From the NCBI GenBank assembly GCA_944385665.1, contig CALWYB010000020.1, positions 1 to 40,398 of the forward strand: a stretch of DNA of 40,398 bases, given 5' to 3'. The position numbers and the translations under genes were made by a program. Under the pieces are notes generated by a model, which made no database searches, was not told where the DNA came from, and worked only from the letters and a program-made list of their open reading frames with translations. Origin of the DNA: an uncultured Oscillospiraceae bacterium (GTDB lineage Bacteria; Bacillota; Clostridia; Oscillospirales; Oscillospiraceae). Positions 1 to 40,398 of this stretch are shown here, one piece after another. Each line of letters begins with the position of its first letter. Position 1 is the stretch's first letter.

Positions 1-464
1 TCCTCCACCGCAAAGTCTCGATGCTCCGGCCAGAGGAGTTGAATCCTGTTATTATGCCCTGACCGTATCAGCATGAGAGGCGGAATCTCCAGCATCAGAT
101 TGCAGCAGTCATCTGCAATGGAGAGAGGCAACACCGCCAACGGCTGAGTAGTACCGTTCGTCTCGTGGAAGGCAAGGATATGGATTTCTTCCTTCGGGAA
201 GTCTACCATCAGCAGTACCACTTGGCCGTCGTGGTATGTCGGTCTGCCCAGGTACTGCCCCGGTTTTGTGCATACCGGCTCATAGACCGTGCCCTCTGGA
301 CAGCGGATCAGAACAAGCCGGTTGCTCCGAATAGGGTGGCCGCTACGGAACAGCTCCTCCGCCTCGTGCAGGTCGCCGCTGGCATAGTCAGTGCCCCAAT
401 ACCATTCGCTGCTGCCAGGCAGTGGCTCCAGATCGGTGATCCCATTTGTGATGATGCGTTTCAT
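1..464 (-). CDS. Unknown protein, partial (runs off left edge)
   Basis: At least 154 codons are open on the minus strand and continue past base 1. The ATG at 464-462 is preceded by GGGGAGGA at a good distance, and an extended -10 promoter lies upstream at 504-512. The visible N-terminus begins MKRIITNGITDLEP and is rich in Trp, Tyr, Pro and acidic residues, followed by beta-rich segments such as RLVLIRCPEG and VVLLMVDFPKEE. There is no signal peptide or membrane segment. I do not recognise the family and assign no function. The next feature upstream of it is the structured repeat at 576-785, so it may belong to the flanking mobile or island DNA rather than to the redox operon. Confidence 0.75.
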   Translation of the reverse strand, partial: MKRIITNGITDLEPLPGSSEWYWGTDYASGDLHEAEELFRSGHPIRSNRLVLIRCPEGTVYEPVCTKPGQYLGRPTYHDGQVVLLMVDFPKEEIHILAFHETNGTTQPLAVLPLSIADDCCNLMLEIPPLMLIRSGHNNRIQLLWPEHRDFAVE

Positions 465-503
465 GTCCTATCCTCCCCGGCCATATCTTAATTTGATTTC
501 GTA

Positions 504-512
504 ATTATATCA
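504..512 (-). promoter_or_regulatory. Extended -10 promoter for the partial gene
   Basis: On the minus strand TGATATAAT gives an extended -10 (TGnTATAAT) about 40 bases before the start codon at 464. No good -35 is seen at 16-18 bases, as is usual for extended -10 promoters. Confidence 0.5.
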
Positions 513-575
513 CACCGAATGAAAGAAGCTCATAAACATTCGCTTAAGGTTTCTTAATCTTCGGAAGCAAAATAC

Positions 576-785
576 CTCTTTTTGTTTACAGTCCTCCAAT
601 TTCTGAGCCATGGATGATGGAGAAATACCTTGCTTCATCCCGCCTTCAGAGTTACAATGCAGGCAGCCAGAAACACAAAAAAGCTCTCCTCCCCTGCCAG
701 TACAAAGAACTGGCACAGGCTGGGGAGCGTTTTTGACCACAGAACCCACCACACACCGCTTCGTACTACAGGGAAACTATCTGAT
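576..785. repeat. Structured repeat, copy A
   Basis: This stretch is clearly repeated at 17488-17700, in the same orientation. Shared blocks include TTTTTGTTTACAGTCC near the start, CATCCCGCCTTCAGAG-like sequence in the middle, and a perfectly identical 37-base block (723-759 here, 17636-17672 there). Between the blocks sits a GC-rich hairpin (683-728) flanked by A and T runs. Its inner stem, TGCCAGT/ACTGGCA, differs in sequence from copy B yet still pairs. The open frames across it are short and differ between the copies, so it is not coding. It may be a mobile repeat, the conserved end of an integrative element, or a structured RNA. Confidence 0.8.
683..733 (+). terminator. Hairpin with T-tract inside repeat copy A
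   Basis: The outer stem is GCTCTCC/GGGGAGC and the inner stem TGCCAGT/ACTGGCA. It is preceded by an A run and followed by GTTTTT, so it can act as an intrinsic terminator on the plus strand and possibly on both. Confidence 0.55.
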
Positions 786-857
786 TGAAAATGTTTAAAT
801 GTGACGTTGATCTAAGTGAAAACAGCTAGAAGCGACTATAAATTGTTTCAAAACCGA

Positions 858-900
858 CCTTCGCATCCAAGAGGTCGTGGGTTCGAATCCCATTGGGCAG
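858..900 (+). pseudogene. tRNA 3'-half remnant
   Basis: The bases GTGGGTTCGAATCCCAT form a canonical T-arm. They are preceded by variable-loop-like GAGGTC and followed by TGGGCAG, which resembles the 3' strand of an acceptor stem. No matching 5' half lies upstream; instead there is AT-rich spacer running back to repeat copy A. CCA is not encoded. It reads as the displaced 3' half of a tRNA gene left by integration or rearrangement. Immediately at 900 the sequence switches into the middle of the cytochrome gene. Amino-acid identity cannot be assigned. Confidence 0.6.
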
Positions 901-1197
901 GAACGCAAACACATACTGGCTCATCACGATGCCGCTGACCATACAGCCCAGAATGGCCAGAAATACAAGTATCACCAGCAGAGATTGCAGCACCCGATAG
1001 GGCGTATAGCGTCCCTGGCCTGACTGGCGGATCCAGGAGAGATTGAGGATGTGGTGTATGATGAACAGCACCAGTGTGATGGCGCCGATCCACTCATGGT
1101 ACTGCTGACCGGTCAGCATGAAGGACATGAGTCCCAACAGACATACCGTCATCAGCAGATCCACAGTCATGCGCAGGATCAGTTTCCTGTTCCCCAT
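895..1197 (-). pseudogene. Truncated DUF4405-type membrane cytochrome
   Basis: From the ATG at 1197, five bases after the stop of the aldo/keto reductase, about 100 residues match the start of DUF4405 (flavinylation-associated, cytochrome b-like) proteins. There are three hydrophobic segments and histidines in HEWIGAITLVLFIIHH that could bind heme. Homology stops at SQYVFAFLP, where family members continue into the rest of the bundle with a further conserved His. Here the frame runs into antisense tRNA sequence (NGIRTHDLLDA) and stops at 826. The gene has lost its 3' half at the tRNA-remnant junction near 895-900. It is the last gene of the MerR-led redox operon and probably once carried electrons across the membrane to the lipoprotein flavodoxins. 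Confidence 0.7.
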
Positions 1198-1201
1198 AGG
1201 C

Positions 1202-2155
1202 TCATACCATAGGGGCTTCCCAGGAGCCGCGGGTGTCAACGCCCGCGTCCGCGGCCAGCTGCTCCAGCTGGACGACCTCATCGACGGTCAGGGTAATACC
1301 GGCGGCAGCGGCGGCCTCGGTCACATGGCGGGGCTTGGTCACACCGATCAGAGGAATGGCCCCCTTGGCGATGGCCCAGGCAATGGCGATCTGGGAGACA
1401 GAGGCACTGTATTTCTCGCCCATCTGTGCCATAGCCGCCGTCAATTTCTCCAGCTGAGGCAGAAGAGGGTTGTAGGTTTCCGCTCGCTGGCTGCCCTGAG
1501 GCAGAGGATGGGTAGTGTCATACTTGCCGGAGAGGGCTCCCTGTTCCAGCACCATGTAGGCAAAGAAGTCCATGCCCTGCTCCCGGCAGTAGTCCAGAAT
1601 CCCGGCCCGTTCCGAGGAGCGGTACAGGAGGCTGTAGTGGTTCTGCACGGCGGAGAGCTTTACGCCTCCCTGGGCCAGGATCTCCTGTGCTCGCTTGATC
1701 TGGGCCAGATTGTGATTGGACACGCCCACCCGGCGAACCTTTCCGCTCTTCACCAGAGAAACCAGGAAGGGGGTCCAGCGCTCCACGTCAGCGGGATTGT
1801 GGATCCAGTAGATGTCAATGTAGTCCGTGCCCAGCCGCTCCAGGCTGCTCTGGCACATCACATCCACCGGATCGGCGCCCGGTCCGGCGATCTGAGGGGT
1901 GAACTTGGTGGAGAGGATGATCTGCTCCCGGGGAGCGGCCTTGGCAAAGGCGCCCAGAATATCTTCCGAGGCACCCATGCCGTACACCACGGCGGTGTCC
2001 CACAGGTTGAGGCCCTGCTCCATGGCAGCGTCAAAGACTGGCTTCAAATCCTTCTCGCTGAGGTGATTGCCAAAGACCTGGTCGCCGCCCACAGCGCCGG
2101 TTCCCCAGGACCAAGTGCCCAAAGCCACCGCGGGCATCTGCTTATTGTGTTCCAT
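1202..2155 (-). CDS. Aldo/keto reductase
   Basis: This 317-residue NAD(P)H-dependent oxidoreductase belongs to the AKR family. The catalytic tetrad is visible: Asp53 and Tyr58 in LWDTAVVYG, Lys84 in STKF and His119 in WIHN. The C-terminal GVTKPRHVTE segment fits the cofactor phosphate-binding region. A good site (AAAGGAG) precedes the ATG at 2155. It is cytosolic, with no signal peptide. It lies in the minus-strand operon between the flavin-reductase-like gene and the truncated cytochrome, and its stop is five bases from the cytochrome start, suggesting coupling. The likely role is reduction of a reactive carbonyl or quinone; the substrate is unknown. Confidence 0.9.
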   Translation of the reverse strand: MEHNKQMPAVALGTWSWGTGAVGGDQVFGNHLSEKDLKPVFDAAMEQGLNLWDTAVVYGMGASEDILGAFAKAAPREQIILSTKFTPQIAGPGADPVDVMCQSSLERLGTDYIDIYWIHNPADVERWTPFLVSLVKSGKVRRVGVSNHNLAQIKRAQEILAQGGVKLSAVQNHYSLLYRSSERAGILDYCREQGMDFFAYMVLEQGALSGKYDTTHPLPQGSQRAETYNPLLPQLEKLTAAMAQMGEKYSASVSQIAIAWAIAKGAIPLIGVTKPRHVTEAAAAAGITLTVDEVVQLEQLAADAGVDTRGSWEAPMV

Positions 2156-2186
2156 CGTTTATTTCTCCTTTCCCATCACTGCTTGT

Positions 2187-2723
2187 TCAGGTGCGCATGC
2201 ACTTGCCCAGCACCTCACCAGTCTTGAGATATTCATAGGTGGGCATCTCAAAGAGCACCGGCTTGAGGGCATGATAGTTGAGTTTGCCGTCCTCATTCAG
2301 CGCCGAATCGTCGGCGTAGGTGGCGGCAATTTTGCAGATGAAGGACTCAAAGCCACGGGTCTCATAGACATCCTCCACGGTGCAGGCCATGGACACAGGG
2401 GCGTCTGTGATGATAGGCGCGCCGCCTTCCCCGATGGAGTAGTCGAACACCTCACTTTTATCCACCTTGCTGCCGCTGACACAGCCCACATAATCCGCCT
2501 TGGGCAGCAGAGCCTCATCCACGATGTTGATGGAAAGGGTGTTCATCTTCCGAATGCCGGTGTTGCTGTAATGGTTAGAGGCCATGCTGACCATGACCAG
2601 ATCGTGGCCGATGATGCCCAGGTGACCCACCAGGGTCCAGTTGGGCTTTCCGTCCACCATAGTCCCCACCACCACAAGCGGGGTGGGATAGAGGGCCAGA
2701 ACCGGCCCAATGTTCTTTTTCAT
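2187..2723 (-). CDS. Flavin reductase-like FMN-binding protein
   Basis: This 178-residue protein starts at MKKNIGPVLALYPTPLVVVG. The ATG at 2723 is preceded by AAGGAGG; an in-frame ATG 60 bases further upstream overlaps the preceding gene and is rejected. The fold signature is that of the flavin reductase / FMN-binding split barrel family: a conserved start on a hydrophobic strand, then NWTLVGHLGIIGHD, a mid-domain SNHYSNTGIRK and a C-terminal strand-rich half. Members bind FMN and act as flavin reductases or NADH:FMN oxidoreductases. It sits 13 bases after the FGE-flavodoxin fusion gene, in the same operon. It could supply reduced flavin, but that is inference. Confidence 0.85.
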   Translation of the reverse strand: MKKNIGPVLALYPTPLVVVGTMVDGKPNWTLVGHLGIIGHDLVMVSMASNHYSNTGIRKMNTLSINIVDEALLPKADYVGCVSGSKVDKSEVFDYSIGEGGAPIITDAPVSMACTVEDVYETRGFESFICKIAATYADDSALNEDGKLNYHALKPVLFEMPTYEYLKTGEVLGKCMRT

Positions 2724-2736
2724 ATGGATTTCCTCC

Positions 2737-4194
2737 TTACACAACAGGAATTTGATTTTGCTCCAGCCAGGCAGCCACATCATCCGGCATCCCGGAACCG
2801 CCGGAATAGGAGATGGCCAGGCCTTCGCCCAGCACCGCCTCCGGCACCAGCTTGGTGATGGCCGTCAGGCTCTGGCCGAACCGGCCGCCGCCATGGCTGC
2901 AGAAGGGAACGATGGTTTTGCCGGTGAAGTCATATTCCTCCAGGAAGGAGGCCACCGGCATGGGAATGGAGGCCCACCAGTTGGGGTAGCCCAGCAAAAT
3001 GGTGTCGTACTGCTCCATATCCTCCACATGGGTGGATAGCTCCGGTCGGGCCTGGGCATTCTGGTCCCGCTGGGCCTGCTCGAGAACGGTGTTGTAGTCG
3101 GTAGAATAGGGCTCCGCCAGTTGGATCTCAAACAGATCTGCCCCGGTCTGGGCCTGAATTTCCTCTGCAATCCCCCGGGTATTGCCGCCCCAGGAGAAGT
3201 AGGCGATCAGCACATTTCCACCTTGTGTGCCCGTACTCTCCAGATTAGAGCCGGTCACCGTGCCGCTGCCGGCTGCGGCGTTGCGCACCAGACGGAAGCC
3301 CACATTGAAGACTACGCTGTCCTGAGGCAGCGTGGCCCGATAGGCCGAGCGGAGATTTTTGGCAAAGTCGTTCCAGCCTCCGCCCCGGTTTACCCGCATC
3401 ACGCCGCTGTCCGGACCGGCGGGATCCGTCTGTGCCTGGGTAGGATAGTCGCCGTAATAATCCCAGACCCACTCGCCCACATTGCCATGCATGTCATAGA
3501 AGCCCCAGGCATTGGGCTGAAAACTCCCTACGGCCACTGTGGTCTCCCGGTAGACGCCGGGCCGGGTCTCCAGATTGCTCTGGTTGAAGTAGTTGTCCTC
3601 AATGAGGTAGGGGTAATGGCCCCAGTAGTTGGACTCCTCCGCGCTGATGGAAGTCTCCGTGTTGAAGGGTGTCTCCGTCCCGGCCCGGCAGGCGTATTCC
3701 CACTCCGCCTCGGTAGGCAGGCGGTAGCCGTTGGCGCTGCGGTTCCAGGTCACGGTCTGTCCCTCTACGGTGTAGGCAGGATCCAGGCCCTCCAGCTCAC
3801 TGCGTGCGTTGCAGTATGCGATGGCGTCCAGCCAGGAGACGGTCTCCACCGGCAGGTTCTCGCCGGAAAAAGCGCTGGGATTAGAGCCGGTCACAGCCTG
3901 ATACTCCGCCTGGGTCACTTCAAAGGCACTCATATAGAAGTCACTGACTGTGACGGTGTGCTGCGTCTCGTCGTCGCTGCGCCAGGCCTCACTGTCCGGA
4001 CTGCCCATGGAGAAGGTGCCGCCCTCCACCAGAATAAAGTTTTCGGGGATCTGAGGCTGCTCCTCCTGGCCCTGCTGGCTGGAGGAGGGCGGAGGTGTTG
4101 GCTGCTGAGACTGTTCCGGCGGCGTCTGGGAGCCGCAGGATACCATTGTCCCTACCAGCAGCGCGGCCAGCAAAAGGAAACAAATTCGTTTCAT
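2737..4194 (-). CDS. Lipoprotein: FGE/SUMF1-like domain fused to flavodoxin
   Basis: This 485-residue protein starts with a lipoprotein signal (MKRICFLLLAALLVGTMVSC, acylated Cys20) and a Pro/Gln/Ser-rich linker. Residues ~54-304 are an FGE/SUMF1-type domain (MGSPDSEAW, GYRLPTEAEWEYACRAG, DMHGNVGEWVWD, RGGGWNDF, NVGFRLVR). The pair of cysteines used by true formylglycine-generating enzymes in the C-terminal segment is absent (GGGWNDFAKNLRSAYR), so sulfatase activation is unlikely. Residues ~328-485 are a flavodoxin (LIAYFSWGGNTRGIAEEI for the phosphate loop, YPNWWASIPMP for the flavin ring). Both domains should lie outside the membrane. The ATG has AGGAGG seven bases upstream. The fusion is unusual; the FGE-like part may bind a partner or sugar/peptide surface while the flavodoxin carries electrons. 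Confidence 0.88.
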   Translation of the reverse strand: MKRICFLLLAALLVGTMVSCGSQTPPEQSQQPTPPPSSSQQGQEEQPQIPENFILVEGGTFSMGSPDSEAWRSDDETQHTVTVSDFYMSAFEVTQAEYQAVTGSNPSAFSGENLPVETVSWLDAIAYCNARSELEGLDPAYTVEGQTVTWNRSANGYRLPTEAEWEYACRAGTETPFNTETSISAEESNYWGHYPYLIEDNYFNQSNLETRPGVYRETTVAVGSFQPNAWGFYDMHGNVGEWVWDYYGDYPTQAQTDPAGPDSGVMRVNRGGGWNDFAKNLRSAYRATLPQDSVVFNVGFRLVRNAAAGSGTVTGSNLESTGTQGGNVLIAYFSWGGNTRGIAEEIQAQTGADLFEIQLAEPYSTDYNTVLEQAQRDQNAQARPELSTHVEDMEQYDTILLGYPNWWASIPMPVASFLEEYDFTGKTIVPFCSHGGGRFGQSLTAITKLVPEAVLGEGLAISYSGGSGMPDDVAAWLEQNQIPVV

Positions 4195-4219
4195 CGGTTG
4201 CCTCCTGTCTGTTTTCCAG

Positions 4220-4429
4220 TCATACCCCTGGCTTCACAAAGAGGATCTCGTCGGGAAAAGCCTCCATGGACTTTTGCCAGTCCTCCATGGGAATGTCCTG
4301 GATGGACACGGAAATAAACTTGGGGTCAATGCCCAGCTCCCGGGTCAGAAATTCCTGGGTCTTGAGGGCAAGGGCTCTCTTTGTTTCCTGATCCCGGCCG
4401 GGGATCATGGTGATAGCTACATGGGGCAT
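4220..4429 (-). CDS. 4-oxalocrotonate tautomerase-family protein
   Basis: This small protein of 69 residues begins Met-Pro. Removal of Met would expose the catalytic N-terminal proline typical of the tautomerase superfamily. The order of elements matches 4-OT: PHVAITMIPGRDQE, a helix, then VSIQDIPMEDW. AAGGAGG precedes the ATG. It lies 12 bases after the lipoprotein flavodoxin gene and 25 bases before the FGE-flavodoxin gene. Family members ketonise enols or act on unsaturated keto acids; here the partner could be the quinone- or carbonyl-reducing enzymes of the operon. Confidence 0.88.
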   Translation of the reverse strand: MPHVAITMIPGRDQETKRALALKTQEFLTRELGIDPKFISVSIQDIPMEDWQKSMEAFPDEILFVKPGV

Positions 4430-4441
4430 GGTATGTCCTCC

Positions 4442-5197
4442 TTACAATTCCAGATTCAGCCCAGCCAGCCAGTCCTGCACAGCGCCCTGGGAGGTGTCTA
4501 CCTCCGGGCGGTAAACGCCGATGGGTTCCAGAATCGTGGTATCCTCAGGCAGTGCAGCGGTCAGATCCCGGATTGTGCTGGACAGGCCTCCTGTGCCGTG
4601 GGTGACAAAGGGTACCACAGTCTTGCCGGACCAATCGTATTCTTCCACAAAGGTCAGCACCGGCATGGGCAGGGTGTACCACCAGTTGGGGAACCCCAGA
4701 AAGACGATGTCATAGTCCTCCATGTTCTCCACATGGGTGGCCAGAGCGGGTCTGGCGTTGTCCGCCTTTTCCTCGGCCGCCCGGTCCAGACATTCGTCAT
4801 AGTCGCTGGAGTAGGGCTCCTCGACAACGATGGAGTGGAGGTCGCCGCCCACTTCCTCCTGAATCCAGGCGGCCAGCTTGGCAGCGTTGCCGGGAGCCAG
4901 AACACTGGCGGAGGTAGTGGCGTCCACATCCACGCTGGAGGGGTCTTCTACCACGGTGTTGTCCGCCCAGGTGAAGTAGGCGATCAGGATATGGCTCCCC
5001 TCCGCTCCCTCCTGACCGGCAGGTTCCTGACTGCTGACCGGCTCGGATTGGTCTGGGCGGTTGCTGTCGGAAGGAGTCTGGGATGTCATGTTCTCATGGG
5101 ACTCTGCCTGCGGTGCGCTGCTGTTGTTTCCACCGCCGCAGGCAGCAAGAGAGATAAGGAGAAGACCGGAGATAACAAGGGACGCCCATCGTTTCAT
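4442..5197 (-). CDS. Flavodoxin-like lipoprotein
   Basis: This 251-residue protein begins with a lipoprotein signal, MKRWASLVISGLLLISLAAC (Cys20), followed by a ~45-residue low-complexity linker. The flavodoxin domain starts at HILIAYFTWADNT, carries an insertion of about 25 residues after the phosphate loop (VVEDPSSVDVDATTSAS), and continues with GNAAKLAAWIQEEVGGDL and the ring-binding FPNWWYTLPMPVLTF. The start at 5197 has AAAGGAG upstream and gives the intact signal. A longer start at 5224 overlaps the previous stop as ATGA but would place nine charged residues before the signal. It is an extracytoplasmic electron carrier by inference and a paralogue of the fusion protein and of the broken gene upstream. 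Confidence 0.88.
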   Translation of the reverse strand: MKRWASLVISGLLLISLAACGGGNNSSAPQAESHENMTSQTPSDSNRPDQSEPVSSQEPAGQEGAEGSHILIAYFTWADNTVVEDPSSVDVDATTSASVLAPGNAAKLAAWIQEEVGGDLHSIVVEEPYSSDYDECLDRAAEEKADNARPALATHVENMEDYDIVFLGFPNWWYTLPMPVLTFVEEYDWSGKTVVPFVTHGTGGLSSTIRDLTAALPEDTTILEPIGVYRPEVDTSQGAVQDWLAGLNLEL

Positions 5198-5220
5198 AAG
5201 TTCTCTTCTCCTTTCTGAAA

Positions 5221-5913
5221 TCAAAAGTCAAGACCCAGGCTGTCCACCCACTGGGCTACCTCATCCTGGTCGGCACCACTGCTGAACCGCTGGCCGTCCA
5301 GCCAGTTGGCCTCCGGAGCCAATGCGTGAAGGTCATCCAGGCTGCCGCCGATGCCGCTGGAGCCGGAGGTGCAGAAGGGAACGATGGTAGCATCGCCCAA
5401 GTCATAACTCTCAAGGAAGGTGTACATCACTTTGGGCGCCTGTCCCCACCAGATGGGATAGCCCAGGAACACTACATCGTAGTTCTCCGGATGTTCCAGA
5501 GTACCAGTGATGGCGGGCCGGGCGGCAGGGTCATTCTGCTCCTGGTTGGCGCGGCAGCTGTCATTGCTGTAATTGAGATCTTCGTCGGTGTACGGCACTT
5601 CCGGAACGATCTCATAGAGGTCGGCATCCAGGATGCTCTGGAGATGCTGGGCAATGTCTTCGGTGTTGCCGGTAGCGGAGAAGTAGGCGACCAGCACGCC
5701 GCCTTCCGCCGTTTCTTCATCGGATTTGCCTGCCCCCGGCGTAGAGGAAGCGGGAGAGGTGGACTGGTCGGGAGCGGACGGCTCTCCCACTGAGGATGTC
5801 CCCTCCTGCTGCGTCTGGGACTGGTCGGGATTACTCTGGGTTCATGCCTGGCCGCAGGCCGCCAGGCCAAGCAGCAGAGTCAAAGTGGTTAGAATCGGAA
5901 TCAGTCGTTTCAT
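5221..5913 (-). pseudogene. Flavodoxin-like lipoprotein broken by in-frame TGA
   Basis: From the ATG at 5913 (AGGAGG upstream, ATGA overlap with merR) the frame reads a perfect lipoprotein signal, MKRLIPILTTLTLLLGLAAC-GQA. It then meets TGA at 5844-5842, codon 24. The same frame reopens at once with a Ser/Thr/Pro/Gln-rich linker and a full flavodoxin domain (GGVLVAYFSATGNTEDIAQHL, YPIWWGQAPKVMYTF, TSGSSGIGGSLDDL). A single base change would restore a 230-residue protein like its neighbours. A GTG at 5790 could start an unexported 189-residue flavodoxin. I call it a pseudogene or a recent nonsense allele. A sequencing error is possible. Nothing suggests selenocysteine. Confidence 0.8.
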
Positions 5914-6281
5914 CTTTTGGTACCTCCTGTCATGGTTTGTGTCTTGCGAATCTCGTGGCGCAGGTAATCCAGCCGCTGGAGCTGGCGCTCCTTGAAGTGA
6001 ATCTCATCCAGGGCAGCAATGCGCTTTTCCTCCAGCATCCTGAGCCGCTGCTCCTCCGTGTGGGGCTGCTCCAGCAGCAGGCGCATATAGGTCTCCACCT
6101 CCGCCGTGGTAAACCCCAGATCATGGAGCGTCAGGATGGTGCTCAGCCGTTCCAGATCCATGTCGTCGTACTGCCAGGCCCCCATCACTTCTTTCACCGC
6201 CCCGCAAAGGCCCCAGCTCTCGTATTCGCTCAGGATGTGCATGGGGATCTGGTAGCGCTCACTTGCCTCCTGTTTCGTCAT
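5910..6281 (-). CDS. MerR-family transcriptional regulator
   Basis: This 123-residue protein starts at MTKQEASERYQIPMHILSEYESWGL, where GGAGG precedes the ATG. An N-terminal helix-turn-helix with a wing (residues ~1-60, WQYDDMDLERLSTILTLHDLGFT) is followed by a long coiled helix (LEEKRIAALDEIHFKERQLQRLDYLRHEI) typical of MerR dimerisation. No C-terminal cysteine cluster is seen, so it is not obviously a metal sensor. Its stop overlaps the next start as ATGA, making it the first gene of the minus-strand redox operon down to 900. It probably controls that operon in response to electrophilic or redox stress, as many MerR regulators beside aldo/keto reductases do. Confidence 0.87.
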   Translation of the reverse strand: MTKQEASERYQIPMHILSEYESWGLCGAVKEVMGAWQYDDMDLERLSTILTLHDLGFTTAEVETYMRLLLEQPHTEEQRLRMLEEKRIAALDEIHFKERQLQRLDYLRHEIRKTQTMTGGTKR

Positions 6282-6295
6282 CGTAAAACCTCCAA

Positions 6296-6333
6296 AATGA
6301 AAAATGCAGGCGTCCTTTCTCGGACACCTGCAT
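6296..6333 (-). terminator. Hairpin with T-run between lysR and merR
   Basis: Stem ATGCAGG/CCTGCAT plus a GTCC/GGAC inner part with one mismatch, loop of six bases, followed on the minus strand by TTTTTCATTTT. It fits the terminator of the lysR gene ending at 6391. It also lies right before the merR ribosome site, so any merR promoter at 6334-6390 must read through it; attenuation or a dyad operator are alternatives. Confidence 0.65.
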
Positions 6334-6390
6334 TGTAAATCAGAGTTTTTTCTATGTCTAATGCTTATTTTCTTTTTCCAAAAATGCCTA

Positions 6391-7254
6391 TTAAACATTT
6401 TTGATGTGCTGATGGAAAGCCTCCACTGCCGGCGTCAGTACCTGATCCTTCTTCCAGACCAGGACGGTTCCTGTGTCCATCGTGGGAGAAAGCGGTATGA
6501 ATCGGAGATCATCAAAAGAAAAATTCAAATCGAAACTCAGCGCGGTCCCCACACCATAGCGTACCATGTTGGCCGCGTTGAGGATCAGGTTAAAGTTGGC
6601 GGCAATCTGCAGCCGCTCCCACCGGTCGCCAAACCAGTTTGCCAACTCCTGTTGAACACGCTCACGGCCGCTGATAATCAATGGAACCTGTTCCAAATCA
6701 GCGGGTGTGACGGAATCCAGGCCGGCAAGCGGAGAGTCCAGGCGCACCAGTACCCCCCAATAATCACGCTCTTTCATTCGGCAGAATGCATATCGTCCTA
6801 CATCCACTGGTTCTGTCAGGAGACCCATATCCAAGAGGCCCGTGTCCAGCCGCTCCTTCACATCATCGGCGTTGGCGCTGAAAATTCGGAAAGTGACCTT
6901 GGGATAGCGTTCCCGGAAAGAAACCATGGCACGCGAGAGAAAGGACATACTCCGGGTCTCTCCTGCACCAATGGCGATTTCCCCCATCAGCTCTGTTTCG
7001 CGCATGGTAAACTCCCGGGTCGTCTTCTCTGCCAGATCCACCAGCTCCTGGGCGCGGCGGCGCAGCAGCATTCCGTCCTCTGTCAGTACAATGTGATAGC
7101 GGCTGCGGCGAAAGAGCTGTACCCCCAACTCCTCCTCCAGCTGCATCAGCTGCCGGGAGAGGGTGGGCTGAGTCAGGTGGAGCAGCGCCGCCGCCTTGGT
7201 GATGTTCTCCTCCCGGGCCACTGCCAAAAAATATTTCAAAACACGAAGTTCCAT
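6391..7254 (-). CDS. LysR-family transcriptional regulator
   Basis: This 287-residue regulator starts at MELRVLKYFLAVAREENITK, the typical LysR N-terminus, with AAGGAGG seven bases before the ATG at 7254; further upstream starts are rejected. The winged helix (ITKAAALLHLTQPTLSRQLMQLEEELG) is at residues ~15-45 and the effector domain runs from ~90 to the end. It is divergent from the flavodoxin/aldo-keto reductase operon at 7400. The gap holds a T-N11-A-type dyad just before a strong promoter, so it most likely controls that operon and itself. The effector is unknown. Confidence 0.9.
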   Translation of the reverse strand: MELRVLKYFLAVAREENITKAAALLHLTQPTLSRQLMQLEEELGVQLFRRSRYHIVLTEDGMLLRRRAQELVDLAEKTTREFTMRETELMGEIAIGAGETRSMSFLSRAMVSFRERYPKVTFRIFSANADDVKERLDTGLLDMGLLTEPVDVGRYAFCRMKERDYWGVLVRLDSPLAGLDSVTPADLEQVPLIISGRERVQQELANWFGDRWERLQIAANFNLILNAANMVRYGVGTALSFDLNFSFDDLRFIPLSPTMDTGTVLVWKKDQVLTPAVEAFHQHIKNV

Positions 7255-7325
7255 AGTCTCGCCTCCTTGATTCCATCGTATCATACCCATCCCCATCCGG
7301 CAAGATAGAAATGCCTTGCGAGAAT

Positions 7326-7342
7326 ATTTCTAAATAGGAAAT
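7326..7342. promoter_or_regulatory. Probable LysR binding site
   Basis: The dyad ATTTC-TAAATAG-GAAAT fits the T-N11-A pattern of LysR-family sites. It lies six bases upstream of the -35 of the plus-strand flavodoxin promoter, the usual place for activation. Confidence 0.55.
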
Positions 7343-7348
7343 GAGCAT

Positions 7349-7377
7349 TTTACATTTTTAGATGCTGGATTTACAAT
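7349..7377 (+). promoter_or_regulatory. Promoter of the flavodoxin/AKR operon
   Basis: TTTACA (7349-7354), 17 bases, TACAAT (7372-7377). Transcription would start near 7384, just before the ribosome site. This excludes the in-frame ATG at 7376 as a start codon. Confidence 0.7.
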
Positions 7378-7399
7378 GAAGCCAAAGGAGGTTTCATCT

Positions 7400-7876
7400 A
7401 TGAACGCATTGGTTGCTTATTTCTCCGCCAGCGGTACCACCGCCAAGGCGGCAAAGGTCCTGGCAAAGGCCGCAGGTGCTGACCTTTATGAAATCAAACC
7501 CGCAGTCCCCTATAACCGCGCGGACCTGAACTGGATGGACAAGGGCTCCCGCAGCAGCGTGGAGATGAACGACAAGAACTCCCGCCCTGCCCTGGCCGAT
7601 ACGGAGGCCCCCATTGCCGGGCACGATGTCATTTTCCTGGGTTTCCCCATCTGGTGGTATGTGGCACCCACCATCATCAACACCTTCCTGGAGAGCTACG
7701 ATTTTACCGGCAAGACCATCGTCCTCTTTGCTACCTCCGGCGGCAGCGGACTTGGACGGTCGGCGGCAGGATTGAAAAGCAGTGCTCCGGGCGCCAAGAT
7801 TCTGGACGGACAGCTGCTCAACGGGCGGCTGAACGAAGGGGATCTAAAAGCCTGGGTATCCCGTCTGAAACTCTGA
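7400..7876 (+). CDS. Cytosolic flavodoxin
   Basis: This 158-residue flavodoxin has no signal peptide. The start MNALVAYFSASGTTAKAAKVL has AAAGGAGG eight bases upstream. Phosphate loop residues SASGTTAK, the ring-binding loop FPIWWYVAPTIINTF, and ATSGGSGLGRSA mark the FMN site. It resembles the lipoprotein flavodoxins of the neighbouring operon but lacks their signal and linker, so it is likely the cytosolic counterpart. It is first in the plus-strand operon, five bases before an aldo/keto reductase, under the divergent LysR regulator. The role is probably electron transfer or NAD(P)H:quinone-type reduction under oxidative or electrophile stress. Confidence 0.92.
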   Translation: MNALVAYFSASGTTAKAAKVLAKAAGADLYEIKPAVPYNRADLNWMDKGSRSSVEMNDKNSRPALADTEAPIAGHDVIFLGFPIWWYVAPTIINTFLESYDFTGKTIVLFATSGGSGLGRSAAGLKSSAPGAKILDGQLLNGRLNEGDLKAWVSRLKL

Positions 7877-7887
7877 GGTGAATGGAA

Positions 7888-8925
7888 ATGAAATACACAA
7901 AATTGGGCCATTCCGATCTGAATGTCTCCCGTATCTGCATGGGTTGTATGGGTTTTGGAGACGCGCAAAACGGTCAGCACTCCTGGACCCTTGACGAGGC
8001 CCATTCCCGGGAGATCATCAAGCGTGGTCTGGAACTGGGGGTCAATTTCTTTGACACCGCCATCGCCTACCAGAGCGGAACCAGCGAGCAGTATGTGGGC
8101 CGTGCCCTCCGGGATTTTGCCAAGCGGGACGATGTGGTGGTGGCCACGAAATTCCTGCCCCGCACCAATGAAGAAATCGCAGAGGGCATCAGCGGCCAGG
8201 AGCACATCCGCCGGATGCTGGATAAGAGCCTGCAGAACCTGGGGATGGACCATGTAGACCTGTACATCTACCACATGTGGGACCACCAGACCCCCCTGTA
8301 TGACATCATGGAGGGACTGAATAACGCGGTCAAGGCGGGCAAAACCCGCTACATCGGTATTTCCAACTGCTTTGCCTGGCAGCTCTGTAAGGCCAACGCG
8401 CTGGCGGAGAAAGAGGGCTTTGCCAAATTTGTCTCTATTCAGGGCCACTACAACCTGATTTTCCGGGAGGAGGAACGGGAGATGGCCCCCTACTGCTGGG
8501 AAGAAAACATTGCTATGACGCCTTACAGTGCGCTGGCTGGCGGGCGGCTGTCCAAGCACCCCGGAGAGACCTCCAAGCGGCTGCGGGAGGACAGCTACGC
8601 ACGGTTGAAATATGATGGGGCTCACGATCAGGACGCCCCCATTCTGGCCCGGGTGGCAGAGCTGGCGGACCGCCGGGGTGTGTCCATGACGGAGGTCTCC
8701 CTGGCCTGGCTGCTGACCAAGGTTACCGCTCCCGTGGTTGGGGCCACCAAGCTCCACCACATCGAGGGGGCTGCCAAAGCGGTGGACCTGAAATTGACCG
8801 CAGAGGAGTGCGCCTACCTGGAGGAGCTCTACACCCCCCACTCCCTGGTGGGCGTCATGGCTCAGAATACTGCCTCTGCGGCAAAGAACAGCCACGTCTG
8901 GTCCACTGGAAATCAGAAAATCTGA
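7888..8925 (+). CDS. Aldo/keto reductase
   Basis: This 345-residue AKR begins MKYTKLGHSDLNVSRICMGCMGFG. Two in-frame ATG codons are six bases apart; the second (7888) has the better distance to GAGG and the more usual family N-terminus, though 7882 is possible. The catalytic residues are in FFDTAIAYQSG (Asp, Tyr), ATKF (Lys) and IYHMW (His). The C-terminal VVGATKLHHIEGA binds the cofactor. It differs in subgroup from the reductase at 1202-2155. It follows the flavodoxin within the operon and likely reduces aldehydes or ketones with NADPH. Confidence 0.92.
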   Translation: MKYTKLGHSDLNVSRICMGCMGFGDAQNGQHSWTLDEAHSREIIKRGLELGVNFFDTAIAYQSGTSEQYVGRALRDFAKRDDVVVATKFLPRTNEEIAEGISGQEHIRRMLDKSLQNLGMDHVDLYIYHMWDHQTPLYDIMEGLNNAVKAGKTRYIGISNCFAWQLCKANALAEKEGFAKFVSIQGHYNLIFREEEREMAPYCWEENIAMTPYSALAGGRLSKHPGETSKRLREDSYARLKYDGAHDQDAPILARVAELADRRGVSMTEVSLAWLLTKVTAPVVGATKLHHIEGAAKAVDLKLTAEECAYLEELYTPHSLVGVMAQNTASAAKNSHVWSTGNQKI

Positions 8926-8940
8926 AATGGAGAACAACAA

Positions 8941-9477
8941 ATGAACATTGCGGTATTGCTGGGAAGTCCAAACCGCCAGGGCTCCTCCCGTATGCTGGCG
9001 GAGTCCTTCCGCCAGGGAGCGGAAGAAGCCGGGCATACAGTGGAGATGATCGATGCGGCCCACAGCAACATCCATCCCTGCGCCGGCTGCATCCACTGCG
9101 GTTATGAAGGGCCTTGCTCTCAGAAGGACGATATGGAGACCATTCGCGGGAAGATACTGGATGCTGACATGATGGTATTTGTGACGCCGCTCTATTACTA
9201 CGGTATGTCCGCACAGCTCAAGACCCTTGTAGATCGGTTCTGCGCCTTTAACAGTTCCATTCAGCGCAAACACATGAAATCCGCTTTGCTCACCGCAGCG
9301 TGGAACAGCGACAATTGGACCTTTGAGGCACTGGAAGCCCACTACAAAACGCTGGTCCGTTATCTCAATCTGGAGGACATGGGGATGATACTGGGCTATG
9401 GCTGCGGAACACCGTCCATGACAAAGCGCTCCTCCTATCCCCAGAAGGCCTATGCGCTGGGGAAACAGCTGAGATGA
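8941..9477 (+). CDS. Flavodoxin-family FMN reductase / Fe-S flavoprotein
   Basis: This 178-residue protein starts MNIAVLLGSPNRQGSSRMLAE, an NADPH-dependent FMN reductase signature. The cysteine set CAGCIHCGYEGPC (C-x2-C-x2-C-x5-C) matches the compact 4Fe-4S motif of archaeal-type iron-sulfur flavoproteins. TPLYYYGMSAQLKTLVDRF is the flavin-ring region. GGAG lies eight bases before the ATG, and the gene follows the aldo/keto reductase by 15 bases. It may pass electrons from ferredoxin or NAD(P)H to FMN acceptors in the anaerobe. Confidence 0.9.
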   Translation: MNIAVLLGSPNRQGSSRMLAESFRQGAEEAGHTVEMIDAAHSNIHPCAGCIHCGYEGPCSQKDDMETIRGKILDADMMVFVTPLYYYGMSAQLKTLVDRFCAFNSSIQRKHMKSALLTAAWNSDNWTFEALEAHYKTLVRYLNLEDMGMILGYGCGTPSMTKRSSYPQKAYALGKQLR

Positions 9478-9501
9478 AACCAGGGGCGTCATGCGCCAAC
9501 T

Positions 9502-9539
9502 TACAATGGGCGAAGCAGTATATTGCTTCGCCCATTGTA
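9502..9539. repeat. Perfect 16-bp inverted repeat
   Basis: Arms TACAATGGGCGAAGCA and TGCTTCGCCCATTGTA are separated by six bases (GTATAT). No T-run follows on either strand, so it is not a standard terminator. It lies between the Fe-S flavoprotein stop and the next aldo/keto reductase start, where it could be a regulator site, an RNA-stabilising hairpin or a processing site. Confidence 0.85.
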
Positions 9540-9568
9540 CTATCACATTTCAGGAGAAAGGAACCAAA

Positions 9569-10423
9569 ATGATGGAAACAATATTGCTGAGAAACCAGGT
9601 ATCAATGCCCCTTCAGGGGTTTGGCGTATTTCAAATTACCGACCCTACTCAGTGTGAACAGGCAGTAGCTCAGGCCCTCCAGGCAGGCTATCGACTCATT
9701 GACACGGCGGCCTGTTACGGCAACGAACGGGCAGTTGGAAAAGCCGTGACGGAGAGCGGTATCCCACGGCAGGACATCTTTCTGGTGTCCAAGGTGTGGA
9801 TCCAGGATGCCGGCTATGAGCAGACCAAACGGTCCTTTTCCAAAACTCTGGACAATCTGGGAACCGACTATCTGGACCTCTATCTGATCCACATGCCCTA
9901 TGGCGACTACCACGGCAGCTGGAGAGCCATGGAAGAACTCTATGAGGAGAGGCAGGTTCGGGCCATCGGGGTATGCAATTTCCTGCCGGATCGGCTGACC
10001 GACCTCATCCTGACCCACCGCATCGCCCCCATGGTGAATCAGATGGAGATTCACCCCTTCTGCCAGCAGGCGGAACTGCGCGCGCTGATGGCCCAGTACC
10101 AGATCCAGCCCATGGCCTGGGCCCCCTTTGCGGAAGGACAGAATCAGATTTTTACCCATCCTCTTTTGACACAGATCGGTCAGGCCTATGGAAAGACACC
10201 AGCACAAGTTGTTTTGCGGTGGCTCCTGCAAAATCAAATTGTGGCTATTCCCAAATCCGTACATGAGAATCGGATCAGGGAAAACTTTTCCATTGATGAC
10301 TTTGTGCTATCTCAGGAGGACATGGAACAAATTCAAAAGATGGACCTGGGGCACAGTGTGATTCTCAACATCACCAGTTTGGACGAGGTCCATCGACTGC
10401 ACGGTATCCAGTTTGAACAGTGA
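9569..10423 (+). CDS. Aldo/keto reductase (2,5-diketogluconate reductase-like)
   Basis: This reductase of about 284 residues starts MMETILLRNQVSMPLQGFGVFQ, with GGAG and AAAGGA upstream. An upstream in-frame ATG at 9491 would read through the perfect palindrome and is rejected. The tetrad is Asp and Tyr in LIDTAACYGNE, Lys in VSKVW and His in LIHMP. NFLPDRLTDLI and PKSVHENRIREN fit the substrate and cofactor loops of the DkgA/AKR5-like group. It is the last gene before a terminator at 10435 and probably belongs to the LysR-controlled set. Confidence 0.9.
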   Translation: MMETILLRNQVSMPLQGFGVFQITDPTQCEQAVAQALQAGYRLIDTAACYGNERAVGKAVTESGIPRQDIFLVSKVWIQDAGYEQTKRSFSKTLDNLGTDYLDLYLIHMPYGDYHGSWRAMEELYEERQVRAIGVCNFLPDRLTDLILTHRIAPMVNQMEIHPFCQQAELRALMAQYQIQPMAWAPFAEGQNQIFTHPLLTQIGQAYGKTPAQVVLRWLLQNQIVAIPKSVHENRIRENFSIDDFVLSQEDMEQIQKMDLGHSVILNITSLDEVHRLHGIQFEQ

Positions 10424-10434
10424 TTGCCCCAGTC

Positions 10435-10472
10435 AGCCCGGCCTGCATCAAACACAGGCCGGGCTGTTCTTG
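10435..10472 (+). terminator. Intrinsic terminator after the AKR
   Basis: Stem AGCCCGGCCTG/CAGGCCGGGCT with a nine-base loop, followed by GTTCTTGT. It separates the plus-strand operon from the converging radical SAM genes. Confidence 0.8.
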
Positions 10473-10481
10473 TCGGCGAAA

Positions 10482-11426
10482 CTACTTAGGCATCCTTTCT
10501 TCGGCAGTTCTATCTTTCCGGCTTCTCCTCCCGGTATTTTCCGAGCCGCGGACTTCCTCGTGGTAGAAGTAGTCCACGATGACCGGATGGCCGGGCTCCG
10601 CCCGGCCATAGGGCAGTTCGTTATCCACAAAGGGACAGCCATTTTCCATCGCCAGCTGTTCTGCTTGCTGCTCAAGGCCCCAGAAATAGCTTCGGTCACC
10701 CTTTTGGTAGATTTCCTGATATAAAGATGTTAGCTCGGGATGCTTTTCCTGGATGTAGTCTAAAATCTCCTGCTTGAATCCGCCCCGCAGGTTTAAGTTC
10801 TCCAGCCAGATCAGATCGCACTGATTCTTCACCCGATGGAAAATGGCCTCGAAATCCGTAATCCCGGGAAATACCGGCGCAATAAAGCAGACGGTGCGGA
10901 TGCCTGCGTCGTAGATCTGCTTCATGGCATGGAGCCGCCGCTCAATGCTCACTGCCTTGTCCATATCCCTGCGAAAATCCTCATCCAGCGTGTTGATGGA
11001 CCAGGAGACGGTCACCTTTCCCATCTCCCGGAGTAAGTCAATATCCCGCACCACCAGGTCGGACTTGGTGCAGATGAGAATCTCCGCCCCGCTGCCCTTC
11101 AGTTGCTCCAGCAGCTTGCGGGTATTTTGGAACTGCTCCTCCTGGGGAAGATAGCCGTCGGTCACCGAGCCAATGACGATCCGCTGTCCCCGGTATTTTT
11201 GGGGTTTTTTAATCTCCGGCCAGTGTTTTACATCCAGAAAGGTCCCCCAGGGCTCGGTGTGCCTGGTAAAGCGCTTCATAAAGGACGCGTAACAGTACTT
11301 ACAGCCGTGGGTGCAGCCCACATAGGGGTTTACGGAGTAGCCTCCCACTGGCAGATTGGATTTGGTCATGATGTTTTTTGTCTCTACATCCCCGATCAGG
11401 ATGCCGTTTTCCATCATCTCTGCCAT
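10482..11426 (-). CDS. Radical SAM protein, SplB-like (mobile pair protein B type)
   Basis: This 314-residue radical SAM enzyme has the cluster motif C38-x3-C42-x2-C45 in GCTHGCKYCYASFMKR. The following region (GSVTDGYLPQEEQFQNTRKLLE, ISWS-type strand, CFIAPVFPGITD) resembles spore photoproduct lyase-like proteins. It overlaps the other radical SAM gene by 13 bases, so the two are translationally coupled; GGAGG precedes its ATG at 11426. Tandem pairs of this kind travel between Firmicutes and are named radical SAM mobile pair proteins in current annotation. The substrate is unknown. A basic C-terminal tail (RRSRKDRTAEERMPK) ends the protein. Confidence 0.88.
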   Translation of the reverse strand: MAEMMENGILIGDVETKNIMTKSNLPVGGYSVNPYVGCTHGCKYCYASFMKRFTRHTEPWGTFLDVKHWPEIKKPQKYRGQRIVIGSVTDGYLPQEEQFQNTRKLLEQLKGSGAEILICTKSDLVVRDIDLLREMGKVTVSWSINTLDEDFRRDMDKAVSIERRLHAMKQIYDAGIRTVCFIAPVFPGITDFEAIFHRVKNQCDLIWLENLNLRGGFKQEILDYIQEKHPELTSLYQEIYQKGDRSYFWGLEQQAEQLAMENGCPFVDNELPYGRAEPGHPVIVDYFYHEEVRGSENTGRRSRKDRTAEERMPK

Positions 11427-12103
11427 TTCGCTTGTTCCTCCAGTACCTTATGAAATGCGGTGGGTAATTCCTGTATCATCTGTTCCTCTCCCATGATGGG
11501 AAGCAGGTCTTCCTTCATAAAGACCGGGATGCCCAGAGCATGGGCTTGATGGGTCAGGTTCCACACCCACTCCGGCTTGGATACGGATTTTCCTTTTCGG
11601 CGTCCGGTCTCGGTTCCGATGACCACCCACTCGATCCCTGTGAGATCCACTGGCCCGATGTCGTCGAACATGGGCTCAAAGGTGGCGTGATAATGTCTGC
11701 CGCGGATATGCTCCCGCAGTGCCGGGATCCGGTTCTTTTCCTTGCAAGAGGTAACGGTCACGCCGAACCAGGCGTTATCCAGATGAGTAGTGAAATCCAT
11801 CTCCTCCGGCCGTTTGGTCAGGAACAGATACTGGTGCTGGGGATTGCGCTCCATGTTGGCAAATACCTCATCCCGCCACTCTGCTCTCCAGCCGGAAAAG
11901 TCACTCATTCCAGTGAGCAGAAAAATCTGCGGTCGAGCTTTCTCCATAAGCCGCAATTTTCCGGGAAAGTACTCCGGCTTCTCAAAATCGTCAATCATAT
12001 GGAACCGTCGTACATTATTTCTGGCATAACAGTAGCTGCAGCCGATGGTACAGCCGATGACCAGATTCATGTTCTGAATCTGGGATTTGATGCACACCGC
12101 CAT
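11414..12103 (-). CDS. Radical SAM protein (mobile pair protein A type)
   Basis: This 229-residue protein has the 4Fe-4S/SAM motif C18-x3-C22-x2-C25 in IGCTIGCSYCYARNN close to the N-terminus. The middle (LLTGMSDFSGW, HQYLFLTKRPEEMDF, VTVTSCKEKNRIPALREHI) and end (EWVVIGTETGRR, GIPVFMKEDLLP) resemble phage-Gp37/DUF5131-like radical SAM proteins. It lies 26 bases after the flavin reductase and overlaps the second radical SAM gene. The order reductase, A, B suggests the reductase supplies electrons for the clusters, which is inference. Confidence 0.87.
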   Translation of the reverse strand: MAVCIKSQIQNMNLVIGCTIGCSYCYARNNVRRFHMIDDFEKPEYFPGKLRLMEKARPQIFLLTGMSDFSGWRAEWRDEVFANMERNPQHQYLFLTKRPEEMDFTTHLDNAWFGVTVTSCKEKNRIPALREHIRGRHYHATFEPMFDDIGPVDLTGIEWVVIGTETGRRKGKSVSKPEWVWNLTHQAHALGIPVFMKEDLLPIMGEEQMIQELPTAFHKVLEEQAKWQR

Positions 12104-12129
12104 TGGAATCTCCCCCAGTCATTTCGGTC

Positions 12130-12633
12130 TTAGCCTTCCACTGCCGGGGCGACTTTTCCAAAGCCGTTCCAGGCATAGAGACCCTGTTTGCTCTCATCCC
12201 CCAGGAACTTGTCCACCTGGCAGATATGCAGGATATGGTCGCCCACCTCTACAGCCTGCTGCAAAGTAGCCACCATGGCAAGGCGGGTATCCGCAGGAAT
12301 CTGAATGTCGCCGCCCTCTACGGAGGTCATCTCAATGTGGTTCTCCTCTACTTTTTGGCTGGTGGCGCCGGTGGAACTGCCGCAGGCCACCACGGCTTGG
12401 GTCAGACTCTCCCCCGGAACGGTCACGATTACCTTTCCGGTTTCCCGCACCCGCTTGCCGGTGTGGGACTGCTTACCGGCGGCAAAGCCGATCATGGGCG
12501 GGTTGAAGGACAGGTAGGAAATAAAGCAGATGGGGGCCAGGTTGGTGGTTCCGTCCTCATTCTGGGAACAGATCAGGGTCAGCGGATTGGGGGAGGTAAG
12601 AACAGTGGCCTCCATGATGTTCAGTTCTTTCAT
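12130..12633 (-). CDS. Flavin reductase family protein
   Basis: This 167-residue protein has the flavin-reductase-like split barrel (MEATVLTSPNPLTLICSQ, NLAPICFISYLSFNPPMIGF, RETGKVIVTVPGE, ending YAWNGFGKVAPAVEG). It is distinct from the flavin reductase at 2187-2723. GAGG lies nine bases before the ATG at 12633. It is the first gene of the minus-strand unit with the radical SAM pair. The promoter reads from 12724 and its -35 overlaps a probable HxlR operator. Confidence 0.88.
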   Translation of the reverse strand: MKELNIMEATVLTSPNPLTLICSQNEDGTTNLAPICFISYLSFNPPMIGFAAGKQSHTGKRVRETGKVIVTVPGESLTQAVVACGSSTGATSQKVEENHIEMTSVEGGDIQIPADTRLAMVATLQQAVEVGDHILHICQVDKFLGDESKQGLYAWNGFGKVAPAVEG

Positions 12634-12666
12634 AAATCAGCGCCTCGCTCTCTATCGTTTCTGTTG

Positions 12667-12695
12667 TTGACATCCTATTCTGATGCCGATATAAT
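12667..12695 (+). promoter_or_regulatory. Consensus promoter toward hxlR
   Basis: TTGACA (12667-12672), exactly 17 bases, TATAAT (12690-12695): a perfect consensus promoter pointing to the HxlR gene at 12784, leaving a leader of about 80 bases that contains the operator. Confidence 0.8.
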
Positions 12696-12696
12696 A

Positions 12697-12724
12697 ATTA
12701 TACTTAGAACAAATAAAGGTGCAA
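12697..12724 (-). promoter_or_regulatory. Promoter toward the flavin reductase/radical SAM operon
   Basis: On the minus strand TTGCAC, 16 bases, TATAAT. The start would lie near 12690, so it overlaps the -10 of the divergent promoter. Its -35 touches the left arm of the CAAGTAC dyad. Confidence 0.6.
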
Positions 12725-12746
12725 GTACGCAGATTATTTGTACTTG
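12722..12746. promoter_or_regulatory. Probable HxlR operator
   Basis: CAAGTAC (12722-12728) and GTACTTG (12740-12746) form a perfect dyad with an 11-base centre. It covers the minus-strand -35 and the leader of hxlR, a layout suited to repression of both. Related HxlR/YodB regulators bind TAC-GTA dyads. Confidence 0.6.
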
Positions 12747-12783
12747 GTACGAAAAACCATACCAGCGGAGAGAGGGCTGCGTT

Positions 12784-13149
12784 ATGAATCAATCCATGAC
12801 CTATGAGGAATTTCAAGCCCGAGTAGGCAGCGTCATCCTGACAGAGAACGGGAACTGCCCGGTCACACCAGTGATCCAGATGCTCCAGGGAAAATGGAAG
12901 CTCCAGATCATCTACGAGCTGTGCATCCAGTCTCCCATGCGGTTTGGGGAACTGAAGAAGATGCTCAAACCTATCACTAACACCATGCTCACCAATGCCT
13001 TGAAAGAGCTGGAAGGGGACGGTCTGGTGCACCGGGAGCAGTATAACGAGATCCCGCCCCGGGTGGAGTATTCCCTGACGGAAAAGGGAAGGGATCTGCT
13101 GCCAATTTTCTATGCCATCTCCCAGTGGGGTATGAAGTATATCCCTTGA
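12784..13149 (+). CDS. HxlR-family winged-helix regulator
   Basis: This 121-residue protein matches HxlR regulators: NCPVTPVIQMLQGKWKLQIIYELCI, PMRFGELKKML, TNTMLTNALKELEGDGLVHREQY and a wing ending VEYSLTEKGRDLLPI. Cys25 lies at the position where redox-sensing HxlR proteins carry their reactive N-terminal cysteine, which fits the flavin/Fe-S content of the divergent operon. GAGAGAGG precedes the ATG. It is followed by a strong terminator at 13191. It likely represses the flavin reductase/radical SAM genes. Confidence 0.92.
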   Translation: MNQSMTYEEFQARVGSVILTENGNCPVTPVIQMLQGKWKLQIIYELCIQSPMRFGELKKMLKPITNTMLTNALKELEGDGLVHREQYNEIPPRVEYSLTEKGRDLLPIFYAISQWGMKYIP

Positions 13150-13190
13150 GTGACCCGTCCCCAAAAGTTCCATCCAGAATATAAGAGACG

Positions 13191-13236
13191 CCGGAATGGT
13201 TTGACAGAGAGTCAAACCATTCCGGTGTTTTGCTCT
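13191..13236 (+). terminator. Terminator after hxlR
   Basis: A perfect 15-bp stem, CCGGAATGGTTTGAC with its complement, loop AGAGA, then TGTTTTGC. It ends the hxlR transcript. Confidence 0.85.
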
Positions 13237-13348
13237 ATTTCGGGGGGATGCGGGAGGACTCCTTTCTGCCAGGGGCAGCACCGATTCTTCCGCTTCCAAC
13301 AAAAAGATGACCGGACGAATGCCGTCCAGGCAGGCTTTACAGCCCGGA

Positions 13349-14224
13349 TCAGTCGGACAGAAATTCCATCAGTGCTTCTTTCTGTGCAGAAAAATCCCGC
13401 AGTCCCAGGTCATATAGCTCCCGTTCCGCTTCCTCCTTCATGGAGTAGGTTCCCACATGGATAGGCTCACTGGCGGCAAGGACAAAGGCAATCCCCTCCC
13501 GCTCCAGAGAAAACACATCCCTCAGGTTGTCGTTGTATACCACATGACGGCGATCAATGGCATCTACAATCCTGGGGTACCTGCGGCAAACCCGCCGGTA
13601 CAGTCTGCGCATGCCCTGGGGCTTTCGTACATAGTCCCGATTTTTGGAGAGAATGACCACCAGCTTCTCGCAGCCCTGCTCCAGGGCACGGCGAACCGGG
13701 ACGGCATCGGTAAGCCCTCCATCAAAGTAGGGCACCCCGTTGAGCTTCACCGGATGGCATGCAACCGGGATGGCACTGGAGGCCATGATCAGGCGGTAGT
13801 CGTCCTGCTTCATCATTTCCCGCCCATAATACTCCGGCAATCCTGTCAGCGCGTTTGTGACCACAATCTCGTACTCCGACGGGTTGTTCATCAGAGCGGG
13901 AAAATCCAGAGGATCTTCCCCTTCCCTGCGGGTCAATTCACCATAGATGTACTTCAATCCAAACAGATCTCCGGTTTTCAGCAGACTTCTCAGCCCAAAG
14001 TAATTCGGCGAATGAATATGCTCCGTAAAAAAGCGAAGATTCCGGCCTCTTTGCCCCGCCAGATAGGACGCCAGATTGCCCGATCCCCCGGATACGCCGA
14101 TGCAATAATCAAACGTAATCCCTTCGTCCAGAAAGGCATCCAGAATTCCGGCGTTATAGGCACACTTCATTCCGCCGCCTTCCACCACCAATCCAATCTT
14201 TTTCTGCGTGTTCGTTGTCAACAT
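13349..14224 (-). CDS. Patatin-like phospholipase
   Basis: This 291-residue patatin-family serine hydrolase carries the oxyanion loop GLVVEGGGMKCAYNAG, the nucleophile elbow GVSGGS (Ser45) and the dyad Asp168 in YFDGGL. It resembles the small bacterial RssA/YchK group and has no signal peptide. The ATG at 14224 lies four bases after the Rrf2 stop, directly beside GAGGAG, so translation is probably coupled to Rrf2. A slightly later TTG start is possible. Its link to the sirtuin operon across the shared control region suggests a common response, perhaps lipid acyl hydrolysis under stress; the substrate is unknown. Confidence 0.9.
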   Translation of the reverse strand: MLTTNTQKKIGLVVEGGGMKCAYNAGILDAFLDEGITFDYCIGVSGGSGNLASYLAGQRGRNLRFFTEHIHSPNYFGLRSLLKTGDLFGLKYIYGELTRREGEDPLDFPALMNNPSEYEIVVTNALTGLPEYYGREMMKQDDYRLIMASSAIPVACHPVKLNGVPYFDGGLTDAVPVRRALEQGCEKLVVILSKNRDYVRKPQGMRRLYRRVCRRYPRIVDAIDRRHVVYNDNLRDVFSLEREGIAFVLAASEPIHVGTYSMKEEAERELYDLGLRDFSAQKEALMEFLSD

Positions 14225-14228
14225 CTCC

Positions 14229-14687
14229 TCATGGGGTAAGATCCCGCTCTGACTTCTGTTCCAGTTCGTCCAGTTTTTTACCGTACCGGTCTATGATGTC
14301 CTGCAGGGTGATGGTCTGCATTTTTTGTTCGGCAGCCCTCTGGATCTCCTGGTAAAAGTCTGCAATGCTCAGCTGCACATAGATCCCCACACCACATTCC
14401 GGATTGGTATCAATATCCCAGTGAAGCAGGGGCTTATTCCCCTCAATCGCCCGATAGACATCCAACACCGTAATCTCGCCCGGTCGTCTGGTCAATTCCG
14501 CATTGGCCTGTCCCTGTGAGCTGGCGATAATACCAGCACTCTTCAGCGCGGCCATCAACTGCCGGATATAGGCTGGGTTCGTTTTTACACTTTCTGCGAT
14601 CTTAGCACTTGTGATCCGCTGACCGGCTCCCATACTGAGAAAGGCTAATATATGAAGTGCGTCGCTCAACTTGGTAGAGTATTTCAT
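14229..14687 (-). CDS. Rrf2-family transcriptional regulator
   Basis: This 152-residue protein matches Rrf2 regulators: MKYSTKLSDALHILAFL, a helix-turn-helix (ITSAKIAESVKTNPAYIRQLMAAL), and a wing with the ELTRRPGEITVLDVYRAIEG segment. The usual three Fe-S cysteines are not present; only Cys98 in NPECGVG remains, so an iron-sulfur cluster like that of IscR or NsrR is doubtful. GAGGTGAG precedes the ATG. It is divergent from the sirtuin operon, and two 21-base direct repeats between them overlap the -10 elements of both directions, so it should regulate itself, the patatin and the sirtuin operon. Confidence 0.9.
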   Translation of the reverse strand: MKYSTKLSDALHILAFLSMGAGQRITSAKIAESVKTNPAYIRQLMAALKSAGIIASSQGQANAELTRRPGEITVLDVYRAIEGNKPLLHWDIDTNPECGVGIYVQLSIADFYQEIQRAAEQKMQTITLQDIIDRYGKKLDELEQKSERDLTP

Positions 14688-14720
14688 GCTCTCACCTCAA
14701 AAAATTTTTCGTTTCCTACT

Positions 14721-14776
14721 TGTAATTTATAAAGTAACATGATATGCTTGCAGCATGTAATTTTTATAATAACATG
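14721..14776. promoter_or_regulatory. Paired Rrf2 operators over divergent promoters
   Basis: Two 21-base direct repeats, 14721-14741 and 14756-14776, match at 18 positions. Both begin TGTAATTT, end AACATG, and are partly self-symmetric. Their starts are 35 bases apart. The palindrome ATGCTTGCAGCAT lies between them. Copy 2 contains the plus-strand TATAAT (14765-14770) and copy 1 contains a minus-strand TATAAA. This is what a repressor of both directions would need. Confidence 0.7.
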
Positions 14777-14787
14777 TTGGAGGAACC

Positions 14788-15708
14788 ATGTCAACTATGC
14801 TGCTGAACCGCAAAACATCCGTCGATCCAGCCGTCCACCGCCAAAATGTGCAGGTCTTGCTGGGAAAAATTGCTGAGGCCGATGCAATTTTGGTGGGCGC
14901 CGCGGCGGGTATGTCCGCTTCCTGCGGCTTCAACTTCTTTTATCAAAACGATGCGATATTTGAGCAATACTTGGGCAACTTCCATCGGAAATATGGATTT
15001 ATTGGGGCATTCAATGGCTTTTACTACCGTTATCCCTCCCCGGAGGCCCACTGGGCCTTCCTGGCCCGAATGGGTTACATGGAGTATGAATGTCCCACAG
15101 GCCAGCCCTACTATGACCTGATGATGCTGCTCCAGGGCAGGAATTACCACATTATGACCACCAACCAGGACTTTCAGTTTACCCGCGTGGTACCGGAAGA
15201 CAAGCTAAGCGCCATCCAAGGGGACTCCCGCTATTACCAGTGCAGCCGCCGCTGCCACGACGAGATCTACTGGAACAAAGAGATGGTTTATGAAATGAAC
15301 GACGCAATTGACGAAAATCTCTGTATCCCAACAGAATTGATCCCACGGTGTCCCAAATGCGGTGCGGAAATGGAGCCTTGGGTGCGGGGCTATACCTTTT
15401 TGGAGGGTAAGAAGTACAAGGAAGAATATCGAAAGATCAATGAGTTCCTAATCGCCAATCAGGGCAAAAAAATTCTCTTCCTGGAATTGGGGGTAGGCCG
15501 CATGACCCCCATGTTTATTCAGGAGCCCTTTTGGAGCCTGACCTATTCCCTACCACAGGCATATTACATCACCATTAACCCAAAAGACGCGCTTCTGCCC
15601 CAAGAATTATCGCAAAAGGGTTGGGCCATCAAAGAGGATATTGCCGCAGTCTTGCGGGATGCGGCAGCACACATGTCCGGAAAGGGAGACTCGGTATGTA
15701 TGATTTAA
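14788..15708 (+). CDS. Sirtuin-like protein (SIR2 family), first of a tandem pair
   Basis: This 306-residue protein follows the SIR2 layout: NAD loop AILVGAAAGMSASCGF (~34-48), TTNQDFQF (~124-131), the motif IQGD at 143-146, a zinc ribbon with Cys152, Cys156, Cys188 and Cys191 (YYQCSRRC, RCPKCG), and a late LFLELGVGR strand. The catalytic His of deacetylating sirtuins is Gln144 here, as in class M sirtuins that act as protein ADP-ribosyltransferases. GGAGG lies before the ATG at 14788. It is the first gene of a four-gene operon and overlaps the next gene by 13 bases. Confidence 0.85.
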   Translation: MSTMLLNRKTSVDPAVHRQNVQVLLGKIAEADAILVGAAAGMSASCGFNFFYQNDAIFEQYLGNFHRKYGFIGAFNGFYYRYPSPEAHWAFLARMGYMEYECPTGQPYYDLMMLLQGRNYHIMTTNQDFQFTRVVPEDKLSAIQGDSRYYQCSRRCHDEIYWNKEMVYEMNDAIDENLCIPTELIPRCPKCGAEMEPWVRGYTFLEGKKYKEEYRKINEFLIANQGKKILFLELGVGRMTPMFIQEPFWSLTYSLPQAYYITINPKDALLPQELSQKGWAIKEDIAAVLRDAAAHMSGKGDSVCMI

Positions 15709-16532
15709 GACCAATCGCAAAGAAAATCCAGGAAGCGGACGCCATCTTGATTGGAGCCAGCAATGGCCTGTCCATGACTGAGGGACTGCACCTCTTTGCA
15801 GATAACCAGGCATTTGAGAATTTGTTCGGCGACTTTAAGGAAAAGTACGGCCTGCGGTGCCTGCTGCATGGGATGGGAGCCCGCTGGCCTTCGGAAGAAA
15901 TAAAGTGGGCCTTCTGGAGCAGGCTCATCCACCACTACTGCGGACAGTATCAGCCCACACAAGTCATGCAGGACTTGAAAGCCATTGTGGGCAGCAGGGA
16001 CTATTTTGTCCTTACCTCCAACGGAGAATGTCACTTTGAACGCAGTGGATTTGCATCGGAGAAGATCTATGAAATCGAGGGAACCTGGCTGACCATGCAG
16101 TGTGCCCGCCCCTGTCATGACACCCTATATCCCACGTTGGAGTTGGCAGAGCGGATGGCAGCTGCGGAACAGGACGGCAGAATCCCCTCTGATTTGGTGC
16201 CCCGTTGTCCTCGCTGCGGCAGCCCCATGGAGGTTCATATGGCAGCAGGGCCAAATATGGTTCCGGACCACGGTGCCAGACAGAGATTCCAGAGTTTTCT
16301 GAACCAATACCACGGGAAAAAGCTGGTGGTACTGGAGTTGGGCATCGGATGGCGCAACCAACTTATCAAAGCACCGCTGATGCGTATGGTGGCTCAGGAG
16401 CCCAACGCCACCTATGTTACCATCAATCTGGGTGAGGTTTACATTGCAGACAGCATCAAACGCAAGTCCTTTGGTCTGGACGGAGCGCTGAGCGATATCC
16501 TCTCCGCCCTCCGGGAGGTGTGCGAAGGATGA
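15696..16532 (+). CDS. Sirtuin-like protein, second of a tandem pair
   Basis: This 278-residue paralogue of the preceding protein starts at MYDLRPIAKKIQEADAILIG, with GGGAG seven bases before the ATG inside the end of the first gene. It keeps the NAD loop (ILIGASNGLSMTEG), a TSNGECHF counterpart of the NAD-ribose motif, and the zinc cysteines 136, 140, 171 and 174 (QCARPC, RCPRCG). The catalytic His position reads IEGT, with Glu128, so the two copies differ from each other as well as from deacetylases. They may form a heterodimer or have split functions. Confidence 0.83.
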   Translation: MYDLRPIAKKIQEADAILIGASNGLSMTEGLHLFADNQAFENLFGDFKEKYGLRCLLHGMGARWPSEEIKWAFWSRLIHHYCGQYQPTQVMQDLKAIVGSRDYFVLTSNGECHFERSGFASEKIYEIEGTWLTMQCARPCHDTLYPTLELAERMAAAEQDGRIPSDLVPRCPRCGSPMEVHMAAGPNMVPDHGARQRFQSFLNQYHGKKLVVLELGIGWRNQLIKAPLMRMVAQEPNATYVTINLGEVYIADSIKRKSFGLDGALSDILSALREVCEG

Positions 16533-17092
16533 ATGTACCAACACTGGTTCGAGAGCGTTACAAAATATGGTCCCGTTTTTTGAAGGAGCAGGTGTTTTTT
16601 TCTCTCCAGCACAGTCAGCAGCACACAAAAGAACACTGTGCCCGGGTGCTGCTCTTCTGCCTGCTTTTTGCACAACGGGAGAATCTGTCAGAACAAGACG
16701 CAGATGCCCTTGCTATGGCCGCCTGCTTTCATGACTCCCGCCGTATGAACGACGGATTGGATGTAGGTCACGGTCACCGGGCCGCCGAATATTATCGCAC
16801 CTGGTGCGCCGAGCATGAGCATGTATTGGATGCCCGCGTTGTTTGGATCATGGCATACCACGAACAAAACGACGAACTTGGCAAGGCAGCTTTGCGGCGG
16901 GAGTTTCCAGATGACCCGAATGCAGTTCTGCTGTATCAGCTTTTCAAGGACGCAGACGCATTGGATCGCTTTCGGCTGGGGCCGGAAGGTCTGGATATCA
17001 ATTATCTCCGAACTCCCTACGCGAAAGAGTTGGTAGAGTTCTCCCAAACACTGCTCCGAATCGGACCGGAACGTGTTTTATCGGAGTCTTAA
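16529..17092 (+). CDS. HD-domain hydrolase
   Basis: This 187-residue protein starts at MNVPTLVRERYKIW; its ATG overlaps the previous stop as ATGA. An early His (QHTKEHC, ~36), then FHDSRR (His68-Asp69) and a following HGHRAAEYY region with a later Asp in KDADALDRF give the H...HD...D set of metal-dependent HD phosphohydrolases. Substrates in the family are nucleotides, cyclic nucleotides or (p)ppGpp. In this operon with two NAD-using sirtuin-like proteins, a nucleotide or ADP-ribose-derived substrate is plausible but unproven. Confidence 0.82.
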   Translation: MNVPTLVRERYKIWSRFLKEQVFFSLQHSQQHTKEHCARVLLFCLLFAQRENLSEQDADALAMAACFHDSRRMNDGLDVGHGHRAAEYYRTWCAEHEHVLDARVVWIMAYHEQNDELGKAALRREFPDDPNAVLLYQLFKDADALDRFRLGPEGLDINYLRTPYAKELVEFSQTLLRIGPERVLSES

Positions 17093-17120
17093 GAATCAAT
17101 TTCATAAGGAGGAAATCAAT

Positions 17121-17471
17121 ATGAAACTGGGAATCATTCGTTGTATGCAGACCGAGGACTACTGCCCCGGAAGCCGGGATTTCAAAACCATCCGGGAACG
17201 GAAGGGGGCTTTTTCGGATGTGGATGACATTGAATTGGTAGGCTTTATCAACTGCGGTGGCTGCCCGGGCAAAAAAGCGGTGCTGCGAGCAAAATCCCTT
17301 GTCAGCCAAGGGGCGGATACCATTGCGTTTGCCTCCTGTATCCAAAAGGGCACTCCCATTGGCTATCCGTGTCCCTTTGCCAAGCGTATGAAAGATCTGG
17401 TACAAAATGCCGTGGGCGACCAGGTTCAGATTCTGGATTATACCCATGATGCAGGACCGGAACAGGTCTGA
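17121..17471 (+). CDS. CGGC domain protein
   Basis: This 116-residue protein with AAGGAGG before its ATG begins MKLGIIRCMQTEDYCPGSRDF and contains the name-giving NCGGCPGKKA. More cysteines follow in FASCIQKGTPIGYPCPF. It is the small CGGC family, often in anaerobes and methanogens, thought to bind metal; its function is not established. It lies 28 bases after the HD gene, last in the sirtuin operon and just before repeat copy B. Confidence 0.85.
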   Translation: MKLGIIRCMQTEDYCPGSRDFKTIRERKGAFSDVDDIELVGFINCGGCPGKKAVLRAKSLVSQGADTIAFASCIQKGTPIGYPCPFAKRMKDLVQNAVGDQVQILDYTHDAGPEQV

Positions 17472-17487
17472 ACTTTTGAACCAGACA

Positions 17488-17700
17488 CTCCTTTTTTGTT
17501 TACAGTCCCCCATTTTCTGAGCCGTGGATCAGGGAGAAGTTACTTGCATTATCCCGCCTTCAGAGGTACCATACAGGCGATCAGAAACACGAAAAACGCT
17601 CCCCCTCCCCTACCGGTGAACACCGGCAAAGGATTGGGAGCGTTTTTGACCACAGAACCCACCACACACCGCCCTGTACTACACGGAATCAGCATGGACA
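17488..17700. repeat. Structured repeat, copy B
   Basis: Second copy of the element at 576-785, in the same orientation. It holds the identical 37-base block (17636-17672) and a hairpin with outer stem CGCTCCC/GGGAGCG (17597-17642) and inner stem CCGGT/ACCGG with a GAAC loop. The outer stem, A run and T run are conserved; the inner stem differs from copy A but pairs, which points to selection on structure. Copy B is also followed at about 80 bases by a tRNA 3' half. Confidence 0.8.
17597..17647 (+). terminator. Hairpin with T-tract inside repeat copy B
   Basis: AAAAA-CGCTCCC ... GGGAGCG-TTTTT can terminate transcription on either strand. It lies about 125 bases after the end of the sirtuin operon and is its most likely terminator. 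Confidence 0.65.
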
Positions 17701-17779
17701 AAGAGAGTTAAAGATGAAGTGGAATGGAGCCGAAACTATTCAAAGTAGTAACAATTAACAGGAAAATTTTTATAAATAC

Positions 17780-17825
17780 GTTCGGGCCCATGAGGCCGTG
17801 GGTTCAAATCCCGCCACTCGGACCA
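17780..17825 (+). pseudogene. tRNA-Pro-like 3' half
   Basis: The stretch reads anticodon-loop-like TTCGGG, then GAGGCCGTGGGTTCAAATCC, CACTCGG, discriminator A and CCA. T-arm, acceptor 3' strand and encoded CCA are all present, and the GGG fits a proline anticodon. The 5' half (CCGAGTG and D-arm) is absent; the sequence before it is AT-rich. A tRNA-type terminator follows directly at 17825. This is the pattern left where an integrative element enters a tRNA gene and displaces its 3' end. Confidence 0.7.
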
Positions 17826-17862
17826 AAAACCGCCATTTTCGTATGAAAATGGCGGTTTTTTA
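17825..17862 (+). terminator. Strong terminator following the tRNA remnant
   Basis: A perfect stem ACCGCCATTTTC/GAAAATGGCGGT, loop GTAT, flanked by A and T runs. It probably was the terminator of the original tRNA gene and so is native flanking DNA. Confidence 0.9.
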
Positions 17863-17934
17863 TTGCTTTTTGTTGCAAAATTGAGGCTGAAAAATCCGGT
17901 AGCGTCAAGGATTTTGCGCAAATTTGATACTCTG

Positions 17935-18195
17935 CCCAGATCCAGAAGCTTGTCCTTCCTGCGCAAGATCTCATCCAGTTCGCTTGTGTACTTGTGTAAA
18001 CGATAGGAGACTTACAACCGCCTTTTCCTTCCTTGGCGCTCTGCTTGGCCGACCGCTTGGCTTACATGAGATTCGCTTTCTCCCATAGTTCCTCCGAAAC
18101 AATGGGTGGAATGTTCTCCTCATCCTTATACACAACCCACTGATCTGGCTTAAAGATTTTAATGGTGTATATCTCCTTTTTCGGTACAATATCCA
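17935..18195 (-). pseudogene. Serine recombinase remnant
   Basis: On the minus strand one frame reads DIVPKKEIYTIKIFKPDQ, then WVVYKDEENIPPIVSEELW and EKANLM, a TAA at 18064-18062, then AKRSAKQSAKEGKGG in the same frame. After a frame change there is KYTSELDEILRRKDKLLD. The motif W-x-x-Y-x-(D/E)-E-x-x-P-x-I-(I/V)-x-E-x-L-W is that of the recombinase domain of large serine recombinases. Neither the N-terminal catalytic domain nor a complete C-terminus remains. It is a decayed integrase, next to the tRNA remnant, and supports a history of integration here. Confidence 0.7.
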
Positions 18196-18282
18196 AGATT
18201 TAGCTTTAATTTGGTGCAGTCATATAAATCACATTCCGTACATTCCATGATCCCGGATCAGTCGCTATTCCATCCCACTCCA

Positions 18283-18420
18283 TCAGTATTGTTCTTTAAG
18301 GGATAGGATATTCCGCTTGATCTTCTCAGGGACAGAAGGCGTTCTTAAAAGCGGCTCAGCGTAGCAGTGGATGTAGTCGCGTGGGGGCAATAGTCTGCAT
18401 TTTTGCTTTTGCCTAGGGGA
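18283..18420 (-). pseudogene. Possible C-terminal gene fragment, unknown
   Basis: A frame of about 40 codons ends at TGA (18285-18283) and reads PPRDYIHCYAEPLLRTPS then VPEKIKRNILSLKEQY. It looks like a real protein C-terminus, with helix-forming charged residues, but has no start codon or ribosome site and is not recognised. It is likely debris of the same island as the recombinase remnant. Confidence 0.35.
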
Positions 18421-18487
18421 TAATGGCAATCTTCCCTCAGATCAAGCCTTGCGCTATTCACACTGTATATCCAAAATTAATAAAAGA

Positions 18488-18512
18488 GTCCTGCTGATAG
18501 GAAGGGCAGGAC
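18488..18512 (-). terminator. Probable terminator of the sulfite-reductase operon
   Basis: GTCCTGC/GCAGGAC with an 11-base loop, followed on the minus strand by TCTTTTATTAATTTT. It lies about 175 bases after the stop at 18689. Between them I see only a short unsupported frame. Confidence 0.6.
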
Positions 18513-18688
18513 GGGTCCAAATGATTCACCGGTGTATGTACAAGAAAAGAGGCCTTGTGCATGGGAAAAGAATCATTGGAATCGCTGCTCTATATCAGCA
18601 GGACATATGTACAACGAAGCGACAGGCCGGGAGGTCTTGGGGAAGAGGTAACCGGCCGCGTTCGGTCGTACCGGATAGAGGGAGAAAA

Positions 18689-19636
18689 TCAGCAGGTGGC
18701 GCCGCCCTCCAGGTGGAGAGGAGCATCCAGAATGGCCTGCTTGCGCTCCATTACATCGCCGGCCTTGAGCTGGGATACAAAGTTGTCCACCCCGATACGC
18801 TCGATGAACATACCGAAACGCTCGCCGGTCTGGCCCTGCTCCCGATAGAGGAGAAGAGCACGCTCGATCATCTGGAATACCTCTTCTTTCGTGTAGATCT
18901 CGTCCAACATGGTGCCCAGACGCTGGCGCTTGCCCCAGATACCGCCGACGAAAATACGGTAACCCACCTTTTCCTCGGTGACGCAGTCAAAGTTGCAGGT
19001 GTCTACACATTTGCCGCAGTTATTGCAGGCGTCCCGGTCAATCTGCATGATGCCGTCCTCATCCATGTGGGCGGCCTTAATGGGGCAGTTGTCAATCACG
19101 GGACATTTGCGGCAGCCATTGCACTCGTCGGGGTCGTAGGCGGGGACCTTCTGGCCCATGATTCCAAAATCGTTGAGGGCGGGTTTGACGCAGTTGTTGG
19201 GACAGCCGCCGATCCCGATCTTGAACTTGTGGGGAAGTTTCACATCATACCAGCCCTTGTAGAAGGTCTCGTGGAGCTCCCGGGCCAGGGCCTGGGTGTC
19301 GATGAGGCCGTGGATACACACCGTGCCCTTACAGGGAACGATGGGACGGACTCGGGAACCGGTACCGCCGGTATAAAGACCTACTTTGGAAATAAACTCA
19401 TTGAACGGCTCGATGGTCTCGTAGGTGAGCCCCTGCACCTCTACGGTCAGCCGGGTGGTCATGGCCATCTGGCCGTTGCCGAACTGTTCCGCGGCCTGAC
19501 CCAGCGCGGCCAACTGCTCGCTGGTCATCAGGCCGTCCACCGTGATGATCCGGGCGATAAAGTGTACGCCGTCCCGGGTGATGATATAGCCGCGCCCTTT
19601 CAGCGCCTTCTTTTCCGCATCAGAAATACTCATCAT
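18689..19636 (-). CDS. Siroheme sulfite/nitrite reductase-like protein with ferredoxin domain
   Basis: This 315-residue protein has a ferredoxin-like half domain (~15-85), the siroheme/4Fe-4S ligands C102-x4-C107 and C145-x3-C149 (VPCKGTVCIHG, GGCPNNCVKP), and two ferredoxin clusters (C172, C175, C178, C184 and C204, C207, C210, C214). It is about half the size of plant-type sulfite reductases and resembles the small anaerobic type. GGGAG precedes two adjacent ATG codons; the first is used here. It follows the CoA-disulfide reductase by 18 bases and so should act on sulfite or a related oxidised sulfur or nitrogen compound, taking electrons from its own clusters. Confidence 0.88.
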   Translation of the reverse strand: MMSISDAEKKALKGRGYIITRDGVHFIARIITVDGLMTSEQLAALGQAAEQFGNGQMAMTTRLTVEVQGLTYETIEPFNEFISKVGLYTGGTGSRVRPIVPCKGTVCIHGLIDTQALARELHETFYKGWYDVKLPHKFKIGIGGCPNNCVKPALNDFGIMGQKVPAYDPDECNGCRKCPVIDNCPIKAAHMDEDGIMQIDRDACNNCGKCVDTCNFDCVTEEKVGYRIFVGGIWGKRQRLGTMLDEIYTKEEVFQMIERALLLYREQGQTGERFGMFIERIGVDNFVSQLKAGDVMERKQAILDAPLHLEGGATC

Positions 19637-19654
19637 GTTATCTCCCTTATTTTG

Positions 19655-21292
19655 TCATTTGGCAGAAATTACTTCCGTATTAAAGAGGGTGCCGCCCTCC
19701 AGGACCTTGGTGTTGGTGTAGCCGTAATATTTCAGCCGGTTCTGGAGCAGGTAAGCCCGCTTGCCCTTGGAGCAGACCAGGAGCAGCTTCTCCTGGGGGT
19801 CCAGACCGTCCACCGGCCCGGTCACCTTGGTGAGATCCACGTAGGGAACTCCAGGGATGGAGGGCTGGATGGAGGCGTCAATCATCCGGTACCCTTCGGC
19901 GGCACCGGCGGCGTACTCCGCTGGGGTAAAGGTCTCAAACGCGCCGGAGAGCTTGTTGAGCAGTACGTCCACCGTCACAGCGAAGGGATGAATGGCGGTG
20001 GAGAATGGAGGCGCATACGCAAAGTCGCAGTTCTGTAAATCCTCCAGAGTGGCCTTCATGGAGATGGCAGTGACCGCAATGTCGGCCATCTTGTCTACCG
20101 CGCCCTTGCCCAGCACCTGGATGCCCAGGAGACGGTGGGTGGCTTTTTCGCAGACCATTTTGGTGAGGAACGAGCCGGAGCCGGGATAGTAGTGGGCCTT
20201 GTCATCGGTGACGGTGACAACGCTTTCCACCTCGTAGCCCGCCTTTTTGGCGGCGGTCTCCGTCAGGCCGGTGCGGGCCATCTGGATGCCGGGCAGCTTG
20301 GCGACACCGGTGCCCAGCACGCCGGGGTAGGGATCACCGGCCTCACCGGCGATCCGGGTGGCGGCCAGCCGGCCGGCGATGTTGGCGGTGGAGCCCATGG
20401 CGGACCACTGGCGGGCGCCGGTAATGCGGTTGGTGACCAGCGCGCAGTCGCCGGCAGCGTAGATGTCCGGATCATTGGTGCGCATGTCGCCGTCCACCAG
20501 CAGGGTCCCCTTGAACATCTCCAGGCCGCTATCCTGGAGAAATTCCGTGTTGGGGCGGAAGCCCATGGCCAGCAGAACCGCATCCGCCTTCATGGGGCGG
20601 CGGCTGGTCAGCACCTTTTCCACCTTGCCGTTGCCTGTGATGCCTTCCAGCGCGACTCCGGTGAAGGGCATAACCCCTGCATCCGCCATGGCGTTTTCCA
20701 CGTAGGTGGAAAATTCGGGGTCCAACAGCTCGGGGAGCACATGGGGGGCAAAGTCGATGACAGAGACCTTGACGCCCATGTTGGCCAGATTCTCCGCCGA
20801 TTCCAGGCCGATGAAACCGCCGCCCACAATGACAGCCCGCTTGATCTCTCCGGAATCCACCTTGGCCCGCAGGGCCACCGCGTCATCCGGAGTGCGGAGA
20901 AAGAAGACGTTTTCCAGATCGGTGCCCTCACACTGGGGGACAAAAGAATGGGCGCCGGTGGCGATGACCAGCTTGTCATAGTGCTGAGTAAAGACCTGGC
21001 CGGAGGTCAAATCCTTGGCGGTGACCGTCTTGGATGCCCGGTCCAGGCTGGTGACCTCCACACCGGTGCGCACCTGAGCGCCGGTGAGGGCGGTAAAGGC
21101 CTCCGGGGTGTTGACCACCAGTTCCGCCCGCTGTTCAATGACATGCCCCACATAGTAGGGCAGGCCGCAGCCTGCGTAGGAGATATCTGCCCCCTTGGTC
21201 AGGATCTGGACCTCACACTGGGGACGTTCCCGTTTCAATTTGGCAGCGACCTTGGTGCCGGCAGCTACGCCGCCCACAATGACAATCTTCAC
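19655..21292 (-). CDS. CoA-disulfide reductase / polysulfide reductase with rhodanese domain
   Basis: This 545-residue flavoprotein starts with a GTG (AGGAGG eight bases before) at MKIVIVGGVAAGTKVAAKL. FAD loop GGVAAG, redox Cys in ISYAGCGLPYYVG, NAD loop VIVGGGFIGLESAENL and IYAAGDCALV show the pyridine nucleotide-disulfide fold. The C-terminal ~90 residues form a rhodanese-like domain with the loop LLLVCSKGKRAYLLQ and its catalytic Cys. This two-domain form reduces CoA-persulfide or polysulfide with NAD(P)H. Together with the sulfite-reductase-like gene it makes a sulfur-handling end to the operon. Confidence 0.93.
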   Translation of the reverse strand: MKIVIVGGVAAGTKVAAKLKRERPQCEVQILTKGADISYAGCGLPYYVGHVIEQRAELVVNTPEAFTALTGAQVRTGVEVTSLDRASKTVTAKDLTSGQVFTQHYDKLVIATGAHSFVPQCEGTDLENVFFLRTPDDAVALRAKVDSGEIKRAVIVGGGFIGLESAENLANMGVKVSVIDFAPHVLPELLDPEFSTYVENAMADAGVMPFTGVALEGITGNGKVEKVLTSRRPMKADAVLLAMGFRPNTEFLQDSGLEMFKGTLLVDGDMRTNDPDIYAAGDCALVTNRITGARQWSAMGSTANIAGRLAATRIAGEAGDPYPGVLGTGVAKLPGIQMARTGLTETAAKKAGYEVESVVTVTDDKAHYYPGSGSFLTKMVCEKATHRLLGIQVLGKGAVDKMADIAVTAISMKATLEDLQNCDFAYAPPFSTAIHPFAVTVDVLLNKLSGAFETFTPAEYAAGAAEGYRMIDASIQPSIPGVPYVDLTKVTGPVDGLDPQEKLLLVCSKGKRAYLLQNRLKYYGYTNTKVLEGGTLFNTEVISAK

Positions 21293-21319
21293 CTTGATAG
21301 CCTCCTTGCATCCTCAAAC

Positions 21320-21805
21320 TCAATCTTCATATACGGTCAAGGAACTGCAGCAATCATCGCCAAGCAATGTATTCTTTACCGGCTTAAACACTACTTTCCG
21401 CCCGTTGCTCAAACTGCTGTAACCGCGGCGGATAGCTGCATCAATATAGCAGTATAAATGTCCAACCTCTTGCCATCCCCACTGCTTCCACACCTCTGCC
21501 TGCGCACAGACGGGCGTAGTGCTGTATTTTCGATCGCCTTCATACTTTCGATCCGGAAGCCAGCCCTCCTCCAGTGGAATGTCGTAATAGGCATCTAGAT
21601 TTTCAATGGTCAACTCTTTCCCGTCTGCCAAGACACGCTTCGCAATTTCTCTTCCCCGATACTCCCCGAAAAGAATGATCGCACGTTTAATGACCTCTTT
21701 TGCACCATCCCCATATTCTTCCAACATTTCTTTGGTCATAAAATAGTACAGATTTGCCATATGTACGGCCATCTGGTCAATGGCTTGCTTGGTTGCACTT
21801 CCCAT
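21320..21805 (-). CDS. ATC hydrolase-family protein
   Basis: The 161-residue version starts at the ATG 21805 (MGSATKQAIDQMAVHMANLYY). An upstream GTG at 21847 would add 14 residues but has no spaced ribosome site and overlaps the preceding gene more. The protein resembles the L-2-amino-thiazoline-4-carboxylate hydrolase family: a helical N-terminal half, then EGWLPDRKYEGDRKYSTTPVC and QEVGHLYCYIDAAIRRGY. In Pseudomonas the founding member opens the thiazoline ring to N-carbamoyl-L-cysteine, which an M20 amidohydrolase then cleaves; an M20 gene occurs in this same locus. Activity here is inferred, as many family members are uncharacterised. Confidence 0.72.
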   Translation of the reverse strand: MGSATKQAIDQMAVHMANLYYFMTKEMLEEYGDGAKEVIKRAIILFGEYRGREIAKRVLADGKELTIENLDAYYDIPLEEGWLPDRKYEGDRKYSTTPVCAQAEVWKQWGWQEVGHLYCYIDAAIRRGYSSLSNGRKVVFKPVKNTLLGDDCCSSLTVYED

Positions 21806-21822
21806 ATTCAGTCCCGCCTTTT

Positions 21823-23841
21823 TTACAATATCGCGCCAGCGTTCCACCCTGTCTCTGTGGCGTTGGCAATGTTAGACGCCTTGACGCAGTCACCTACATT
21901 GATGACGTCAAACGCAGTGGCATAGAATTGGTCTCTCTCGGCCGCCAGGGGCTTTGTCCCTACACAAACAATTACACTGTCCGCCTCCAGGAAAACCGGC
22001 CCATCTGCTGTAGAGGCCCAGGCGCCTTGGGGGGTGATCTCGGTGCAGGCCGCTTCGGTCAACGACTCAACCCCACATTTCTCCATTTCCACTAGGATAG
22101 CCATTCTCTCCGTCAATTCTGCCTGCGGAGCCAAATATTCTCCCATTTCCACAACTTTCACATGGTGTCCTTTTCCGGTCAAGTGAATAGAGACTTCGCA
22201 TCCTACCGACCCGCCTCCAATCACCACCACATTTTTGCCCAGCTGATCTTCGTGTCCAAACACGTCAAAAGCCATCACTGCGTTTTCCACCCCAGGAATA
22301 GGCGGAACGACCTGCTCTGCTCCAACCGCAACGATCACTGCATCCGGATCTTCCTGCAGTACCATCTCCCGGGTGGCTGTAGTATTCATTTTCACCTGGA
22401 TGTTGGGGTGTTTGTTCACCTGTCTGGCCATATACTCGTGATAGTGCTTCATATCCTGCTTGAACCACATGACATCGGACAGGAGCGTCTGCCCGCCCAA
22501 TTTATCTGTCTTTTCAAACAGCACCACCTGATGTCCCCGGTCCGCAGCACTCAGCGCCGCTTGCATCCCCGCAATCCCGCCGCCAATTACAAAAATACGT
22601 TTTGTACGCTCCGCTGGCGGAAAACGCTTCTTAGACGCGCCTTGGCAGGCTAAAGGATTCACAACACATCCCCGGTCAAATGTTGTCTCCGTCGCCATGG
22701 ACAGTTCATTTTTCTTGGAAGTCAGCGCATTTCTCCTGCCATGATCCATACAGTAACAACACCGCAGGCAGGGCCGAATATCCTCCTCCCGATTCTCACG
22801 GATCTTGCGAACAAAATTGTTGTCTGCCAGGGCCTGCCGCCCCATAATAATATAGTCCGCCTTGCCCTCTGCAATAATTTTTTCCGCTAATTCAGCCGTA
22901 TTGATTGCCCCCAGTGTTCCAATGGGGATACGGATGCCCGGTGTATTTTTCACAATTTGGCTATACTCTGTCATACCCCCGTAGGGCGCAAAATGCGTAC
23001 TGCCGCATCTGGCCCGCGCCGTGGCTTCGATTCGGTTGCCGGAATAGACATGGGCCATGTCAATATACTCCTGGAAAAGAAGAATCTGCTGGGCAGCATC
23101 CTCCGGCGTAATTCCCCAGGATCCATTGATGGGTTTGCTTAAGCCATCCCAGGCATTCATACGCACCGAAATAATCAAGTCATCCCCTACTGCATCCCGA
23201 ATCGCTTTCAAGATCCGCATGGGGAACCTGCATCGATTTTCCAAAGTCCCGCCATACTGGTCTTTGCGCAGATTCAAAACCGGAGACAAGAAGTGATGGA
23301 TCATCCATCCGTTTCCGAAATGCAGCAGCAGCCCGTCAAAATTAGCTCTTCGCGCAAGGCGAGCAAATTTTGCATACATCTCGATGTAACGATCCATATC
23401 TTCCTCTGTCATCGCATGTACTTGCTTTCCGTTGTACACAAAGTCGATGGGCCCCAGCAGAGGATATTTGGAGGAGACAATCCCGGGCCCAGCATTTTCA
23501 ATTTCCGCAAAGGTGAGCGCATTATACGCATGCATCGACCGCTGAAGCAAATGGAAATTCATAAAGGTCAGGTGCTCTTCATTCAGATCAAAGCTTCCCG
23601 GATGGCTTGCCCCTGCGGGAATCTCCATAGGCAGACAGACAGAGGCAAAGTCTCCTCTGGCAAACCCCGTGTAGAAGTCGATTCCGTAGTTATTGATTCG
23701 GCCATCAGAATCGGCGCCTCCTCCTGTGGGCCCAGACCCCATAGGTCCTACACAAAGCCGGTTTTTAAAGGTCACCTTTTTCTTTCCCACCACCAGAGGC
23801 GCAAACAAATGCGGATACTTATCAAGGTACAGAGGTTTCAT
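21823..23841 (-). CDS. Old Yellow Enzyme-family NADH:flavin oxidoreductase (FMN + 4Fe-4S + FAD)
   Basis: This 672-residue protein has the layout of 2,4-dienoyl-CoA reductase and trimethylamine dehydrogenase relatives. An FMN TIM barrel covers ~1-345, 4Fe-4S ligands lie in RPCLRCCYC (C358, C361, C364) with a fourth in GCVVNP (C392), and an FAD/NAD part (IFVIGGGIAGMQ, then NVVVIGGGSVGCEV) fills the rest. The active-site segment LLLHFGNGWMIHHFLSP has His174 and Asn177, but Trp179 stands where the family has the proton-donating Tyr. It should reduce or dehydrogenate an unsaturated or amine substrate imported by the ABC transporter encoded upstream. Confidence 0.92.
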   Translation of the reverse strand: MKPLYLDKYPHLFAPLVVGKKKVTFKNRLCVGPMGSGPTGGGADSDGRINNYGIDFYTGFARGDFASVCLPMEIPAGASHPGSFDLNEEHLTFMNFHLLQRSMHAYNALTFAEIENAGPGIVSSKYPLLGPIDFVYNGKQVHAMTEEDMDRYIEMYAKFARLARRANFDGLLLHFGNGWMIHHFLSPVLNLRKDQYGGTLENRCRFPMRILKAIRDAVGDDLIISVRMNAWDGLSKPINGSWGITPEDAAQQILLFQEYIDMAHVYSGNRIEATARARCGSTHFAPYGGMTEYSQIVKNTPGIRIPIGTLGAINTAELAEKIIAEGKADYIIMGRQALADNNFVRKIRENREEDIRPCLRCCYCMDHGRRNALTSKKNELSMATETTFDRGCVVNPLACQGASKKRFPPAERTKRIFVIGGGIAGMQAALSAADRGHQVVLFEKTDKLGGQTLLSDVMWFKQDMKHYHEYMARQVNKHPNIQVKMNTTATREMVLQEDPDAVIVAVGAEQVVPPIPGVENAVMAFDVFGHEDQLGKNVVVIGGGSVGCEVSIHLTGKGHHVKVVEMGEYLAPQAELTERMAILVEMEKCGVESLTEAACTEITPQGAWASTADGPVFLEADSVIVCVGTKPLAAERDQFYATAFDVINVGDCVKASNIANATETGWNAGAIL

Positions 23842-23914
23842 GCCTGTCCAGCTCCCTTTCCACGTAAAATCAATATGTTTCTAAGCCAATGACTGTAAGG
23901 GTCTTTTATCTTTA

Positions 23915-24898
23915 TCAATATAGGTGACACCGTACTTTTCTCCCATCCTCCAATTCTTTCATTTTCGGCACTTCGCTCCAGCATTTCTCCCCTGCCTTGG
24001 GACAACGATTTGCAAACGGACAGCACACATCGATCAGCGAGGTATCAATACTGTTCTTCTCATTGGACGCTATGGTAAGCTTTTGCGTCTTGTCCACATC
24101 GGGATCTAAGCTGGGAGTCGCTCGGATCAGCATCTGGGTATACGGATGAAGCGGCTGTTCAAACAGCTCCTTCTTCCCGGCTTCCTCCACAATGTACCCC
24201 AGGTACATGACTACAATCCGATCAGAAATGTGCTTTACCACACTCAAATCGTGGGAGATAAACAGATAGGAGAGTCCATAGAGATTCTGGATCCGCTCCA
24301 GATTATTAATTATCTGGGCCTGCACTGACACATCCAATGCCGAAACAGGTTCATCACAAATAATCAGTTTTGGCTGCAGGCAAATTGCCCGTGCAATACC
24401 AATGCGCTGCCGCTGCCCTCCACTGAATTCATGGGGATATCGCTTTCTCTGCTCCATAGAAAGTCCGGAATCAGAGAATATTTTATTGACGTACGCCTCC
24501 CGCTCCTGGGGATCCAGGCACATCTTGTGAATATCCAGCGCCTCAAAAATTGCCTCCTCTGCGGTACGCCGGGGATCCAGCGAGGCATAAGCATCCTGAA
24601 AAATCATTTGGATGTTGCGTTTGATCTCCAGTCTGCTGTCCTTATTCCGCATAGATAAGGAAATATCCTGCCCCTGGTAATAGATGGCGCCGTCTGTTGG
24701 CCTGAGCAAGCTTACGATCATTCGTCCTGTGGTCGATTTGCCGCATCCGCTCTCTCCTACCAGGCCTAACGTTTCTCCCTCCCCGATGTGGAAGGATACA
24801 TCGTTTACTGCCTTATATACTTTTTTCTTTTTTCTGAGAAACCCAACTTCTTTTTCAAAATATTTTTTTAAATGCTCCACCCGAAGGATCTCTTTCAT
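23915..24898 (-). CDS. Oligopeptide ABC transporter ATPase (Opp/DppF type)
   Basis: This 327-residue ATPase starts MKEILRVEHLKKYF; GGAGG precedes the ATG at 24898. Walker A GESGCGKST, signature SGGQRQRIGIAR, Walker B LIICDEPVSALD and the C-terminal oligopeptide/dipeptide extension with FANRCPKAGEKCW are complete. It follows the other ATPase by five bases and powers the importer formed with the two permeases. Confidence 0.95.
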   Translation of the reverse strand: MKEILRVEHLKKYFEKEVGFLRKKKKVYKAVNDVSFHIGEGETLGLVGESGCGKSTTGRMIVSLLRPTDGAIYYQGQDISLSMRNKDSRLEIKRNIQMIFQDAYASLDPRRTAEEAIFEALDIHKMCLDPQEREAYVNKIFSDSGLSMEQRKRYPHEFSGGQRQRIGIARAICLQPKLIICDEPVSALDVSVQAQIINNLERIQNLYGLSYLFISHDLSVVKHISDRIVVMYLGYIVEEAGKKELFEQPLHPYTQMLIRATPSLDPDVDKTQKLTIASNEKNSIDTSLIDVCCPFANRCPKAGEKCWSEVPKMKELEDGRKVRCHLY

Positions 24899-24903
24899 TG
24901 CCC

Positions 24904-25935
24904 CTATCCCTCCTTCGTGGAAGTATCGGCATACCGCCAACAGCGCACGAAATGCCCATCTCCCGTATCATATAGCTCAGGTGTTTCATTTTTGCACTGT
25001 TCACAGGCATATTGACACCGGTTGCTGAAGCTGCAGCCAGCAGGAAGATTCAGCAAGCTTGGCACGGAACCTGGGATGGTATGCAACTCCTCCTGCTCTG
25101 TATCAATCCTTGGTATCGCTTGAATCAGCGCTTGTGTATACGGATGCAGGGGATTTTTCATCACTTCTCTTGTGGAGGCATATTCCTGAATCTTTCCGCA
25201 GTACATCACTGCTGTATGATCCGAGATCTCATTAATTACACCCATATCATGAGTGATGAAGATTACCCCCATATTCAGCCGATCCCGCAATTCCCGAATC
25301 AGCGCCAAGATCTGCTGCTGGATGGTAACATCCAACGCAGTAGTGGGCTCATCGGCAATCAGCAAAGAGGAGTTGGTCTCCAGCGCCATGGCGATCATCA
25401 CGCGCTGCCGCATCCCTCCACTCAGATGATGGGGGTAACGCTTTAAAATCTCCTGTGGATTTGGGATCTTTACCATTTCCAGATATTTGCATGCAACGTC
25501 TTCCGCCTGCTTTTGCTTCAAATGCAGATGCAGCATGATTCCTTCCGTCATTTGACGCCCAATCGTTAAAACGGGATTGAGAGACGTCATAGGCTCCTGG
25601 AAAATCATGGTCATATCTTTTCCCCGCACCCGCTGAATCGCTTTGGCATCTCCCAGCAGATCCTCTCCTTTGAACCGGACCTTTCCCCCCACAATTCGTC
25701 CCGGCTTGGGAACAATCTGCATGATAGACTTTACCGCCACGCTCTTTCCGCTGCCTGACTCCCCGATCAGGCCTAAGATTTCCCCTTTCTTTAGGCGAAA
25801 ACTTACTCCATCCACCGCTTTTCCTGTCCCTGCTTTTGTGATAAAGTAAGTTTTTAGATCCTCTACCTCAAGGAGATATTCCCACTGTGCCTGACCTGAA
25901 TCCTTTTCCCGCTTCATATCAGTTAATTTTGTCAT
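24904..25935 (-). CDS. Oligopeptide ABC transporter ATPase (Opp/DppD type)
   Basis: This 343-residue ATPase starts at [20 protein letters not shown] lies before the ATG, and an upstream GTG is less likely. Walker [10 protein letters not shown], signature [12 protein letters not shown], Walker [12 protein letters not shown] and the Cys-containing extension [14 protein letters not shown] are present. It lies 13 bases after the second permease gene. Confidence 0.95.
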
Positions 25936-25948
25936 GAATATGACCACC

Positions 25949-26773
25949 TTAATAATTCTTAATGTCTAAAGCGTCACGCAGCCCATCTCCCAGCAGGTTA
26001 AATCCAAGCACTGTGATTGCAATTGCCAGCCCCGGATATACTGCAAGGTGTGGAACCGTCATCAGATAGGTACGAGCATCACTCAGCATGGCTCCCCACT
26101 CCGCACTCAGAGGATCTGCACCTACACCCAAAAATCCTAAGCCTGATACAATCAAAAGAGACTGTCCAAAAGACAGGGAAGCTTGAATAATAATGGGGGC
26201 AATTCCGTTGGGCAGAATGTGTAAAAATAGAATTTTGAACTGGCTTTGCCCCAATACCTCTGCAGCAGCCACATACTCATTGCTTTTGATTTGAATTACC
26301 GAACTGCGCACAATCAGAGCAAACCTTGGTACCTGTGCTAAACTTACTGCGATAATTGCGCTTTTCAGTCCCGATCCCAGGATCGAGACAAAAATAAGCG
26401 CCAACAAAATTGCAGGAAATGCCATCAGGCTGTCCATGATTCTCATCAGAACCGTTTCCACCCAACCGCCAAAATACCCTGCCAGTATTCCGATCAGGAT
26501 CCCAATTCCACCGCCTAATACCAAGACACAAAATCCAATCAACAGCGAGGTGCGCGCGCCGTAAACCACTCCGCTGAAAACGTCCCGTCCCAGTGCATCC
26601 GTACCAAATATATGGTCTCCTCCAGGCGGAACTTTTGTATTCATCAGATCCTGTACACTGTAATCATAGGTGGTAATCCAAGGTGCAAAAATCGCGCAAA
26701 GCAAAAAAAGGAGGATAAAAATCCCACCCAGAACAGCCAATTTATTACTGAAAAGTTTCCGTAATGTTTTCAT
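25949..26773 (-). CDS. Oligopeptide ABC transporter permease (Opp/DppC type)
   Basis: This 274-residue permease has an N-terminal membrane anchor (LAVLGGIFILLFLLCAIFAP), a periplasm-facing loop with FGTDALGRDVFSGVVYGARTS and five further membrane spans. The ATPase-coupling EAA-like loop is EYVAAAEVLGQSQFKILFLHILPN. It is 16 bases from the OppB-type gene. Confidence 0.93.
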   Translation of the reverse strand: MKTLRKLFSNKLAVLGGIFILLFLLCAIFAPWITTYDYSVQDLMNTKVPPGGDHIFGTDALGRDVFSGVVYGARTSLLIGFCVLVLGGGIGILIGILAGYFGGWVETVLMRIMDSLMAFPAILLALIFVSILGSGLKSAIIAVSLAQVPRFALIVRSSVIQIKSNEYVAAAEVLGQSQFKILFLHILPNGIAPIIIQASLSFGQSLLIVSGLGFLGVGADPLSAEWGAMLSDARTYLMTVPHLAVYPGLAIAITVLGFNLLGDGLRDALDIKNY

Positions 26774-26789
26774 GCCCGCAACACCTCGC

Positions 26790-27710
26790 TCATCCTTCGC
26801 TTCTCAGCCTGGGATTCAGCATAAAATAAGCCAAATCTACCAGGAAATTAACGATAATAAACACGGTCACCAGAACCAACAGGGAAGCCTGAATTGCCGG
26901 GTAATCCCGCGCCTGGATAGAATCGACCAGATATTTACCCAGCCCGGGATAAACAAAAACTGTTTCCGTCAGCACAGAGCCTCCCATTAAGTATCCAAAT
27001 TGCATGCCTATGGTGGTAATAATGGGAATCATGGCATTTTTCAGGGCGTGGACAAAATAGATGGAGGGTTTTCTCAACCCCTTTGCCACTGCCGTCACAA
27101 TATAATCTTCGTTGAGTACCTCCAACATGCTGGAACGTGTCATTCGCGTGATCACTGCTAACGAGTTAAGGCCGATACAGATGCTGGGAAGGACATAGGA
27201 CAGCCAAGTCTCATTTCCGGTGACAGGGAAAATCCCCAATTGGATGGAAAATACCATCACCAGCAGCATGCCAACCCAGTATACCGGCATAGAAATTCCT
27301 ATAATGGCCACCAACATGGAAAAAACATCAATAATCGTATTGTGGTACAGGGCGGACAATACGCCCAGGCCAATTCCGCAGATAATTGCAAATGCGGCAC
27401 CATAAACGGAAAGCTGCAGTGTATTGATAAACTTGGTGGCCAGTGTGGGCAGGATTTCTTCTTTGGTGGAGAGTGATATTCCAAAGTCCCCCTGGAACAC
27501 CCCCTTCAGCCAATCCACATATTGTACAACCAGCGGCCGATCCAGCCCCATTGTCTTTCTTACCGTTTCCACTGTGGAAGCTGAGGCCCCTGTTCCAGCA
27601 TAGATTTCAGCTGGATCTCCTGGAATCCAATGAATAATGAGGAAAATTACCACGCTCATGACAAACAAAACGATCACTGCTGAACAGAGTCGTTTTAATA
27701 CATACTTCAT
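26790..27710 (-). CDS. Oligopeptide ABC transporter permease (Opp/DppB type)
   Basis: This 306-residue permease starts at MKYVLKRLCSAVIVLFVMSV, with GAGG nine bases before the ATG; a longer frame lacks support. It has six spans and the usual family loops (FVHALKNAMIPIITTIGMQ, YPGLGKYLVDSI). A terminator-like hairpin (27751-27782) separates it from the binding-protein gene, so permeases and ATPases are probably made at a lower level than the binding protein. Confidence 0.93.
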   Translation of the reverse strand: MKYVLKRLCSAVIVLFVMSVVIFLIIHWIPGDPAEIYAGTGASASTVETVRKTMGLDRPLVVQYVDWLKGVFQGDFGISLSTKEEILPTLATKFINTLQLSVYGAAFAIICGIGLGVLSALYHNTIIDVFSMLVAIIGISMPVYWVGMLLVMVFSIQLGIFPVTGNETWLSYVLPSICIGLNSLAVITRMTRSSMLEVLNEDYIVTAVAKGLRKPSIYFVHALKNAMIPIITTIGMQFGYLMGGSVLTETVFVYPGLGKYLVDSIQARDYPAIQASLLVLVTVFIIVNFLVDLAYFMLNPRLRSEG

Positions 27711-27750
27711 ATCATCAACCTCTATATTTTCGATACGCCATATTTTATAG

Positions 27751-27786
27751 AAAAGGGCGGCCATTGCAGTGGCCGCCCTTTTCCCC
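27751..27786 (-). terminator. Intra-operon hairpin after the binding-protein gene
   Basis: Perfect 13-bp stem AAAAGGGCGGCCA with its complement and a six-base loop; the minus strand continues TTTTCTATAAAAT. It likely ends most transcripts after the binding protein and lets a fraction continue into the transporter genes. Confidence 0.75.
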
Positions 27787-27804
27787 TACGCCGGCACTAC
27801 CTTT

Positions 27805-29373
27805 TCAGCTGATTTTAGCGTTGGTAAACCGTACTACATCCGTATATGTGATTTCAATGCCGCTAAGCTTAGAGTTATAAATCGCACACTCATTGTAAAC
27901 TGTAATGGGAACCCAGACTGCATCTTCCATAATCAGCTCCTGCATTCTGGCATACATTTCCAGCTGTTCTTTTTCATCTGTCGTCTTTAGTACGGAATTT
28001 TTCAGCGTTTCATATTCGTCGTTTTCAAAGAACATCGCATTCCAGCCAGCAGGCGGGAAGTTTTCTTTCGCGAATACTACATTCAAAACCTGGCTGGCCT
28101 CTCCGGTACCGGACTCCCAGCCCATCCACCACATATCTACTGTATTGCTCTCCTCAGGAGCTTTGACCTTGGCGACAAAGCTGGCCCAATCATTTACCTC
28201 TACCTTTGCATTGATCCCCACTTCATTGAGCATCTGGGCAATGGCCATACAGCATTCTTTGTCCTTATAGTACCGGCCATCAGGAGACTGGATCGTAAAG
28301 GACAGTTCTCCCTCCTCATAGCCAGCCTCTTTCAGCAGCTCCTTTGCGCGCTCCGGATCATACGAGTAAAGCTCCGTATCCGCGTATCCGTACGTCAGCG
28401 GCGCAATGACGGAGTGAGCCACACTTCCCCGCTCTCCCAAGATTCCGTTCACGATGGCATCCTTATCGATGGCATATTCGATGGCCTGCCGTACCAGAAT
28501 ATTATCCAGACCAGGCCGTTTGCTGTTCATGGAGAGATGCCCAACCCGATTGCTGTTGCCATACATAATGCTGTAATCGTCATTATTTTCGAAGTACTCC
28601 AGATCCTCATCGGTAATACCGGTAATCAGATCTGCCTCGCCGCTGCGCAGCATATTTACCCGCGTGGCCACCTCGGTTACCGTAACAAATTTCAGTTCCG
28701 TAATATCCGGGAGATCGCCCCAGTAATCATCAAACCGCTCCAGTGTTACCGATTCATTGGCAGTGCTCTCTTTATACTTATAGGGTCCAGTTCCCACAGG
28801 GCTCTTGCTAATCTCCTCGTTGCTCCGCTGCAAAGACTTTTCGCTCATAATATAGCTTCCATCGTATGCAATAATATAGAGGAAATTGGACTGGGGCTCA
28901 GACAACACCATATTTACGGTATAGTCGTCTACCACCGTGACCTCCTTCAAATTGTCATAGTAGTAAGCCCGAGTACTTTCTTCATTGGTCTTAAACCGGT
29001 CAAAAGTAGCCTTAACATCTTTGGCAGTAAACTCTTCCCCGTCATGGAATTTTACTCCCTGTCTGAGGTGGAAGGTCCAAACCGTATTGGTTTCGTCAAT
29101 ACTCCAATCCGTTGCCAGGGACGGCTGAATATTCCCGTCCCCATCAATACGAACCAGCGCTTCGAAAATATTCTGCCGTACTGTATTGGCCGCTGTACCT
29201 CCCGCATTGACCTGCGGATCAAGCGTAATAATTTCCGCGGTAACCGTCATTACAACCTTTGTGGATGCCGGTTCATTATTGTCCGTGTCTACCTGAGACG
29301 ATGGCTTCCCCTGGCATGCAGCCATGGATAATACCATGGCCAGTGTCAATAGTGCAGTCAAGACTCTTTTCAT
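27805..29373 (-). CDS. Peptide ABC transporter substrate-binding lipoprotein
   Basis: This 522-residue cluster C binding protein has a lipoprotein signal (MKRVLTALLTLAMVLSMAAC, Cys20) and the SBP_bac_5 pattern: ITLDPQVNAGGTAANTVRQN, the FHLRQGVKFHDGEEFTAKDV segment, KSPVGTGPYKY and ERAKELLKEAGYEEG. GAGGAGGG lies before the ATG. It follows the M20 peptidase and precedes the transporter genes. The ligand is probably a peptide or amino-acid conjugate. A short inverted repeat (CACCGG/CCGGTG, 29403-29433) lies in the 93-base gap upstream. Confidence 0.94.
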   Translation of the reverse strand: MKRVLTALLTLAMVLSMAACQGKPSSQVDTDNNEPASTKVVMTVTAEIITLDPQVNAGGTAANTVRQNIFEALVRIDGDGNIQPSLATDWSIDETNTVWTFHLRQGVKFHDGEEFTAKDVKATFDRFKTNEESTRAYYYDNLKEVTVVDDYTVNMVLSEPQSNFLYIIAYDGSYIMSEKSLQRSNEEISKSPVGTGPYKYKESTANESVTLERFDDYWGDLPDITELKFVTVTEVATRVNMLRSGEADLITGITDEDLEYFENNDDYSIMYGNSNRVGHLSMNSKRPGLDNILVRQAIEYAIDKDAIVNGILGERGSVAHSVIAPLTYGYADTELYSYDPERAKELLKEAGYEEGELSFTIQSPDGRYYKDKECCMAIAQMLNEVGINAKVEVNDWASFVAKVKAPEESNTVDMWWMGWESGTGEASQVLNVVFAKENFPPAGWNAMFFENDEYETLKNSVLKTTDEKEQLEMYARMQELIMEDAVWVPITVYNECAIYNSKLSGIEITYTDVVRFTNAKIS

Positions 29374-29466
29374 ATTACGCCCTCCTCATTTTTATATCCA
29401 TTCACCGGCAACCTCGTTGTACAGCTTCCGGTGCAACGGTTCTCAGCTATCTGTACACAACTTCTA

Positions 29467-30675
29467 TTATGTTACGCAAGCAGAGCCATTTTGTTTTGCA
29501 TCTGCCCTTGGTACGTTTTCAATACCATATTCCGCAAGAATATAGCCCAAAAGCTCCTGCATGTAACGCTCCAGACTTGTACGATCCACACACTCTTTCT
29601 CAGTATGAAACCCCACCCCGTCCGGGCCAAACAAAACGGTAGGAATCCCCAACATGTTATAAAAGATATTTCCATCGCTGACGCTCTGGTTGATTTTGAA
29701 TTCGGGCTGATGGTGAAATTGTTCTTTTAAAAACCGCCTCAACTTCTCTACATCGGGCTGATCGGCCGGCAATTGGTAAGCAGGATAGCTTGGGATTTCT
29801 TTTGCAATATGCAAGGAGCCTGCCCCAATTTTTTCACGGAATATCGCCTGAACGTCTGCAATAAATTCCTCGATATTTTCCCCTGCAAGCAGCTGCTTAT
29901 TAACTAAGCAGCTGCATTGCGCCGGAATCGTCATGGAATATCCAGGATACTCGCTTTCTATCTTCAGGCAGCAGACTGATCCATTTTTTCCTTCCTGATA
30001 CCTGGGACCATATTTCTCCTGTATGGCTTTCAGCAATCCGGCCATGCACTCGATTGCGTTTACACCGCTCTCCGGTTCAGCAGCATGCCCCTCCTTCCCC
30101 GTTATACGAAATGACAGCAATACTTTCCCTGTCGCACCGATCACAATGTTATCAAAGTGCGGCTCACCCATGATAAAAAAGGTTGGCCTGGTCTCCTGCC
30201 TTGTTTTTTCCCACTTCACATACGCATGCGCGCCAACGGAGTGACGCTCCTCGTCTGCCAGTCCGACAAATTGAATTTCGATATCCAGAGAATCTTTATA
30301 TTTTTGCAGCTGCTTTAACACAAGCAGCTGGCATGCCAGACCGCCTTTCATATCTGCCGCACCCAATCCGTGCAACTTTTCCCCCCGTTGGCACAGTTCA
30401 TATGGGTTTGTCTCCCACCCATCTGCGGGCAAAACAGTATCCAAATGACCCCCCAGAATCAGCCGCCTGGTGGCTTCCGGCTTCTTCCAGCTACCAATTA
30501 CGTTCACACTGTTCTCTCCCACAGGCTGAAGCCAGGCCTCCATTCCCAACTCCTCTTTCAGATATTGGTGGATAAAAACCGCCAGTCTTTTTTCGTTTTC
30601 TGACTCGCTTGGAATTGCTACCATCTGCCGCAGCAGATCCACACACGCTTCCGGCCTAATCATTTTCTCCGTCAT
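29467..30675 (-). CDS. M20-family metallopeptidase / amidohydrolase
   Basis: This 402-residue protein starts at MTEKMIRPEACVDLLRQMV (GGGGAG before the ATG at 30675). Metal ligands and catalytic residues of the M20 family are visible: GGHLDTV, LGAADMKGG, ADEERHS, MGEPHFD and the late GFHTEKECVD. GKEGHAAEPESG fits the dimerisation-domain His. M20 enzymes include dipeptidases, deacylases and N-carbamoyl-amino-acid amidohydrolases, so it could cleave an imported peptide or an N-carbamoyl/N-acyl amino acid. It is cytosolic and sits between the M28 gene and the binding protein. Confidence 0.93.
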   Translation of the reverse strand: MTEKMIRPEACVDLLRQMVAIPSESENEKRLAVFIHQYLKEELGMEAWLQPVGENSVNVIGSWKKPEATRRLILGGHLDTVLPADGWETNPYELCQRGEKLHGLGAADMKGGLACQLLVLKQLQKYKDSLDIEIQFVGLADEERHSVGAHAYVKWEKTRQETRPTFFIMGEPHFDNIVIGATGKVLLSFRITGKEGHAAEPESGVNAIECMAGLLKAIQEKYGPRYQEGKNGSVCCLKIESEYPGYSMTIPAQCSCLVNKQLLAGENIEEFIADVQAIFREKIGAGSLHIAKEIPSYPAYQLPADQPDVEKLRRFLKEQFHHQPEFKINQSVSDGNIFYNMLGIPTVLFGPDGVGFHTEKECVDRTSLERYMQELLGYILAEYGIENVPRADAKQNGSACVT

Positions 30676-30706
30676 TGGAAGCTCCCCTTTGTACTCCGTA
30701 GACACG

Positions 30707-32428
30707 TCACTTGCGCAATACATCCCAATAAAGGTCTGCGGCCTGCTCAATTATATACAGCGCGTCACAGATCCGATTTCTGTTTTTCACCAGCTGAGTA
30801 TAGACCAGCCCATACTCCAAACTGTCCTGTGTGAATTGATCCAACCGCTCCAGATCCGCCAACAGGGGAACCGGATAGGACAACTTGGTATATCCATAAC
30901 TATCCTGGGAGTATTTATCTGCACACGTCATGGTAATATTTGTAATTTGTCGGGAAACAAATTTCATAAACCGGTTAAACAATTCTTCTTTTCCCGCCAA
31001 GCCGTCTGCTCGAAGTCCTTGGATCTGCAAAACCTTTTCTTCCACATTTTTCAGATCCTCACACAGCTCGTCAAACTCAAAACACCGAGAGAATCTGATC
31101 TGTAGCTGCTCCACTTCCTTTCGGAATTTTTCAAATTTCTCTGTGAAATCATACGGAAGAATCTTTATTGTAGCCAAGTCATACACGGTTTTCAGAGTGG
31201 CCTTTGTGTCCTCTTCCAGCGCCACAGGATCACACTTATCCAGGCTGTCCTCCTTGGTGTGGTTCCACCACCCCAGTGTCGCACCATGGGCCTGCTCCAT
31301 GTACTCCTTAGTAAACGATTTCCTCTGGGTAATAGATGGAACGCCAATTCCCATAAAGCTTTGGTCTCCAATTTTCTTCAGAGACATAGCTCGCATTTCC
31401 AAGCCCGGCAAAACCTGGCTGATATTTTTTTTGGCAAATTCCAATAACTCCTCCGACGCTTTTACCTCATACAACTCTGTTTCCTTTACACCGGTAGAGT
31501 CAATATGCATATACCCCACACAATGCTTGTTCAGCTTATCCCAGTTGTGGTCCACAAACCACGTGGAACCAGCTGCCTCTGCTATTTCATGTCCATTCCA
31601 AAACACAAAATAAATATCCCGATTCAATTCATTTCGATGCTCACTCAAAATCCGGCAAAGTTCCAACGTCGTTGCGTTCCCTGTGGCGTTACAAGTTACA
31701 CCCGGACACCAGGCATCCAAATGAGAACAGACCAGAAGAAAATCCTTGCTCGTTCCATTTCCTCGCAGGATTCCGGTGGGCTGATGTACCTTGCTCCATT
31801 TACGATCCGCAATCGCGGTGACCTTTACCTCTACTTGGTCACCGGATTGGCATAACTGCTTGAGCCATAGCCCATCGCTTCGGGTAATGCCAACCCCGAC
31901 CAAGTCCGGAATCGCTGCAAAATTCTGCTCTGTGGGATTTCCCCATACTCCTTTTAGCCCTCGGTGGCAAATAACCCCCTCATCATTTCCCCAATTCATA
32001 CACATAATGCCAGCTGCACCCTGCTCATAAGCAATGCGCGCTTTTTCTGGCACAGGCGGCGCATAGGACACTTCCACTAACACCATTTTTCCTTTTACAT
32101 CTAATCCTTCGTAGGAAGCATAGGAGCCATCCCCAACATAGACCAGCGGGAATACCTCTCCCTCCGGCTTAGTCGCCCTGATGTGCGCACAGGGAAGGCT
32201 GTCAATCACGCGATCCACGTTGAGAACACGCACCTCAGAAAACATGGGATCGCTGTTGTAGGTATAGAATTCTTGATTTTCTACTTCTAATCCATATTCT
32301 TTCATGCGCTGCACAACATAGCGGGATGCATTTGCTTCACATTCACTTCCCGCCAAACGGTAAGGGAAATGCTTTGTCATATAGGTAATTGTGTCCATCA
32401 TATTTTGCCGGTTAACTTCATCAACCAT
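30707..32428 (-). CDS. M28-like peptidase with PA domain, altered metal site
   Basis: This 573-residue protein starts at MVDEVNRQNMMDTITYMTK with GGGGGG before the ATG. It lacks a signal peptide. A protease-associated domain (~85-215) precedes an M28-like fold (~220-440). Ligands His236 and Asp238 (CSHLDAW), Asp310 (MHIDSTG) and a late His (WWNHTKEDSLDK) are kept. The usual PGAxDxxSG metal-bridging segment reads PGVTCNATG (Thr245-Cys246), and the catalytic Glu of GEE is His280 in NGHEIAEA. A helical C-terminal extension follows. The changed residues suggest an altered or specialised activity. Confidence 0.88.
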   Translation of the reverse strand: MVDEVNRQNMMDTITYMTKHFPYRLAGSECEANASRYVVQRMKEYGLEVENQEFYTYNSDPMFSEVRVLNVDRVIDSLPCAHIRATKPEGEVFPLVYVGDGSYASYEGLDVKGKMVLVEVSYAPPVPEKARIAYEQGAAGIMCMNWGNDEGVICHRGLKGVWGNPTEQNFAAIPDLVGVGITRSDGLWLKQLCQSGDQVEVKVTAIADRKWSKVHQPTGILRGNGTSKDFLLVCSHLDAWCPGVTCNATGNATTLELCRILSEHRNELNRDIYFVFWNGHEIAEAAGSTWFVDHNWDKLNKHCVGYMHIDSTGVKETELYEVKASEELLEFAKKNISQVLPGLEMRAMSLKKIGDQSFMGIGVPSITQRKSFTKEYMEQAHGATLGWWNHTKEDSLDKCDPVALEEDTKATLKTVYDLATIKILPYDFTEKFEKFRKEVEQLQIRFSRCFEFDELCEDLKNVEEKVLQIQGLRADGLAGKEELFNRFMKFVSRQITNITMTCADKYSQDSYGYTKLSYPVPLLADLERLDQFTQDSLEYGLVYTQLVKNRNRICDALYIIEQAADLYWDVLRK

Positions 32429-32452
32429 GTGTATCCCCCCTATATTTAGTCG

Positions 32453-32481
32453 CTTGGCTACCTGGTCACCCACTTATGTAA
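32453..32481. promoter_or_regulatory. Probable GntR operator, upstream of the M28 gene
   Basis: CTTGG...TGGTCACCCA...TT.TGT.A over 29 bases closely repeats 34697-34725. It sits just downstream of the -10 at 32486-32491, so binding would block transcription of the peptidase/transporter unit. Confidence 0.65.
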
Positions 32482-32485
32482 GATC

Positions 32486-32514
32486 ACTTTATCTTAATTA
32501 TACAAAAAAGTCAA
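32486..32514 (-). promoter_or_regulatory. Promoter of the M28/M20/transporter unit
   Basis: Minus strand TTGACT (32514-32509), 17 bases, TAAAGT (32491-32486); start near 32479. The aminotransferase gene ends about 90 bases upstream, so this is a separate start site. Confidence 0.6.
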
Positions 32515-32603
32515 GTGTGAATTTTTCTATGTAAGTATATTTTTTACAAATAATCGTCGTTTGTTTGCGGTAAGTATTTACAGAAAATGCTTTTTTCTTA
32601 ATG

Positions 32604-33878
32604 TTAATTTTTTTCCTGTAGTATTTTTTCCAGTGCAGCCAATTTCAGGCATGTACAGAATAACTGCGCGGCCAAGGTTATATCTTGCAAAGGCGGATAG
32701 GACGGTGCAATGCGGATATGATGATCCTGCGGGTCAACGCCGTATGGATAAGCAGCGCCTGCTCCTGTCATTACCAGCCCTGCCCCACTGCAAAGCTCAA
32801 CCGTGCGTTTTGCACAACTTGGTTTTGTATAGAGGCTAATAAAATACCCCCCTTGCGGATCTGTCCAGCGTGCAATTCCCAACGGCCGAATTTCTTCCAG
32901 TGCGGACAAAAACACATGAAATCGGGGCCACAAAATTGCCGCATGCTGGCGCATCAGCGTTAATGTGTGCTTCTTATCCTTCAAAAACTTAACCTGCCGC
33001 AGTTGGTTCACTTTATCGTAACTAATTACTTGGGCCTGCATACAACCACTGATATACTGGATATTGTTCAGGCTGGACGCCACTACAGCCATACCAGCCC
33101 CTGGAATTGTCATTTTTGATGTGGACGCAAATTCATAGACCAAATCAGCATTTCCGTTGGCAGCACACAGTGATAGGATTTCTGGAATCGGCCGGTAGTC
33201 ACCCAGAATTTCATGCACACAGTAAGCATTATCCCAAATTACTACAAAATCAGGCGCCGCCGGACGCAAAGCTGCAATTCTTGATATTGTTTCTTCGGAA
33301 TAAATAATTCCATCTGGATTAGAAAACTTAGGAACACACCAGATTCCCTTTACATGCGGATCCTTCACCCACCCCTCCACAATCTCCATATCCGGTCCTT
33401 CCGCGGTCATTGGAATCGAAATCAGTTCCATTCCAAAAGACTGACTAATTCGGAAATGACGATCATATCCGGGCGCGGGGCATAAAAAGCGAACGTGATC
33501 TAGCTTTCCCCATGGTTCTGGACTGTGCAGAAGGCCGTTCGTCCATGCCTTAGCCACTAAATCGTACATCATGTTCAAGCTGGAATTCCCACCCACCAGG
33601 CATTGTTCCGGCGAAACGTCCAGCATTTCAGCCCAGTATTGCCTGGCACATGGCATACCTGCCAACTCACCGTAATTTCGTGCATCAACCTGGTCTGCAA
33701 CACAGTCCTCAAAACGCAAGATAGAGAATAATTCTTTTGACAGTTCAAGTTGTTCCAGTCCTGGCTTCCCTCTGGCCATGTTCAAAGACAGTCCGCGGCT
33801 TTGCCACATTCTGTACTCTTCCCGCACCTTCTCCAGCTCTGACTGGAGCTGACCGGCAGTAAAATCTGAATAACGCAT
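32604..33878 (-). CDS. PLP-dependent aminotransferase (aspartate aminotransferase, MocR-like subgroup)
   Basis: This 424-residue class I aminotransferase begins MRYSDFTAGQLQSELEKVREEY, with ARGKPGLEQLELS early as in the type Ic aspartate aminotransferases. VGGNSSLNMMYDL, the WDNAYCVHEI segment with the PLP-pairing Asp and Tyr, and STSKMT with the Schiff-base Lys are present; HHIRIAPSYP holds the substrate-binding Arg. GGAGG lies just before the ATG. It follows the racemase gene by 53 bases and may deaminate the amino acid produced by the peptidases. Confidence 0.9.
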   Translation of the reverse strand: MRYSDFTAGQLQSELEKVREEYRMWQSRGLSLNMARGKPGLEQLELSKELFSILRFEDCVADQVDARNYGELAGMPCARQYWAEMLDVSPEQCLVGGNSSLNMMYDLVAKAWTNGLLHSPEPWGKLDHVRFLCPAPGYDRHFRISQSFGMELISIPMTAEGPDMEIVEGWVKDPHVKGIWCVPKFSNPDGIIYSEETISRIAALRPAAPDFVVIWDNAYCVHEILGDYRPIPEILSLCAANGNADLVYEFASTSKMTIPGAGMAVVASSLNNIQYISGCMQAQVISYDKVNQLRQVKFLKDKKHTLTLMRQHAAILWPRFHVFLSALEEIRPLGIARWTDPQGGYFISLYTKPSCAKRTVELCSGAGLVMTGAGAAYPYGVDPQDHHIRIAPSYPPLQDITLAAQLFCTCLKLAALEKILQEKN

Positions 33879-33931
33879 GATCGGTCCTCCCTTCTAATTT
33901 TGCTCTGGTCATCTCGGAACCCACGTCTCTT

Positions 33932-34660
33932 TTATCTTAAGCCTCCATACTCCGTATACGCCCTACGGCTGGGAATCAAACCCAATCGAGCCGACAACTC
34001 TGCCCATGCTACGGCCAAAAAAGCCGGGTCAATTACTTTGACTGCAAATTCCTCTTCCAATACCTCCCCATATTCCGCCATACCAAGGCAGCCCAAAATT
34101 AACGTATCGGAACCGTCTTCCTCAACAGCTTGCCGACACACTTCTCTTAAGCATTGCTGTGTTACTTCCGGGTTCTCCCGCAGCTCGCTCACCGGCACTC
34201 CAATTTCCCGTACACCAGCCATCTTGAGCCTGGAAATTGGGTTTTTCTCCAACCTTCGTATGGTTCTGGACACATTTTTCTTCGATGTAGTAACCACAGT
34301 AAAGCGATTTGAGATCATCTGTGCGGTTGCCAATGCGGTTTCCCCTGGCCCAATCACCGGAATACGTACATTTTCCCTCAGTGCATCCACAGACAAGTCA
34401 CTGAAACAATAGACGACTAATGCATGATACCCTTCGTTTTGTGCTTTTCGTGCTGCAGCCAGCAAATATGGTGCAGCCAGTATCTCATCTGTCTCCGATT
34501 CCACAGATTCCGGCCCAGACGGGATACACTCCACAGAAATCTGGGTGCCCTCAGATACTGCCTTGGCAAGCATTTCTTCCCGAGCCTTAAGAGTCTGCTC
34601 TTCCATGCCGGAGTTTGGGATCACAACTTTAATCTTTATTATATTTGCACGTATACCCAT
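33932..34660 (-). CDS. Asp/Glu/hydantoin racemase family protein
   Basis: This 242-residue protein has the two catalytic-cysteine strands of the family: LVVYCFSDLSVDAL and LILGCLGMAEYG, with the start MGIRANIIKIKVVIPNSG and IPVIGPGETALATAQ between. Such enzymes racemise aspartate, glutamate, allantoin or hydantoins using two cysteines. GAGAGGTGAG precedes the ATG. It is the first structural gene after gntR and is preceded by the shared operator sequence at 34697. The substrate is unknown. Confidence 0.9.
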   Translation of the reverse strand: MGIRANIIKIKVVIPNSGMEEQTLKAREEMLAKAVSEGTQISVECIPSGPESVESETDEILAAPYLLAAARKAQNEGYHALVVYCFSDLSVDALRENVRIPVIGPGETALATAQMISNRFTVVTTSKKNVSRTIRRLEKNPISRLKMAGVREIGVPVSELRENPEVTQQCLREVCRQAVEEDGSDTLILGCLGMAEYGEVLEEEFAVKVIDPAFLAVAWAELSARLGLIPSRRAYTEYGGLR

Positions 34661-34696
34661 GCCATCTCACCTCTCTATAATCCATTTTTTGGGTCT

Positions 34697-34725
34697 CTTG
34701 GTTTCTTGGTCACCCAGTTTTGTTA
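34697..34725. promoter_or_regulatory. Probable GntR operator, upstream of the racemase gene
   Basis: Second copy of the 29-base sequence at 32453-32481, with the core TTGGTCACCCAG. FadR-type GntR proteins bind TGGT-N-ACCA-like dyads. It lies 37-65 bases before the racemase start and after the gntR stop. Confidence 0.65.
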
Positions 34726-34764
34726 CATTTTTACTCTCTATTTACCTCCAATTACTTCTTTGTG

Positions 34765-35463
34765 TCATTTCAAATAATCAATCGTCTGCTGAATATGGTC
34801 AAACATATACTTTTTTGCTTTTTCTTTGTCTCGCTTCTTCAATGCATCAATAATGTTTCGGTGATCCTTCTCCTCCCCCTCAATATTATGCATATCCAAT
34901 ACATCATGAGACGTACTGTGCATCATTTCCCGTATAGTGCTAAGAACAATATCCAATGTTTGCTCCATAAACATACTGCCGGTCTTTTTTGCGTAAAGCC
35001 GATGCAGTTCAAACTCTCCAATCGTAGTCTTACTCTCGTAAAACTTCTCCACCATTTTTTGATAGGCCTCTTCAATTTCCTCAATGTCCTGATCTGTGGC
35101 GTTGCGGACAATCAATTCCATCGCTTTTTCTTCTAAAACCTGTCGTACCTCATATGCCTCACGCAAAGAATACCGTTCCAAATTCTTAGACATCTGAACG
35201 TATTTATTTCTCTGCTCTGACATCTCGGGTATAGAACGTAAAAATCGTCCCCTCCCCTGTTGGGACACAATAATTCCTCGCTGTTCCAAAACGTGAAACG
35301 CCTCACGCAGAACGTTGCGGCTTACTCCTAACTGTTCAATCAACTCCCGTTCAGAAGGAAGCTGCGCTCCCGGCTGTATTTGCTGTTCATCAATGATATT
35401 GTATAACGCATTTACTACTTCCTGATAAAGCAACGGGCGGCTAATCCTTGTAGAAAAAGTCAT
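34765..35463 (-). CDS. GntR/FadR-family transcriptional regulator
   Basis: This 232-residue protein has an N-terminal winged helix (PLLYQEVVNALYNII, GAQLPSERELIEQLGVSRNV, LREAFHVLEQRGIIVSQQGR) and a helical FCD-type effector domain (~90-225) with FELHRLYAKKTG and a late DHRNIIDALKKRD. GGAGCAGGG precedes the ATG. It is transcribed from the consensus promoter at 35501-35529 and lies at the head of the long minus-strand catabolic locus. FCD regulators often sense carboxylic or amino acids made in the pathway. Confidence 0.93.
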   Translation of the reverse strand: MTFSTRISRPLLYQEVVNALYNIIDEQQIQPGAQLPSERELIEQLGVSRNVLREAFHVLEQRGIIVSQQGRGRFLRSIPEMSEQRNKYVQMSKNLERYSLREAYEVRQVLEEKAMELIVRNATDQDIEEIEEAYQKMVEKFYESKTTIGEFELHRLYAKKTGSMFMEQTLDIVLSTIREMMHSTSHDVLDMHNIEGEEKDHRNIIDALKKRDKEKAKKYMFDHIQQTIDYLK

Positions 35464-35500
35464 TTAAATTCCCTGCTCCTTTTATGAAATTCTATTTATG

Positions 35501-35529
35501 ATTTTAGTAGCTACATTAAAAAATGTCAA
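35501..35529 (-). promoter_or_regulatory. Promoter of gntR
   Basis: Minus strand TTGACA (35529-35524), 17 bases, TAAAAT (35506-35501), about 40 bases before the gntR start. Confidence 0.75.
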
Positions 35530-35772
35530 GAACCACCTGCTTTAAAGTATTCGTTTCTGTATAAAATGACCGGTATTGATGATGGGGATTTTTCCCAAAA
35601 ACGACAATTTTAAATTAACATTGTCCTCTTACATTCCTTTCCAGAGTCCAATTTTTCTTTATTTCAGGCTATTTTCAGACAACGGGAATTTTTCTTCCCT
35701 CATCATCGCCATCAGGCTTCTTTTGAACCACTGGCCTAGCGAATAGTTTTTTTCACTTTGGCCTCTGACCGC
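35530..35772. other. Intergenic, no gene seen
   Basis: AT-rich DNA between the gntR promoter and tag. I see short T-runs and weak symmetric pieces such as GGGATTTTTCCC, but no supported gene, RNA or clear terminator. Confidence 0.5.
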
Positions 35773-36339
35773 TCACGAACGAACCGTGGATACATTTAGC
35801 CCTCTGCAAAAGCATGTCTCCTCATGGGAATTGATCACCCCCACCGCTTGCAGATAGGAATAGATAATGACTGTCCCCACGAACTTCATGCCCCGGCGCT
35901 TTAAGTCCTTGGACACGTCGTCTGACAGCTCGGAGCTGACCTTACCTGTCTCATAGATTGTCTTCCCTTCCGTCCAGTGCCAGAGGTAGCGCTCGAAGCT
36001 CCCCCACTCCTGCTGGATGGCCCGGAAGATCCTGGCGTTGCTTACAGCCGCGCGGATTTTCAGTTTGTTGCGAACAATGCCGGGGTTCTTCCCCAGCGCC
36101 GCCAGCTTTTCTTCCCCGTATCCGCAGACTTTCTCCAGATCGAAATGGTCAAAGGCCCGGCGGAATGCCTCCCGCTTGTTGAGGATGCACTCCCAGGAGA
36201 GCCCCGCCTGGAAGCTCTCCAAAATCAGCATTTCAAACAGCTTGTGGTCGTCGTGGACTGGGACGCCCCACTCCTCATCGTGGTACTGAACGTAACGCGG
36301 ATTCTTGGGGTTTGCCCAATGACACCGAATTTTTTCCAT
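35773..36339 (-). CDS. tag: DNA-3-methyladenine glycosylase I
   Basis: This 188-residue protein starts MEKIRCHWANPKNPRYVQYHDEEWG; a GGGGAGGG site precedes the ATG at 36339 and the longer frame upstream is rejected. The zinc-binding set (Cys6, the His of QYHDEEWG, and His and Cys near the end in HEETCFC) and the base-flipping regions (FEMLILESFQAGLSWE, NPGIVRNKLKIRA) are typical of Tag. It excises 3-methyladenine from alkylated DNA. It stands alone between the GntR locus and the second LysR locus. Confidence 0.95.
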   Translation of the reverse strand: MEKIRCHWANPKNPRYVQYHDEEWGVPVHDDHKLFEMLILESFQAGLSWECILNKREAFRRAFDHFDLEKVCGYGEEKLAALGKNPGIVRNKLKIRAAVSNARIFRAIQQEWGSFERYLWHWTEGKTIYETGKVSSELSDDVSKDLKRRGMKFVGTVIIYSYLQAVGVINSHEETCFCRGLNVSTVRS

Positions 36340-36514
36340 GCTCTGTTTTCCCTCCCCATTGCTGGTATTCTCCCGAATCTCATCATAATATCTCCGCACG
36401 CCTGGTGGAGCACCCCGTGGATGCGGCGGATGGAGCCGCCGGACAGTTTTCATACTCCCCACAATGAGTTCGGTACTCGGGCGCTGTGGCGGCAGAACGG
36501 CGGAGGTACCACGT

Positions 36515-37435
36515 CTACTCCTGACACAACTTGCGAACGATTTCGATAAATTCTCTGGTGTAGGCAGGCAGATAGCTGCCCCGCCGGGAGGCCGCCACAA
36601 AGTTGGACACCGCCCGGGGTTCTCCAAAGCTGTAACAGTCCAGGTTCTTCCCGTGGGCGTGGTGGCGCAGGTGGGAGTCAAAAATGAAGGACACCCCGTA
36701 CCCCTCGGCCACCAGATCGATGATGGCGGGCAGGTTGCTGGTGCGCAGAACCTCCTTCCACTCCAGCCCGGACTGCTGGAGATACCCCTTCATGATCTGT
36801 CCGGTACGCTGGTTGTCCTGCATCAGGAGCAGCCGCTCATGTTGCAATACCTCCAGAGGGAGCTTAGGGTAGCGGCTGGCGGGATTTGGCTTGGCAAAGC
36901 GGCCCAGGGGGTGGTTTTTGCAGGTGCAGATGAGCAGCTCCTCCACCCCCAGCACCTCGTAGGTGATCTGGGCGCTGCCCTGATCCGGCGGCTCGGTAAA
37001 GAAGGCCACCTCCACGCTCTGGTCCAGGATCAGCTGCTCCAGCTGGTTGGAATTTCCTTCGTGGATCTGCACGGTGATGTTGGGGTACTTGGCCTGGAAG
37101 GCGGGCAGCACCCCGGGCAGCATGTAGGTGCAGCGCATGGTGGGAAAGGCCACGTTCAGCACGCCGATGTCCTTTTTCAAAATGTCTGCCAGCTCCGCGT
37201 CCAGCTGGGCCTTCAGGTGCAGAATCTCCTCCGCCCGGGCCACATAGCGCTGCCCGGCGTAAGTGGGGGTGTAGCGGTTGCCCACCCGGGTAAACAGCTT
37301 CAGCCCCAGATCATGCTCCAGCGCAATGAGGAATTTGCTCAGGGTGGGCTGGCTGATATACAGCGCCTCCGCCGCCCGAGTGATATTCTGGTGGCGGGCG
37401 ATGGCCAGCACATAACTCAGTTCCCGAAAGTCCAT
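36515..37435 (-). CDS. LysR-family transcriptional regulator
   Basis: This 306-residue regulator starts MDFRELSYVLAIARHQNITRAAEAL, with GGAGG upstream. The winged helix (QPTLSKFLIALEHDLGLKLF) is at ~27-50 and the effector domain runs from ~90. It is divergent from prpF, and the gap holds two CATAGTT/AACTATG dyads. It most likely activates the prpF/transporter/hydratase operon in response to its tricarboxylate substrate. Confidence 0.92.
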   Translation of the reverse strand: MDFRELSYVLAIARHQNITRAAEALYISQPTLSKFLIALEHDLGLKLFTRVGNRYTPTYAGQRYVARAEEILHLKAQLDAELADILKKDIGVLNVAFPTMRCTYMLPGVLPAFQAKYPNITVQIHEGNSNQLEQLILDQSVEVAFFTEPPDQGSAQITYEVLGVEELLICTCKNHPLGRFAKPNPASRYPKLPLEVLQHERLLLMQDNQRTGQIMKGYLQQSGLEWKEVLRTSNLPAIIDLVAEGYGVSFIFDSHLRHHAHGKNLDCYSFGEPRAVSNFVAASRRGSYLPAYTREFIEIVRKLCQE

Positions 37436-37483
37436 GTAAAATCCTCCAAATTTCTTGCCTTTGCCCTTATTATATTAGATAAT

Positions 37484-37506
37484 AACTATGAACGCAAGGC
37501 ATAGTT
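37484..37506. promoter_or_regulatory. LysR dyad 1
   Basis: AACTATG-N9-CATAGTT, a perfect 7-base dyad close to the lysR start (37435); a likely autoregulatory site. Confidence 0.6.
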
Positions 37507-37595
37507 TCTATTCCTGGAAGCTCTCCCACCCTTCTCCCATAGGGACATAAAACCTGAAATTACCGGTTTTTCGGCTCTTTATCATAGCTTTAAAG

Positions 37596-37617
37596 CATAG
37601 TTCTAATATAAACTATG
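37596..37617. promoter_or_regulatory. LysR dyad 2
   Basis: CATAGTT-N8-AACTATG, using the same half-sites in the opposite arrangement. A third CATAG at 37583-37587 precedes it. It lies about 90 bases before the prpF start, where an activator would act. Confidence 0.6.
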
Positions 37618-37664
37618 AATTTCAGTTCCATCTTTTCCTGTGCTACACTCGAGACAACAAGAAA

Positions 37665-37686
37665 GCCCCTCCCCGTTGGGGAGGGC
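37665..37686 (+). other. Leader hairpin before prpF
   Basis: CTCCCC-GTT-GGGGAG with flanking GCC/GGC pairing in the prpF leader, about 20 bases before the start. No T-run follows, so it is not a standard terminator. It may influence translation or RNA stability. Confidence 0.45.
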
Positions 37687-37707
37687 ACAGAAACAGGAGG
37701 AGTGGAC

Positions 37708-38850
37708 ATGAATCAGAAGCGGCACATTCCCTGCCTGCTCATGCGGGGCGGCACCAGCAAGGGGGCCTTTTTCCTGGAAAACGACCTGCCCGCCCAGCAG
37801 GAGGCGCGGGACCGGGTCCTGCTCAAGGTGATGGGCAGCCCCGACCCCAAGCAGATCAACGGTCTGGGAGGAGCCACCTCGGTGACCAGCAAGGTGGCCA
37901 TCGTGGGAGTCTCCCGGCGGCCCGACGCCGACGTGGACTACACCTTCGCCCAGGTTTCGGTGGATAAGCCCCTGGTCAGCTACAAGGGCAACTGCGGCAA
38001 CATCTCCTCGGCGGTGGGCCCCTTTGCCATCGAGCGGGGGCTGGTGAAGGTCACCGAGCCGGTGACCACCGTGCGCATCCACAACACCAACACCGGCAAG
38101 ATCATTGAGGCGGAGGTCCCGGTGGAACATGGCTGCGTGAAGTACGACGGCGACTACCAGATTGCCGGAGTAAAGGGCTCCGGCGCCCCCATCAAGCTGA
38201 AATTTCTCCGCCCGGCGGGCACCATCTCCCCCCGGCTGCTGCCCACCGGCCACGCCGTGGATACCCTGGAGGTCCCCGGGGTAGGCTCCATCCAGGTCTC
38301 CCTGGTGGACGCAGCCAACCCCCTGGCCTTCATCCGGGCCAGCGACGTGGGCCTCACCGGCGCCGAGCTGCCCGCCCAGATCGACAGCGACCCCGCCCTG
38401 CTGGACAAGCTGGAGCGCATCCGGGGCGTAGCGGCGGTAAAGCTGGGCCTCATCTCCGACTACACCACCTCCGCCTGGGAGTGCCCGGGCCTGCCCAAGC
38501 TCACCCTGGTGGCTCCCCCCCAGGACTACACCACCTCCGACGGCAAGGAGATCCCCGCCGGGGAGCTGGACCTCCTCTCCCGGATGATGTCCATGCAGAA
38601 GACCCACTCCTCTTACGCCATGACCGGCGCCATGTGTACGGCGGCAGCGGCAGCCGTGGAGGGCAGCGTGGTGCAGCAGGTGCTGGGCCCCCAGGCCGAT
38701 CTCCAGCGGCTGCGCATCGCCCACCCCGGCGGCATTCTGGAGGCCGGCGTGGACTTCCAGCCCGGGCAGGATGAGCCCCACATTCTCGACACCTTCGGCT
38801 TCCGGACGGCCAACCTGCTCATGGAAGGCAACGTCTACTGCTGCGAATAA
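37708..38850 (+). CDS. prpF: PrpF-family isomerase (2-methylaconitate cis-trans isomerase type)
   Basis: This 380-residue protein starts MNQKRHIPCLLMRGGTSKG with AGGAGG before the ATG; an upstream in-frame ATG reads through the leader hairpin and is rejected. RGGTSKGAFF, GLGGATSVTSKVA, YKGNCGNISSAVGPFA and HSSYAMTGAMCTAAAA are PrpF signatures; the family isomerises double bonds in aconitate-like acids. GC-rich coding DNA is seen here and in the two following genes. It is first in an operon with a carboxylate transporter and an aconitase-family hydratase. Confidence 0.93.
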   Translation: MNQKRHIPCLLMRGGTSKGAFFLENDLPAQQEARDRVLLKVMGSPDPKQINGLGGATSVTSKVAIVGVSRRPDADVDYTFAQVSVDKPLVSYKGNCGNISSAVGPFAIERGLVKVTEPVTTVRIHNTNTGKIIEAEVPVEHGCVKYDGDYQIAGVKGSGAPIKLKFLRPAGTISPRLLPTGHAVDTLEVPGVGSIQVSLVDAANPLAFIRASDVGLTGAELPAQIDSDPALLDKLERIRGVAAVKLGLISDYTTSAWECPGLPKLTLVAPPQDYTTSDGKEIPAGELDLLSRMMSMQKTHSSYAMTGAMCTAAAAAVEGSVVQQVLGPQADLQRLRIAHPGGILEAGVDFQPGQDEPHILDTFGFRTANLLMEGNVYCCE

Positions 38851-38868
38851 AGAAAGGAGCGTTTCCCA

Positions 38869-40119
38869 ATGGCAGTCGTCTCTTTGATCGTCCTGGTCAT
38901 CGTAGTGGCCATCGGCTTTATTAAAAAGGTGAACATCGGCTTTCTCTCCATCGGCGCAGCGGTGCTGCTGGGTATGGCCGGCGGCATGAGCAGCAAGGAA
39001 ATTGTGGCCGGGTTTGACACCTCCCTCTTTGTCACCCTGGTGGGCGTCACCTTCCTGTTCGGCATGGCCTCCATCAACGGCACCCTGGAGCTCATCTCCA
39101 AAAAGATCATCGCCCTGGTGGGCCGCCGGACCTTCCTCATCCCCATCCTCATGTTCTTCCTCTCCGCCGGCATCTCCGCCCTGGGTCCCGGCCACATCGC
39201 CGCCGGCATCCTGATGACCACCTTCGCCGTCTACCTGGCCCTGGAGATGAAAATTAACCCCTTCGCCACCGCTCTCTACGCCAAGCTGGGGGCCAACGCA
39301 GGCTGCGCCTCCCCCCTCTCCCTCACCGGTGTGCTGGCCAAGGGACTGTCCGAGCCTCTGGGCTACTCCGGCTTCGGCGTCCACCTCTTCGCCACCACCC
39401 TCATCTCCGGCTTTGTGTTCACCCTGGTGGTCTATGTGATCTATAAGGGCTACAAGGTGACCGCCGAGAACCCCATGAAGCTCTCGGAGCTGCCCAAGTT
39501 CAACAAGAAACAGCTCTTCACCATCCTGGTCATGGCGGTGCTGGTCATTTTGTGCATCGGCTTCCAGATGGACGTGGGCACCCTGGCCTTTGTGGGGGCC
39601 GCGATTCTGGTACTTACCGGCTGCGTGGATGAGAAGAAGGGCATCAAGAACATCCCCTGGGGCACCCTGCTGATGATCACCGGCGTGGGCGTGCTGGTCA
39701 ACGTAATGGACACCCTGGGCGGCATCTCCCTGATCTCCGACTTCCTCATGAGCGTCATGACCAAGGCCACCGCCGTGCCCATCATGGCTGCCACCAGCGG
39801 CATCCTCTCCTGGGTCAGTTCCACCACCGGCGTGGTCATGCCCACCCTGTACCCCGTGGCCGCGGAGATCGCCTCCAACATCGGCGCCAACTATGTGGAG
39901 CTCATCTCCGCCATTACCGCCACCTCCTTTGCCGCCGCCATCAGCCCCCTGTCCACCGGCGGTGCCATCATCCTCTCCTCCTACTCCGCCGCCAAGGAGC
40001 TGGAAATTGAGGAGCAGAACCGCCTGTTCAAGACCCTGTTCCTGCTGTCGGTAGCCAACGTAGCCATCAACGTCGTTCTGGCCGCTCTGGGCGTATTCAG
40101 CCTGTACGGCCTGGTGTAA
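38869..40119 (+). CDS. Carboxylate transporter (MatC/DASS-like)
   Basis: This 416-residue integral membrane protein has about 11 hydrophobic spans. It starts MAVVSLIVLVIVVAIGFIKK (AAAGGAG upstream). The N-terminal half resembles the MatC malonate/dicarboxylate carrier family (VNIGFLSIGAAVLLGMAGG, ISALGPGHIAAGILM) and the C-terminal half carries VSSTTGVVMPTLYPVA and AAAISPLSTGGAI repeats typical of SLC13/ion transporter folds. It likely imports a di- or tricarboxylate for PrpF and the hydratase. Confidence 0.9.
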   Translation: MAVVSLIVLVIVVAIGFIKKVNIGFLSIGAAVLLGMAGGMSSKEIVAGFDTSLFVTLVGVTFLFGMASINGTLELISKKIIALVGRRTFLIPILMFFLSAGISALGPGHIAAGILMTTFAVYLALEMKINPFATALYAKLGANAGCASPLSLTGVLAKGLSEPLGYSGFGVHLFATTLISGFVFTLVVYVIYKGYKVTAENPMKLSELPKFNKKQLFTILVMAVLVILCIGFQMDVGTLAFVGAAILVLTGCVDEKKGIKNIPWGTLLMITGVGVLVNVMDTLGGISLISDFLMSVMTKATAVPIMAATSGILSWVSSTTGVVMPTLYPVAAEIASNIGANYVELISAITATSFAAAISPLSTGGAIILSSYSAAKELEIEEQNRLFKTLFLLSVANVAINVVLAALGVFSLYGLV

Positions 40120-40134
40120 GAAAGGAGTTTCCCC

Positions 40135-40398
40135 ATGATCCAGCTTTCCAAGCAGGGTGTTTACCTGCTGCATAACGAGACCCTCGTAGATGAAACCGAC
40201 CACGAGCAGCTCACCGGCCGCCTGGGGTCCGTCCCTGCCAAGGACGAGGCCAAGAAGGGCACCATGGCCTACTCCATCCTGAAGGCCCACAACACCGTGG
40301 ACGATATGGAGCAGCTCTCTTTGAAGTTTGACTCCATGACCAGCCACGACATCACCTACGTGGGCATCATCCAGACCGCCCGGGCCTCCGGCATGAAG
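40135..40398 (+). CDS. Aconitase-family hydratase, N-terminal part (runs off right edge)
   Basis: The first 88 residues are visible from the ATG at 40135 (AAAGGAG upstream). They read MIQLSKQGVYLLHNETLVDE, a GTMAYSILKAHNT segment, and DITYVGIIQTARASGMK. This matches the start of the YbhJ-like aconitate hydratase family. Only 15 bases separate it from the transporter gene, so it is third in the operon. It probably hydrates the isomerised tricarboxylate. The Fe-S cysteines lie beyond the window. Confidence 0.82.
   Translation, partial: MIQLSKQGVYLLHNETLVDETDHEQLTGRLGSVPAKDEAKKGTMAYSILKAHNTVDDMEQLSLKFDSMTSHDITYVGIIQTARASGMK

Follow-up and report, generated by a model that had tools for sequence, protein, structure and literature searches.

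A macrodomain-free pair of class M sirtuins next to a single-cysteine Rrf2 repressor: a possible electrophile-inducible ADP-ribosylation module in Oscillospiraceae

What purpose might be served by two sirtuin genes that are joined in one operon and face a gene for an Rrf2-type repressor, and which of the genes around them belong to the same system? The question is raised by a stretch of DNA of 40,398 nucleotides from an uncultured Oscillospiraceae bacterium, referred to here as the window. On its plus strand, sirA (14788..15708, 306 aa), sirB (15696..16532, 278 aa), a gene for an HD-domain protein (16529..17092, 187 aa) and a gene for a CGGC-domain protein (17121..17471, 116 aa) follow one another, and on the minus strand, divergent from sirA and only 4 bases apart, lie rrf2 (14229..14687) and, downstream of it, a gene for a patatin-like phospholipase with a DUF6363 domain (13349..14224; Pfam Patatin and DUF6363). 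Translations and domain assignments bear out what the preliminary description had said about the position of these six genes, the divergent orientation of rrf2 and the patatin gene, and the overlaps of 13 bases between sirA and sirB and of 4 bases between sirB and the HD gene. The CGGC gene had been counted among the tightly coupled ones as well. It does follow the HD gene, but the start codon that fits its relatives is, from reading the sequence, the ATG at 17121, preceded by AGGAGG, and the gene therefore begins 28 bases after the HD gene without overlapping it. Genes for a flavin reductase and an HxlR protein (Pfam) are also found near the locus in the window, and the sole Rfam match between positions 12500 and 18700 is sub-threshold, 18 bases long and situated inside a tRNA fragment. 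No description of an Rrf2/SirA/SirB/HD/CGGC/patatin gene set was recognised in searches of the open-access literature, as the preliminary description had also maintained.

The two central genes had been called sirtuin-like. Both indeed encode sirtuins, and on the evidence of sequence and predicted structure these are class M sirtuins, that is, of the ADP-ribosyltransferase and not of the deacylase type. In phmmer searches, SpySirTM (PDB 5a3a) matched SirA with an E-value of 5.6e-44 and SirB with 5.5e-40, and the same structure was the best PDB match of both AlphaFold2 models (mean pLDDT 90.1 and TM-score 0.82 for SirA, mean pLDDT 92.8 and TM-score 0.88 for SirB, TM-scores by query length). Pfam SIR2 models did not match either protein at an E-value of 0.1. 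A CobB-type deacylase was considered for the sirtuins and rejected, as the NCBIfam matches are partial and far below cut-off and the HG motif is replaced. SirA has QG instead of HG and contains Asn118 and Arg192. According to Rack 2015 (PMC4518038), the activity of SpySirTM requires Q137, N118 and R192. In our alignment N118, D120, Q137 and R192 are present in 53/53 SirA-type rows, the same N/D/Q/R set occurs in 22/22 rows of canonical SirTM proteins, and the QG-type motif set was found by motif in 5/5 SirA rows from plasmids. SirA is thus predicted from its sequence to act as a mono-ADP-ribosyltransferase, i.e., as a writer.

SirB shares the fold, but its active site is altered, lacking both the QG motif and Arg192. 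EG stands where QG or HG would be expected, an SNGLS loop replaces GAGLS, Asn118 and an acidic residue at position 120 are retained, and the pocket has invariant residues of its own. Glu occupies position 137 and Arg192 is missing in all 50 aligned SirB rows, and Glu137 also occurs in 5/5 plasmid SirB rows. These residue counts include genomes that are present twice (L002–L009 versus named loci) and nine rows of SirA2, and they leave out rows aligning over fewer than 200 residues and the broken SirB proteins of L075 and L076. In one of the scans, SirB relatives were sought with six peptide patterns taken from the window protein. As one of these patterns, EKIYEIEG, contains the glutamate, conservation of this residue is partly built in for the 10/44 loci that match EKIYEIEG and none of the other five. 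EG is nevertheless also seen in SirB proteins found without this peptide, namely those of L079, L080, L092 and both copies in G294 (L097 and L109), in the plasmid proteins and in loci L003–L009 from family genomes. In a phylogenetic tree that was calculated quickly and without bootstrap, L003–L008 and rows under 200 aa being left out, SirB, SirA and canonical SirTM are each set apart from the other sequences by a branch (SH-aLRT 100, 99 and 100, respectively), with a warning from the tree tool that long branches meet.

The preliminary description had proposed gene-neighbourhood statistics as a check, and these separate the sirtuin pair from its companions. SirA lies within 1.5 kb of SirB in 39/40 testable loci, the one exception being L075, where a broken SirB occurs without SirA, and strong matches to SirA and SirB are found in the same 8/300 genomes of the family (Fisher p 7e-16 with kinship ignored). 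Chance adjacency of the two genes was rejected as unlikely on the strength of these two counts. Strong SirB matches are patchily distributed (8/300 family, 4/295 order, 2/391 class and 1/299 phylum genomes, the window's own genome being counted in each), and the SirA-SirB pair also occurs in five plasmid loci from Bacilli and Lactobacilli. Among the loci counted, close relatives are numerous, and metagenome assemblies make up the majority. An Rrf2 gene is present within 4 kb in 30/37 loci and absent in 7/37. The constant core is thus SirA-SirB, usually accompanied by Rrf2.

Linkage to SirB is a minority feature of the other genes: at a distance of up to 5 kb, the HD gene is found in 12/34, the CGGC gene in 10/29 and the patatin gene in 12/34 loci, fractions that are slightly raised because a locus with a match was counted even on a short contig. 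Control of nucleotide- and lipid-cleaving enzymes by one regulator is therefore not a constant trait of these loci. It is quite possible, although short of an even chance, that Rrf2, SirA and SirB alone constitute the system, with CGGC, patatin and possibly HD as mere passengers. Such a reading draws on the minority linkage and on near relatives of the window clade (L033, L036, L037 and L073), in which SirB is followed by CGGC and HD is absent. It is at odds with the behaviour of the HD gene elsewhere. Strong HD matches occur in 5/300 family genomes and adjoin SirB in four of these five; two Bacilli plasmids carry SirA-SirB-HD followed by genes for nicotinate phosphoribosyltransferase and isochorismatase; and in L071 SirA2 and HD form a single open frame, the HD part of which rests on a tblastn match to the window HD, with no family in the Pfam scan at 0.01. 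Also on this side, a close patatin was found in 1/59 other relatives, there as a fragment. The earlier notion of a regulated module in which sirtuins and HD are coupled is upheld, with HD as a recurrent extra and CGGC, patatin and DUF3786 as optional members.

The HD protein scores 22.4 bits with Pfam HD, just above the 22-bit cut-off, and H32/H36, H68-D69, H81, H111 and D141 are conserved in 10/10 rows, in keeping with the H...HD...D pattern of metal ligands and with a predicted metal-dependent phosphohydrolase. It is 51% identical to the HD protein encoded behind SirA-SirB on a Paenibacillus plasmid. The CGGC protein (Pfam CGGC, 104.5 bits) is predicted to bind metal. A PDB search returned nothing for HD and a meaningless match with a value of 0.98 for CGGC, and literature searches yielded nothing related for DUF3786 and nothing for the CGGC domain.

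The regulator is an Rrf2 protein by Pfam, and its best PDB match is YwnA (1xd7, E 7.9e-22). Cys98 is the sole cysteine of the window protein and is invariant in 32/32 rows, which places it in the YwnA/SifR single-cysteine class; an Fe-S type Rrf2 was rejected, as the three-cysteine motif is absent. In the SifR (PMC9218516) and HypR (PMC10715087) papers, the operator is of the type TGTAA-N9-TTACA. Two predicted operators of the form TGTAA-N9-TAACA, which fit this type under the relaxed pattern TGTWA-N9-TWACA, are present on the plus strand between rrf2 and sirA. Operator 1 (14721..14739) overlaps the likely -35 element of a sirA promoter read by eye (TTGTAA-N17-TATGCT, 14720..14748, plus strand), and operator 2 (14756..14774) lies between the -10 element and the start codon of sirA and overlaps the -10 element of a predicted rrf2 promoter. 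The relaxed pattern was found in 28/30 related intergenic regions, with two sites in 25 of them (shuffle mean 0.075). A TTGACA-N15-19-TANNNT element occurs in 21/30 related regions and is flanked by two operators in 17 of these. A search of the five plasmid loci from Bacilli and Lactobacilli yielded no such operator, so regulation of this kind is not universal. Repressor type and operator point to thiol or electrophile stress and not to defence, and a role of the locus in stress is likely.

Taking these results together, we tentatively put forward, at somewhat less than an even chance, an NAD-dependent, stress-induced ADP-ribosylation module responding to electrophiles. What the data establish are the gene identities, the residue patterns, the pairing, the operators and the absence of a macrodomain from the loci; all enzymatic steps and the inducer are what we infer. 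In the resting state, single-cysteine Rrf2 would occupy both operator sites at the sirA promoter until Cys98 is modified by a thiol-reactive electrophile (a quinone, an HOCl-type oxidant or similar). Rrf2 would then leave the DNA, and sirA-sirB-HD-CGGC and, in the opposite direction, rrf2-patatin would be expressed. SirA, with its catalytic set intact, would use NAD to ADP-ribosylate a target, candidate acceptors being the co-encoded CGGC protein and, in other species, DUF3786. SirB, which in the same fold would present a carboxylate at the position touching the nicotinamide ribose, would most likely remove the mark or hydrolyse NAD or ADP-ribose, or else serve as an obligate partner subunit of SirA, and would stand in place of the macrodomain of known systems. 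HD may clear a nucleotide product, and in Bacilli the neighbouring salvage enzymes may recycle nicotinamide. Counting against the scheme, HD does not follow SirB in 35/44 loci.

Much hinges on the macrodomain and on SirB. Across the 44 loci (3.0–20.8 kb each) no macrodomain, the partner that defines SirTM systems, was detected, nor was one found in the window at an E-value below 0.17; the same search found one in 17/22 canonical SirTM loci. Against the proposed module, 41/44 genomes that contain the pair, among them that of the window, encode a macrodomain elsewhere, which could act as an eraser in trans. A doubtful though possible reading follows this line, with SirB as a catalytically dead pseudo-enzyme that binds SirA, and perhaps NAD, in a regulatory or substrate-presenting capacity while erasing is left to the macrodomain elsewhere. 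SirB may be inactive, since two of the three residues important in SpySirTM are missing, and its pairing with SirA is near-obligate, but the retention of Asn118, an acidic residue 120 and its own invariant pocket residues speaks for selection on a working pocket and not for decay. At the other extreme, and in our opinion unlikely, SirB would found an "EG" catalytic kind of sirtuin whose ribose-facing glutamate reverses or hydrolytically finishes the ADP-ribosylation by SirA, giving an all-sirtuin writer-eraser switch that is turned on by an electrophile sensor and needs no macrodomain.

The preliminary description had left stress and defence side by side. Anti-phage activity or abortive infection through NAD depletion by the sirtuins appears very improbable, even though the patchy distribution, the occurrence on plasmids and the NAD-salvage neighbours in two Bacilli would suit it, a PHROG family of Sir2 matches both SirA and SirB, two phage records contain distant SirB matches (35–38%), and the patatin weakly matches a PADLOC phospholipase effector (E 0.0017). 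In PADLOC-DB no family matches SirA, SirB, HD or CGGC, and Rrf2 is matched weakly (E 0.035); no confirmed relative was found in viral contigs; and a repressor of SifR/YwnA type that belongs to the locus, together with its two operators, is what would be expected if chemicals were the inducer. Improbable, too, is a purely detoxifying function in which the sirtuins modify a small electrophile or drug with NAD, or hydrolyse an unusual nucleotide, and no protein is the target. The regulators of ligand- or redox-type that accompany the pair come from several families (Rrf2 here, HxlR in the Paenibacillus case, annotated TetR in Lactobacillales); these and the flavin reductase and HxlR neighbours in the window would fit such a function, but the nearest characterised relatives modify a protein (PMC4518038).

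How, then, does the locus relate to known systems? With the anti-phage sirtuin systems (Thoeris ThsA, SIR2-HerA and others; PMC9503650) it shares an NAD-using domain of the sirtuin superfamily, but TIR, HerA, Argonaute and SLOG genes are absent alongside, the sirtuins belong to the class M branch, the repressor is inducible by type and a PADLOC family is lacking. With SifR/YwnA (PMC9218516) and HypR (PMC10715087) it has in common a single conserved cysteine at the same site, the operator type and the redox or electrophile theme, while the window Rrf2 faces a divergent sirtuin operon as its putative target, has Cys-Gly-Val instead of Cys-Pro-Val and is flanked by sites that differ in one arm base. 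For gut Clostridia, the operators offer a testable class of inducers, among them quinones, HOCl and further electrophiles. The closest relatives are the SirTM/Zn-macrodomain systems (PMC4518038; Ariza et al. 2024, PMC11490716), which agree in fold, nearest solved structure, the catalytic set of SirA, operon setting and the link to redox stress, SirTM having been tied to the redox response (Rack 2015). They differ in that here two or three sirtuins stand in tandem, the second with EG for QG, the macrodomain is absent from the locus, and HD, CGGC, DUF3786 and patatin are the neighbours. A Pfam scan of 18 window proteins returned neither GcvH-L nor LplA2, which belong to the extended SirTM operon. 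In the known class M sirtuin systems the mark is undone by a macrodomain, whereas the arrangement described here is widespread and macrodomain-free. With a fixed glutamate at the catalytic position of the second sirtuin and a repressor from an already investigated group of sensors, it offers a direct route to the function of EG sirtuins and to the targets modified by SirTM in bacteria that lack the lipoyl operon.

Genes for a patatin and an Rrf2-type regulator lie on the minus strand within 13349-17471, and sirA, sirB and the genes for an HD and a CGGC protein are oriented divergently on the plus strand. The overlaps of 13 bases between sirA and sirB and of four bases between sirB and the HD gene are borne out by the gene coordinates, as is the arrangement set out in the preliminary description; the CGGC gene most probably begins at 17121, leaving 28 bases between it and the HD gene. 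Pfam recognizes HD, CGGC, Rrf2 and patatin plus DUF6363 in the locus, and at an E cut-off of 0.1 no SIR2 model of Pfam matched SirA or SirB. Among solved structures, the best match of both is the ADP-ribosylating class M sirtuin of Streptococcus pyogenes, SpySirTM (5a3a; E 5.6e-44 for SirA, 5.5e-40 for SirB), followed by the fungal macrodomain-SirTM fusion 8rsn, and 5a3a is also the closest structure to their AlphaFold2 models (pLDDT 90.1 for SirA and 92.8 for SirB). The two proteins share 33% identity.

Two features have been used to define class M, a QG motif replacing HG and a linked macrodomain, and Asn118, Gln137 and Arg192 are reported as required in SpySirTM (Rack et al. 2015, PMC4518038). 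Upon alignment to SpySirTM, all 53 SirA-type sequences retain Asn118, Asp120, Gln137 and Arg192, as do all 22 canonical SirTMs from the same bacterial family. SirB sequences keep Asn118 (50/50), carry glutamate at both 120 and 137 (each 50/50) and lack arginine at 192 (50/50), and the GAGLS loop has become SNGLS in 47 of the 50, the remainder being two SNGFS and one incomplete sequence. Five pairs from plasmids of Bacillales and Lactobacillales, from the five records examined out of 35, repeat the split into an EG-type SirB and a QG-type SirA; their SirB proteins differ at position 120, where they have aspartate. In a tree of 120 sequences, SirB (48), SirA (41) and canonical SirTM (23) are each separated from the rest by a branch (SH-aLRT 100, 99 and 100, respectively); long branches were flagged by the tree program. 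This EG branch of class M sirtuins is apparently new to the literature. Enzymes of other folds that cleave NAD or transfer ADP-ribose typically place a carboxylate at the ribose. In SirA from the Lactobacillales plasmids (L089, L090, L091), the zinc-ligand cysteines appear by eye to be lost; SirB from the same plasmids bears a C-terminal extension, identified by Pfam as Cupin_5 in L090, the one scanned.

With four Zn-macrodomain frames and the macrodomain of the window genome as queries, tblastn detected no macrodomain in the 44 loci with SirB, and in the window nothing scored below E 0.17; 17 of 22 canonical SirTM loci were positive. The local absence should not be over-interpreted: elsewhere in the genome, a macrodomain is present in 41 of the 44 genomes carrying the pair. 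That of the window genome, on contig C91, has an ordinary GGGGVDGAIH loop, which by eye differs from the Cys/His loop of the Zn type.

The 44 loci, mainly from gut Clostridia and often bearing poultry-derived isolate names, came from a pattern scan of genome contigs. The two sirtuins are not scattered: SirA lies within 1.5 kb of SirB in 39 of 40 testable loci, and strong SirB (at least 51% identity) and strong SirA (at least 43%; cut-offs set where the ranked scores show a break) occur in the identical 8 of 300 genomes of the window's family. The sole exception, L075, holds a decayed SirB copy with an internal stop and no SirA (10001-10651); another decayed copy, in L076 (6539-7251), is split over two reading frames. 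The pair is rare and its distribution patchy, with strong SirB in 4/295 genomes of the order, 2/391 of the class and 1/299 of the phylum, the window's own counted each time. A third, QG-type sirtuin, SirA2, also turned up in eight of the 44 loci. Exchange of SirA between pairs seems to have occurred: in L041 (8045-9121 and 9662-10837) SirA groups with that of the window, at 81% identity, and SirB groups with those of L039 and L042, in which SirA shares 47-49% identity with the window protein.

Within 5 kb of SirB, we found HD genes in 12/34 loci (directly 3' of SirB in 9/44), CGGC in 10/29, patatin in 12/34, DUF3786 in 17/34 (family checked by Pfam on three representatives) and a CooC-like ATPase, as we label it (CbiA in Pfam), in 11/30. 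The HD protein has a complete ligand set and is 51% identical to its counterpart 3' of SirA-SirB on a Paenibacillus plasmid. Close relatives occur in five of 300 family genomes, adjoining the pair in four; in the fifth, G085, the pair is absent from the 1.5 kb examined. On the metagenome contig L071, a single open frame (10800-12284) joins a SirA2-type sirtuin to an HD domain; Pfam assigned the frame no family at 0.01. Mesobacillus and Paenibacillus plasmids share the order SirA, SirB, HD, nicotinate phosphoribosyltransferase and an isochorismatase-family gene, a possible nicotinamidase; Pfam confirmed the families for the Mesobacillus plasmid. Beside the module lie a radical SAM and a DUF5131 gene (10482-12103), and similar proteins are encoded in L053 (12491-14100) behind a second rrf2-patatin pair; the rrf2 of this pair shares 67% identity with that of the window, compared with 52% for the L053 rrf2 divergent from SirA. 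A tRNA-Pro (CGG) fragment at 17780-17898, comprising the 3' 46 bases with CCA and a terminator, matches the intact gene on contig C49 at 93% identity across 121 columns; the window contains no whole tRNA, and the fragment may represent an old att (integration) site adjoining the module. At 2740-4194, one open frame encodes an FGE-sulfatase domain with a flavodoxin domain behind it, to our knowledge an unusual fusion.

The closest solved structure to Rrf2 is Bacillus subtilis YwnA (1xd7), and the sole cysteine of Rrf2, Cys98, is retained in 32/32 sequences. YwnA and the quinone sensor SifR are assigned to a single-cysteine class (PMC9218516); HypR is described as sensing HOCl via Cys33-Cys99' (PMC10715087). 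A motif drawn from the intergenic regions prior to any comparison with that literature, TGTWA-N9-TWACA, occurs in 28 of 30 Rrf2-SirA intergenic regions (0.075 loci expected from composition shuffles), twice in 25, and is the same as the TGTAA-N9-TTACA site reported for SifR and HypR (PMC9218516). A TTGACA-type promoter lies between the two sites in 17 regions. The predicted operators of the window, 14721-14739 and 14756-14774, are the only sites in the 2.63 Mb genome matching the specific pattern with up to two mismatches; a third match to the relaxed pattern, at 32530-32548 between two open frames, is missed by the stricter one. Rrf2 is absent within 4 kb in 7/37 loci, and no operator was found at the plasmid pairs.

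Because Rrf2 is YwnA/SifR-like with a single cysteine and SifR/HypR-type sites, induction by an electrophile or oxidant is the likeliest reading. Of the stress or defence role suggested earlier, stress is favoured by the electrophile-sensor-type Rrf2 and its operators, and the case for defence is weak. In the most likely scheme, its enzymatic steps all inferred, an electrophile would release Rrf2; SirA would then transfer ADP-ribose from NAD onto a target, SirB might remove the mark, hydrolyse NAD or ADP-ribose, or act as a partner, and the HD protein, with the salvage genes in Bacilli, may process the products. Sequence does not tell the eraser and pseudo-enzyme readings of SirB apart.

The statement in the preliminary description that no described system with this gene set is known agrees with our search of open-access titles and abstract openings (subscription papers lying outside its scope), none of which described this locus. 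GcvH-L is described as the only known SirTM target, those of other systems being open (PMC11490716). Past the module, on the minus strand (18689-23841), lie sulfite-reductase-like, pyridine nucleotide-disulfide oxidoreductase and old-yellow-enzyme (OYE)-like genes. The known extended SirTM operon includes its OYE gene (PMC4518038), whereas the OYE-like gene of the window is more than 4 kb from the module, which is real, conserved and regulated, and is a variant of the class M sirtuin systems.
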